Source: Methylophaga sp.
Lineage (GTDB): Bacteria > Pseudomonadota > Gammaproteobacteria > Nitrosococcales > Methylophagaceae
Direction of reading: 5' to 3'
DNA: 49,871 nt
Assembly (NCBI RefSeq): GCF_030651745.1
Contig: NZ_JAUSCC010000086.1
Coordinates: 1 to 49,871, forward strand
The translations under genes were made by a program, and so were the position numbers. Position 1 is the stretch's first letter. Every line of letters starts with the position of its first letter. The notes below the pieces were generated by a model. It was not told the origin of the DNA and did not search any database. It saw only the letters and a list, made by a program, of their open reading frames with translations. This document shows, piece by piece, positions 1 to 49,871 of this stretch.

Positions 1-1
1 A

Positions 2-1102
<1,101 letters not shown>

Positions 1103-1104
1103 TT

Positions 1105-2235
1105 GTGGAACATCCGCATCAGCAACTTTTATCAACCAAACGTTGGGTGATTAAAATTGGTAGTGCTTTATTGACCAAGCCTGGAGAAGGTTTGGATGTG
1201 GATCGCATTCACTGGTTAAGTGGTGAAATCGCCGAGTTAAGAAAGCAGGGCAAAGAAATTGTATTGGTCACCTCCGGATCCGTTGCTGCAGGTATGCAGA
1301 GACTGGGTTGGCGTCGGCGTCCACATGCTTTGCATCAATTACAAGCCGCAGCCAGTGTCGGTCAGATGGGTCTTATCCATGCTTACGCTACTGCTTGTGA
1401 GCAACATGGTATTCATACTGCCCAAATTCTACTGACCCATTCTGATTTAGCCGATCGTGGCCGTCATTTGAATGCCCGCAGCGCATTACATACTCTTTTA
1501 GAAATGGGCATTCTGCCAGTGGTTAATGAAAACGATACCATCGCGACCGATGAAATTCGTTTTGGTGACAATGACACGTTAGCGGCAATGACCGCCAATC
1601 TGGTTGAAGCCGATGTGTTGGTCATTCTCACCGATCAGGATGGCTTATTTGATAGTGATCCGCGTTTAAATCCCAATGCCAGAATGTTGGCAGCTTCCGC
1701 AGCCAACAATCCAAATCTCGACGGTATGGCCGGTGATAGCAAAGGTGAATTAGGCCGTGGCGGTATGGCAACCAAATTAGCAGCGGCCAGACGTGCAGCT
1801 CGCTCTGGTGCGACCACCGTGATTTTATCTGGCAAACATCCGTTGAATTTACGTCATCTGGCAGCAGGGCAGGGCGTTGGCACATTATTATGGCCGGATA
1901 TCAAACCGATTAAAGCACGCCAGCAGTGGCTTGCCGGACATTTGATTCCCAAGGGCCGATTAATGTTGGATGATGGCGCCGTAGCAGTAATCAAACAGCA
2001 TGGTCGTAGTATTTTACCGGTAGGTGTACGTCAGGTAGATGGTCAATTTACCCGTGGTGAGCTGGTTTTATGTACCGACTTACAGGGGCGTGAAGTGGCC
2101 CGTGGTCTGGTGAATTACAATGCCGATGAAGCCGTAAGAATTATGGGACAACCCAGCCAGGCGATTCAAAGTTTGCTGGGATATGTTGATGAGCCAGAGT
2201 TAATTCATCGTGATAACTTGGTTGTGACCGGATAA
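1105..2235 (+). CDS. proB: Glutamate 5-kinase
   Basis: Catalyses ATP-dependent phosphorylation of glutamate, the first step of proline synthesis. It has an N-terminal amino-acid kinase domain ([10 protein letters not shown] at the start; [27 protein letters not shown] near residues 140-155; [13 protein letters not shown]) and a C-terminal PUA domain from about residue 275, matching the usual length of long bacterial ProB (about 370). The start is GTG at 1105, 2 bases after the obgE stop, with a GAGG Shine-Dalgarno inside the end of obgE. The two genes are therefore probably co-transcribed. proA is not adjacent. A bidirectional terminator follows at 2254. Confidence 0.96.
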
Positions 2236-2253
2236 ACCAGAAAATTACAGACA

Positions 2254-2284
2254 TAAAAAAACCGGCAAGAGCCGGTTTTTTTTA
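2254..2284. terminator. Bidirectional terminator between proB and rpsT
   Basis: The stem ACCGGC/GCCGGT with a short AAGA loop is preceded by an A-run and followed by eight Ts, so it can terminate the plus-strand obgE-proB transcript and the convergent rpsT transcript. Confidence 0.9.
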
Positions 2285-2306
2285 GCTGATTCTATAGAAC
2301 AGTCAA

Positions 2307-2567
2307 TTACATTGCGCGGACAGCGTTATTTAAACGACTTTTGCCACGAGCAGCTGTATTTTTGTGGATGATGCCTTTGCGAGCCATACGATCCAGAACT
2401 GGTACAGCCGCTTTAAATGCAGCAACTGCTTGTTCTTTATCACCAGCGATAATCGCTTTTCTAATTGCTTTTACTTTAGTACGCATCGCAGAACGCTGAC
2501 TAGCGTTTAACTGACGGCTAACTTCTGCCTGACGGGCGCGTTTCTTTGCTTGTGCTGAGTTTGCCAA
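2307..2567 (-). CDS. rpsT: 30S ribosomal protein S20
   Basis: Primary 16S rRNA-binding protein of the small subunit. It is an 86-residue Lys/Arg/Ala-rich helical protein beginning [15 protein letters not shown], typical in both sequence and length. The start codon is TTG (complement of 2565-2567), preceded by a good GGAGA Shine-Dalgarno 6 bases upstream. E. coli rpsT also starts at UUG, which there is part of translational autocontrol, so a similar control is plausible. It is transcribed alone, convergent with proB. Confidence 0.97.
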
Positions 2568-2672
2568 AGTGTTTCTCCTAAGAATCAGCTATTTGTATAT
2601 GAACCGGGCATTATCCTGATTTTGCTACCATTTGTAAATGGTATGATGCTTTCTTTTTTCAAGTACGAGTGA

Positions 2673-3455
2673 ATGATGCGAATTATAACAGCGAATTTGA
2701 ATGGGATCCGAGCCGCTGCACGAAAAGGATTCTTTGTCTGGTTAACCAAGCAAGACGCGGACGTAGTGTGTATTCAAGAGACTAAAGCGCAAATACATCA
2801 ACTTGAAGACAATATTTTTACTCCGGAAGGCTACCATTGCTATTACCACGATGCAGTTAAAAAGGGTTACAGCGGTGTGGCCATTTACAGTCGACAAAAA
2901 CCGGACGAAGTCATCACAGGTATGGGTAACGCTGAATTCGATATTGAAGGCCGTTATATCGAAGCCCGATTCGGTAAGCTCAGTGTTATCTCGTTGTATC
3001 TGCCGTCAGGTACCTCTGGTGATGAACGCCAACAAGCCAAATACCGTTGCATGGCTTTTTTTGAAAACAAAATGCAGGAAATGAAAGATTCGGGCCGGGA
3101 TTACATCATTTGCGGCGATTGGAATATTGCCCATAAAAATGAAGATATCCGAAACTGGAGAGGCAACCAGAAAAACTCCGGCTTTTTACCAGAAGAACGT
3201 GCCTGGCTGGACAAGTTGTTTTACGAGATGAATTTTGTCGATGCGTTTCGTGAACTACCGCAAGCCGAACATGAGTACACCTGGTGGTCAAACCGCGGCC
3301 AGGCCTGGGCTAATAACACAGGGTGGCGTATTGATTACCATATCCTGAGCCCAAGCTTAAAAGGCAAAGTCAAAGCCAGTGACATATATCGAGATGAACG
3401 CTTCTCAGATCATGCACCGCTGACTATTGATTACGATTACGAACTCCCAAAATAA
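2673..3455 (+). CDS. xthA: Exodeoxyribonuclease III
   Basis: Class II AP endonuclease and 3'-5' exonuclease of base-excision repair. The fold's motifs are all visible: NLNGIRAA near the N-terminus, CIQETKAQ (metal-binding Glu), GYSGVAIYSR, GDWNIAH near residue 148, and SDHAPLTIDY at the C-terminus with the catalytic Asp-His. At 260 residues it is the normal length. Two tandem ATGs (2673 and 2676) are possible starts. It stands alone, with rpsT divergent upstream. Confidence 0.96.
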   Translation: MMRIITANLNGIRAAARKGFFVWLTKQDADVVCIQETKAQIHQLEDNIFTPEGYHCYYHDAVKKGYSGVAIYSRQKPDEVITGMGNAEFDIEGRYIEARFGKLSVISLYLPSGTSGDERQQAKYRCMAFFENKMQEMKDSGRDYIICGDWNIAHKNEDIRNWRGNQKNSGFLPEERAWLDKLFYEMNFVDAFRELPQAEHEYTWWSNRGQAWANNTGWRIDYHILSPSLKGKVKASDIYRDERFSDHAPLTIDYDYELPK

Positions 3456-3468
3456 TGAACTTTCCTGG

Positions 3469-3508
3469 TTTGTTTCTCTCTGATTAGCACCTATCACTGA
3501 GAAACAAA
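3469..3508. repeat. Inverted repeat directly upstream of the 55-aa ORF
   Basis: TTTGTTTCTC (3469-3478) and GAGAAACAAA (3499-3508) are perfect 10-bp inverted arms around a 20-base spacer. The second arm ends 2 bases before the ATG at 3511, where a Shine-Dalgarno would be expected and none is seen. It could be a translational hairpin, an operator, or the xthA terminator, although no T-run follows. Confidence 0.6.
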
Positions 3509-3510
3509 TC

Positions 3511-3678
3511 ATGTTTTCATTCTTTAAGTCAGACCCGGTCAAAAAACTGAAAAAGCAATTAGCTGAAAAACAGCATCAGGCAATGTTGGCGCAACGAAAT
3601 GGTGATATGCGAAAGTTTGCTGTGCTTACTGAGGAATCTCAGGAGTTGGTGGATAAAATTAAGCGGCTTGAATCTTAA
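3511..3678 (+). CDS. Small conserved protein (DUF6435-like)
   Basis: A 55-residue ORF starting MFSFFKSDPVKKLKKQ. The pattern F-x-x-F-K-S-D-P-x-K-K-L, then an amphipathic helix with MLAQRNGDM and a late ELVDKIKRLES, resembles the small DUF6435 proteins of Gammaproteobacteria; I recognise the pattern only from memory. It is strongly charged, with no signal peptide or membrane segment. Function is unknown. It lies 55 bases after xthA and just before the repeat block. A perfect inverted repeat covers its expected ribosome-binding site. Confidence 0.7.
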   Translation: MFSFFKSDPVKKLKKQLAEKQHQAMLAQRNGDMRKFAVLTEESQELVDKIKRLES

Positions 3679-4485
3679 TCCAGGGTAGGTTGGGTTGAGA
3701 AACGAAACCCAACAATCTGATTAATATTTTTGACCTTGTCGCTGCCGCTGGGCGTTCATTTATTTTGCTTGCCCATAAATTCATCAGGAATGAATTTGGA
3801 TGCCGGAGGCACCCGAAGGGCGAGCGACATGTATGTCGCGAATCAAAATAAACGAACCAAACAAAAGGGCATATACGGTTCACATACATCGGTAACAGTT
3901 TAATTCAACTACATGGGTTACACCCGAATCGCCCCATAACTTGTATTGTGACTTCCAACTTAGCAATGTCGGACTAAAGCCCGAGTTCATTTCTTTTGTT
4001 TGCCCAAAATAAACGAACCAAACAAAAAGACAGCCCATGCTCGCCCTGCGGGTTCCCTGCGCTTCTCGATCTGGTCGGGCATGACGGAAACTCCCTTCGG
4101 TCAAACAACCGTCATGTTGATCCGACCAGCTCTGCGATGCTCGGCGTCGCATAAGGGCGTTAGGGAAAACCGTTGAGGTTGGCGACAAAATCCCCTTTTG
4201 TGTTGACGAGTAGCGGCTTTTTGTCAGGATTAGAGACTTACCTGTTTGAGCGAAGCGAGTTTGGTGAGTCTCCCTGACAAAAAACGCAACGCAGTGAAGC
4301 CGCAGGCCAACACAAGGGGTGCCCTTGGGTTGTTAGGGAATTGGGCACGCAATTCCCTGACTCGCATTCATGCGAAATCTGAGTGATGAAGTCCTTCGGA
4401 CTGGTTGGGGATAGCAATAAGCTGGTTCACGGCATCCACGCCATTCCCTAGACAGCTTCTGCGTCAAACTTAGCTGCTGAAAATA
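3679..4485. repeat. Gene-free repeat block, palindromic element copy A
   Basis: About 800 bases without a credible gene. The left end (3688-3780, an inverted motif around cgaaacccaa followed by ctgccgctgggcgttcattt) matches 7231-7318. The stretch 4031-4162 matches 7344-7475 with only about ten differences. Between them is an extra segment of about 230 bases (3770-4000). Internal hairpins: 4071-4087 with 4109-4129; 4192-4205 with 4308-4319; 4221-4240 with 4266-4285. Smaller ones follow at 4335-4358 (8-bp arms), 4363-4374 and 4390-4402. Unlike copy B it lacks a recognisable right terminal inverted repeat. Open frames here are repeat translations, not genes. Confidence 0.85.
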
Positions 4486-6612
4486 TTAATAAATCGAAGC
4501 CCTAACACAACGAATAACCCCATAATCATAGGCTTCATCCAACGCTTCAAAAACGTTTTTTAAGCTATCAGCTTCATCACCTAATGATTCAATGGTCGAG
4601 ATGATTTCATTGAATTCGTTATCTTGCAGATCCAGCACATTTTTAACATCCAGCAGCCCGGCTTCAATGCCATCTGACAGATGACTGTATACCGTGCTGA
4701 CTTTTAATTCGCGTTGTTTGGCAATCTGCTCGGGATTCAAGCCTTGTTCATGCAGCATCAACGTCTGATTCACCGTGTCACGTAAGCCGTTATTCAATAA
4801 TTCCGATAACGGATATTGCTGGACCACGGCCAAAAACTGCTGACCATAACGCTCCAGCTTTTGGGTGCCAACCCCGGAAATACGTGACATAGCTTGCATA
4901 TCGCCAGGGCGGGTCTGACACATTTCCTGCAGGGTGGTGTCATGAAAAATGACAAATGGCGGCACGCCATTTTGCTTGGCGATATCAGAACGTAACTGGC
5001 GTAACGCTTCCCAGAGCTCCTGATCCTGAGGTCGCACGGCGGATTGTTTTTTATCCTTTTTATTGAGCGTTTGTTTGGCTTGTTGTTTGCGTAGCAGTAA
5101 TTTTTGCTCGCCGCGTAAAATTGCCCGGCATTTTTCAGTCAGACGCAGCGCTCCATAGCGATTGATATCAATATCAAGATAGCCGGTGGCAATCAGTTGG
5201 CGAAAAATACCGCGCCACTGCGTGGCTGTGAGATCTGCACCAATACCAAAAGTGGTGAGCTGATCATGCTGATTGGTTTTGATACGTTCATCATCGCTGC
5301 CAATCAACACATCGATTAAGTAATTCACCCCAAAACGCTGGTCAGTTCGATACACACATGACAAGGCTTTTTGAGCAACTTCGGTGGCATCAAAATGTTC
5401 TGGCGGATTCTGGCAGTTGTCACATTGGCCGCAGGTTTCTGGTGAGACTTCATCAAAATATGCCAACAAAGCATGTCGTCTGCAGTGAATGGATTCGCAT
5501 AAACCCAGCATGGCATCCAGTTTGTGATGTTCGACCCGTTTGATAAGGTCCGGCGCATCGGAATTCTGCATAAACTGGCGCAAGGTGATCACATCCTGCA
5601 GGCCGTAGGCCATCCAGGCATTGGCTGGCAAACCATCACGGCCAGCGCGGCCGGTTTCCTGATAATAGGCTTCGATATTTTTTGGTAGATTCAAATGCGC
5701 TACAAAGCGCACATCGGGTTTATCAATGCCCATACCAAAGGCAATGGTGGCGACAATAATCACGCCTTCTTCGCGCAAAAATCGTTGCTGATGCTGCGCT
5801 CGCATTTGTGACGACAAACCGGCGTGATAAGGCAAAGCAACCCGACCTTGATCGGTCAGCCACTCGGCAATGGCTTCGACTTTTTTCCGCGACAGACAAT
5901 AGACAATCCCGGCGTCATTGGCATGCTGACTTTCAATAAACTGCCAAAGCTGTTGTTTGGCCTGATTGGCTTCAGCAATTGCGTAAAAGATATTACTTCG
6001 GTCGAAACTGTTCAGATAGACATTGGCATCGTGCAGGTTGAGTTGTTCGATGATTTCAACACGAGTGCGTTTATCGGCTGTGGCGGTCAGGGCGATACGC
6101 GGGATAGTTGGAAAACGTTCATGCAGCATGCTCAGCTGCTGATATTCGGGCCGGAAATCATGACCCCATTGCGATACACAATGCGCTTCATCAATGGCAA
6201 ATAGCGATACCGGAATACGTGACAGCATCGCCAGCGTACGTTCATTTAATAAACGTTCGGGTGCCATATACAGTAAATCGATCTGCCCGGCTTCGAGCTG
6301 CATTTCAACATCACGGGCTTCGGCTGCCGATAAACTGGAATTCAAAAAAGCCGCGTTTACTCCCAGTTGTTGCAGCGCCATCACTTGATCCTGCATTAAG
6401 GCAATCAGTGGTGACACAACGATTCCAGTGCCAGGACGGATTAATGCCGGAATCTGGTAACACAAGGACTTACCGCCACCGGTCGGCATCAGTACCAAGG
6501 CATCGCCTCCGGCAATCACATGATCAACGATTGTTTGCTGGTTATGACGAAAAGCACTGAAACCAAATACGTTTTGTAACACTTCCAGCGCGGGTTGCCC
6601 GACGGTTTGCAT
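4486..6612 (-). CDS. recQ: ATP-dependent DNA helicase RecQ
   Basis: 3'-5' superfamily 2 helicase for recombination and fork repair. Motifs in order: Walker A MPTGGGKS (about residue 44), DEAH box [17 protein letters not shown] (about 140), the C-terminal helicase region with [10 protein letters not shown] and [10 protein letters not shown], the RecQ zinc-binding cysteines (CGQCDNC), the RQC winged helix, and an HRDC domain from about residue 525. At about 708 residues it is slightly longer than E. coli RecQ (about 610), with an extra helix-turn-helix-like tail. I start at the ATG at 6612; a GTG two codons earlier is possible. Confidence 0.95.
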
Positions 6613-6680
6613 AAGCACTTCAAATGAAAAAGGAAAGGGGCATTATGGCAAATTGGCCTTGTTTTAACATGACAGACGGT

Positions 6681-6699
6681 CGATAAATTCGGTTTATCG
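6681..6699. repeat. Short palindrome between recQ and cupin gene
   Basis: CGATAAA and TTTATCG form perfect 7-bp arms around TTCGG in the divergent recQ/cupin intergenic region. It could be an operator or a hairpin in either leader. Confidence 0.4.
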
Positions 6700-6791
6700 T
6701 TAAAAGGCAGGCAAAATAGGCCCAGCAAAACACAATGAGTCATCCCAAATCATTCAAACTTTGGGAGTAAATCTAAATTTTAGGAAGATAA

Positions 6792-7139
6792 ATGAAAGAA
6801 ATTACAGTTGATAGCAACCCTAGTGCAGCACGTTTAAAAGAATTGGGCGTTGCTCACTGGCCTACATGGCAAAAAGAAGTCTCTGTCTTCCCTTGGGCAT
6901 TTGTAACCACAGAAGTAGCGTTTATTGTTGAAGGTGAATGCGTCATGACACCTGCTGATGGTGGCCCCGCAACGACATTCAAGGCCGGTGATTTAGTAGT
7001 ATTTCCGAATGGTTATAAAGGTACTTGGGAAGTTAAAAAAGCTTTGAAGAAGCAATTCAAGCACAAGGATGGCAATTTTGTGAAATGTGCTCTCAGCCGT
7101 TTTAAAATTTTGAAAAATCGCTTTAAATCAAAATCTTAA
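6792..7139 (+). CDS. Small cupin-domain protein (COG3450/DUF861 type)
   Basis: A single-domain cupin of the EutQ/ureidoglycine-aminohydrolase-like group. Visible features are PWAFVTTEVAFIVEGECVMTP, where a Glu-x-Glu stands in place of the usual His-rich motif 1, and FKAGDLVVFPNGYKGTWEV (motif 2). Proteins of this type are usually about 90 residues and end shortly after the WEV segment. Here a basic tail of about 25 residues (CALSRFKILKNRFKSKS) follows, which may be a lineage-specific extension or a frameshifted end. AGGA lies 8 bases before the ATG. Substrate unknown. It stands alone and is divergent from recQ. Confidence 0.8.
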   Translation: MKEITVDSNPSAARLKELGVAHWPTWQKEVSVFPWAFVTTEVAFIVEGECVMTPADGGPATTFKAGDLVVFPNGYKGTWEVKKALKKQFKHKDGNFVKCALSRFKILKNRFKSKS

Positions 7140-7230
7140 ATTAATCCATGTTGCTTGTTAGATTTGGATAAATGCAATTAATCTCAACAGAAAGCTGTCA
7201 TTCCCGCGCAGGCAGGATTTAAAACAGTGG

Positions 7231-7752
7231 GTGTTGGATTGAGGAACGAAACCCAACAATCTGATTGAGGTTTTCGACTTTGTCGCTGCCGCTGGGCGTT
7301 CATTTATTTTGCTTGCCCAAAAGAAACGAACCAAAGAAAAGGGCAGCCCATACTCGCCCTGCGGGTTCCCTGCGCTTCTCGATCTGGTCGGGCATGACGG
7401 AAACTCGCTGCGCTCAAACAGCCGTCATGCTGATCCGACCAGCTCTGCGATGCTCGGCTTCGCATAAGGGCGATCAGGGAATGAATGTTCAGTTAAGTCC
7501 CCGAAATCCCCTTTTGTGCTGCCGATAAAAATGGCTGTCTCAGGAGCAGAAATCGGAATGTTTGAGCGCAGCGAGTTTTTTCGATTTCCCTGAGATAGCC
7601 ATTTTTATCGGGAAGCCGCAGGCCAGCACAAGGGGTGCCTTTTCTTTTGGTTCGTTTTCTTTGGGCAAACAAAGAAAATGAACTCGCCCCATAGGGCGAA
7701 ACTTTGTGCCAAAAACATTTTGATTTTTTGGGTTTCGCAAGCTCAACCCAAA
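7231..7752. repeat. Nested palindromic intergenic element, copy B
   Basis: About 520 bases that fold back on themselves in layers. Terminal inverted repeats 7234-7256 and 7728-7751 share about 20 of 23 positions. Second layer: 7311-7345 with 7636-7670, around cgaaccaaa. Third layer: 7508-7521 with 7624-7635 (ccccttttgtgctg). Inner stem: 7522-7555 with 7582-7611. The loop holds gtttgagcgcagcgagttt. A separate hairpin pairs 7384-7400 with 7422-7442. No coding gene is credible; two ORFs across it are translations of the repeat. Upstream, 7140-7230 holds no gene, only a short tcattcccgcgcagg motif common in intergenic repeats. Confidence 0.85.
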
Positions 7753-7786
7753 CTACGGGCTTTTGGGAATGTTATGGTCTGTGACA

Positions 7787-7806
7787 TGTGTATAATTTCA
7801 TACACA
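7787..7806. promoter_or_regulatory. Inverted repeat over the -10 of the methyltransferase gene
   Basis: TGTGTAT (7787-7793) and ATACACA (7800-7806) are perfect 7-bp arms with a 6-base spacer. A TATAAT (-10) sits at 7791-7796 within it, about 20 bases before the ATG. No good -35 is seen. A bound repressor here would block the promoter; operators of this kind are common in restriction-modification loci. Confidence 0.5.
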
Positions 7807-7815
7807 AAATATTAA

Positions 7816-8538
7816 ATGGAAATGCCAACTTTGAATACAAGGCTTGATAGTCCAACACATGAAACGTATCAATTAAGTAGTGAAGATGCTGTTCATTGGC
7901 TGAAAAGTCTTGAAGGAGGATCTGTTGATTTAGTCATAACGGATCCTCCATACGAGTCTTTGGAAAAACATCGAAAAATCGGTACAACCACTAGACTAAA
8001 AAATAGCAAATCATCTAGTAACCCATGGTTTGAAATTTTTCCAAACTCAAGATTTGAAGAGCTTCTTATTGAAATTTATCGAGTACTCAAAAATAACAGT
8101 CACTTTTATCTTTTTTGTGATCAAGAAACGGCTTTCTTTATTAAACCAATAGCGGAGTCTGTTGGCTTTAAATTTTGGAAACCAATTATATGGGACAAAA
8201 TGGCGATTGGCATGGGATATCATTATCGAGCGAGATATGAATTTATTTTGTTTTTTGAAAAAGGCAAGAGGAAGCTCAATGATTTATCTATTCCAGACAT
8301 ATTGAGCGAAAAAAGGATTTGGAGAGGATACCCTACTGAGAAGCCGATAAATTTAGCTAAAACACTGATTCTTCAAAGCACTTCCGTCAGGCAAATGGTT
8401 ATTGATCCATTTTGTGGCGTCGGTTTTGTGGGATGTGCTTCTGTAGAATTAAATAGAATATTTAAAGGAAACGACATCAACTCTGACGCGGTCGGCATAA
8501 CTAAAAAAAGAATAGATACGATTAAACAAATTCTTTAA
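7816..8538 (+). CDS. Site-specific DNA methyltransferase (DNA methylase N4/N6, beta class)
   Basis: Transfers a methyl group from S-adenosylmethionine to an exocyclic amine of adenine or cytosine. Motif IV DPPY (VDLVITDPPYES, about residues 38-48) comes first and motif I DPFCGVGFVG (about residue 196) comes last, after the TEKPINLAKTLI motif X, which is the beta-class order. At 240 residues it is short, with a compact target-recognition region. There is no Shine-Dalgarno; the start is at 7816, or at 7822 (MPTLN). It is AT-rich relative to its neighbours, so probably acquired. Its 3' end overlaps the convergent gene by 17 bases. Recognition site unknown. It may be an orphan enzyme or part of a system with the two genes that follow. 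Confidence 0.88.
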   Translation: MEMPTLNTRLDSPTHETYQLSSEDAVHWLKSLEGGSVDLVITDPPYESLEKHRKIGTTTRLKNSKSSSNPWFEIFPNSRFEELLIEIYRVLKNNSHFYLFCDQETAFFIKPIAESVGFKFWKPIIWDKMAIGMGYHYRARYEFILFFEKGKRKLNDLSIPDILSEKRIWRGYPTEKPINLAKTLILQSTSVRQMVIDPFCGVGFVGCASVELNRIFKGNDINSDAVGITKKRIDTIKQIL

Positions 8539-9778
8539 ATTTTCTTACCCATGCTTTAAGCGTTTGTGCTCTTCTACTGCTTGTCGAATCACTAAGTCCA
8601 TTGCAGTTATGAATAAGGAATTCGGTGGCAGTTTCTTCGTTGATATCGACAATATTATTCACATTCTGATTTCTCATCCAAAGGAACCCACATTCTGTTT
8701 CCTCGAACTGCCGTTGAATAACGTTAATGTATTCTTGCTCGGTTGGAGAGTGAAGAGCCTTGGCACCGATAGGAGTAAGTTTCGAGTAATCATGGATTAA
8801 ACCTAATATTTCACATGCATCCCTGTAATAACTTACTTGTCGTGGAGCCATATTTAACAACTCAGATGTTACAAATCCGTTTTGCTCTAATATTTGTAGA
8901 TACAATTTAAGCCTTTCTAAGCTATCAGCTTGAGGCACCATTGTACTGTCTAAATATGTTCCAAGCCTATCGCTCACTTCTTCAATTAACTCTTCAACAT
9001 ATTGATGAGTAAGGTCTACGACTGGTTCGGTAGACTCTTCATCTATGAGTTGAATATTTAATTTATTAGATAATATGAGTGAAAATAATCTGTGAACAGT
9101 TCTTAGGTCTATATCTTTATTGTCTAATGCCTCAATAAACTCTTCTTTACTACTAATCTTTATTAAAGCTTCATATCCCTTTGTTTTGAACTCTTCTAGG
9201 TTATCGGCTTTAACTCTATATACGAATGAGCCAGCCAAGGCATCTTTTGCAAAAAATTGGGATGACAAGTCGAAATTTTTTAAATAGTTTTTGCAAAAAC
9301 GACTAAATGCTTCTGATACTTCATTTAATGTTTCGGAAACGATATCGTTGTTGTTATTTTTGGCTATGCGAATCCGATGAGTATGTTTGCGTTTCCCATC
9401 AACATTAATATTTTCACTAATGAAAATAGTATTATTGGGTAATAAAAAGGGTAGATTTTTTGATTTCTGCTCTTCTTGTAGTATCTGGCCGGTCTCAAGA
9501 TCCTCTTTCAGAACTAATATTCGAGATTGGCCAGTTTGTTTTATAACATCAATTATAGGAATGCTTTTTTGTTCAAGTTTATTGGCTCTCTCTGCAGATA
9601 CCGGAGTTATAAGCCATCTATCGTGTGTATCATCACAGCCCAGGCTATAACAAAAATAAATTTGATCATATTCGTTTAGTGCACTGAATATAATCGGTTG
9701 GTCATAGAAGCTATAAACATTGTGATAATACAATGTTCCGAAGCAACATCTCTTGAATTCAAGATCAGATTTTTTCAT
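8522..9778 (-). CDS. Uncharacterised protein, DUF6575-like N-terminus with a winged-helix-like C-terminus
   Basis: 418 residues. The N-terminal part (FGTLYYHNVYSFYDQPIIF, then DRWLITPVSAERANKLE) matches the pattern I recall for DUF6575. The middle is Glu/Asp/Leu-rich and helical. The C-terminal 130 residues (YYRDACEILGLI, LTPIGAKAL, SSRRAQTLKAWVRKF) look like the winged-helix-type domain seen in restriction-associated proteins; that is inference. I see no PD-(D/E)XK, HNH, GIY-YIG, Walker or protease motif. Its ATG overlaps the TGA of the upstream 129-residue gene (ATGA), so the two are translationally coupled. Strongly AT-rich. It is tail-to-tail with the methyltransferase, a common R-M layout, but nuclease function is unproven. 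Confidence 0.75.
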   Translation of the reverse strand: MKKSDLEFKRCCFGTLYYHNVYSFYDQPIIFSALNEYDQIYFCYSLGCDDTHDRWLITPVSAERANKLEQKSIPIIDVIKQTGQSRILVLKEDLETGQILQEEQKSKNLPFLLPNNTIFISENINVDGKRKHTHRIRIAKNNNNDIVSETLNEVSEAFSRFCKNYLKNFDLSSQFFAKDALAGSFVYRVKADNLEEFKTKGYEALIKISSKEEFIEALDNKDIDLRTVHRLFSLILSNKLNIQLIDEESTEPVVDLTHQYVEELIEEVSDRLGTYLDSTMVPQADSLERLKLYLQILEQNGFVTSELLNMAPRQVSYYRDACEILGLIHDYSKLTPIGAKALHSPTEQEYINVIQRQFEETECGFLWMRNQNVNNIVDINEETATEFLIHNCNGLSDSTSSRRAQTLKAWVRKFKEFV

Positions 9779-10164
9779 ATTAATTCAAAACCATTTGGGA
9801 ATTGGCCCTCATATAACCACACAGTAATATGCTTGCTTTTCCTCAAGGCTAGACCGTGATTTTCCAAGATATATCCAGCAGCAACTTCCTCATTTTTAAA
9901 TCTCTCAGGACTTTCTTCTTTTTTTGCTCTGATTGCATTTTCTGAGTTAAAAAATGACGTGCCATAAAATTCCGGCTTATTTCGTATTTCATCTCTATTA
10001 ATCAGATGTTTTTGTTTAGGATCTTTATAGCTTGGAAGAAAGTCATCAGCAACAGGGGGAGAGTTTTGAACAAATCTAAAAAGATATGCCTCAATTGGGG
10101 TTGCGTTTGAAGGGGGAATAGTTAAGTGTGTGGGATAATCTTCCGGCCACTTATTTTGTGTCAT
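9775..10164 (-). CDS. Hypothetical protein, first gene of a two-gene AT-rich operon
   Basis: 129 residues, unrecognised. It starts MTQNKWPEDYPTH, has no signal peptide or membrane segment, and contains PEFYGTSFFNSENAIRAKKE followed by a compact C-terminal part (AAGYILENHGLALRKSKH, VWLYEGQFPNGFELI). A strong GGAGG lies 8 bases before the ATG, and a good sigma70 promoter lies at 10197-10225. The stop overlaps the start of the 418-residue gene by 4 bases, so the two products are probably made in a fixed ratio and may form a complex or a toxin/neutraliser or effector/partner pair. Function unknown. Confidence 0.7.
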   Translation of the reverse strand: MTQNKWPEDYPTHLTIPPSNATPIEAYLFRFVQNSPPVADDFLPSYKDPKQKHLINRDEIRNKPEFYGTSFFNSENAIRAKKEESPERFKNEEVAAGYILENHGLALRKSKHITVWLYEGQFPNGFELI

Positions 10165-10196
10165 TCCATAACCTCCATCCTTATCAAAGCTAGGGA

Positions 10197-10225
10197 ATAA
10201 TAAGTGGATAAACCATTAATTTCAA
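10197..10225 (-). promoter_or_regulatory. Sigma70-type promoter of the DUF6575-like operon
   Basis: On the minus strand, TTGAAA (10220-10225), exactly 17 bases, then TATTAT (10197-10202), about 35 bases before the 129-residue gene. Confidence 0.6.
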
Positions 10226-10332
10226 TATATTTTCAGTTGCAGTTTTTACAAGGTGAGCATTTGACTTACAACTATTAACTCAGGTTTTTGATTTCAATAC
10301 TACAACCATCTCAGATTAATAGCTGATTATAG

Positions 10333-10360
10333 TTTTTGATAAATGGAGAATTATCAAAAA
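10333..10360. repeat. Inverted repeat at the right edge of the island
   Basis: TTTTTGATAA (10333-10342) and TTATCAAAAA (10351-10360) are perfect 10-bp arms with an 8-base loop, 6 bases after the dinB stop. The A/T-rich arms could act as a weak dinB terminator. It also marks where AT-rich DNA gives way to normal composition. Confidence 0.6.
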
Positions 10361-10366
10361 TATCGT

Positions 10367-11455
10367 TTACTTCCAGGTTAACTTAAAATCCAACTGCGCC
10401 TGCCTCTTTTCAACAGTCACCGGCAAATCAAACCCACTCAAACTCAACCCCACCAATCTAACCGGTTTATCACCAGCCTCCGTCCGTGCTAATAATTTCG
10501 GAATCCATTCCTGCAAATCAGCAAAGCCAATACTGTGTTCCAGCGTTTGTGCCCGAGTGACTTGTTGAAAGTCAGCGTATTTCACTTTAACGGTAACGGT
10601 TCTGCCTTGCATGTTGCGTTTGGATAAGCTTTCAATCACTTGTTCAGCGAGGCCCAACAGGATGTTGGTCAGCTCAGGAATGGAGAGAATATCTTCAGCG
10701 AAGGTGGTTTCTTTGCCTAGCGATTTTCGGATGCGTTGGCTGCGGACGGGGCGTTCGTCAATGGCACGGGCGATGTTGTAATAATACTGGCCTGATTTGC
10801 CGAATCGTTCGTTGAGTTCGGTTAAGGTTTTTTGTCTTAGGTCATTGCCGGTGTGGATGCCGAGATTTTTCATTTTGGCTTCGGTGGCGGGGCCGATGCC
10901 ATGAAATTTGCCAATCGGTAGTTTGCTGACAAAGTCCTGGCCTTGTTCTGGGCGAATCAGATACAGGCCATTGGGTTTATCCATATCTGAGGCGATTTTG
11001 GCGAGGAATTTATTATAGGAAACACCCGCCGAGGCGGTGAGCTGGGTTTCGGCGAGGATTTCATTTTTGATGGCTTTGGCAATTAAGGTGGCGGAACCGT
11101 TAAAGGCTTCTGTGTAAGTGACATCCAGATAGGCTTCATCAAGTGATAGCGGTTCAACTTCTGAGGCATAGCGCCAGAAAATCTCACGGATTTTATCGGA
11201 GGCTTCCCGGTAGGCTTCAAAGCGGGGCCGCACAAAAATCGCTTGCGGACAAAGCCGATAAGCTCGCGCCGAAGACATCGCAGAATGAATACCGAATTTA
11301 CGTGCCTCATAGCTGCATGCTGCCACCACCCCACGACTGTCAGGCTGACCGCCGACGATAAGTGGTTTGCCTTTGAGTTCGGGAAAATCGCGTTGTTCTA
11401 CCGAAGCAAAAAAAGCGTCCATATCGACGTGTATGATTTTTCGTTGTTTGGCCAT
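10367..11455 (-). CDS. dinB: DNA polymerase IV
   Basis: Y-family translesion polymerase. The catalytic N-terminus IIHVDMDAFFASVEQRD holds the first metal-binding Asp; SLDEAYLDVT near residue 103 holds the Asp-Glu pair. CSYEARKFGIHSAM, ASAGVSYNKFLAKIASDMDKPNG, the thumb with FHGIGPATEAKMKNLGI, and a little-finger domain (SLGKETTFAEDI onward) complete it. At 362 residues it is slightly longer than E. coli DinB (351). I see no clear C-terminal beta-clamp motif and no CTGT-N8-ACAG LexA box in the 140 bases upstream. Confidence 0.95.
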   Translation of the reverse strand: MAKQRKIIHVDMDAFFASVEQRDFPELKGKPLIVGGQPDSRGVVAACSYEARKFGIHSAMSSARAYRLCPQAIFVRPRFEAYREASDKIREIFWRYASEVEPLSLDEAYLDVTYTEAFNGSATLIAKAIKNEILAETQLTASAGVSYNKFLAKIASDMDKPNGLYLIRPEQGQDFVSKLPIGKFHGIGPATEAKMKNLGIHTGNDLRQKTLTELNERFGKSGQYYYNIARAIDERPVRSQRIRKSLGKETTFAEDILSIPELTNILLGLAEQVIESLSKRNMQGRTVTVKVKYADFQQVTRAQTLEHSIGFADLQEWIPKLLARTEAGDKPVRLVGLSLSGFDLPVTVEKRQAQLDFKLTWK

Positions 11456-11599
11456 TGATATATGGTGTTAGTGAGTTCTCAGTATTTTCTCATAATCGCG
11501 GTGAAGATGTGGGGCAGATATTTCAATCTCGAACTGACGGACATTTCAGAGTGGATTGCAGGTGGCGTCAATGTTACTTTAGCGGATTAAACCTCATCA

Positions 11600-13150
11600 G
11601 TGAGCTTACGTTTGATTGCAAGTATCCGTTCCTGGCAGGAAAGTCTGCGGGCTTTTCTTACCCCACAAGTCGTGACTATGCTGTTTCTCGGTATTGCGGC
11701 GGGTCTGCCGTTATTACTGATTTTTTCTTCACTCAGTTTATGGTTACGTGAAGCCGGTGTTGACCGCAGCGCAGTAACCTATTTCAGCTGGGCGGCGTTG
11801 GGTTATTCATTCAAATTTGTCTGGGCGCCGCTGCTGGATATTCTGCCGCTGCCGATCCTGAATCGTTTGTTGGGTCGACGACGCAGTTGGTTATTTCTGT
11901 CGCAATTGATGATTATCACTTCGATTATCTTGATGGCGATGGTAGATCCGGCAACGCATTCCTTGACATTAATGGCTGTTGCTGCTGTTTTACTGGGTTT
12001 TTCTGCCGCGACACAGGATGTGGTGATTGATGCCTATCGTATCGAATCTGCTGATGTCCGTTTGCAGGCGTTAATGTCTGCCAGCTATATCGCCGGATAT
12101 CGAATCGGTATGTTGATGGCCGGGGCCGGTGCGTTAATGCTGGCCAGTTATTTCGGTTCGGAAATGGGCGAATATGACTACCTGGCGTGGCGACAAAGCT
12201 ATTTGATTATGGCGGCGCTGATGCTGATCGGGGTGGTTACCACCTTGTTAAGCCCTGAGCCTGAGGTGAATAAAAAGGTTCATGAAGATCGCAAGCGAGA
12301 TTATCTGGGCTTGATGCTGACCTTTGCTTTATCCATCAGTGGTTTTATTGGCTGTTTTTACCTTACCGGTGATTGGGCGGTACAGGCGCGATTGCAATTA
12401 CTTTCCTGGGTGAATAATGGCCCGTTGGCTGCTGTAGCAGTTGAGATGGTTCGTTTAGTGCTGGCCACCATTGTGGCGGTGATTATTGCCCGAATGTTGA
12501 TATTAATGGGCTGGGTACAGAAGAGCATTGTGCATCGCAGCTATGTTGAGCCGGTGCAGGATTTCTTTAAACGCTATGGCATGTCGATGGCGTTGTTGTT
12601 GTTGTTGTTAATTGGTTTATATCGCATTTCCGATATCGTGCTGGGCGTGATTGCCAATGTGTTTTATCAGGATATGGGCTTTACCAAACCGGAAATTGCC
12701 ACTGTGGTGAAAACCTTTGGTTTGTTTATGACCATTGTCGGAGGTTTCCTCGGTGGGATCCTGGCATTACGATTCGGGGTGATGCGAATTCTGTTTATCG
12801 GGGCTGTTTTATCTGCGCTGACCAATCTGTTGTTTATGCTGCTCGCGCAAATGGGCAACGATATCGTGATGTTGTATATCGTGATTTCTGCTGACAACCT
12901 GTCTGGCGGCTTGGCCAGTGCAGCATTTATTGCCTTTTTATCCAGTCTGACCAATATCTCGTTTACTGCGGTGCAATACGCCATTTTCAGTTCTCTGATG
13001 ACCTTGCTGCCAAAAATTCTCGGTGGTTATTCCGGAACCATGGTTGAGAGCATGGGCTATGAGCAATTCTTTTTGCTCACGGCATTAATGGGCATTCCGG
13101 TGTTGCTGCTGATAGTTATGGCTGCCAGACGTTTTCGAATTGATGATTAG
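11600..13150 (+). CDS. ampG: AmpG-family MFS permease
   Basis: Inner-membrane major facilitator of the AmpG type, normally importing anhydro-muropeptides for cell-wall recycling. It has 12 or more hydrophobic segments and the AmpG hallmark N-terminus: GIAAGLPLLLIFSSLSLWLREAGVD, then SWAALGYSFKFVWAPLLD, LGRRRSWLFLSQ and FSAATQDVVIDAYRIE. At 516 residues the length fits. It uses a GTG start at 11600. The next gene follows after 12 bases and is likely in the same transcript. A related sugar or siderophore permease role cannot be excluded. Confidence 0.85.
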   Translation: MSLRLIASIRSWQESLRAFLTPQVVTMLFLGIAAGLPLLLIFSSLSLWLREAGVDRSAVTYFSWAALGYSFKFVWAPLLDILPLPILNRLLGRRRSWLFLSQLMIITSIILMAMVDPATHSLTLMAVAAVLLGFSAATQDVVIDAYRIESADVRLQALMSASYIAGYRIGMLMAGAGALMLASYFGSEMGEYDYLAWRQSYLIMAALMLIGVVTTLLSPEPEVNKKVHEDRKRDYLGLMLTFALSISGFIGCFYLTGDWAVQARLQLLSWVNNGPLAAVAVEMVRLVLATIVAVIIARMLILMGWVQKSIVHRSYVEPVQDFFKRYGMSMALLLLLLIGLYRISDIVLGVIANVFYQDMGFTKPEIATVVKTFGLFMTIVGGFLGGILALRFGVMRILFIGAVLSALTNLLFMLLAQMGNDIVMLYIVISADNLSGGLASAAFIAFLSSLTNISFTAVQYAIFSSLMTLLPKILGGYSGTMVESMGYEQFFLLTALMGIPVLLLIVMAARRFRIDD

Positions 13151-13162
13151 CTGAGCAATCGC

Positions 13163-13753
13163 ATGTGGCGCTGGCTGTTAATTATCGTGGTGATTTTTTT
13201 CGGTTGGCGTCATTGTTCGACGGCTGAGATTCACTATGCCGCGCCAAACACTCTCATTGAGCAGGCACCGCTACAATCTGAGATTACCGGCATTTCACCC
13301 ATTCTGGTGAAGAATTATGCCATTCAACCTGTTGCCGATTTCAGCCTTGAAGCCCGAGTATTAGCCAGAGAAGACTATCGTCTGGGCCGTGAAGCTGATT
13401 TATCTCCCACCGATTTGGTGTTGGGCTGGGGGAAGATGGCCGATCCCGACGTTGTAAAACAAATCAATATTCGCCAGTCCGGTCGCTGGTATTTTTGGCA
13501 AGTTCAGTCGTTTCCGATACCGCGTCGTCAGATCGAAATTCAAAGTGCCAATATGCATTTTATTCCGGCTGATGAAGAGGTCGGCAGAATACTCAAGCAG
13601 ATAAGGCCCGGCCAATTAATCGCGCTGCAGGGTTATCTGGTTAATGTAAACGCTGAAGATGGATGGCGCTGGCGCAGTTCACTTAGCCGGGAAGATACCG
13701 GTGCCAATGCCTGTGAATTGATTTACGTAAAACAATTGAAAATCATTTCCTGA
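13163..13753 (+). CDS. Conserved membrane-anchored hypothetical protein
   Basis: 196 residues with one N-terminal hydrophobic segment (LLIIVVIFFGW), either an uncleaved anchor or a signal peptide, then a soluble, presumably periplasmic domain. The latter contains FSLEARVLAREDYRLGREADLSPTDLVLGWG, IRQSGRWYFW, LIALQGYLV and a late SLSREDTGANACELIYVK. This SxxRxDTGxxACE ending recurs in conserved hypothetical proteins. It lies 12 bases after ampG. Function unknown. Confidence 0.75.
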   Translation: MWRWLLIIVVIFFGWRHCSTAEIHYAAPNTLIEQAPLQSEITGISPILVKNYAIQPVADFSLEARVLAREDYRLGREADLSPTDLVLGWGKMADPDVVKQINIRQSGRWYFWQVQSFPIPRRQIEIQSANMHFIPADEEVGRILKQIRPGQLIALQGYLVNVNAEDGWRWRSSLSREDTGANACELIYVKQLKIIS

Positions 13754-13840
13754 CGGCGTTTTGAGCTGAGGGCTAACGGGAAATATCCCCGAAATGTTTA
13801 TGGTATGTTGAGGTTTTGCATAAACCATCAGGAGATCCCC

Positions 13841-14221
13841 ATGTCGAACACCGCTGTTTCAATCAGTGATTACCAAGCCATAGCCAGCGTGATCCAGCAT
13901 TATATTGATGGCGCTATCTCAGGTAAGGGCGAACAAATGCGACCTGCTTTTCATCAGGATGCCACTATTTATGGTTATGTCGGTCCGGATTTATTTGCTG
14001 GGCCCATTCAGGGACTGTATGACTGGAATGATGAAAATGGTCCAGCCAAAGATATGAAATCAATCATTACCCATATCGATGTGGTTGGCACCGCGGCCAG
14101 CGTCAGGCTCGAATCAGATAACTGGACCGGTCATCGCTTTACCGATTTTTTCAATCTGCTGAAAATTGATGGCAAGTGGCAGGTGATGAATAAAGTGTTT
14201 CATCTGCACGACGAAAGTTAA
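13841..14221 (+). CDS. NTF2-like / putative lumazine-binding family protein
   Basis: A 126-residue SnoaL/NTF2-like domain: an N-terminal helix (DYQAIASVIQHYIDGAISGKGEQM), FHQDATIYGYVGPDLFAGP, then the curved sheet with VRLESDNWTGHRFTDFFNLLKIDGKWQVMNKVFH. I start at the ATG at 13841 because a CAGGAGA Shine-Dalgarno lies 6 bases upstream; the frame is open further, to 13805. No signal peptide. Proteins of this family are small enzymes or ligand-binding domains; the ligand is not predictable here. Confidence 0.85.
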   Translation: MSNTAVSISDYQAIASVIQHYIDGAISGKGEQMRPAFHQDATIYGYVGPDLFAGPIQGLYDWNDENGPAKDMKSIITHIDVVGTAASVRLESDNWTGHRFTDFFNLLKIDGKWQVMNKVFHLHDES

Positions 14222-14234
14222 ACAGCCAGTCCCT

Positions 14235-14260
14235 AAGCTGCTGGATTAATCCAGCAGCTT
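14235..14260. terminator. Perfect palindrome covering the ppnN stop codon
   Basis: A perfect 26-base palindrome with 13-base half-site AAGCTGCTGGATT encodes the last codons and stop of ppnN (Lys-Leu-Leu-Asp-stop) and lies between two convergent genes. It is probably a hairpin protecting or ending one or both transcripts. No clean T-run follows on either strand. Confidence 0.55.
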
Positions 14261-15607
14261 GTAACACGGTTTGTAAGCATGTTCGTCCTGACCCAATTTC
14301 ATCCGTTTTTCGCGGACAAATTTGTGTAACAGATCATCAATAGCGCGTAGCAGTTCGGGAGCACCGTTAATAACGTAAGGGCCATGTTTGGCCACTTCAC
14401 GAATACCAAAGGCTTTGACGTTGCCGGCGACAATCCCGGAAAACGCCGAACGTAAGTTGCTGGCCAGTTCATGGCGTGGCATATCGGGAAACAAACGTAA
14501 TGACGCCATGTTTTCATGAGTTGGAATAAATGGTTGTTGCAGCATCGGGTCGATATGCAGCTGCCAGTTAAAGTAATAGGCATCCTGTGATTCACGGCGA
14601 GCAGCATGGACGCTGTCTACTGACTCTCGGATGATATGACCAACGGTTGCCGGTTCACCAATCACTATTTGATACAGCTCAGCAATTTCATCACCCAGAC
14701 AACGACGCAAGAATTTATCCAGCGTATCGAAATATTCACGACAGGATTCCGGGCCGGCAAATACCAGCGGAATACCTTGTTTGTTTTCCGGGTGCAGTAA
14801 AATGCTCAGCAAATAGAAGATTTCTTCGACGGTGCCGACGCCACCGGGGAACACAATAAAACTATGACCTAAGCGGACAAAGGCTTCGAGGCGTTTTTCA
14901 ATATCCGGCATGATCACCAGTTCATTAACAATCGCATTCGGTGATTCAGAAGCAATAATGCCCGGTTCGCTGATACCAATATAACGACCGGTTTTAATTT
15001 GCTGTTTGGCGTGACCCACTGCCGCACCTTTCATCGGGCCTTTCATTGCACCGATACCGCAGCCGGTAATGATATCCAGATTACGCAGACCTAATTCGTA
15101 TCCGACATGTTTGGCGTAATTATATTCATCACGAGGAATGGAGTGACCGCCCCAGCACACCACCAGATTGGGTGTTGTATTTGGTTTGATGGCATCGGCA
15201 TTACGCAGGATCATAAATACGCTATCAGTGATCTGCTGAGATGTCGGCGAGGTTTGCTCTGCCAGAATTTTAAAATCGGTATAAACAATGTCACGTAGCG
15301 CTGATGACAAATGCTCCTGAATACCGCGAATAATCTTGTCGTCAACAAATGATTGTGCAGGCGCATTCTTGATTTCCAATACCACGCCACGCGATTGCGG
15401 CACCAGTTTGATATCAAAATCCGCATAGGTTTTAAAAATCTGTTCAGCATCATCCTGATGACTGTCGGTATTTAAGATTGCCAGCGCGCAATCGCGAAAC
15501 AAACGATGCAGATCTGCACTGGTGTTACTGATGCGTTGGATCTCTTCCTGTGACAGCAGGTTTAATGTTCTTAACGGACGAATCGTGGTGTATTCAATTT
15601 TGTTCAT
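14246..15607 (-). CDS. ppnN: Nucleotide 5'-monophosphate nucleosidase (YgdH/PpnN)
   Basis: Cleaves purine and pyrimidine monophosphates to free base and ribose 5-phosphate; the E. coli enzyme is controlled by (p)ppGpp. Visible are the Rossmann-like LOG-family core with CWGGHSIPRDEYNYAKHVGYELG, TGCGIGAMKGPMKGA and the signature FPGGVGTVEEIFYLL near residue 255, plus the flanking domains of the long PpnN form. At 453 residues the length matches E. coli YgdH (454). It is monocistronic, downstream of the guanidine operon terminator. Confidence 0.93.
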   Translation of the reverse strand: MNKIEYTTIRPLRTLNLLSQEEIQRISNTSADLHRLFRDCALAILNTDSHQDDAEQIFKTYADFDIKLVPQSRGVVLEIKNAPAQSFVDDKIIRGIQEHLSSALRDIVYTDFKILAEQTSPTSQQITDSVFMILRNADAIKPNTTPNLVVCWGGHSIPRDEYNYAKHVGYELGLRNLDIITGCGIGAMKGPMKGAAVGHAKQQIKTGRYIGISEPGIIASESPNAIVNELVIMPDIEKRLEAFVRLGHSFIVFPGGVGTVEEIFYLLSILLHPENKQGIPLVFAGPESCREYFDTLDKFLRRCLGDEIAELYQIVIGEPATVGHIIRESVDSVHAARRESQDAYYFNWQLHIDPMLQQPFIPTHENMASLRLFPDMPRHELASNLRSAFSGIVAGNVKAFGIREVAKHGPYVINGAPELLRAIDDLLHKFVREKRMKLGQDEHAYKPCYKLLD

Positions 15608-15712
15608 AGACTTCTAGTGATGAAAAAGACAAACACACATACTCCCATTGTTGGCAGTGGGAATCAATGTAAGAGTCGATGAGGGCTAGAACAACTGTTG
15701 GTTTTTACTGGT

Positions 15713-15747
15713 ACAAGAAAGCCGAGCCGGATTGATTCCGGCTTGGT
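15713..15747 (-). terminator. Terminator of the guanidine operon
   Basis: Read on the minus strand, arms 15737-15747 and 15721-15731 pair over 11 bp (two G-U) around a 5-base loop, followed by TTTCTT. It lies just after the allophanate hydrolase stop. Confidence 0.75.
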
Positions 15748-15769
15748 CTCTTTTGAAAATGAAGGTGTT

Positions 15770-17566
15770 TTATCGCTGCTGAACGTAAGCGCGCCAGCTT
15801 TTGAGATGAGTGATATCCGTTGCCTCTTGAATCGCATATGGCTCACAGATAAAGCCTGTATACCATTGCTGATCAGCCAGTTGAATCTTGCCAATGCCTA
15901 ATGGAGCAGGGATGCCTGCAACAAAAGAGCCGAAACTGGCGGTGGGCAATTCCCATAACTCGACTTCAATGGCTTCGCCATGCAGTTCATCGCGGATAAG
16001 TCCAGGACGCGCTGGCGGTCCGCCTGCCAGAGCATACAGACGATAACAGGGGGCAGTTTGGGTGGCACGGATAAGCTTGCCACCGCGTTCACTTAATTGC
16101 CAATTAAGTGGTTGTCCCTGTAGATGTGCGCCGCAGACGGCGACACGAATGCGATCCATTATTCCGGCATTTAAGCTGTGAGACTCTGGTAGTGGTGTAC
16201 CGGTCGCACCTAATGGCAGTTTCAAATATTGCTGCAACCGATTGGCATAAGATAGCAGGCGAGTGTCACTGAAGGCTCTGGAAAACAGGGTCACGCCAAA
16301 GGGCATTCCGTTTGAGGTAAAGCCCGCTGGAGCAGCCACTGCGCTGCAGTCGAGCAGATTCATAAAGTTGGTGTAATAACCCAGCTGGCTGTTGAGCGTA
16401 ATCGGATCAGCCAACACTTCGTCGATCTTGTAAATCGTCCCGGCAGTAGGCGTCAGAATAAAATCAACGTTTTCCAACATCGGTGAGACTTGCTGTTTGC
16501 AATGCTGCAGTTGGTATTCGGCGTTAAACAAATCCTCAGCTGAAGCTGTTTTATGGGTATCAAGAATTTGCTGTAAAACCGGCAACATGGCTTCGCGGTT
16601 GACAGAATCAGTCGCAATGCGTCGTTCGGCAACCCAAGGGCCTTCATATAACAATCTGGCCGCGGTCAGAAACGGTTCAAAATCAATTTTCTCACAGGTG
16701 CCGCCTAGCGATTTCAGTGTTTCAACGGTTTGGTAAAAGCCTGTTTCAATGTCTTTGTTACCAAAAAACTGCAATTGATCGGCTTGCGGGATGGCAAAAA
16801 GAAAGCTATCGGCTGCAATTTGGCCATAGTTGCGCCGATTGGTGTCCTTGTTCGGCCGGGAAAAGTCATCCTTGGCATCGTGGCTTGCGGTGACTTCGAA
16901 TACACGATTTGCATCATCGGTGGTCAGACTGAAAATAGAAATACAATCCAGACTTTTACAAGCCGGTATCAGCCCATGATTACTCAATAGGCCGCGTGAA
17001 GGTTTCAAGCCGATAAGATTATTAAAGGCGGCCGGTACCCGACCCGAACCGGCGGTATCCGTACCCAAAGAAAAACTCACCAATCCCAATGCCACCGCTA
17101 CTGCAGACCCCGAACTGGAACCGCCGGAAATATAGTCGGGATCAAAACTATTGTGGCAGACACCCCATTTGTCAGGAGAACGAACCCCGACCAGGCCGGT
17201 GGCAAACTGATCCATATTGGTTTTGCCAATCGGAATCGCTCCGGCAGCAATCAGTAATTCCACTACATGAGCGGATTGTTCGGCTTTGTAGCGAAAGGCT
17301 TCACAGCCAGCGGTGACATCGACACCGGCCAATTCAATATTGTCTTTGATCGCAAACGGAATGCCATACAACGGCAGATTGTCCGGCGAGTGGCCGATCA
17401 GTTTATCCAGATATGGCTGAATGGCTTCCCGCGATAACAGGCTTATCCAGATATTGCGATCGGCAAATGCGTTGGCACGGGCCAACACATCATCAATCAG
17501 TTTATGCGGCGATAGCCTGCCATCACGATAGGCTTTATGGATGGCATCAATGGTCATATCCATCAT
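15770..17566 (-). CDS. atzF: Allophanate hydrolase
   Basis: Cytoplasmic amidase-signature enzyme splitting allophanate to 2 NH3 and 2 CO2, the last step of this pathway. The catalytic Lys-Ser-Ser region is present: PFAIKDNIELAG (Lys), GGSSSGSAVAVALG and DTAGSGRVPAAFNN near residues 150-180. The C-terminal domain of about 130 residues (from IRVAVCGAHLQGQPLNW) is the AtzF accessory domain, giving about 598 residues. I start at the ATG at 17566 because GGAGG lies 4 bases upstream and it overlaps the carboxylase stop; ATGs at 17563 and 17557 are also possible. Last gene of the riboswitch-led operon. Confidence 0.93.
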   Translation of the reverse strand: MMDMTIDAIHKAYRDGRLSPHKLIDDVLARANAFADRNIWISLLSREAIQPYLDKLIGHSPDNLPLYGIPFAIKDNIELAGVDVTAGCEAFRYKAEQSAHVVELLIAAGAIPIGKTNMDQFATGLVGVRSPDKWGVCHNSFDPDYISGGSSSGSAVAVALGLVSFSLGTDTAGSGRVPAAFNNLIGLKPSRGLLSNHGLIPACKSLDCISIFSLTTDDANRVFEVTASHDAKDDFSRPNKDTNRRNYGQIAADSFLFAIPQADQLQFFGNKDIETGFYQTVETLKSLGGTCEKIDFEPFLTAARLLYEGPWVAERRIATDSVNREAMLPVLQQILDTHKTASAEDLFNAEYQLQHCKQQVSPMLENVDFILTPTAGTIYKIDEVLADPITLNSQLGYYTNFMNLLDCSAVAAPAGFTSNGMPFGVTLFSRAFSDTRLLSYANRLQQYLKLPLGATGTPLPESHSLNAGIMDRIRVAVCGAHLQGQPLNWQLSERGGKLIRATQTAPCYRLYALAGGPPARPGLIRDELHGEAIEVELWELPTASFGSFVAGIPAPLGIGKIQLADQQWYTGFICEPYAIQEATDITHLKSWRAYVQQR

Positions 17567-20500
17567 TGTGCCTCCCATTCGATGACTAATAGCCGATCAC
17601 CCATGCTGACCTGTGCGCCTGGCTGGCGTTTTATTTCGGTGACCGTGCCCGATTGCGTAGCGGTTATCTGGATTTCCATTTTCATGGCTTCAAGGATCAT
17701 CAGCACATCGCCTTCATTAACCGTTGTGCCGATTTCCACTTCCACCTTCCAGACACTGCAGTTAAGCGGGCTATCAACCGAAATGGCATTTTCCGGAAGC
17801 GGTGCGCTGGCTTCATCCACAATTTGCGGCTCACTGGCACTGTCAAAATGCAGCAGGCCATCACGTTTCCAGCGCTCAAGTTCCAGTTCAAAAGCCTGTT
17901 CCCGCTGGCGGGTAAAGCTGTCAATTGATTCACTGTGCTGCTCAATAAACTGGTTATAGCGCTTGAGATTGAATGTGGTTTGTTCAATCTTCAGTGGATA
18001 ATTGCCTTGTGGAAAATCACGACGGATTTGCATCAATTCATCATGGCTGACTTCATAAAACTTGATTTGATCAAAAAAGCGTAACAGCCACGGCTGGGTA
18101 AACTCAGTGGTTTTCAGATAACGGTTCCACATCTGCAGCGTCCGGCCAATAAACTGATAGCCGCCCGGTCCTTCCATGCCATAAACACAAAGATACGAAC
18201 CGCCAATGCCGACTGAGTTTTCAGCGGTCCAGGTACGGGCAGGATTATATTTGGTGGTGACCAGTCGGTGGCGTGGATCCATAGGTGTGGCAACTGGTGC
18301 GCCCAGATAAACATCACCCAGTCCCATCACCAGATAACTGGCTTCAAACACAATACGTTTGACTTCATCAACCGAGCTGAGCCCGTTAATGCGACGAATA
18401 AATTCGATATTATCCGGGCACCATGGTGCATTTGGGCGAACCGATTGCATGTATTTTTCGATGGCTTGCTGACAGGCTTCGTCATTCCAGGAAATTGGTA
18501 AATGTACGATACGTGCAGGCACATCCATATCTTCGATATTGCTGATTTCCTGTTCAGCTTTTTTGAGAATGCCGACCAGGGTTTCAAGCGAAATTTCCAG
18601 CCCATCATAGTGGATCTGCAATGAGCGGATCCCCGGCGTGAGTTCGCGTAAACCTTTGATATTTTGTTGCTGTAACCACAGCATTAACGCATGCACTTTA
18701 AAGCGCAGATTGATATCCAGAACCAGTTCGCCGTATTCGACCAGCAGATAATGATCACCTGCCAGCCGGTAGCAGACATCAATACCGGTTTCGGGGGAAA
18801 TCAGCGTGTCATAGATGGGTGAGCCAATTGGTGTTGGGACAACCTCGACAACTTGAGGACTTAGCTGATCAATGGATGCCAGCTGTGCCCGCTCCATGGC
18901 TCTGGCGGTATCAATCGACACCGGAATAAAGCGAACGCTGTCACCAGCCTTTAATTGGCCTAGTTTCCATAGTTCTGCGGTAATCACCGTGGCCGGACAA
19001 ACAAAACCGCCTAATGATGGACCATCGGGGCCAAGAATAATCGGCATATCGCCGGTGAAATCAATGGTGCCGACGGCATAGGCATTATCATGAATATTCG
19101 ATGGGTGTAATCCGGCTTCACCGCCTGTGCTTCTGGCCCATTCGGGGCGTGGGCCAATCAGTCGGATGCCGGTGCGGCTGGAGTTATAGTGGATTTTCCA
19201 GTCAGTTTCAAAAAAGGTGTTGATATCGTGTTCGGTGAAAAAATCAGGCGCGCCATGCGGACCGTAAATCACTTTAATATCCCAGTGAGAAGTGATCTCT
19301 GGTTTCACATCAACTGCGAGTTTTTTAACCTCAACCTTGGGTGTTTCACTCAATAAATGGATGACATCGCCGGTTTTCAGGGTGCGTCCGACATGGCCGC
19401 CAAATTGACCCAGTGTGAATGTGGAACGTGAACCCAGATAATTCGGACATTGAATGCCACCAGCCACCAACAGATAAGACCGAGCACCGCTGCCTTTTAT
19501 CTGGCCCAGCGTCAGTTTGTCGCCGCTATTCACTGCATGGATTTGCCAGCACTCAATCGGCTCATCATTGAGTTTGGCCTCGATGCTGGCACCGGTAATA
19601 ATAATCTGGCTGCGACAGTTAAAAACCAGTTCCGGGCCGCTTAAGGTGATTTCCAGTCCGGCGCAGTCTTCTGTATTGCCCATTAAACTATTTCCCAAAC
19701 GGAATGACCAGTTATCGTAAGGACCGGAAGGCGGAATGCCGATATCCCAGTAACCTTGTCTGCCCGGATAGTCCTGCACTGTGGTCATGGTACCCGGTGA
19801 TAACACGCTGAAGGTGCTGGGTTGATAGACAAAACTATCCAGATAACGGGTGGTGATGCTGGCGGATAAAAAGGCTGCATCATTGAGAATATGGCTGAGG
19901 TAGTCGGTATTGGTTTCGATGCCATAAATACTGATTTGTTGCAGTGCTGATAGCAGTTTGGCATGTGCTGATTCGCGGGTTTCAGCATAGCTGATGACTT
20001 TGGCAAGCATCGGATCAAAAAACGGCGAGATTTCGATACCCGGTTTAATCCAGTGATCGATACGCAAATCTGGCAGTTGTGGAAAAATTACTTCGGTTAA
20101 CAAACCGGCAGCAGGCTGAAATTTTTTGAACGGATCTTCAGCATATAAACGTACCTGTATTGCATGACCATGAGGCTCAGGTGCAACAGTGGGTAATGTA
20201 TCAGCCTGCGCGCCGACTTCAATCATCCAGCGAACCAGATCAACCTGATAGATGGCTTCGGTGACACCATGTTCTACCTGTAAGCGGGTATTTACTTCCA
20301 GAAAGTAAAACTGATGCGACTGAGCGTCGTAGACAAATTCCACGGTGCCGGCACTGCGATAATTGACGGCGGCCATTAACCTGACAGCCACCTCATGCAT
20401 CGCCTGTCTTACATTATCCGGAATATTTGGCGCAGGGGCTTCTTCAATAACTTTCTGATTACGTCGTTGGCTGGAACAGTCACGATCGCCCAAAGCCAAA

Positions 20501-21159
20501 ACATGTCCCTGACCATCGCCGATAATCTGAACTTCGATATGCCGGGCCTGGGTAATGAATTTTTCGATAAACACGCCATCATTGGAAAAGTTATTGGCAC
20601 CCAGCCGCTTCACCGAATTAAAGGCATTTTTCAGCTCATCTTCGTTATCACAACGGCTCATGCCGATACCGCCACCACCGGCAGTGGATTTCAACATCAC
20701 CGGATAACCGATGGTTTCAGCCATCACCAGGGCCTGATCAATATCCTGCAACAATTCTGAACCGGGTAATAATGGAACCTCATTCTGCTGCGCCAAAGCT
20801 CTGGCACTGTGTTTCAGGCCAAAGGCTTCCATCTGCTCTGCTGTCGGCCCGAGGAAAACCACATCATTGCCCTCGCAAAGCCTTGCAAAGTCAGGATTTT
20901 CACTTAAAAAGCCATAACCGGGATGAATGGCTTCTGCACCGGTTGCTCTGGCGATCTCCAGAATGCGTTGCTGATTCAGATAGGTGTCTGTGGCGCGGCC
21001 TTCGCCAAGTGAAAAAGCTTCATCAGCCATGCTGACATGCAATGAATCACGATCCGCTTCGGCATAAATGGCAACGGCCTGAATACCCATTTGGTGAAGG
21101 GTGCGAATAATTCGGGTGGCAATGGCCCCGCGGTTGGCAATTAAAATCTTCTTGAACAT
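17563..21159 (-). CDS. uca: Biotin-dependent urea/guanidine carboxylase
   Basis: 1198-residue, single-chain ATP-dependent carboxylase. Order: biotin carboxylase (KILIANRGAIATRI start, FIEKFI, EVNTRLQVEHGVTE near residue 290), then the carboxyltransferase half (KipI/KipA-like segments, PGRQGYWDIGIPPSGPYD near 470, and LGAPVATPMDPRHRL), and a C-terminal biotinyl domain with EAMKMEI about 30 residues from the end. The usual label is urea carboxylase. Homologues under guanidine-I riboswitches act on guanidine (established for the family), and UAAP1/2 neighbours support that here. Substrate choice is inferred from context. Confidence 0.93.
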   Translation of the reverse strand: MFKKILIANRGAIATRIIRTLHQMGIQAVAIYAEADRDSLHVSMADEAFSLGEGRATDTYLNQQRILEIARATGAEAIHPGYGFLSENPDFARLCEGNDVVFLGPTAEQMEAFGLKHSARALAQQNEVPLLPGSELLQDIDQALVMAETIGYPVMLKSTAGGGGIGMSRCDNEDELKNAFNSVKRLGANNFSNDGVFIEKFITQARHIEVQIIGDGQGHVLALGDRDCSSQRRNQKVIEEAPAPNIPDNVRQAMHEVAVRLMAAVNYRSAGTVEFVYDAQSHQFYFLEVNTRLQVEHGVTEAIYQVDLVRWMIEVGAQADTLPTVAPEPHGHAIQVRLYAEDPFKKFQPAAGLLTEVIFPQLPDLRIDHWIKPGIEISPFFDPMLAKVISYAETRESAHAKLLSALQQISIYGIETNTDYLSHILNDAAFLSASITTRYLDSFVYQPSTFSVLSPGTMTTVQDYPGRQGYWDIGIPPSGPYDNWSFRLGNSLMGNTEDCAGLEITLSGPELVFNCRSQIIITGASIEAKLNDEPIECWQIHAVNSGDKLTLGQIKGSGARSYLLVAGGIQCPNYLGSRSTFTLGQFGGHVGRTLKTGDVIHLLSETPKVEVKKLAVDVKPEITSHWDIKVIYGPHGAPDFFTEHDINTFFETDWKIHYNSSRTGIRLIGPRPEWARSTGGEAGLHPSNIHDNAYAVGTIDFTGDMPIILGPDGPSLGGFVCPATVITAELWKLGQLKAGDSVRFIPVSIDTARAMERAQLASIDQLSPQVVEVVPTPIGSPIYDTLISPETGIDVCYRLAGDHYLLVEYGELVLDINLRFKVHALMLWLQQQNIKGLRELTPGIRSLQIHYDGLEISLETLVGILKKAEQEISNIEDMDVPARIVHLPISWNDEACQQAIEKYMQSVRPNAPWCPDNIEFIRRINGLSSVDEVKRIVFEASYLVMGLGDVYLGAPVATPMDPRHRLVTTKYNPARTWTAENSVGIGGSYLCVYGMEGPGGYQFIGRTLQMWNRYLKTTEFTQPWLLRFFDQIKFYEVSHDELMQIRRDFPQGNYPLKIEQTTFNLKRYNQFIEQHSESIDSFTRQREQAFELELERWKRDGLLHFDSASEPQIVDEASAPLPENAISVDSPLNCSVWKVEVEIGTTVNEGDVLMILEAMKMEIQITATQSGTVTEIKRQPGAQVSMGDRLLVIEWEAQ

Positions 21160-21245
21160 GGTTTTATCATCTCAAGGCGTGGGTCGTCCCACATCAAACC
21201 GGCGCGTTTCAAGTCGTCTCAAAACACGTTATTGCTGTTGTTTGT

Positions 21246-21884
21246 TCAGTCCCAGATATAAAGGCCTATCGGTGTCGGGTTATAGGCGTTACAAGGGTTA
21301 TTCAGTTGCGGACAATTGGAAATCAACACGATGACATCCATTTCAGCCTGTAATTCAACGTATTTACCGGCTTCGGAAATACCATCGGCAAAGGTTAAAC
21401 CGCCCTGTTCGGTGACCGGTACATTCATGAAAAAGTTGATGTTATGGGTGATGTCGCGTTTGCTGATACCAAACTGTTCATTTTCAGCGACGGCCAGCAT
21501 CCAGCTGTCACGACAGGCATGCATGGTTTTTTTCTCCAGTGCATAACGCACAGTGTTGGACTCGGTAGCACAGGCTCCCCCCAACGTATCGTGACGTCCA
21601 CAAGTATCCGCAGCAATCGTTAGCATGGGATTGCCCATATTGGTGAGCAATGTGGTGCCAGCTGTCAGATAAATATTTTTCTGTTCACGGATGGTGTCCA
21701 TAGCACTGTACCGCTCGGATGGATCGGCAAGGCTGTAAAACAGGATATCGGCTGCCTGATTACCATGCAGATCGACGATGCGCAGGGTCTGGTTTTTCAG
21801 CAGTGGTTTCATCCAGTAGTCGCCGGCCAATACTTCTTCGTATCGGGCTGCCTGGTCGATGTTCAAATGACTTTCTTTAATCAC
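21246..21884 (-). CDS. Urea amidolyase-associated protein UAAP2 / carboxyguanidine deiminase subunit
   Basis: DUF1989-family protein, one of two paralogous subunits shown in related bacteria to deiminate carboxyguanidine to allophanate and ammonia. Core: [46 protein letters not shown], and [16 protein letters not shown] with conserved Cys, His and Asp. I start at the GTG at 21884 (VIKESHLNI): AAAGGAT lies just upstream, and the open frame to 21974 would overlap the previous gene by 68 bases. It is about 212 residues, the usual family length. It lies between UAAP1 and the carboxylase. Confidence 0.9.
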
Positions 21885-21906
21885 GATCTGTTTATCCTTT
21901 GAGCGT

Positions 21907-22647
21907 TTAATGATGTGCACACAGGTGATAGAGCCGGTTGTTTTCAAAACCGCGCCGGTTTTCAGCACAGGCATTCAGGCAAATATCATCTTCTGCTACC
22001 GCTGGTGAATTACGCAGTTGATAGGTAACCGGTTTTTTTGGGTAGCTTTCGGCGGTGCTCATCGGGTGAGGGCAGGTGTGCAGCATCACCAAAGTGTCCA
22101 TTTCAAAGCGTAAATCCAGGTAATCGCCGGCTTTACTGTGATTTTCCACAAAGCTCAGATTGCCGAGATCATCGGCTTTGATGCAGCTGAAAAGATTCAG
22201 GTTGGCTGCCATATCGCGTTTATTCAGCCCGTATTTGGCTAATTCGACTAAAAAGGCATGCTCGCCACTAATGGTTCGCTCATTGCGAAACTGCTGATAG
22301 TCTTTGATTCCCCAGGTGGCTTCCATCAGCGCATTGGTCAGGTTACCGCCGACAGTGTCGTGCCAGCCCAGAGTATCTTCGGTGATGGAGCAAAAGATGC
22401 GGCCCATATCGGAATACAAGCAGTGACCTTTGGTGAGTTTGAAGGTGTGCTGACACTTCAGCGTATCGGGTGCGTTATAGCGTTCCAGCGTATTCTCCGG
22501 GTTGTAAAACAGCATGCCGACATTGGCGCCGCCTTCTTTATCTATCAGTCGAAGGGTAGTGCCTTTGCGCATCAGCATAGACCAGTGGGTCCCACCTGGA
22601 AGGGTGTCCTGATATAAAACGTCTTTGTCTTTAATTTGTTCAATCAT
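21907..22647 (-). CDS. Urea amidolyase-associated protein UAAP1 / carboxyguanidine deiminase subunit
   Basis: 246-residue DUF1989 paralogue of the next gene and presumed partner subunit. Motifs: [52 protein letters not shown], then [19 protein letters not shown] with the conserved His-Asp. Known family role: carboxyguanidine deimination to allophanate (formerly called urea carboxylase-associated). It lies directly after the ABC ATPase gene (1-base gap) and 22 bases before UAAP2. Confidence 0.92.
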
Positions 22648-22648
22648 T

Positions 22649-23425
22649 TCATTTTGCCTGTTGTGTTATCAACGTATCTTGCATGTCATACATGGTGTGT
22701 TTTCGTGAACGTCCAACGGGGATGTCATAGGTGATGGATGCGCCATAGCGGTTAGGCTGATCGGGATCATGGCGCTGCTTATCAAACACCAGCAGTTGGG
22801 TGCCCAAAGAGAAGCCCTCGGACAGATCATGGGTGATCATAAAAATGGTGATATTGGTTTCACGCCAGATCTCCAGAATCAGCTCATGCATATCGGAGCG
22901 AATACCGGGATCCAATGCCCCAAAGGGTTCGTCCAGTAATAGGATCTGAGGTTTTTTGATTAATGCCTGGGCGATTGCCAACCTTTGCTGCATGCCGCCG
23001 GACAGTTCGCTTGGGTATTTGGTTAAGGCATGACCCAGGCCGACTTTTTCCAGCAGGGCGATGGCGCGTTCACGAATGGCTTTACGTTTTTTGCCAAAGC
23101 AGCGACCAAATAATGGCGATTCTTTGAACTCTTCACCAAGCATCACGTTTTCTACGACATTGAGATGGGAAAACACCGAATACTTCTGGAACACAATACC
23201 GCGATCGGCACCCGGTTCATTGGCGATCGGCGAACCATTCAATAACAGTTCGCCGCGAGTCGGCTGCTCAGTGCCCAACAGCATTTTCAGAAAGGTGGTC
23301 TTGCCACAACCGGATGCGCCGACCAGCGTGACAAACTCGCCAGCTTTAACATCCAGATTGATGTTTTCCAGCACAATGTTGTCGCCGTACTCTTTCCACA
23401 GGTTTTTGATCTGGATATCGTTCAT
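22649..23425 (-). CDS. ABC transporter ATP-binding protein (guanidine/urea-type operon)
   Basis: Cytoplasmic ATPase of a nitrate/taurine-type importer, 258 residues. Walker A GASGCGKTT near residue 37, Q-loop VFQKYSVFSHL, signature LSGGMQQRLAIAQAL, Walker B ILLLDEPFGALD and the switch His in FMITHDLSEG. I start at the ATG at 23425 (MNDIQIKNLWKEYG), which overlaps the permease stop as ATGA; the open frame upstream to 23632 is antisense-like and lies inside the permease gene. The substrate is inferred from the riboswitch to be guanidine. Confidence 0.94.
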   Translation of the reverse strand: MNDIQIKNLWKEYGDNIVLENINLDVKAGEFVTLVGASGCGKTTFLKMLLGTEQPTRGELLLNGSPIANEPGADRGIVFQKYSVFSHLNVVENVMLGEEFKESPLFGRCFGKKRKAIRERAIALLEKVGLGHALTKYPSELSGGMQQRLAIAQALIKKPQILLLDEPFGALDPGIRSDMHELILEIWRETNITIFMITHDLSEGFSLGTQLLVFDKQRHDPDQPNRYGASITYDIPVGRSRKHTMYDMQDTLITQQAK

Positions 23426-24249
23426 TTGCTTTCTCCCTGATCGGCCGAATGCCAGGGGAAGACGCTTTTTGATAAACGTCTTAACAGGAAGTCCATCAAG
23501 AATGCCAACAGCGTTATCCACACCACATAGGGCAAGATAATGTCCATCGACATATAACGCCTGACCAGGAAGATCCGATAGCCCAGGCCTTCGGTGGCCG
23601 AGATGGCTTCTGCTGCTATCAGAAATAACCACGCTGAGCCCAGACTCAAGCGAACCGCATCAATCAGTTTCGGTAATACCTGTGGTAATACCACACGTAG
23701 AATCAGTTGCCAGCTATTCGCTCCGAGGGTTTGGGCTTTAATGATGATTTCATGTGGTAATGCCATCACCCTGAGCTGCACATCACGGATCAGAAACGGT
23801 GTGATCCCAAGCACAATCAGCATCACTTTGGAGAGTTCGCCAAGACCAAAGATGATGAACAATATCGGCAGGATGGCTAACGGCGGTACCAGCGAAATAA
23901 TGGTGATGACCGGCGCTATTCCCGCTCTGACGAGCGGGATAATGCCGATCAGAATGCCTATAATCAGACCGCTCAGCGCACTGATTCCCACTCCAAGCCC
24001 TAAACGTTGCAAGCTGGCAGTGGTATCAGCCCATAACAAATACTCACCAGTCCGTTTACTGGGTTCAAATGCCATCGTTGTAATCGCATTCACAAACGAT
24101 TCAAACGACGGCATCAATTTATCATTTGGGTTGATTGCCAGCCGTTCATTTGAAAAGTAGCAATACACCATCGCAATCACAATGAATGGCAACAGGCCCA
24201 GAATGCACTTGCCGATCACCCCTGGTCGCTGGTTGATTATTCTCTTCAC
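23422..24249 (-). CDS. ABC transporter permease (guanidine/urea-type operon)
   Basis: Inner-membrane BPD_transp_1 permease of the TauC/SsuC kind: 275 residues with about six hydrophobic segments and the EAA loop region (VMALPHEIIIKAQTLGANSWQLILRVVLPQVLPKLID, near residue 170). GTG start at 24249 with GGGAGA 5 bases upstream. It overlaps the ATPase gene by 4 bases and lies 24 bases after the binding-protein gene, so the three form one importer. Confidence 0.92.
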   Translation of the reverse strand: MKRIINQRPGVIGKCILGLLPFIVIAMVYCYFSNERLAINPNDKLMPSFESFVNAITTMAFEPSKRTGEYLLWADTTASLQRLGLGVGISALSGLIIGILIGIIPLVRAGIAPVITIISLVPPLAILPILFIIFGLGELSKVMLIVLGITPFLIRDVQLRVMALPHEIIIKAQTLGANSWQLILRVVLPQVLPKLIDAVRLSLGSAWLFLIAAEAISATEGLGYRIFLVRRYMSMDIILPYVVWITLLAFLMDFLLRRLSKSVFPWHSADQGESK

Positions 24250-24273
24250 GAGAATCTCCCTGTATTACGAACC

Positions 24274-25341
24274 TTAGAGAGCGTTATCCGCGGCCATTTT
24301 CATAAAGCTGGAATCAAACCGGAGTTTGACGTTGCTCTCATTGCCTGCCACGCCACCATTGGGATAGGCAATACCGATAAAGTCAGCATCCATTGCGCCA
24401 TCACCGAGCAGACCGTGATCAAAAGAGAATTCAGTAATATGTTTCATGGTGGCAGGGAGTTGTTCACTTTCTGCAAAACTAACCGCTTCAGCAGCGGTGT
24501 AGAACATGTTGGTGGCATTTAGCTGAGCTTGATATCCAGCGAGATCAGTACCTGAGGCCTGAGCCATCATGGTTAACGCCTCTTCATCACCAGCCTGCAT
24601 TTTGGTCATAATTTCATACCAGGCGCCGGTTAAGGCTTTACCAAACGCCGGATTCGCTGCAAGGGTTTCAGTGTTGACCACTAATAAATCGATGATTTCG
24701 CCAGGGATATCAGATGAATCAAACACCATTGTAGTGTTTGGCAAAGCGGTGATTTCAGAGAGCAATGGATTCCAGGTTACTGTGGAGGTGACATCCGCAG
24801 CGTTAAACACACCTACCAGATCGGCATCAGAGGTGTTCACCACGGTGACATCACGTTCACTCAACTGCACGCTATCAAGCGCACGAGCCAACAGATAATG
24901 AGAAACCGATAATTCCACCAGATTGACGCGTTGACCTTTAATGTCGGTCAGTTTTTTGTCAGTTCCTTTCAGCACAACGCCATCGTTACCATTTGAAAAA
25001 TCACCGATGATCAACGCTGTGCTATCCACGCCACCTGCCGCCGGAATGGTTAACGCATCCATATTTGTCATGGTGCAACCATCAAACTGGCCAGCGGTAT
25101 ATTGATTGATGGATTCGATATAGTCGTTTATCTGTACCACATCGATTTCGATGCCGTATTTATCTGCCCACTTTTTGACGATCCCAGCGTTATCGGCATA
25201 ATCCCAAGGCATCCAACCAGCGTAGATGGTCCAGGCAATGCTGAATTTGGTTTTGGCTTCAGCATGTGCTGATAAAGGGGAAAAAAAAGCGGAAACAGAG
25301 AGCAGCAAAACGCTGCAAATGCGGAGAAAGGAATGCTTCAT
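24274..25341 (-). CDS. ABC transporter periplasmic substrate-binding protein (urea/guanidine type)
   Basis: Periplasmic NitT/TauT-type binding protein, first gene of the operon. A signal peptide is clear (KHSFLRICSVLLLSVSAFFSPLSAHA, cleavage after AHA). The mature part has WTIYAGWMPWDYADNAGIVKKWADKYGI, QFDGCTMTNMDALTIPAAGGVDSTALIIGDFSNGNDGVV, and the usual alpha/beta two-lobe length. I start at the ATG at 25341, with GTGAGGT 8 bases upstream; an in-frame GTG at 25356 overlaps that Shine-Dalgarno. The family is often annotated as putative urea ABC transporter; guanidine or a guanidino compound fits better under this riboswitch. Confidence 0.92.
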   Translation of the reverse strand: MKHSFLRICSVLLLSVSAFFSPLSAHAEAKTKFSIAWTIYAGWMPWDYADNAGIVKKWADKYGIEIDVVQINDYIESINQYTAGQFDGCTMTNMDALTIPAAGGVDSTALIIGDFSNGNDGVVLKGTDKKLTDIKGQRVNLVELSVSHYLLARALDSVQLSERDVTVVNTSDADLVGVFNAADVTSTVTWNPLLSEITALPNTTMVFDSSDIPGEIIDLLVVNTETLAANPAFGKALTGAWYEIMTKMQAGDEEALTMMAQASGTDLAGYQAQLNATNMFYTAAEAVSFAESEQLPATMKHITEFSFDHGLLGDGAMDADFIGIAYPNGGVAGNESNVKLRFDSSFMKMAADNAL

Positions 25342-25381
25342 TTGGTGATACCTCACAGCTTAAGTTATGAACACGGTGAAA

Positions 25382-25405
25382 GAGATGTTTTATTCAAACA
25401 ATCTC
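25382..25405 (-). promoter_or_regulatory. Possible expression-platform hairpin of the riboswitch
   Basis: On the RNA, 25405-25396 (GAGAUUGUUU) can pair with 25390-25382 (AAACAUCUC) with one bulge. The 5' arm uses the last bases of the aptamer, so ligand-bound aptamer and this hairpin exclude each other. Only three Us follow, so it would be a weak terminator. Mechanism inferred. Confidence 0.45.
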
Positions 25406-25505
25406 CCGGGCTTTTATCCCTCCGTGTAACCTTCGCTGTGAAGGTCGGTCACTCTCGGTCCAGACGTTATTTGCATAACCGGAACCCTAGAGACCTATTG
25501 CAGTT
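25400..25505 (-). ncRNA. Guanidine-I riboswitch (ykkC-yxkD leader)
   Basis: Read on the minus strand it contains, in order, the class hallmarks CUAGGGUUCCG (about 25492-25482), GGACCGAGAG (about 25463-25454; consensus GGUCCGAGAG), and ACACGGAGGGAUAAAAGCCC followed by GGGAGA (25426-25402), with an intervening hairpin (ACCUUCacagcGAAGGU). It is 60 bases upstream of the binding-protein gene. This aptamer class senses guanidine and turns on guanidine export or degradation genes. Confidence 0.93.
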
Positions 25506-25550
25506 CTTTCGGTGTATTAAAACACCTCTGACACGCTGACTGACATTAAA

Positions 25551-25600
25551 GCATCATTCAGGCCAGTTTAGTCTTATATAAATATATTTAGTTAAATCAA
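25551..25600 (-). promoter_or_regulatory. Candidate promoters of the guanidine operon
   Basis: Two overlapping candidates on the minus strand. A sigma70 type has TTGATT (25595-25600), 16 bases, TATAAG (25573-25578). A sigma54 type has TGGCCTG-N4-ATGCT with GG at 25563-25564 and GC at 25551-25552, exactly 10 bases apart. Nitrogen control through sigma54 would suit a nitrogen-scavenging operon. The rest of 25601-25740 is AT-rich with nothing else clear. Confidence 0.4.
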
Positions 25601-25740
25601 TTATTTAAAGCTTTTCCAGCTATTGCTAGGTATTTAGTTTTTGCACCTGAATTGTGCATGGTAGACCGATTATGCCCAATCATGGAGCGTTGTTTCAGTG
25701 ATGAAACCAAGCATTGATCGTTGTCTGGTCATTTCCTTTC

Positions 25741-25770
25741 CAAAAAAAAGCCCCAAATATATGGGGCTTA
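25741..25770 (-). terminator. ssb terminator
   Basis: On the minus strand the stem AAGCCCC/GGGGCTT is followed by eight Ts, 40 bases after the ssb stop. It also insulates ssb from the guanidine operon. Confidence 0.85.
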
Positions 25771-25806
25771 GAAAGATTACTTTACACTTTTACTATTAGG
25801 TGACCT

Positions 25807-26304
25807 CTAGAACGGAATATCATCATCGTAATAATCGGCTTCACCACCTGAACCATAATCCGGGCCGGCAGAGGCTGACGCGGGTTGTGGGTTGTTGTAA
25901 TTACTTTTCGCTGCTGGTTGAGAAGGGCGGCCTTGATTGTAATCCTGATTATCACTGCTTCCACCGCCGGCACCCTTGCTGTCCAGCATGGTCATTTCGT
26001 TGGCAATGATCTCGGTAGAGTATTGATCCTGACCTTGCTGGTTTTGCCATTTACGGGTCTGAATGCGGCCTTCAATATAGACTTGTGAACCTTTACGCAG
26101 ATATTGCTGAGCGATTTCACCCAGTTTGTTGCGAAGCACAACGCGATGCCATTCAGTACGCTCCTGACGTTCACCGGTTTGTTTATCACGCCAGCTTTCT
26201 GAGGTGGCAATCCGCAAATTACAGATCGAGCCACCATTAGGAAAAGCTCGGCTTTCAGGATCGACCCCGAGTCTGCCAACCAGAATTACTTTGTTTACTG
26301 ACAT
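25807..26304 (-). CDS. ssb: Single-stranded DNA-binding protein
   Basis: Homotetrameric ssDNA-binding protein for replication and repair. OB fold in residues 1-110 ([50 protein letters not shown]), then a Gly/Ser/Gln-rich disordered linker and the acidic partner-binding tail YYDDDIPF. 165 residues, normal length. It follows the YajR-like MFS gene by 36 bases, the same strand order seen in several Gammaproteobacteria. Confidence 0.97.
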
Positions 26305-26340
26305 GGTGAATTCCTTTACTAATTCAAATTTTCGTTCATT

Positions 26341-27726
26341 TTACGCATAAATCAGACACGCTTCGAGTTCATGCAAATCGATATCATCGGCGAGAAACTT
26401 CACGTACGCAATCCTCTCTTCCAGCACAACCACGATCTCAACTACGCCCTTAATGGCATTCAGCCGTTCGACAAATTCATCAGCGGTCTCGGCGGTCACT
26501 TCATTTAACGGAATAATGCGGCTACTGTAATGTTTTGGTGCCTGCATCGGTAACATCATCATTAACCATCCGACACTGATCAGTCCAGCTGACCAGAATA
26601 TCCAGCTGATATCACCAATACTGTAAATAATGCCGCCCAAAATACCACCGAGAAATGCACCGATAAATTGTGCACTGGAATAAATCCCCATCGCCGTGCC
26701 TTTGTTTTTAATCGGGCTGAGTTTGGACATCATCGACGGCAGACTGGCTTCGAGAATATTAAACGCGGTAAAAAACAACCATAAGCACACCATCAACATG
26801 GCTAATGAACCTGGCAATAACGCCCAGCCCAGTTGTGCAACAGCCAATACAGCAATGGCACCGGTAAATACCATTTTCATTTTGCGTTGTTTTTCGGCCA
26901 GCAGAATAAACGGCACCATGGTGATAAATGCCAGCAATAACACCGGTAAATAAGTCAGTGCTAAATCGGCTTTGGCCACACCGGCATAATCCTGTAAAGC
27001 AATCGGTAACGCAAAAAAGCTTAAGGTCAGCAATAAATGCAGTACCAAAATACTGATGACCAATCGCATGATGGAAGTATTTGCCAACACCTCGCTAATT
27101 TGTGCGCGGGCAGGTTTCATATCTTGATGTTGCTTGTGTCTATACGGAGTGGGCACCCACCAACGCAAAACAATCATGCCGAAAATAGCCATCAATGCGG
27201 TGGCCCAAAAGATACCATCCAGTCCAATCCAGCTTTCCAGGGCAGCGCCGCCTGCTAATGCCACTGAAAATGATAAACCGATACTGATCCCAATCGCGGC
27301 CATGGCTTTGGTGCGATGTTGGTCGCGAGTTAAATCCGCTGTTAACGCCATTACCACGGCAGCAATCGCACCACTGCCTTGTAACAATCGTCCAACAATG
27401 ACCGTATAAATGGAATCAGCCATTGCTGCCATCAAACTGCCCAAGGCAAACAGGATCAAACCTATATAGATAACTTTTTTTCGCCCGATACGATCGGAGA
27501 GCATGCCAAACGGAATTTGCAACAAGGCCTGGGTTAAACCATAGGCACCAATGGCGAGACCGATTAACAACGGCGTGCTGTGGGAATACTGTTGAGCGGA
27601 GAGCGAAAATACCGGCAAAATCATAAACAACCCGAGCATTCGCAGGGCGAATATGAGTGATAAACCGGAAATAGTACGTTTCTCCAGCGCACTAAGTGCG
27701 TCAGATGTGGCTTGCTTTTGCGTCAT
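26341..27726 (-). CDS. YajR-like MFS transporter with C-terminal YAM domain
   Basis: 12-helix drug:proton antiporter-type MFS protein. Motif A is visible as PFGMLSDRIGRKKVIYIG near residue 77, and the motif C region as GSGAIAAVVMALTADLTRDQHRTKAMA. After the last helix comes a soluble ferredoxin-like segment of about 60 residues (NEVTAETADEFVERLNAIKGVVEIVVVLEERIAYVKF), as in the YAM domain of YajR. 461 residues. Divergent from uvrA and upstream of ssb. The physiological substrate of this family is not settled. Confidence 0.85.
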   Translation of the reverse strand: MTQKQATSDALSALEKRTISGLSLIFALRMLGLFMILPVFSLSAQQYSHSTPLLIGLAIGAYGLTQALLQIPFGMLSDRIGRKKVIYIGLILFALGSLMAAMADSIYTVIVGRLLQGSGAIAAVVMALTADLTRDQHRTKAMAAIGISIGLSFSVALAGGAALESWIGLDGIFWATALMAIFGMIVLRWWVPTPYRHKQHQDMKPARAQISEVLANTSIMRLVISILVLHLLLTLSFFALPIALQDYAGVAKADLALTYLPVLLLAFITMVPFILLAEKQRKMKMVFTGAIAVLAVAQLGWALLPGSLAMLMVCLWLFFTAFNILEASLPSMMSKLSPIKNKGTAMGIYSSAQFIGAFLGGILGGIIYSIGDISWIFWSAGLISVGWLMMMLPMQAPKHYSSRIIPLNEVTAETADEFVERLNAIKGVVEIVVVLEERIAYVKFLADDIDLHELEACLIYA

Positions 27727-27776
27727 GATAGGGTGACAGAGTATATTGATCCGTTGGATTTTACTACGGAACAGGC

Positions 27777-30596
27777 ATGAAAAATATCAGTATTCGCGGC
27801 GCCCGTACGCACAACCTGAAAAACATTGATCTGGACCTGCCCAGAGATGCGCTGATTGTCATTACCGGCTTGTCGGGATCAGGCAAATCGTCGCTCGCAT
27901 TTGACACTTTATATGCGGAAGGTCAGCGCCGTTATGTGGAATCGCTGTCTGCCTATGCCAGACAGTTTTTATCAATGATGGAAAAGCCCGATGTCGATCA
28001 TATCGAAGGGCTTTCACCGGCTATTTCCATCGAGCAGAAATCAACTTCGCATAATCCGCGTTCCACTGTTGGCACCATCACCGAAATTTACGATTATTTA
28101 AGACTATTGCTGGCGCGTGCTGGCGAACCACGCTGCCCGACACATCATTTGCCTTTGGAAGCGCAGACTGTCAGTCAGATGGTCGATACCGTTTTAGCCA
28201 TGCCGGAAGGCAAACGTCTGATGTTGCTGGCTCCGGTGATTCAGGATCGCAAGGGTGAACATTTATCTGTATTTGAAGGGCTGCGTGCCCAAGGCTTTGT
28301 GCGTGCCCGAGTCAACGGCGAAGTGGTTGAACTGGATGATCCACCTGAACTGGAATTACGCAAAAAACACACCATTGAAGCCGTTGTCGACCGCTTTAAA
28401 GTGCGTGACGATCTTCAGCAACGGTTAGCCGAATCATTTGAAACCGCTTTAAAACTCGCGGATGGCGTGGCCAAAGTGGTGTCAATGGACGATGACACTG
28501 ATCAAACTCTGTTTTCTGCCCGTTTTGCCTGCTCTGAATGTGGTTATTCGATTGCCGAACTTGAACCACGCATGTTTTCCTTTAATAACCCTGCCGGTGC
28601 CTGCCCCACCTGCGATGGACTGGGCATTAAGCAGTTTGTTGACCCTGCTCGCGTTGTAGCACATCCTGAAATGAGCTTGGCAGCTGGTGCGATCCGTGGC
28701 TGGGATCGACGCAATGCTTATTATTACCAAATGATTTTATCGTTGGCCGAGCATTATCAGTTTGATATTGATGCGGCATTTGACTCGCTTCCGGAAAATG
28801 TCCGCCAAGTGATTTTGTATGGCAGTGGTCGTACCGAAATTGATTTCAGTTATATCAGCGATCGGGGCAAACGCGTCACCCGTAAACATGCTTTTGAAGG
28901 CATTATTCCGAATCTGCAACGCCGTTATCATGAGACAGAATCAGGCAGTGTGCGAGATGAACTGGCCAAATTCCATTCGATCCGGGCCTGCCCGGATTGC
29001 CATGGCACCCGTTTGACGGAAGCGGCGCGTAATGTATTTATTAATGAAACTAATTTGCCTGAAATCACTTCGATGCCGATTGGTGAAGCCACAAAATTTT
29101 TCCAGCAATTGGAATTGCCTGGTAAACGAGGCGAAATCGCCAGCAAGATCGTCAGTGAGATCAGTGCTCGGTTAAGTTTCCTGGTGAATGTCGGGCTGGA
29201 TTATCTTTCGCTGGCTCGCAGTGCCGATACCTTGTCCGGTGGTGAAGCACAGCGAATTCGTTTGGCCAGCCAGATCGGTGCCGGTCTGGTGGGAGTAATG
29301 TACATCCTTGATGAACCGTCGATTGGTCTGCATCAGCGTGATAATGATCGTTTGCTGGCAACCTTGACCCGACTGCGTGATCTGGGCAATACGGTAATTG
29401 TGGTTGAACATGATGAAGATGCGATTCGCAGTGCGGATTATGTATTGGATATCGGACCAGGTGCTGGTGTACATGGCGGTGAAATTGTTGCTCGTGGCAC
29501 GCCACAAGACATCATGGATAGCGAGCATTCACTTACCGGACAATACCTGTCAGGTCGACGTAAAATTGAAATTCCGGCGAAACGTGAAGCGGCACATGCT
29601 GGCAAATCAATTGGTCTGCGTGGTGCTTGCGGCAATAATCTGAAAAACGTCGATGTCGATATTCCGATAGGTCTGATGACTTGTGTGACGGGTGTTTCGG
29701 GATCTGGCAAATCCACGCTGATTAATGAAACGTTGTTGAAGCTGACCTCCAAAACCCTGAATGGCGCATCGGAAGAACCAGCTCCGCACACCGATATTCT
29801 TGGCTTGGAACAGTTAGATAAAGTGGTTGCGATTAACCAAAGCCCGATCGGAAGAACACCTCGTTCCAATCCGGCGACTTACACCGGTTTATTTACGCCG
29901 ATTCGGGAATTATTTGCCGGAACTCAAGAAGCTAGAGCACGCGGCTATGGGCCGGGACGATTCAGTTTTAATGTTAAAGGCGGTCGTTGCGAAGCCTGCC
30001 AGGGCGATGGACTAATTAAAGTCGAAATGCACTTTTTGCCCGATATTTATGTGCCTTGTGATGTGTGTAAGGGCCAGCGCTATAACCGTGAAACCTTGGA
30101 TATTCGCTACAAAGGTAAAACCATTACCGAAGTACTGGATATGACCATTGAAGATGCCAATGTATTTTTCGAAAATATTCCGGTGGTGGCGAAAAAACTG
30201 CAAACACTGATTGATGTTGGGCTGACCTATATCAAGCTCGGACAAAATGCTACAACGTTGTCAGGTGGTGAAGCGCAGCGGGTTAAATTAGCCAAAGAAC
30301 TATCAAAACGTGATACCGGAAAAACGCTGTATATTCTGGATGAGCCGACTACCGGTCTGCATTTTTACGATATCGAGCAATTGCTGAAAGTGCTGCATCA
30401 CCTGCGGGATCGCGGCAATACCATTGTGGTGATTGAGCATAATCTGGATGTAGTGAAAACAGCCGACTGGGTGATTGATATGGGTCCTGAAGGCGGTGCT
30501 GGCGGTGGAGAGATAATTGCCGTCGGTACCCCGGAACAGATTGCCGAACATCCACGTTCGCATACCGGACATTATTTGAAGCCATTACTGAAATGA
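27777..30596 (+). CDS. uvrA: UvrABC excinuclease subunit A
   Basis: Damage-recognition ATPase of nucleotide excision repair. Two ABC modules: Walker [10 protein letters not shown] (about residue 33) with signature [16 protein letters not shown], and Walker [10 protein letters not shown] (about 641) with [16 protein letters not shown]. Zinc sites: CSECGYS...CPTCDG and CEACQGDG...CDVCKG. At 939 residues it is the standard length. No CTGT-N8-ACAG LexA box is seen in the 50-base gap to the divergent MFS gene. The next gene overlaps its stop by 4 bases. Confidence 0.98.
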
Positions 30597-31216
30597 GTCT
30601 TGAACAGGAAATGAAACTCGCCGTCAGCGGCGAGACTAAACTGAACCTTGCCGAGCTGGATTGGTTGCTGGCGATGACCTCTGAGCAACATCAGTTGCAA
30701 CTGCGCACGGAATATTTCGATACACCGCGGCTGAAACTGAAGCAGCAGGGCATCGCCTTACGACTGCGACAAGTCGATGATCAGTGGGTACAGACTGTAA
30801 AGACCAGTGGCAAAGTTCAGGATGGGCTGCATCAGCGTGAAGAGTGGGAACATCCGGTGCTGAATGGGGAGTTTGATCTGCCATTGTTGCGTCAGACCCC
30901 ATTGGCTCCGATAGTTGATGACAGTGGCAGCTGGAAGCAATTGCAACGCTTGTTTTATACCAAGTTCCAGCGTGATGTGTATTTGCTTGAAGCGCCGCAG
31001 GATACCGTGATTGAGCTGGCTTATGATTTTGGCGAAGCCGGATCAGGTGAACAACGCGCGATGATTCATGAAATTGAACTCGAATTACGCCACGGTTCAC
31101 TGCAACAGCTGCAGCAAGTGGCGGAACGGCTGAAAACAGAGTTGAACCTGAGTTATAACAATCGCAGTAAGGCCGAAATCGGTTATCAGTTATATCAACA
31201 GACCCTAGCGCGCTGA
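30593..31216 (+). CDS. CYTH domain protein (triphosphate tunnel metalloenzyme)
   Basis: 207 residues of CYTH fold without the CHAD domain found in some relatives. The N-terminal EQEMKLAV is the ExExK signature for triphosphate binding. Other tunnel residues: [54 protein letters not shown] and the late [11 protein letters not shown]. Members hydrolyse inorganic triphosphate or similar; substrate not provable here. Its ATG overlaps the uvrA stop (ATGA), so it is translationally coupled. It overlaps the convergent tonB-like gene by 12 bases. Confidence 0.88.
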
Positions 31217-32254
31217 CATTCCTCTGGCACTTTCAAATTTCCAGGTACGGATAATGGTCAGCATATCGCTGCCTTGCAGAACGTCCTCGGGAATCGCAGC
31301 ATACGGCGCACCCAGACGCACAATACGCACCGCCGCATCATCCAGTACTTTATGGCCTGATGAACGTGATACCACAATGCCATCCGGCGGCACACTGCCA
31401 TCCGGTTTGATATCCACTGATAACATCAGGCTGCCATTAATACCTTGATCTTTGGCTTCCTGCGGGTAGTTCATATTGCCAATGCGTTCCACCTTCATTT
31501 CCCAGGCTCGCATATAAGCCGCAGCAGAATATTCTTTAGTTGATGCTGAAATACGCCGTTTTTTCGGTGTTTCACTCAATGATTTACTGTTGTTCTCCAT
31601 AGCGCTTTGCAAAGAACCAATTTCATTACGCGCCCGGGCGATCAGTTCTGATCCTGACAACTGGGGTGTTTCCATTTCAATGGTTTCGATAGCATCGACA
31701 ACGGATTCGGTAATGTTTTCCGTTGTCTCGACTTTACGGTCGGCATTTTCAGTAGTGACTTTTTTGCTGGCGGTTTCAGGTTCTGGCTTAGCTTCAACTG
31801 GCTGTGCAGGTGTTTCAACCACTGGTGGTTCTGGCTTTGGCGCAGCCTCAACCACGGCAGGCACCTCTTCTACTGGTGGTGTTTCATCCAGAACGGGTTC
31901 TGGAGTCGCCGTTTCAACCGGAACAGGTTCCAGTTCTGTGATTGGTGCAGGCAAGGGTTCTATTGCTGCTGGTGGTTCTTCGGCAATGGGCGCAGCCATA
32001 TCGGGGGTTGGTTCTGGCGATTTTTCTTTGGTGTCACCGCCACCTTCGTTAGTAACTTGTGCCAGATAACTTGGCTCTTCTGGTGCCTGTTCAGTTTGTT
32101 GTTTCACCAGCGTGATATCAAGCTGATTGACTGGCGCGTTGGTCGGCGGAGAGGTTACGTTAAAACTGACAGCAAACACCACGATCGCATGCAGAATTAC
32201 TGAGCCAATAATGGTCAGAATAAAGCGATCAGTGGCGCTTGAAGTGCGAATCAT
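31205..32254 (-). CDS. TonB-family energy transducer
   Basis: 349 residues. One N-terminal membrane anchor (FILTIIGSVILHAIVVFAVSF), a long Pro/Glu/Val-rich periplasm-spanning region (about residues 55-175), and a C-terminal TonB fold of about 90 residues (AAYMRAWEMKVERIGNMNYP, GSLMLSVDIKPDGSV, SSGHKVLDDAAVRIVRLGAPYAAIP, IIRTWKFESA). The C-terminus resembles the TonB next to gshB in pseudomonads. It links proton-motive force to outer-membrane receptors; exbBD are not in the window. Order here is gshB-apbE-tonB. Confidence 0.9.
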   Translation of the reverse strand: MIRTSSATDRFILTIIGSVILHAIVVFAVSFNVTSPPTNAPVNQLDITLVKQQTEQAPEEPSYLAQVTNEGGGDTKEKSPEPTPDMAAPIAEEPPAAIEPLPAPITELEPVPVETATPEPVLDETPPVEEVPAVVEAAPKPEPPVVETPAQPVEAKPEPETASKKVTTENADRKVETTENITESVVDAIETIEMETPQLSGSELIARARNEIGSLQSAMENNSKSLSETPKKRRISASTKEYSAAAYMRAWEMKVERIGNMNYPQEAKDQGINGSLMLSVDIKPDGSVPPDGIVVSRSSGHKVLDDAAVRIVRLGAPYAAIPEDVLQGSDMLTIIRTWKFESARGMSAR

Positions 32255-32258
32255 TTAA

Positions 32259-33305
32259 CTACTCTTGCGGGATGTCACGAATAACAGGTTCACGATCATG
32301 TCCGGTTAGTCTGACACGTTGCTGCATCGCCGGACTCATTTCGACTTCGCCATCTTCGGTGACCAGCATGACCATATCAAGTCCCATCTCAGCCGCGACC
32401 GTTGGCCAGTCACTGCCAGCGACAAAAATAGCGGTGGCCGCCGCATCCGCCAGAGAAGCATTCTTATGAATCACGGTAGAAGACATTGCCTGATCGGCTG
32501 GATAGCCGGTTCGTGGATCCAGAATATGTGGATAGCGTTTGCCTTCGTAGATAAAAAATCGTTCGTAATCGCCAGAGCTGAACACACTTTCATCATCGCT
32601 GACTGCAACGGAAGCCAGAACTCTGTCATGACGCGGGTGGCGAATACCAATAATCCAAGGCCGCTCACCATGTTTACCGATAGCGCGTAAATCGCCACCG
32701 ATATTAACCACCGCATGTTGAATACCCTGTTGTTGCAATATGGCGATTGCGTTATCAACAGCATAGCCTTTGGCAAAGCCGCCAAAACCTAATCTGACGT
32801 TGGTGTTGTTACTGGTTAATACACCATTTTCGATTTGGATATCGTCCATAGTCGGACTGTCAGCCAGCCAGACATCAATATCGTCTTGTGATGGCGGTGG
32901 GCGAGATTCAAACCAGTTGTCCTGTTCATAGCCCCATAACCTGAACAAATTGCCAGCTGCCGGATTGAATAATTGACCGCTTTCACGGGCCAATGTCTGA
33001 GCCAGTAAAATAACCGATGCGACGTTTTCATCGACTTCGATCGGCTCGCCCGCAGCGATGGCATCATTGATTTTGGTTAACACACTGGGTTGCCAGGCAT
33101 GCCAGAGATCATTTACATCAGAAAATGATTGTTCCAGTGCGTCGATGGTTTTGGCCGCGGCCTCCTGATCAACACCATAAAGACTGACGTCAATTTCAGT
33201 ACCAAATGCATAAAACTTGGCTTGCAATGCACGATCACTGTCTCCGCAAGCCGTTAATAAACTTAAACCAATAACCAGTAAAAGGCTGTGTACAACAGTC
33301 TTCAT
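32259..33305 (-). CDS. apbE: FAD:protein FMN transferase (ApbE), lipoprotein
   Basis: Attaches FMN covalently to Thr/Ser of Na+-NQR/Rnf-type flavoproteins in the periplasm. Signal peptide with lipobox LTAC (MKTVVHSLLLVIGLSLLTACGDSD), so a membrane-anchored lipoprotein. Family motifs: GFGGFAKGYAVDNAI, NIGGDLRAIGKHG, SSGDYERFF, HILDPRTGYPA and the Mg-binding SLADAAATAIFVAG. 348 residues, normal length. Its ATG overlaps the gshB stop by 4 bases and tonB follows 4 bases later, so the three form an operon. Confidence 0.94.
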   Translation of the reverse strand: MKTVVHSLLLVIGLSLLTACGDSDRALQAKFYAFGTEIDVSLYGVDQEAAAKTIDALEQSFSDVNDLWHAWQPSVLTKINDAIAAGEPIEVDENVASVILLAQTLARESGQLFNPAAGNLFRLWGYEQDNWFESRPPPSQDDIDVWLADSPTMDDIQIENGVLTSNNTNVRLGFGGFAKGYAVDNAIAILQQQGIQHAVVNIGGDLRAIGKHGERPWIIGIRHPRHDRVLASVAVSDDESVFSSGDYERFFIYEGKRYPHILDPRTGYPADQAMSSTVIHKNASLADAAATAIFVAGSDWPTVAAEMGLDMVMLVTEDGEVEMSPAMQQRVRLTGHDREPVIRDIPQE

Positions 33306-34246
33306 AAATGCGCCTCAATACAATTCATCAAATCTCCGGCAATATTCAGATTAAATTGCCGATCCAGCTCACGAATACAGGTCGGGCTGGTCACATTAAT
33401 TTCGGTGAGATAATCACCAATGACATCCAGACCAACAAATAACAGACCTTTTTCACGCAATTTCGGTCCGACTTGCTGGCAAATCCAACGATCTCTCTCC
33501 GTTAATTCGCGGCCTTCACCACGGCCTCCTGCTGCCAGATTGCCACGGGTTTCACCTGCTGCAGGAATGCGCGCTAACGCATAGGGCACCGGTTCACCGT
33601 TGATCAGCAAAATGCGTTTATCACCGTCTTTGATTGCCGGTAAATATTGCTGCACCATTACCGATTTTTTGCCTTGATCGGTCAAGGTTTCGACAATCAC
33701 GGAAAAATTGGGATCGCCTTGGCTGACTTTGAAAATCGAAGCGCCACCCATGCCATCCAGCGGTTTGATAATAATATCGCCATGTTGTTGCTGAAACTCA
33801 CGCATCAGTGATTTCTTGCGAGTCACCAGGGTGGGCGGGCAACATTGGGGGAACCAGGCAGTAAACAGTTTTTCATTGGCATCGCGCAGGCTTTGCGGGT
33901 GATTGACCACCAATACACCTTCAGACTGCGCCTGTTCGAGCAGGTAGGTGCTGTAGATATATTCCATATCAAACGGCGGATCTTTGCGCATCAGAATCGC
34001 ATCAAGTTCATTCAATCGGCGGGTGGTCGGCTCGCCCAATTGATACCAGTTGTCCGCATTATCAGTAACTTGCAAATCCCGCATGCTGGCCATCACTTTG
34101 CCCTGGTTCAGATACAGATCCTGCTGTTCCATATACTGAATAGTCCAGCCTTTGGCCTGAGCGGCCAGCAGCATCGCAAAACTGCTGTCTTTTTTGATAT
34201 TGATGGCCGAAATCGGGTCCATCACGATGCCGATAAGTCGCGACAT
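33302..34246 (-). CDS. gshB: Glutathione synthetase
   Basis: ATP-grasp ligase joining gamma-glutamylcysteine and glycine. N-terminus MSRLIGIVMDPISAINIKKDSSFAML is typical; later motifs are RKDPPFDMEYIYSTYLLE, KPLDGMGGASIF, and FVGLDVIGDYLTEINVTSPT near the C-terminus. I start at the ATG at 34246, giving 314 residues as in E. coli (316); the frame stays open to 34315 but that extension is not conserved-looking. First gene of gshB-apbE-tonB. In methylotrophs glutathione also serves thiol-dependent formaldehyde oxidation. Confidence 0.96.
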   Translation of the reverse strand: MSRLIGIVMDPISAINIKKDSSFAMLLAAQAKGWTIQYMEQQDLYLNQGKVMASMRDLQVTDNADNWYQLGEPTTRRLNELDAILMRKDPPFDMEYIYSTYLLEQAQSEGVLVVNHPQSLRDANEKLFTAWFPQCCPPTLVTRKKSLMREFQQQHGDIIIKPLDGMGGASIFKVSQGDPNFSVIVETLTDQGKKSVMVQQYLPAIKDGDKRILLINGEPVPYALARIPAAGETRGNLAAGGRGEGRELTERDRWICQQVGPKLREKGLLFVGLDVIGDYLTEINVTSPTCIRELDRQFNLNIAGDLMNCIEAHL

Positions 34247-34360
34247 GATTCTGCTCTTTAACGTTTCAAGGGTCGCTGCATTGTACCGTATCTGTTTCCT
34301 CACGGTGGCAGTCACAAAATTGGATTACAACGAAAGCCTCCAATGATTGCTGAGTTGTCT

Positions 34361-34389
34361 CTACAAGCCACGGTGTTATTCGCTATAAT
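34361..34389 (+). promoter_or_regulatory. Promoter of the glyQS operon
   Basis: A perfect TATAAT at 34384-34389, 36 bases before the glyQ ATG. The -35 at 17-base spacing (CTACAA, 34361-34366) is weak. Confidence 0.5.
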
Positions 34390-34425
34390 CAGTGCATTTT
34401 TAGTCATGCGAAGACAATTTTCTCA

Positions 34426-35361
34426 ATGAGTGATTCTGCGGCAACCGTGGCGGCCACGCCAAAAACCTTTCAAGAGCTGATTCTGCGCCTGCAACAATAC
34501 TGGGCGGAGCAAGGCTGTGTGTTATTGCAACCCTACGATATGGAAGTAGGTGCGGGCACTTTCCATCCAGCAACCTTTTTACGCGCTATCGGCCCGGAGC
34601 CATGGAGTGCGGCCTATGTGCAGCCTTCGCGTCGTCCGACGGACGGCCGTTATGGCGATAACCCCAATCGGCTGCAGCACTATTATCAGTTTCAGGTGTT
34701 GATCAAACCATCGCCGTTGAATATTCAGGAACTGTATCTTGGCTCGCTGAGAATGCTGGGTATTGATACCAGCATTCACGATATTCGTTTTGTGGAAGAT
34801 AACTGGGAATCACCAACGCTAGGTGCCTGGGGATTGGGTTGGGAAGTCTGGTTAAACGGTATGGAGGTGACACAGTTCACCTACTTCCAGCAGGTTGGCG
34901 GCCTCGAATGCAAGCCGGTCAGCGGTGAAATCACCTATGGTCTGGAACGTATCGCCATGTATCTGCAAGGTGTTGCCAGTGTTTATGATCTGGTGTGGGC
35001 TGATGGTCCATTAGGTAAGGTGACTTATGGCGACGTGTTTCACCAAAACGAAGTCGAAATGTCCACCTATAACTTTGAACACGCCAATACCGAACATTTG
35101 TTCCAGCAGTTCGATACCTGTGAAAAAGAGAGTGAAAGAATGATTGCAGCGGGCTTGCCGTTACCTGCTTATGAAATGGTTTTAAAAGCATCGCATACGT
35201 TTAACTTACTGGATGCACGTAAAGCAATTTCGGTTACCGAAAGACAACGTTTTATTTTGCGGGTCAGAACCTTGGCCAGAGCCGTGGCACAAGCCTATTA
35301 CGATCGCCGCGAGTCATTAGGTTTTCCGATGTTAGCCAATCAGGATGAGGTGCAGTCATGA
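34426..35361 (+). CDS. glyQ: Glycine--tRNA ligase alpha subunit
   Basis: Catalytic class II subunit of the alpha2beta2 bacterial GlyRS. Motifs: [47 protein letters not shown] at the N-terminus, the [28 protein letters not shown] motif 2 region, and [24 protein letters not shown] (motif 3). 311 residues, slightly longer than E. coli GlyQ (303) through a short N-terminal tail. Its stop overlaps the glyS ATG by 4 bases. Confidence 0.98.
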
Positions 35362-37436
35362 GTGATGTACGTGATTTCCTGTTGGAACTGGGTACTGAAG
35401 AATTACCGCCTAAAGCCTTATCGACATTGAGTGATGCGTTATTGAAAGGCATCGAAAAAGGGTTAACTGAGGCGGAACTGAGTTTTTCAGCTTCAAAAGC
35501 GTATGCCAGCCCTCGCCGTTTGGCAGTGGTCATCAACGGACTGCAGACACATCAGGCTGATCGCCAGGTTGAAAAACGTGGTCCTGCCGTCACTGCCGGG
35601 TTTGATGAGGATGGCAATCCAACCAAAGCGTTGCAAGGTTTTGCCCGTTCCTGTGGTGTGGATGTGGACGCACTGGAAACATTGGAAACGGATAAAGGTG
35701 CCTGGCTGGTGTATCGCGAACAACAGGCGGGTCAAGCAGCAGGCGAATTGTTACCAGAGATTGTGAAACAGGCATTAGCCGCTTTGCCAATCCCTAAACG
35801 TATGCGCTGGGGAAGCCTGTCGGAAGAATTTGTCAGACCGGTGCATTGGCTGATCTTGATGTTAGGTGATGAAGTTATTCCTGCCAGTCTGCTGGGGGTG
35901 CAATCCGATCAGCTGAGCTATGGGCACCGTTTTCATCATCCACATGCTATCCGTATCAGCACTGCTCAGACTTATGCGCCGCAATTACTCAGTGAAGGCC
36001 ATGTCATGGTCGATTTTGCGCAGCGTCGTGAAGCGATCCGTGGACAGGTGAATGAGTTGGCAAGTCAGCTGGGTGGTCAGGCCATCATTGACGATGAACT
36101 GCTTGATGAAGTGACCGGTCTGGTGGAATGGCCAGTCGCCTTATCAGGCGAATTTGATAAACGTTTTCTGGAATTACCGTCGCAAGCGTTGATTTCCTCA
36201 ATGCAAGGTCATCAAAAATATTTCCCGGTAGAAGATGCTGCAGGAAAGTTACTGCCATTTTTTATCACCGTTTGTAATATCGAAAGTCGCGATCCGGCAC
36301 AGGTTATTGCCGGAAATGAGCGGGTAATTCTGCCGCGATTAAGTGATGCGGCATTTTTCTGGGATACCGATCGTAAACGGCCATTAGCGGATCGTCAGGA
36401 ACAACTGAAAACCATCGTGTTCCAGAATCAACTGGGCACGGTTCACGACAAATCTCAGCGTGTTGCCAAACTGGCTGGATTTATTGCCGACAAAATCGGT
36501 GGTGATTCGACTTTGGCACAACGTGCTGCGATGTTGGCTAAATGTGATTTGGTGACTGAAATGGTCGGTGAGTTTCCTGAATTGCAAGGCATTATGGGCA
36601 GTTTTTACGCCCGCCTGGATGGTGAGCCGGAAGAGCTTGCTTTGGCGATGGATGAACAATATTTACCGCGCTTCGCTGGCGATGCATTGCCACAAGGCAA
36701 AACCGGTCAGGCACTGAGTCTGGCTGAAAAAATCGATACCTTATGTGGTTTGTTTGGTATTGGTCAGCCACCATCAGGTGCCAAGGATCCGTTTGCGCTA
36801 CGTCGCGCTGCGTTAGGTGTATTACGGATTATTATCGAAAACAATCTGGATCTGGATCTGGCGGAATTACTGCAGCAGTCAGTGCAAAGCTATGATCAAC
36901 AACTTACTGAAACCGATATTGTTGCTCCGGTATTACAGTATCTGTTTGACCGCTTGCGCGGATATTCAGCAGATGCCGGACACCATGGTGATGTATTTGA
37001 AGCAGTACTGGCCTTGCAGCCGACACGTCCGTTGGACTTTATGCAACGCATGCAAGCAGTATCAGCTTTCCGTGCAATGGAGCAGGCTGAAGCTTTGGCG
37101 GCGGGCAATAAACGTATTGATAATATCCTGCGGAAAAATGATGCGTATGAAGCGGATCATCAATTAAATCCTGATTTGCTAGAAGAACCGGCCGAACAGC
37201 AATTGGCCGAAACCTTAAAACGCGTATCAGCGGATGTTGCACCGATGATGCAGCAGGCGGATTACACTGGCGTACTACGTCGTTTGGCCGATATGCGTGA
37301 AAGTATTGATGCGTTTTTTGACGAAGTCATGGTTATGGCAGAAGATGAAGCAATTCGCCATAATCGCCTGGCGCTGTTAAATCAGACTCGGGCATTGTTT
37401 CTGGGTGTGGCGGATATTTCCCGATTACAAAATTAG
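35358..37436 (+). CDS. glyS: Glycine--tRNA ligase beta subunit
   Basis: tRNA-binding subunit of the tetrameric GlyRS, 692 residues as in E. coli (689). N-terminus [30 protein letters not shown] in the central part, the HD-type helical domain ([25 protein letters not shown]), the segment [21 protein letters not shown], and a C-terminal anticodon-binding-like region ([22 protein letters not shown]). Translationally coupled to glyQ. Confidence 0.98.
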
Positions 37437-37445
37437 GATGCGTAT

Positions 37446-37985
37446 ATGTCGCTGATAATTCTCGATCGTGACGGTGTAATAAACCATGATTCCGATGATT
37501 TTATTAAATCTCCGGCAGAATGGGAGCCGATTGAAGGCAGTCTGGAAGCCATTGCGAGACTGAATTACGCCGGTTATCGGGTAGTGATAATCACCAACCA
37601 GTCCGGTATTGCCCGTGGCTTGCTGGATGTGGAAACCCTCAACCGCATTCATAGCAAAATGCGACGCATGTTGGCGCAGGTTGGCGGACGTATTGAAGCT
37701 ATCTTTTTCTGTCCGCATGGCCCTGATGATAATTGCGATTGTCGCAAACCCAAAGATGCGGCATTTAAGGAGCTTGCACACCGCTTGCGAGTGAATCTGG
37801 ATCGTGTTCCTGCTGTAGGTGATTCCCTGCGCGATATTCAGGCGGCACAATCTGCCGGTGCAAAACCCATATTGGTACGTACCGGTAAAGGCGAAAAAAC
37901 GCTTAAAAAAGGTATCCCGAAAGGTGTGCCGGTGTATGACAATCTGGCTGCAGTTGCCGACGCATTATTGGAAGCCGCTATTTGA
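37446..37985 (+). CDS. gmhB: D-glycero-beta-D-manno-heptose 1,7-bisphosphate 7-phosphatase
   Basis: HAD-superfamily phosphatase of LPS heptose synthesis. Motif I LDRDGVINHDSDDFI (nucleophile and acid Asp), motif II ITNQSGIARG, the zinc-binding FFCPHGPDDNCDCRKPK near residues 97-113 and motif IV AVGDSLRDIQAAQSAG. 179 residues, normal. It sits between glyS and plsC, an order also known in Pseudomonas. Confidence 0.95.
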   Translation: MSLIILDRDGVINHDSDDFIKSPAEWEPIEGSLEAIARLNYAGYRVVIITNQSGIARGLLDVETLNRIHSKMRRMLAQVGGRIEAIFFCPHGPDDNCDCRKPKDAAFKELAHRLRVNLDRVPAVGDSLRDIQAAQSAGAKPILVRTGKGEKTLKKGIPKGVPVYDNLAAVADALLEAAI

Positions 37986-38737
37986 TGCAGACTTTTCGTT
38001 CGTTCATTTTCCTGATTATTTATGCCGTAACCGCCATCCTGTTTTCTATTATTGGCGTGCTTATCTGGCCATTGCCTTTTAAACAGCGTTACTGGGTGGT
38101 GAGCCGTTGGGCGGTGATGAATATCTGGTTATTAAAAGTGATTTGCGGTCTAAAGCTGGAAGTTGAAGGACGAGAAAACATTCCTGATGAACCTTGTGTG
38201 GTGTTGTGTAAACATCAATCTGCCTGGGAAACTCTGGCGTTACAGGCGGTGTTTCCCCCCCAGGTCTGGGTATTGAAACGGGAACTGTTATGGATCCCGT
38301 TTTTTGGTTGGGGACTGGCTTCGTTACGCCCCATCGCTATTGATCGCAATGCAGGTCGTCAAGCGTTAAATCAGGTGATTGAGCAAGGCAAAGAAAGGTT
38401 ACAATCAGGTGCGATGGTGGTGGTGTTTCCTGAAGGCACCCGTTTACCGCCCGGTACCATGGGACGATTTGGTATCGGTGGTGCTCGATTAGCTGTTGAT
38501 GCCGGCGTATCGGTTGTCCCGGTCGCACATAATGCAGGTAGTTTTTGGGCCAAAAGAGGCTTTTTGAAACGACCGGGTGTGATCAAAATGGTGATTGGCG
38601 CTAAGATTAACACTCAGGATTTATCGGCTACTGCCGTTAACCAGCAAGCGTATGACTGGATGACATTATCCATGACCCAATTGGAAGGGAAGACACCGGT
38701 GCAATTTAATAAAGGTGAGCAGCGTGGCGAGAGCTGA
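37985..38737 (+). CDS. plsC: 1-acyl-sn-glycerol-3-phosphate acyltransferase
   Basis: Membrane enzyme making phosphatidic acid from lysophosphatidate. N-terminal hydrophobic segments (FRSFIFLIIYAVTAILFSIIGVLIWPL), then acyltransferase block I as KHQSAWETL, with Glu where many family members have Asp (H-X4-E), block II near LRPIAIDRNAGRQAL and block III VFPEGTRLPPG. The HQSxWET form is typical of the gammaproteobacterial branch beside gmhB. I start at the ATG at 37985 (TGATG overlap with gmhB); TTG at 37982 is the alternative. The next gene overlaps its 3' end. Confidence 0.92.
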   Translation: MQTFRSFIFLIIYAVTAILFSIIGVLIWPLPFKQRYWVVSRWAVMNIWLLKVICGLKLEVEGRENIPDEPCVVLCKHQSAWETLALQAVFPPQVWVLKRELLWIPFFGWGLASLRPIAIDRNAGRQALNQVIEQGKERLQSGAMVVVFPEGTRLPPGTMGRFGIGGARLAVDAGVSVVPVAHNAGSFWAKRGFLKRPGVIKMVIGAKINTQDLSATAVNQQAYDWMTLSMTQLEGKTPVQFNKGEQRGES

Positions 38738-40808
38738 AGGCATTTTACGGTTACTAATTGTTGATGATTCGCTGACGGAAGCTGATGCCGTTATCAATAC
38801 CTTGCGCAGTGCCGGTCATGCTGTCAGAGCTGGACGAGAGCATGATTTTGATGCCGTCGAAAAGTGTCTGGCTAAACAAAGCTGGGATCTGCTTATTTGC
38901 CGTGACCATTTACCCGCATTAGCCCCAATCGAAATTGTTAATTTAATCAAACATCTTGGTAAGGATTTACCTTGTGTTGTGATTACCGACAATAAAAATG
39001 CCGAAAAAGAGCTGTTTCGCAGTGGCGTACAAGATGTCATTTTAAAAGGCGATGTGGAACGACTGAAGTTTGTCACCGAGCGTGAACTGGATAATTTATT
39101 TATGCGTCGTTTAGGACGGCGTAATGAACGTGCACTGCGTGAGAGCGAAAAACGATCACGGGCGTTGCTGGAAAGTTCTCGTGATGCGGTGGCGTATATG
39201 CATGAAGGTATGCATATCTATGTCAATCGCGCCTATCTTGCTCTTTTTGGCTATCAAGATCAGGAAGACATTGATGGTTTGCCGATTCTGGATTTGATTG
39301 ATAGTGAAGATCATGCCAAGTTCAAAATGGTCTTTCGTCAGTTTACTGAACAAGCCGATGCCAAGCCGGCAACGGTGACAGCCCAATGCCTTAAAAGTGG
39401 TGGCTATGCCTTTGTTGCTGATATCGAATTCAGTCATGCACAGGTTGAAGGCGAAGATTGTACTCAGGTAGTGGTGCGTGACCGAAGTGTAGCTGCCAGT
39501 GATGATGATAATGAGCAGCTCAAAAGAGTACGTGATTTTGATTCTCTGACAGGTTTATATAGCCGCACACGATTTGTTGATGAACTGCAACTCGCGGTTA
39601 ACCGGGCTGCTGAAAACCAGAGTGATTCTGCTTTGCTGTACATGGTGTTGGATGATTTTCAGCAAATAAAAGAAATGGTAGGGCTTGCTACCAGTGATAC
39701 GGTCATCAAAAGTGTTGCCGATCTGTTATTGAGTACGGCACAGGAAGGGGAAATATTAGGTCGTTATGGCGACCAGATTTTTACCATGGTGATCCCCAGT
39801 GCCGATGAAAGTTTTGTTAATGACAGAGCCCAGGCTTACCTGAAAACGGTTGATGAGTTTGTCTCTCATGCCAACGGTAAGATTATGGATTTACATTGCA
39901 GCATTGGTATTGCTCGTATTGGTGAAAATGTGGCTTCTGCACAAACGGCTTTGGAAAACGCCGATAAGGCATGTACTCAGGCCCAGCATGCTGGTGGCAA
40001 TCAGGCGGCCAGATTCCAGGAAAAACTGATTCAGCCAGAGGTTGATAATGTTTCCGTCTGGAAGTCGACTTTGCAAAACGCCTTAAATAAAGATTTATTC
40101 ACACTCCATTTCCAGCCGATTGTCGGTTTACATGGTCCGCAGCAAGAATTGTATGACGTTTTATTAAGACTGCAGGAAAGCGATAAAACATTGCGCGCTG
40201 AAGAGTTTATCCAATACGCCATCAAATTGCAGATGATGACAGAAGTGGATAAATGGGTGATTCGTACAGCACTTAAAAAACTTTCAGAGCATCGGAAATC
40301 TCATCCCAAAACACGATTTTTTATCAAGCTTTCCGAGCAAACGTTACGTGAAAAAGACTATGTGGACTGGTTATCGGCCACTTTGTCCGCACACAATTTA
40401 ACAGGACAGGCTTTGATTTTTGAAATCAGTGAGACGGCCGCTTTGGAAAATCTGGAAGATACTAAAAATATCATTGCCAAACTTAAGGCCATTGGCTGTG
40501 AGTTTGGCTTAGAGCATTTTGGCTCGGGCATCGACTTCTCACACAGCCTGAGTGTTCTGGATGTCGATTATCTGAAGATTAACGGCAATTTTGTCGAAAA
40601 CATGGCAAACGACACTGAAAATCAGGCCGCGATTAAAGCCATTGTTGAAATAGCAAAGCAGGCTGGCAAACGCACCATTGCTGAGTTTGTTTCTGATGCC
40701 GTGAGCATGGCCCTGTTGTGGCGATTGGGTGCAGATTACGCCCAAGGCTTTTATATTCATCAACCGTCAGACAAGCTTGATTACAACTTTGAAGAAGAAG
40801 ATTTCTAA
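38724..40808 (+). CDS. FimX-like REC-PAS-GGDEF-EAL protein with degenerate catalytic motifs
   Basis: About 694 residues, close to Pseudomonas FimX (691). Order: REC-like (LLIVDDSLTEADAV; DLLICRDHLP, with the phospho-acceptor position altered), PAS (ALLESSRDAVAYMHEGMHIYVN), GGDEF (DFDSLTGLYSR; active loop YGDQIF instead of GGDEF) and EAL (DVLLRL instead of EALLR; FGLEHFGSG instead of the Asp-Asp pair; KING instead of KID). It should therefore bind c-di-GMP rather than make or break it; FimX controls type IV pili and twitching. GTG start at 38724 after AAGGTGAG; GTG at 38715 also possible. It overlaps plsC. Confidence 0.85.
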   Translation: MARAEGILRLLIVDDSLTEADAVINTLRSAGHAVRAGREHDFDAVEKCLAKQSWDLLICRDHLPALAPIEIVNLIKHLGKDLPCVVITDNKNAEKELFRSGVQDVILKGDVERLKFVTERELDNLFMRRLGRRNERALRESEKRSRALLESSRDAVAYMHEGMHIYVNRAYLALFGYQDQEDIDGLPILDLIDSEDHAKFKMVFRQFTEQADAKPATVTAQCLKSGGYAFVADIEFSHAQVEGEDCTQVVVRDRSVAASDDDNEQLKRVRDFDSLTGLYSRTRFVDELQLAVNRAAENQSDSALLYMVLDDFQQIKEMVGLATSDTVIKSVADLLLSTAQEGEILGRYGDQIFTMVIPSADESFVNDRAQAYLKTVDEFVSHANGKIMDLHCSIGIARIGENVASAQTALENADKACTQAQHAGGNQAARFQEKLIQPEVDNVSVWKSTLQNALNKDLFTLHFQPIVGLHGPQQELYDVLLRLQESDKTLRAEEFIQYAIKLQMMTEVDKWVIRTALKKLSEHRKSHPKTRFFIKLSEQTLREKDYVDWLSATLSAHNLTGQALIFEISETAALENLEDTKNIIAKLKAIGCEFGLEHFGSGIDFSHSLSVLDVDYLKINGNFVENMANDTENQAAIKAIVEIAKQAGKRTIAEFVSDAVSMALLWRLGADYAQGFYIHQPSDKLDYNFEEEDF

Positions 40809-40822
40809 ACAAGTTACAGATA

Positions 40823-40857
40823 TAAAAAAAGCCGGTTAAAAACCGGCTTTTTTTTGT
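40823..40857. terminator. Bidirectional terminator between the FimX-like gene and htpX
   Basis: GCCGGTT/AACCGGC stem with an AAA loop, an A-run on the left and nine Ts on the right; serves both convergent genes. Confidence 0.92.
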
Positions 40858-40863
40858 AATAAG

Positions 40864-41745
40864 TTAGCGACGCCCTGTACGCAACGCTTCAATACGTTTT
40901 TCCAGAGGGGGGTGAGTCATAAACAAAGCACTGATACCACCACGCCCACCAGAAATACCCATAGCATGTAACTGATCCGGTAACGGCTCATCAGAGGTTC
41001 CGGCGAGGCGTTGCAATGCAGCAACCATCTTACCCGAACCGACTAATCGGGCTGCACCTGCATCAGCACGAAACTCACGTTGGCGACTAAACCACATCAC
41101 AATAATACTGGCGAGAATACCCAGCACTAATTCTGCAATGATGGAGGTGATCCAGAATGCCGGTCCATGACCCCGCTCGGTTTTAAATACCACGCGATCT
41201 ACCAGATGGCCAATGACACGCGCCAATACGATAACAAAGGTATTTACCACACCTTGGATCAACGCCATCGTCACCATATCACCGTTCGCAACGTGACTGA
41301 CTTCATGAGCAAGTACGGCCTCAACTTCATCCTGTGTCATTGATTGCATTAAACCTGTACTGACTGCAACCAAGGCATTATTCCGGTTCATGCCGGTAGC
41401 AAAGGCATTCGGTTGGGGAGAGTTGTAAATAGCGACTTCAGGCATACCAATACCGGCTTGCTGTGCCTGACGAGCCACAGTATCAACCAGCCATTTTTCT
41501 GTCTGATTTTTCGGTGCGGTAATCACCTGCGCTCCTGTCAGACGTTTCGCTGTCCATTTGGAAATCGCCAATGAAATAAATGAACCGCTAAAACCAATTA
41601 CCGCAGCAAAAATCAGCAACGAGGTCATATTCAATCCAGTGCCTTGCTCATCGAGCAGACTGTCAATGCCAAGTAATCGCATTGTCACGCTTAATACTGC
41701 TAACACCGCAATATTGGTGGCGAGATACAACATGATTCGTTTCAT
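40864..41745 (-). CDS. htpX: Protease HtpX
   Basis: Inner-membrane zinc metalloprotease of envelope quality control. Zinc motif HEVSH in [16 protein letters not shown] (near residue 143) with the downstream Glu in [15 protein letters not shown] (near 226), about four hydrophobic segments (two at the N-terminus, two after the active site), and the ending [13 protein letters not shown]. 293 residues, same as E. coli. Monocistronic, downstream of the methanopterin cluster with a gap of about 50 bases. Confidence 0.96.
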
Positions 41746-41799
41746 TCGAAATTCCTTAAGAGTAAGTTGACAGTAATATGGGTAGTGAGTGGTCTGTTT

Positions 41800-42909
41800 T
41801 CAAGCTGAGACAGATAAATTTTCAATCAGTTTGTTTGCAAAGTCATGACCATCAAAATGATCTGGATCCGTATGCTCTAGCAATAAATTGCACAGGATCT
41901 CACCTGGTTCGATAATGCTGTCTGTTGCCGGCCGATCAAAACAATAATCTGGCCAGGCAAAATCTGCCGGAATAGTGATCTTGTGTGGTGCAAAACAAAA
42001 CCATAACAGTTGTTTTCTGCTGGCAAGTTGCATTGGTATCTCCGGCAGTTGACCGGCTGAAGTCATCAGTTGCCAACTGATGATCGGTAAATCTTCGGGG
42101 AGTAACTGGCAGGATGCGGTGGGGCGCGGATTTATCTCCAGCAGGAAAATCTCTCCTGATGAATTGATCATGAAGTCCAATGACATTAACCCCCCTAAAT
42201 CAAGATGTCGGCTAAGCTTTTGCAAAGCATGATGAATAGTTTGTTGTTGTTTATCATCAAGCAGCAAATTGTTGCTAATGGCTTGCAAAGTGAAATCATT
42301 TAAAGCGGGATTTACAGTAAATTGTTGGTTGATAAGTAAGACGTGAAAAGCATTTCCGCTTGCCAGAAATAATACTGAAGCACTGATGCCATCTATTTGC
42401 TGTTGAAAGTAAACGTCAGAGTGCTTCGAGATCGAGTCTGCATCGGCGATGTGGGTTCCGCCCCAGGCGGCAGCAGATTTTGCTAACCAGTTTCCTGTGA
42501 ATGGTTGGTCTTTGGTAAATCGGGTTGAGGGATACGGCAATGCTAACCTGTCCAGCAAGGCTATCCATTTTGTAGGTGTCGATAGCTGTTCAATACTGGT
42601 ATAAGACGGACCAGCGTAACGGATATGGTTTGGTAGTTCCGACAGCAACGGATAGAGACGTTCGATCCCGGTCCCAAAGATTAAGCTGCATGGTTGAGCA
42701 TCGCTTAGACGAATGATCGCCTGCAGCCATAAATGCTGGTTTGCTTTATTTGCTTCGGGGAGTTTGAGATAGCGATCAGCGACCTGAAGGGTATCAAGGT
42801 CACCATAGCAATCAGCAACACGGACAAGATAGCCTTCCCGTGCTGCTGATTGCGCCAGCATTCGTCCACTTTGAGCGACGACTAACAGGAGCTTGGGACG
42901 TTCAAACAT
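41800..42909 (-). CDS. ATP-grasp protein of the methanopterin cluster
   Basis: 369 residues. An N-terminal Rossmann-like part (PKLLLVVAQSGRMLAQSAAREGYLVRVAD) is followed by an ATP-grasp fold (LAKSAAAWGGTHIAD, YFQQQIDGISASVLFLASGNA, LGGLMSLDFMINSSGEIFLLEINPRPTAS, with the metal-binding Asp/Glu/Asn). Its position after mtdB and beta-RFAP synthase matches the ATP-grasp gene (orf17 type) of methylotroph tetrahydromethanopterin clusters, needed for cofactor synthesis, perhaps for a side-chain ligation. The exact reaction is not known to me. Last gene of the cluster. Confidence 0.82.
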   Translation of the reverse strand: MFERPKLLLVVAQSGRMLAQSAAREGYLVRVADCYGDLDTLQVADRYLKLPEANKANQHLWLQAIIRLSDAQPCSLIFGTGIERLYPLLSELPNHIRYAGPSYTSIEQLSTPTKWIALLDRLALPYPSTRFTKDQPFTGNWLAKSAAAWGGTHIADADSISKHSDVYFQQQIDGISASVLFLASGNAFHVLLINQQFTVNPALNDFTLQAISNNLLLDDKQQQTIHHALQKLSRHLDLGGLMSLDFMINSSGEIFLLEINPRPTASCQLLPEDLPIISWQLMTSAGQLPEIPMQLASRKQLLWFCFAPHKITIPADFAWPDYCFDRPATDSIIEPGEILCNLLLEHTDPDHFDGHDFANKLIENLSVSA

Positions 42910-42928
42910 GTCCGGCTCCTATGGGGTT

Positions 42929-43834
42929 TTAAACCAGTTTACGCGCACCTTCAAAAGCATTACGGAAATCCAGATAGACCGGTTTATCACTTTCCAATGT
43001 TTCTCTGAGTAAGGCCTGTTGCAGTTTGTACTTCACATTGCCGACAGCCAGTGCACCGATACCTACTGCTTTAGGGCATTGTGGAGCAAATTTAAGTGGT
43101 TCACCGTTATGCATCAGCTCGACGCCTTCGATTCCCAACGGTGCAACCGCGTTGACGTCACCAGCCACTTTTAATTGTTTGGCATCTTCAAGTACAGAAG
43201 CATTCAAAACTTGAACACCTGCTTTTGCAGTACAGAAAACCACATCGGCATCACTTAACAGACGAGCTTTATCAGCATCGGATGCTGCAGTCGTGGCACG
43301 TAAATTTACGCCATAACGTTTACGTGCTTCGTCAGAAAATTGCAGCGCAGTATCTAATGAAAAGTGATCAACAATGGTTGTCTGCGCGCCTTGCAGTGCG
43401 GCAATAACAGCTGTGGCTAAGCCCACAGGACCGGTTCCACCAAAAACGACGGCTTTGCAGCCTTTGTAATCCTGATTGAAATGTTTTTTGAGTTCACGCT
43501 CAACACAGGCTACCAGAGCTGCTGCCGTGGTAAATGCACCACTTGGGTCAGCAAATACCGGGATTTCAAAAGGAGGAACCATGGCCGATTTGGCGGCATC
43601 AAGCATATCCATCGCCAGACCAATATCTCGTCCACCGATAAAAAGACCGGTTTTTTTCACGCCAGCAGGACCGCGAGAGAAAATAGCATCTTGCGTTAAT
43701 CCCGCTACTTCATTCAACTCAACATTGTTGTACGGCATGATGATGTCATAACCGGCATCCAGCGCCATGTTGATATCAAACGGACTGTTTTGCTTCATAG
43801 GATTGAGCATATGAATGATGGAACGCTTGGACAT
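42929..43834 (-). CDS. mtdB: Methylene-tetrahydromethanopterin dehydrogenase (MtdB type)
   Basis: NAD(P)-dependent oxidation of methylene-H4MPT to methenyl-H4MPT in formaldehyde oxidation; cytoplasmic. N-terminus SIIHMLNPMKQNSPFDINMALDAGYD, then AIFSRGPAGVKKTGLFIGGRDIGLAMDML, and the nucleotide-binding VFGGTGPVGLATAVIAAL near residue 131. 301 residues, normal for MtdB. It follows beta-RFAP synthase by one base and precedes the ATP-grasp gene by 19 bases. Confidence 0.88.
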   Translation of the reverse strand: MSKRSIIHMLNPMKQNSPFDINMALDAGYDIIMPYNNVELNEVAGLTQDAIFSRGPAGVKKTGLFIGGRDIGLAMDMLDAAKSAMVPPFEIPVFADPSGAFTTAAALVACVERELKKHFNQDYKGCKAVVFGGTGPVGLATAVIAALQGAQTTIVDHFSLDTALQFSDEARKRYGVNLRATTAASDADKARLLSDADVVFCTAKAGVQVLNASVLEDAKQLKVAGDVNAVAPLGIEGVELMHNGEPLKFAPQCPKAVGIGALAVGNVKYKLQQALLRETLESDKPVYLDFRNAFEGARKLV

Positions 43835-43835
43835 A

Positions 43836-44897
43836 TTAATCCCTCACTGTGTTATTAAAATGTTTGGTCTGGCTGTCGATTGTAATGCTTGCACCCTGAT
43901 TTACACCAGCTGCGTTAAGTAATTCAATATTCTGTAACTGCGGATCGGAGTTTATCTTGCCACGAAATTCAGCGATAAGCTGATCGGCTTTGGATTGACT
44001 GTCGGTAAATACACAACAGGTTGGTCCCCATGAACTCTGAGCCATACCATTAAAACCTAATGATTTAGCGTGTTCTAATAGCATAGCAATAGGTTTACTG
44101 GTGTATTGACCACCTTGCGCCGGGGCAAAATGCTGGCCGATCAATGTTTGAATTTCACTAACCGCACTACCGAACAAATCAATATCTTGCTCAATTAATG
44201 CCGGTAATAATTGCATCAGTGTTAAATGACAGATTCGTTGACTGTGTTGCAACGGAAATTCTGGCAGGGTTTGAAATGCTTGAATTTCAGTTTGGCCGTG
44301 AATACCTTGATGAGTTTTGTCCATCAACATCACCAATCGCCATTGGGATGGAAAGGCCTGCTGAAATAAGCGGACAGGTGTTGGAGAGTGAGCCCCTAAG
44401 CCTGCATCCACCACAAAACCGCCGTTATCAAATGTGCTGATTCCAATACCAGAACGTTTTCCCCGATCCAGTGCCTGAGCGATGTCTGGAGTTGACACAT
44501 CAAGTTGATGGTAGGTAGCTAAAAGCCGGCCAATAACCAGAGCAAGCTGGGTACCAGAGCCCAGTCCGGCATGTTCTGGAATCAATGAATGAATATTGAT
44601 TGTGGTTTTACGTGAAGCCGTGGGGATAGTCTTCCCCAAGGTGAGATAAAACTGATTGATCAGTTTGGTGATTTTGTGTTTCGTCGCATCGGTGATAGTG
44701 ATATCAGATTGGTGCTGTTCAGCGGAATCAGCAAGGCTGAGTTTGGTATGGTGACTGTTTACCGCTAAACCAATACTGCCAAAATGGCGGCCTAAGCCGC
44801 CATTCAGATCCAGAAAACCAAGGTGAAGTCTTGCCGGAGCCTGTACAAAAATCGTTTGATGACTGACAGGTGATACCGGTTGTTGCATTGTTGTCAC
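43836..44897 (-). CDS. Beta-ribofuranosylaminobenzene 5'-phosphate synthase
   Basis: Condenses 4-hydroxy- or 4-aminobenzoate with PRPP, the first committed step of methanopterin synthesis. GHMP-kinase-like fold: APARLHLGFLDLNGGLGRHFGSIGLAV at the N-terminus, the Gly-rich IPEHAGLGSGTQLALVIGRLL near residue 110, GKRSGIGISTFDNGGFVVDAG near 150 and a late GFNGMAQSSWGPTCCVF. 353 residues. The start is GTG at 44897, sharing one base with the stop of the upstream dehydrogenase; ATG at 44888 is possible. It lies between the two dehydrogenase genes. Confidence 0.9.
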   Translation of the reverse strand: MTTMQQPVSPVSHQTIFVQAPARLHLGFLDLNGGLGRHFGSIGLAVNSHHTKLSLADSAEQHQSDITITDATKHKITKLINQFYLTLGKTIPTASRKTTINIHSLIPEHAGLGSGTQLALVIGRLLATYHQLDVSTPDIAQALDRGKRSGIGISTFDNGGFVVDAGLGAHSPTPVRLFQQAFPSQWRLVMLMDKTHQGIHGQTEIQAFQTLPEFPLQHSQRICHLTLMQLLPALIEQDIDLFGSAVSEIQTLIGQHFAPAQGGQYTSKPIAMLLEHAKSLGFNGMAQSSWGPTCCVFTDSQSKADQLIAEFRGKINSDPQLQNIELLNAAGVNQGASITIDSQTKHFNNTVRD

Positions 44898-45760
44898 TAG
44901 GCGTTATCAATCTTGCAAGCGATGTCGTAGATAGTGGTTTCGTCCAAAAACAAATCATTGGTATCAAATAAAGAAGCAACAGCGCCACGGTGAACTTTCA
45001 TTTTGAAATTACCAATCGCAATTGCACCGTAAAAGCGAACGCCCTGTTTTTCGGTACCGTTATCCATCACTTCCATGCCTTCAACACCGAGTGGCGGAAC
45101 AGCATTTACGTCAGCAATAACTTCAAGGGTTTTGCTGGAAGTCCAGGTTGATTCAGGAACGATACAAACACCTGCTGGGCCAGCAGCTATCGCTACATGC
45201 GCATCCTTGAGTAATGCTTCAACGGCTTCATCACTTCGGGTTTCACCAGGAATAATCTCTACGCCGTACGCTTTTTTCATATGGTCTACAGTAGCTTTGC
45301 TTCGCGCCATGCTACGGCAGGTTAAAACAACCTTTGCTGCACCTTCTTTCAATAGATACAGTGCGGTGCGTTGACCTACGGGACCAGCACCCATGATCAC
45401 CACATTTTTGCCGGTGATGTCATAGTCGGTCATAACCTTGCGAGCAATTGCTGCTGCTGTGGTATTAGAACCATTTGGATCCAGCATTACCGAAACACGT
45501 ACCGGGCCAAAGAATGCTTTTTTAACTGCTTCACCGACTAATTCACTCGCCGCAACGTTTGAACCACCAATGAAAATTGCGCTGTTTTTTAGATTTTTTC
45601 CGCCACGTGTAAAGATCATGCCGTGAACATGAGCAGTGACATTGTCACGGGTCGCTCCACCATGGGCGATGATGTTATCGACACCTGAATCGTAAGCGAC
45701 AGCTTGGTCAAATGTGCTCGCTACAATATCAGTATCGAGGTGAAGCAGTAATTTTTTCAT
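44897..45760 (-). CDS. mtdA: Methylene-tetrahydromethanopterin/methylene-tetrahydrofolate dehydrogenase (MtdA/MtdC type)
   Basis: NADP-dependent methylene-pterin dehydrogenase closely resembling Methylobacterium MtdA: KKLLLHLDTDIVASTFDQAVAYDSGVDNI, GMIFTRGGKNLKNSAIFIGG, AVKKAFFGPVRVSVMLDPNGSNTTAAA, then the nucleotide-binding GAGPVGQRTALYLL near residue 125. About 287 residues. I start at the ATG at 45760, 6 bases after GGAG; ATGs at 45763 and 45775 are alternatives. It heads the cluster with beta-RFAP synthase. Whether it uses H4MPT, H4F or both cannot be told from sequence; an MtdC-type assignment remains open. Confidence 0.85.
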   Translation of the reverse strand: MKKLLLHLDTDIVASTFDQAVAYDSGVDNIIAHGGATRDNVTAHVHGMIFTRGGKNLKNSAIFIGGSNVAASELVGEAVKKAFFGPVRVSVMLDPNGSNTTAAAIARKVMTDYDITGKNVVIMGAGPVGQRTALYLLKEGAAKVVLTCRSMARSKATVDHMKKAYGVEIIPGETRSDEAVEALLKDAHVAIAAGPAGVCIVPESTWTSSKTLEVIADVNAVPPLGVEGMEVMDNGTEKQGVRFYGAIAIGNFKMKVHRGAVASLFDTNDLFLDETTIYDIACKIDNA

Positions 45761-45862
45761 CATGTTCTCCGGCATTAAGCATGGCTTGATGGGTGATAGG
45801 TTGACGCTGGATTTTACCCTATGTTGTTTGTGTGAGGAAATTAAACTGCGTCAGTGTTTCGC

Positions 45863-45893
45863 TTGAAAAGATTGATTGGCGGTCTGGTATAGT
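45863..45893 (+). promoter_or_regulatory. Candidate extended -10 promoter
   Basis: TGGTATAGT (45885-45893) gives an extended -10 with TTGAAA 19 bases upstream, about 85 bases before the secreted-protein gene. The rest of the 204-base divergent gap to the mtd cluster shows nothing else clear. Confidence 0.45.
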
Positions 45894-45979
45894 GTCAATA
45901 TCCTGCTTTTCAGTAGGAACTTATCTTTTTGATTGCCAGTCACACCAGCACCATATAATAAAATCTTTAGGAGTAGAGA

Positions 45980-46342
45980 ATGAAGAAAGCCAGTCTGACA
46001 GTTCTTTTGGCCAGTATGACAATGTTATCTGCTACAGCATTTGCTGATGGCAAAGCTGATTTCAACACTGTTGCAAAAGTTCAATTCGTCAACGATTGTA
46101 TGCAAGCCAATACCAAACTAAACCTGTATGAAGGTGTTAATAAATGTTCATGTGTGGTTGATGAACTAGATAATGCTTTTACACAAACTGAATTTGAAGA
46201 TATCAGTACAGCTTATATGTATCGTAATCTCCCGGCAGATCGCGGTGCTCAGTTCCGTGATCACGAAGAATTACGCAAAGAGATAAAAAAATACGAAGAA
46301 GTTTCTGCTGCAGCCTATAAAAACTGCCGTATTCAGCCGTAA
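45980..46342 (+). CDS. Small secreted protein with conserved-looking cysteines
   Basis: 120 residues. Cleavable signal peptide (KKASLTVLLASMTMLSATAFA, cleavage after AFA), then a 98-residue helical periplasmic protein with four Cys: NDCMQAN, KCSCVVDELD and the near C-terminal KNCRIQP. AGGAG lies 8 bases before the ATG. I do not recognise the family. It sits beside the SoxYZ-like carrier and metallohydrolase genes (convergent with them) and divergent from the methanopterin cluster, so a periplasmic C1-oxidation role is possible but unproven. Confidence 0.75.
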   Translation: MKKASLTVLLASMTMLSATAFADGKADFNTVAKVQFVNDCMQANTKLNLYEGVNKCSCVVDELDNAFTQTEFEDISTAYMYRNLPADRGAQFRDHEELRKEIKKYEEVSAAAYKNCRIQP

Positions 46343-46360
46343 TACTTCACAAAGTTAAAA

Positions 46361-46391
46361 TAAAAAAGGCCGTTGATACGGCCTTTTTTAT
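46361..46391. terminator. Bidirectional terminator
   Basis: GGCCGT/ACGGCC stem with a TGAT loop, flanked by an A-run and six Ts, between the convergent secreted-protein and SoxYZ-like genes. Confidence 0.9.
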
Positions 46392-46404
46392 GTCATAGAG
46401 AAAT

Positions 46405-47199
46405 CTAAATTTGTTTATCCATGCTGTAAGTCATTTCTTTACTGTCACTGACGACAGCCTTTAATACACCATGTTTTTGTGGAGTAAAGTTAAACCGTAC
46501 GCTGGGATCCTCACTGATAGAAATTCCGGCTTCTAAGGTAATCAGGTTTTCACCGGCAAATTCAATCACCATTTCTTTGACGTAGTGTGGTGGGATATAA
46601 CCACGGGTTTTTTGATCAAACTGTAAACCGCTGTTATTCGGATGGCTCACTACCACCTGAGCTTGGGTCGTTTCACCGATATTGGCATCACGCATACGGA
46701 TCTGCATTTTGCCAAGTCTAGCCATTGCGGCTTCCATATCTTTTCCTGCCGGTGCACTACAACCACCGGAAGCTTTTACAAAACGTGAAACCATATGCAG
46801 CGATCCATCATTCATTTCTGCAATAGCACGCATATCGGTGTATTGATCAATTCTGACGCGGGTGGCGATATCTATTTCACCCAGTGCCGGTGATAAATGG
46901 AAATTGGCTGAATATGGCATCGGATTTTTATCGATGATGATATGAATGTTTTTAATATATCTATCAGCTGTTTGTGGTTGCAGCGATTTGACGCTTATCG
47001 GAACAATCGCAGCATCTTCAGCTCGAGTGGGAGCTTCCAGCACCAGCAAATCGTCCGCATTTTCGCGAATTTCACGATCACCAAAATAGGTCTGTTTAAG
47101 TCCAGCCCATAACTCTTGTTCAGCAGTCGCTGCATGCGCGGTAAAGTTAACACTCATTAGCATGGCGACCATGCCGGTAAAAATACAAAAGCGCCCCAT
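46405..47199 (-). CDS. Quinoprotein dehydrogenase-associated SoxYZ-like carrier
   Basis: Periplasmic protein with an N-terminal SoxY-like and a C-terminal SoxZ-like half in one chain. Signal peptide MGRFCIFTGMVAMLMSVNFTAHA. SoxY-like part: AIVPISVKSLQPQTADRYIKNIHIIIDKNPMPYSANF, ending in GGCSAPAGKD (near residue 147), whose Cys would be the carrier residue. SoxZ-like part: ANIGETTQAQVVVSHPNNSGLQFDQKTRGYIPPHYVKEM. I start at the ATG at 47199 with GGGGAGA upstream; the frame is open to 47232 but that overlaps the previous gene. It lies 23 bases after the metallohydrolase gene. Exact cargo unknown. Confidence 0.88.
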   Translation of the reverse strand: MGRFCIFTGMVAMLMSVNFTAHAATAEQELWAGLKQTYFGDREIRENADDLLVLEAPTRAEDAAIVPISVKSLQPQTADRYIKNIHIIIDKNPMPYSANFHLSPALGEIDIATRVRIDQYTDMRAIAEMNDGSLHMVSRFVKASGGCSAPAGKDMEAAMARLGKMQIRMRDANIGETTQAQVVVSHPNNSGLQFDQKTRGYIPPHYVKEMVIEFAGENLITLEAGISISEDPSVRFNFTPQKHGVLKAVVSDSKEMTYSMDKQI

Positions 47200-47222
47200 G
47201 ATTTTCTCTCCCCTGGTTATTA

Positions 47223-48155
47223 TTATTCCCACTCCAATTCAACGAATGCAGCGGTGACATTTCGACGATGATAATCTTCAAAAAGTTTCCATTTTTCAGC
47301 TTCTTGCTGGCCAACCGAGGCAATGGCTTCTTCAATGGTTCCCATGTCATTAATGATGAATCTTATTTCTTCTCGAATGGTTGTCAGATAGTTCAGTAAA
47401 TTCTGCCAGCCAACCGATTCATCACTCGCAAAAGCCGTTCCATGTCCAGGAATGATCATCGCAGCATCAAGCTCTACCAATTTGTTAATCGCATCAATCC
47501 AACCGTTAATGCTGCCATCCAAGGCTGGAACACGTTCCACAAACAACAAATCTCCGGTCCACAGAGTACTGGTTTTGACATCATAAACGGTTAAATCATG
47601 ATCTGTGTGTGCCGTGGTATAGGCAGTTAATATGAGAGGACGATTCCCCAAATCCAGTCGAAGCGGTGATTCAATGCTGACGAGAATATCTGCTTCGATA
47701 AACTCAGTACCTTGATAAGCCTTTCCCAATGTTTCCGAAAACTGCATGGCGTAATGTGATTTACGACTTGCCATGGCTGCCGGAGATTTCTCATGACCGA
47801 TAAATTTGGGGTTGTCTGCTTTAAACGCTGCATTCCCTAATATATGGTCGGGATGAACATGGGTATTGATGACATAACAGATGGGAAGTTCGGTTTCCAA
47901 ACGAACAGCGGCATGCAATAACTCACCTTCTCGAAAACTGCCACCGCTATCGATGACTGCAACACATTCATCGCCAATGATGAATCCAACGTTAGCAATT
48001 GCACCTAGGTTTTTATCGTCTGCTTCTTCATGACCGCCTTGGTGATAAAAGACGCTATCTGAAACTTGCTGTATGACATAACGCTCATCAAGAGCAGTCG
48101 AGGCCATAGCTGACCAGGGGATCAAGACGGATAACAATAAAAACAATAAAGGCAT
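47223..48155 (-). CDS. Quinoprotein relay system zinc metallohydrolase (SoxH-like, MBL fold)
   Basis: Periplasmic metallo-beta-lactamase-fold hydrolase, 310 residues with an N-terminal signal segment (PLLFLLLSVLIPWSAMA). Zinc ligands: THVHPDHILGN (HxHxDH, near residue 97), the His in YTTAHTDHDLTVY near 184, the Asp in LWTGDLLFVERVP and the His in IIPGHGTAF. The family is paired with SoxYZ-like carriers in PQQ-dehydrogenase-using bacteria; the thiol-type substrate is not established. Upstream of, and probably co-transcribed with, the carrier gene. gltX is divergent. Confidence 0.87.
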   Translation of the reverse strand: MPLLFLLLSVLIPWSAMASTALDERYVIQQVSDSVFYHQGGHEEADDKNLGAIANVGFIIGDECVAVIDSGGSFREGELLHAAVRLETELPICYVINTHVHPDHILGNAAFKADNPKFIGHEKSPAAMASRKSHYAMQFSETLGKAYQGTEFIEADILVSIESPLRLDLGNRPLILTAYTTAHTDHDLTVYDVKTSTLWTGDLLFVERVPALDGSINGWIDAINKLVELDAAMIIPGHGTAFASDESVGWQNLLNYLTTIREEIRFIINDMGTIEEAIASVGQQEAEKWKLFEDYHRRNVTAAFVELEWE

Positions 48156-48246
48156 GTAGATGACTCACTAAACGACGTCGCTTGAGCTGATACAATAGCG
48201 CACTTTATCGCAATCCATCTATATCGCTAGCAGAGAACTTTTGACT

Positions 48247-49650
48247 ATGACAATTCGCACGCGTTTTGCACCCAGCCCGACCGGATATTTACATGTGGGG
48301 GGCGCTCGTACCGCTCTTTTTTCCTGGTTGTATGCCAGAAAACATGGAGGCCGATTTGTTTTAAGGATTGAAGACACGGATTTGGAACGCTCCTCCGCAG
48401 AATCGGTTAACGCGATTCTTGAAGGCATGACCTGGATGGGCTTGGATTATGACGAAGGGCCTTTTTATCAAACTCAACGTTTTGATCGTTATAAAGAGAT
48501 CATTCAGCAATTAATGGATCAGGGCGACGCGTATTACTGTTATTGCAGTAAAGACGAACTCGAAGCCATGCGTGAAGAGCAGCGGGCCAACAAGCAAAAA
48601 CCTCGCTATAACGGTAAATGCCGTCATTTAACTACGCCGCGTGAAGGCGTTGAGCCGGTTATCCGCTTTAAAAACCCAACGGTAGGCCAAGTGGTGGTCG
48701 AAGATGCCATTCGTGGCAATGTGGTTTTTGAAAACAGTGAACTGGATGATTTGATTATTGCTCGTCCAGACGGCACGCCTACCTACAATCTCACTGTAGT
48801 GGTGGATGATGTGGATATGCAGATGACTCACGTGATTCGTGGTGATGATCATTTGAATAACTCTCCACGGCAAATCAATATTTTTAAAGCTTTAGGTGCC
48901 AAACCACCGGTATTTGCTCATGTGCCTATGATCTTAGGGGATGATGGAGCAAGGCTTTCCAAGCGTCATGGTGCCGTCAGTGTCATGAGCTATCGTGATG
49001 CGGGCTATCTTCCTGAGGCATTATTAAATTATCTGGTCAGATTAGGCTGGTCACATGGTGATCAAGAGATCTTTTCATTGGCTGAGATGACACAGTTATT
49101 TGATATTAAAGATGTGAATAAAGCTGCATCTAGTTTTAATACTGAGAAATTACTCTGGTTGAATCAGCACTATATTAAAACCAGCGCTCCCGAATATGTG
49201 GCTCAGCATTTAAGCTGGCATATGGGCGAATTGGGAATTGATCCTGCAGAAGGTCCGGCTTTGGTAGATATCGTGGTGTTGTTACAGGAACGTGCGAAAA
49301 CGCTTAAAGAGATGGCTGAATCCAGTGTGTATTTTTATCGGGATGTAGATAGCTATGACGAAAAAGCGGCACAGAAAAACCTGAACGAAACCAGCTTGCC
49401 GTTGCTGGAAGCAGTACTGGAAGCGTTAAGTGAACTCACTGATTGGCTGGCTGAACCTATTCATGACGTCATCAAAAATTGTGCTGAAAAACATGAGGTT
49501 GGCATGGGTAAGGTGGCACAGCCTATTCGTGTTGCTATTACCGGAAACACGGTTTCACCTTCTTTGGATGCGACACTTCAGTTGTATGGTCGTGAGCGCG
49601 CACTCGCTGCAATTAAGCGAGCAATAGTATGGATCAAAGATCATGCCTGA
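48247..49650 (+). CDS. gltX: Glutamate--tRNA ligase
   Basis: Class I aminoacyl-tRNA synthetase charging tRNA-Glu. HIGH region [24 protein letters not shown], the cysteine-containing insertion [17 protein letters not shown] (a zinc-site remnant), KMSKS equivalent [12 protein letters not shown] near residue 240, and an anticodon-binding helical C-terminus. 467 residues from the ATG at 48247, normal length; a TTG two codons upstream gives an alternative start. A TACAAT -10-like box lies at 48191-48196. Confidence 0.97.
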
Positions 49651-49696
49651 TTTTTAGCTAAAAAATAAAGTCCTTTATTTACAGTAGCTTATGTTG

Positions 49697-49714
49697 TCGG
49701 GAAATTATTCCCGA
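49697..49714. repeat. Palindrome downstream of gltX
   Basis: TCGGGAA/TTCCCGA 7-bp perfect arms with a 4-base spacer, followed by As rather than Ts, so not a normal terminator. A second inverted pair GACGAAC (49758-49764) and GTTCGTC (49783-49789) and a GTTC-N5-GAAC site near 49801-49815 lie between it and the next start, giving a run of related CGGGA-containing sites. Confidence 0.5.
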
Positions 49715-49856
49715 AAAATAGATGGAAATGCTCACAAAAAACTTGAGTAAAGTTCTTGACGAACTCGGGAAGTGGGATTAAGGTTCGTCATACGCATGAG
49801 GTTCATCCCGAACAAGTCGTGACGTAAATACTAAAAAGTAAATAGAGGACAACTTT

Positions 49857-49871
49857 ATGAAGCTGAAAACA
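49857..49871 (+). CDS. Start of a further gene, cut by the window end
   Basis: ATG AAG CTG AAA ACA (M-K-L-K-T) with AGAGGAC 6 bases upstream and about 200 bases of leader after gltX. Only five codons are present. A Lys-rich start fits a signal peptide, and the neighbouring quinoprotein-relay genes make a PQQ methanol dehydrogenase large subunit a reasonable guess, but the sequence here cannot prove it. Confidence 0.5.

What the first reader, a model, noticed from the sequence alone, without database searches (positions are those of the whole stretch)
15713..25600. Complete guanidine uptake-and-degradation operon behind a guanidine-I riboswitch, in a probable methylotroph
The ykkC aptamer hallmarks are directly visible, followed on one strand by binding protein, permease, ATPase, UAAP1, UAAP2, carboxylase and allophanate hydrolase with tight overlaps, ending at a terminator. 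From known family roles, UAAP1/2 act as carboxyguanidine deiminase, so the 'urea carboxylase' here is probably a guanidine carboxylase and the ABC system a guanidine importer. All functions needed from uptake to ammonia sit in one riboswitch-controlled unit.
Basis: partly seen in the sequence, partly recalled or inferred. Interest (0 to 1): 0.72.

Follow-up and report, generated by a model that had tools for sequence, protein, structure and literature searches.

The report
Two-riboswitch guanidine-degradation operon in Methylophaga

Summary
The finding is real and mostly read correctly. On the minus strand a guanidine-I riboswitch (25501-25401; 91.1 bits, cut-off 63) precedes binding protein, permease, ATPase, CgdA, CgdB, carboxylase and allophanate hydrolase, ending at a terminator-like hairpin. 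The carboxylase has Asp where the yeast urea enzyme has Asn (K. lactis 1330), the published guanidine-carboxylase signature. The closest relatives are Methylophaga (SBP 92, 90 and 81% identical). The operon type is known.

Two additions. (1) The 86-nt gap before the carboxylase holds a guanidine-II riboswitch (21225-21179; 30.0 bits, cut-off 32). The same gap carries the motif in 47 of 59 cases, window included, with covarying stems. The two-switch layout is published for Vreelandella. (2) The guanidine-I leader shows no terminator-like site. Instead the aptamer's P2 strand and loop can pair with the Shine-Dalgarno region. Three loop variants in the genus each have the matching change beside the SD (14 of 16 leaders). 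So guanidine-I is probably translational here, unlike its usual transcriptional mode. Beyond the genus this holds for few leaders. Ligand response, substrate and transport are inferred, not assayed.

The parts
25581..25609 (-). sigma-70-like promoter candidate upstream of the leader (weak)
   Evidence: 9 of 12 consensus matches; 3 such sites found in the region against a shuffle mean of 1.2, so weak
25401..25501 (-). guanidine-I (ykkC) riboswitch aptamer
   Evidence: RF00442, 91.1 bits, gathering 63
25435..25445 (-). P2 5' strand and loop of the aptamer, proposed anti-Shine-Dalgarno
   Evidence: pairs with 25350-25359 in the minimum-energy fold; loop/SD co-variation in the genus
25350..25359 (-). 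Shine-Dalgarno region of the SBP gene, proposed to be masked without ligand
   Evidence: position; unpaired probability 0.0 for 6 of 7 SD bases in the unconstrained ensemble
24274..25341 (-). periplasmic binding protein, putative guanidine importer
   Evidence: TIGR03427, 550 bits, cut-off 333.9
23422..24249 (-). ABC permease
   Evidence: PF00528; TauC/SsuC-like matches below equivalog cut-offs
22649..23425 (-). ABC ATPase
   Evidence: PF00005; homologues align from the ATG at 23425
21907..22647 (-). CgdA (UAAP1), carboxyguanidine deiminase subunit
   Evidence: TIGR03425, 320 bits, cut-off 206; PF09347
21246..21884 (-). CgdB (UAAP2), carboxyguanidine deiminase subunit, GTG start
   Evidence: TIGR03424, 319 bits, cut-off 285; start from homologue alignments
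   Evidence: RF01068, 30.0 bits, gathering 32, E 1e-4 for 151 nt; conserved in relatives
17563..21159 (-). guanidine carboxylase (annotated kind: urea carboxylase)
   Evidence: TIGR02712, 1840 bits; Asp at residues 700 and 949 = K. lactis 1330 and 1584
15770..17578 (-). allophanate hydrolase AtzF
   Evidence: TIGR02713, 759 bits, cut-off 511; Amidase and AH_C domains
15725..15743 (-). intrinsic-terminator-like hairpin closing the operon
   Evidence: pattern scan

Best explanation
It is a guanidine-assimilation operon of a Methylophaga species with two guanidine sensors. Guanidine is imported by the ABC system, carboxylated with ATP and bicarbonate by the biotin enzyme, deiminated by CgdAB to allophanate, and cut by AtzF to ammonia and CO2. 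Guanidine-I in the 5' leader gates the importer and CgdAB. Guanidine-II, just before the carboxylase start, gates carboxylase translation, so the costly ATP-using enzyme is made only when guanidine is really there. In this genus guanidine-I most likely acts on translation: without ligand the P2 strand and loop mask the SBP Shine-Dalgarno; with ligand P2 closes and frees it. Shown by sequence: both aptamers, gene set, signature residues, co-varying pairings. Inferred: substrate, transport, direction of switching.
For: Gd-I 91.1 bits. Gd-II 30.0 bits in the CgdB-carboxylase gap; two ACGR hairpins in 47 of 59 such gaps against 3 of 11800 mononucleotide shuffles and 49 of 11600 random stretches of the same loci; stems co-vary in 45 relatives chosen on the loops alone; Gd-II in front of the carboxylase in 10 of 24 genomes of the genus, all 10 with Gd-I. 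Carboxylase Asp at the 1330 and 1584 positions. Urease alpha is also present in 10 of the 13 Gd-I genomes, so a second urea route is not needed there. Anti-SD: minimum-energy fold pairs P2 with the SD (z -3.78, 0 of 200 shuffles); loop variants AGC, AGT, TGA are matched by GCT, ACT, TCA in 14 of 16 leaders; window P2-tail duplex is reached by 0.7% of stretches of the window itself; no terminator-like site in the leader.
Against: Gd-II scores under Rfam's gathering cut-off, and 12 of 59 gaps lack it; 3 of 13 Gd-I genomes show no Gd-II. The SBP's solved relatives bind nitrate, taurine or sulfonates, which are anions. Anti-SD: 2 of 16 leaders fail; only three variants, many leaders being near-identical; 28 of 45 leaders, mostly outside the genus, exceed 0.05, and of five genus leaders run apart only 1 does not. 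With P2 and P3 forced, the SD is only partly freed (0.02-0.46 unpaired) and the masked fold is 7.1 kcal/mol better without ligand.
Confidence: 0.87

Rival explanations
1. A urea-amidolyase operon: the carboxylase acts on urea and the transporter imports urea, as the family names say.
For: The family models used here are named urea carboxylase and urea ABC transporter. One riboswitch-type relative, Tepidiphilus L068, has Asn at the 1330 column.
Against: Asp at the 1330 column in the window and in 57 of 59 aligned rows (1 Asn, 1 gap); two guanidine riboswitches; CgdA and CgdB present; urease also encoded in 10 of 13 Gd-I genomes of the genus.
Confidence: 0.05
2. Guanidine-I here is an ordinary transcriptional switch; the GGGAGAT...ATCTC hairpin (25407-25382) is the terminator and the P2-SD complementarity is incidental, since P2's 3' strand simply resembles an SD.
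For: Guanidine-I usually works by a terminator (passages of PMC12186494; PMC12508155). A hairpin directly follows the aptamer in the window and in the two larger Methylophaga leader groups. Most leaders outside the genus lack significant P2-SD pairing.
Against: The hairpin is followed by TTTC or TTGC, not a T run, and the terminator scan finds none there. Compensatory changes in the loop lie outside the SD-like part.
Confidence: 0.3
3. The operon serves detoxification rather than nitrogen supply.
For: Other genomes of the genus put Gd-II before a SugE-type exporter, a detoxification role.
Against: A dedicated binding-protein importer heads the operon and would bring guanidine in.
Confidence: 0.08

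Closest known systems
Vreelandella boliviensis gca operon (PMC12508155; passages seen)
   Same: Gd-I before the operon, Gd-II between cgdB and gca, ABC importer, cgdA/B, gca and atzF
   Different: V. boliviensis adds mgdH and mgdL between gca and atzF; here gca and atzF overlap, so there is no room for them. Its Gd-I is presumed transcriptional; here a translational platform is indicated
Enterobacterial guanidine operons of Raoultella, Erwinia and Klebsiella (PMC12186494; passages seen)
   Same: Gd-I before importer and deiminase genes, Gd-II before carboxylase and allophanate hydrolase
   Different: Different host lineage; no difference in layout was found
Pseudomonas syringae DC3000 guanidine carboxylase pathway (passages of PMC11410670)
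   Same: Carboxylase, CgdAB, allophanate hydrolase and ABC importer
   Different: The passages seen show only Gd-I; detailed comparison not made
K. lactis urea amidolyase (PDB 5i8i, 3va7)
   Same: Carboxylase domain homologous over the full length
   Different: Asn at 1330 there, Asp here; there the hydrolase is fused, here it is a separate gene

Membership tests
Guanidine-I riboswitch (RF00442) | covariance-model score above the curated cut-off | tested here: met
   91.1 bits against 63
Guanidine-I riboswitch (RF00442) | usual transcriptional (terminator) expression platform | tested here: not met
   no terminator-like site in the leader by pattern scan; described as usual, not defining
Guanidine-I riboswitch (RF00442) | binds guanidine and switches expression | not testable with these tools
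   needs in-line probing and reporters
Guanidine-II riboswitch (RF01068) | covariance-model score above the curated cut-off | tested here: inconclusive
   30.0 bits against 32 for the window; orthologous elements of the genus reach 31.7-44.9 bits in front of the carboxylase
Guanidine-II riboswitch (RF01068) | two hairpins with ACGR loops, stems supported by covariation | tested here: met
   window has both, all 14 scored stem positions standard pairs; covariation in 45 relatives
Guanidine carboxylase | TIGR02712 architecture with Asp at K. lactis 1330 and 1584 | tested here: met
Guanidine carboxylase | prefers guanidine to urea | not testable with these tools
   enzyme assay needed
Carboxyguanidine deiminase CgdAB | one UAAP1 and one UAAP2 protein of the DUF1989 family | tested here: met
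   both over the curated cut-off, PF09347
Guanidine ABC importer | binding protein binds guanidine | not testable with these tools
   family match TIGR03427 is named for urea; solved relatives bind anions

The most novel reading that the evidence does not exclude
In Methylophaga the guanidine-I aptamer is its own expression platform: its P2 5' strand and loop serve as the anti-Shine-Dalgarno, so ligand binding frees the ribosome site directly. Loop and SD-flanking bases evolve together, and the whole operon would be run by two translational guanidine switches in series. Scattered leaders elsewhere (Tolumonas, Vibrio, Solimonas and others) may use the same device.
Probability: 0.55. Interest if true: 0.45.

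Novelty: new member of a known kind. Interest (0 to 1): 0.34.

Why it matters
It extends guanidine assimilation to marine and haloalkaline-type methylotrophs of the genus Methylophaga, for which the one library search made here found no paper on guanidine use (listing only). It shows that the internal guanidine-II switch before the carboxylase is the rule rather than the exception among the relatives examined (47 of 59 gaps) and that Rfam's cut-off can hide it. The P2/Shine-Dalgarno pairing, if real, would be a compact translational form of a riboswitch class that is mostly described as transcriptional, and it can be tested with simple reporters.

Tried and rejected
Urea rather than guanidine as substrate: rejected on the Asp/Asn position and context. 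An intrinsic terminator in the guanidine-I leader: scan negative. General use of the P2-SD pairing across all relatives: not borne out. Of 45 leaders scored against stretches of their own locus or window, 17 were at or below 0.05, 11 of them Methylophaga (several near-identical), and 28 were above. In that call a changed regular expression dropped five genus leaders; run apart with a slightly shorter P2 piece they gave 0.057, 0.04, 0.083, 0.527 and 0.057. Leaders with P2 over 40 nt were also left out (one search used 48 of 67), and 24 of 81 leaders lacked the regex anchors. A permutation of P2 and tail partners over 35 distinct P2 pieces gave a matched mean of -11.0 against -9.23 (sd 0.39), 0 of 5000 permutations as low; this does not control for shared base composition, so I weigh it little. 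Binding-protein conservation (26 of 80 loci aligned) gave many invariant aromatic and acidic residues but no test of the ligand. No structure prediction was run. The founding papers on CgdAB could not be read: PMC8184117 is not held.

Full report
OBSERVATION. The described features are in the sequence. Rfam at gathering threshold finds one element in the whole window, guanidine-I at 25501-25401 on the minus strand, 91.1 bits against a cut-off of 63. Downstream on that strand lie SBP 25341-24274, permease 24249-23422, ATPase 23425-22649, CgdA/UAAP1 22647-21907, CgdB/UAAP2 21884-21246, carboxylase 21159-17563 and AtzF 17578-15770 (ORFs; families; starts by homologue alignment). A terminator-like hairpin follows at 15743-15725. 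The promoter candidate at 25609-25581 is weak. Neighbours are ppnN downstream and ssb upstream, unrelated to guanidine.

WHAT THE CARBOXYLASE IS. PMC11410670 (methods passage) requires Asp at K. lactis 1584 and separates guanidine from urea carboxylases by Asp at 1330. Counting along the alignment to the K. lactis chain 5i8i_A, K. lactis has Asn at 1330 and the window protein Asp; both have Asp at 1584. In an alignment of the window and 58 relatives the 1330 column is Asp in 57 of 59 rows, Asn in one (Tepidiphilus, L068) and a gap in one; the 1584 column is Asp in 57 and a gap in two. The gaps are truncated contigs.

HOST. The window's own genome is not held. The window also holds beta-RFAP synthase, two proteins with the methylene-tetrahydromethanopterin dehydrogenase N-terminal domain and a quinoprotein-relay pair, in keeping with methylotrophy.

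THE SECOND RIBOSWITCH. The 86-nt CgdB-carboxylase gap holds two hairpins with ACGA loops. Searched alone, with permissive filters, it matches guanidine-II (RF01068) over the full model at 30.0 bits, E 1e-4 for 151 nt, cut-off 32. The region folds with z -2.72 (3 of 200 shuffles as good). In the window plus 58 loci with CgdB and carboxylase adjacent, 47 of 59 gaps hold two ACGR hairpins of at least 4 pairs, against 3 of 11800 mononucleotide shuffles and 49 of 11600 random stretches of the same loci. Of the 12 without, 8 gaps are 8-33 nt long. Choosing on the loops alone gives 46 of 59 gaps; in the 45 relatives every variable stem position is paired more often than in shuffles (P1 positions 2-7 and P2 positions 3-6: 0 of 500 shuffles reach it; P1 position 8: 12 of 500). 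Related sequences are not independent, so these numbers overstate. Of 24 genomes of the genus, 17 have guanidine-II (15 over the cut-off; 19 elements); 10 elements precede the carboxylase, in 10 genomes that all have guanidine-I. Three of the 13 guanidine-I genomes show no guanidine-II: G004, G012 and G015, of which G012 and G015 are small assemblies.

HOW GUANIDINE-I ACTS HERE. Guanidine-I usually works by a terminator (legend in PMC12186494), and that is presumed for V. boliviensis (PMC12508155). Here no terminator-like site lies between aptamer and start codon. The minimum-energy fold (z -3.78, 0 of 200 shuffles) pairs the P2 5' strand and loop, ACCUUCACAGC (25445-25435), with GCUGUGAGGU (25359-25350), which contains the Shine-Dalgarno. 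Over the 16 leaders (window plus 15 elements of 13 genomes) the three loop bases and the three bases before GUGAG are AGC/GCU in 5, AGU/ACU in 6, UGA/UCA in 3, all complementary, and UGA/AAA in 2, which fail at two of three positions. So three matched variants exist, although leaders within a variant are near-identical. Control: 0.7% of stretches of the window pair with its P2 as well as the tail does, and 0 of 300 tail shuffles. Across the 45 leaders scored, 17 reach 0.05 or less, 11 of them Methylophaga; the others are L009, L020, L053, L063, L064 and L073. The remaining 28 do not, and of five genus leaders scored apart only one does (0.04; the rest 0.057, 0.057, 0.083 and 0.527). In silico the SD is masked in the free ensemble and partly open (0.02-0.46 unpaired) when P2 and P3 are forced, at a cost of 7.1 kcal/mol. 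I read this as good support for an anti-SD platform in this genus, and no support for a general rule.

MECHANISM. Chemistry from established work as given in passages of PMC12186494 and PMC11410670: guanidine is carboxylated at the cost of ATP, carboxyguanidine is deiminated to allophanate, and allophanate is hydrolysed to two ammonia. Import by the ABC system is inferred. The SBP matches TIGR03427; its nearest solved relatives are nitrate, taurine and sulfonate binders at E about 1e-4, so the ligand cannot be read from them. Urease alpha is found in 13 of 24 genomes of the genus and in 10 of the 13 with guanidine-I, which makes a second urea pathway unlikely to be the point.

KNOWN OR NEW. 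The two-switch layout, guanidine-II between cgdB and gca included, is described for V. boliviensis and said there to occur in several other bacteria, and a like layout for Enterobacteria. The operon is therefore a new member of a known kind. I found no description of P2 as anti-SD in guanidine-I in the listings or in the passages read of PMC7266159, PMC12186494 and PMC12508155; this is no exhaustive search, and the primary papers of 2020 and 2021 were not read (one look-up failed; the other was not tried).

Noticed in passing
L099, L102, L103, L111 and other guanidine-II loci of the genus: In genomes of the genus without the operon, guanidine-II stands before a SugE-type SMR exporter instead (4 of 4 ORFs scanned are over the SugE cut-off; further ones judged by eye). 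Only G022 shows both an exporter element and the operon, which looks like a degrade-or-export split.
   Followed up: partly
L068 (Tepidiphilus succinatimandens), carboxylase 14323-17913: The carboxylase has the urea-type Asn at the 1330 column although its gap carries a guanidine-II motif and its nearest relatives in the tree (Pseudomonas L043, L051, L059) have Asp: a possible natural switch of substrate.
   Followed up: partly
G012 and G014 (L089, L091, L097, L098): Two genomes of the genus carry two guanidine-I elements each, one before the binding-protein gene and one before the permease gene.
   Followed up: no
L044, L054, L058, L060, L062, L069, L074, L079: CgdB-carboxylase gaps of only 8-33 nt, many in Magnetospirillum and other Alphaproteobacteria, leave no room for guanidine-II: the internal switch is absent in these.
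   Followed up: no
window 41800-45775: Cluster of ATP-grasp protein, beta-RFAP synthase and two paralogues with the Mpt_N domain of methylene-tetrahydromethanopterin dehydrogenase.
   Followed up: no
window 7816-9778: DNA methylase (PF01555) next to a convergent gene with DUF6575 and DUF7226 domains, possibly a restriction or defence pair.
   Followed up: no
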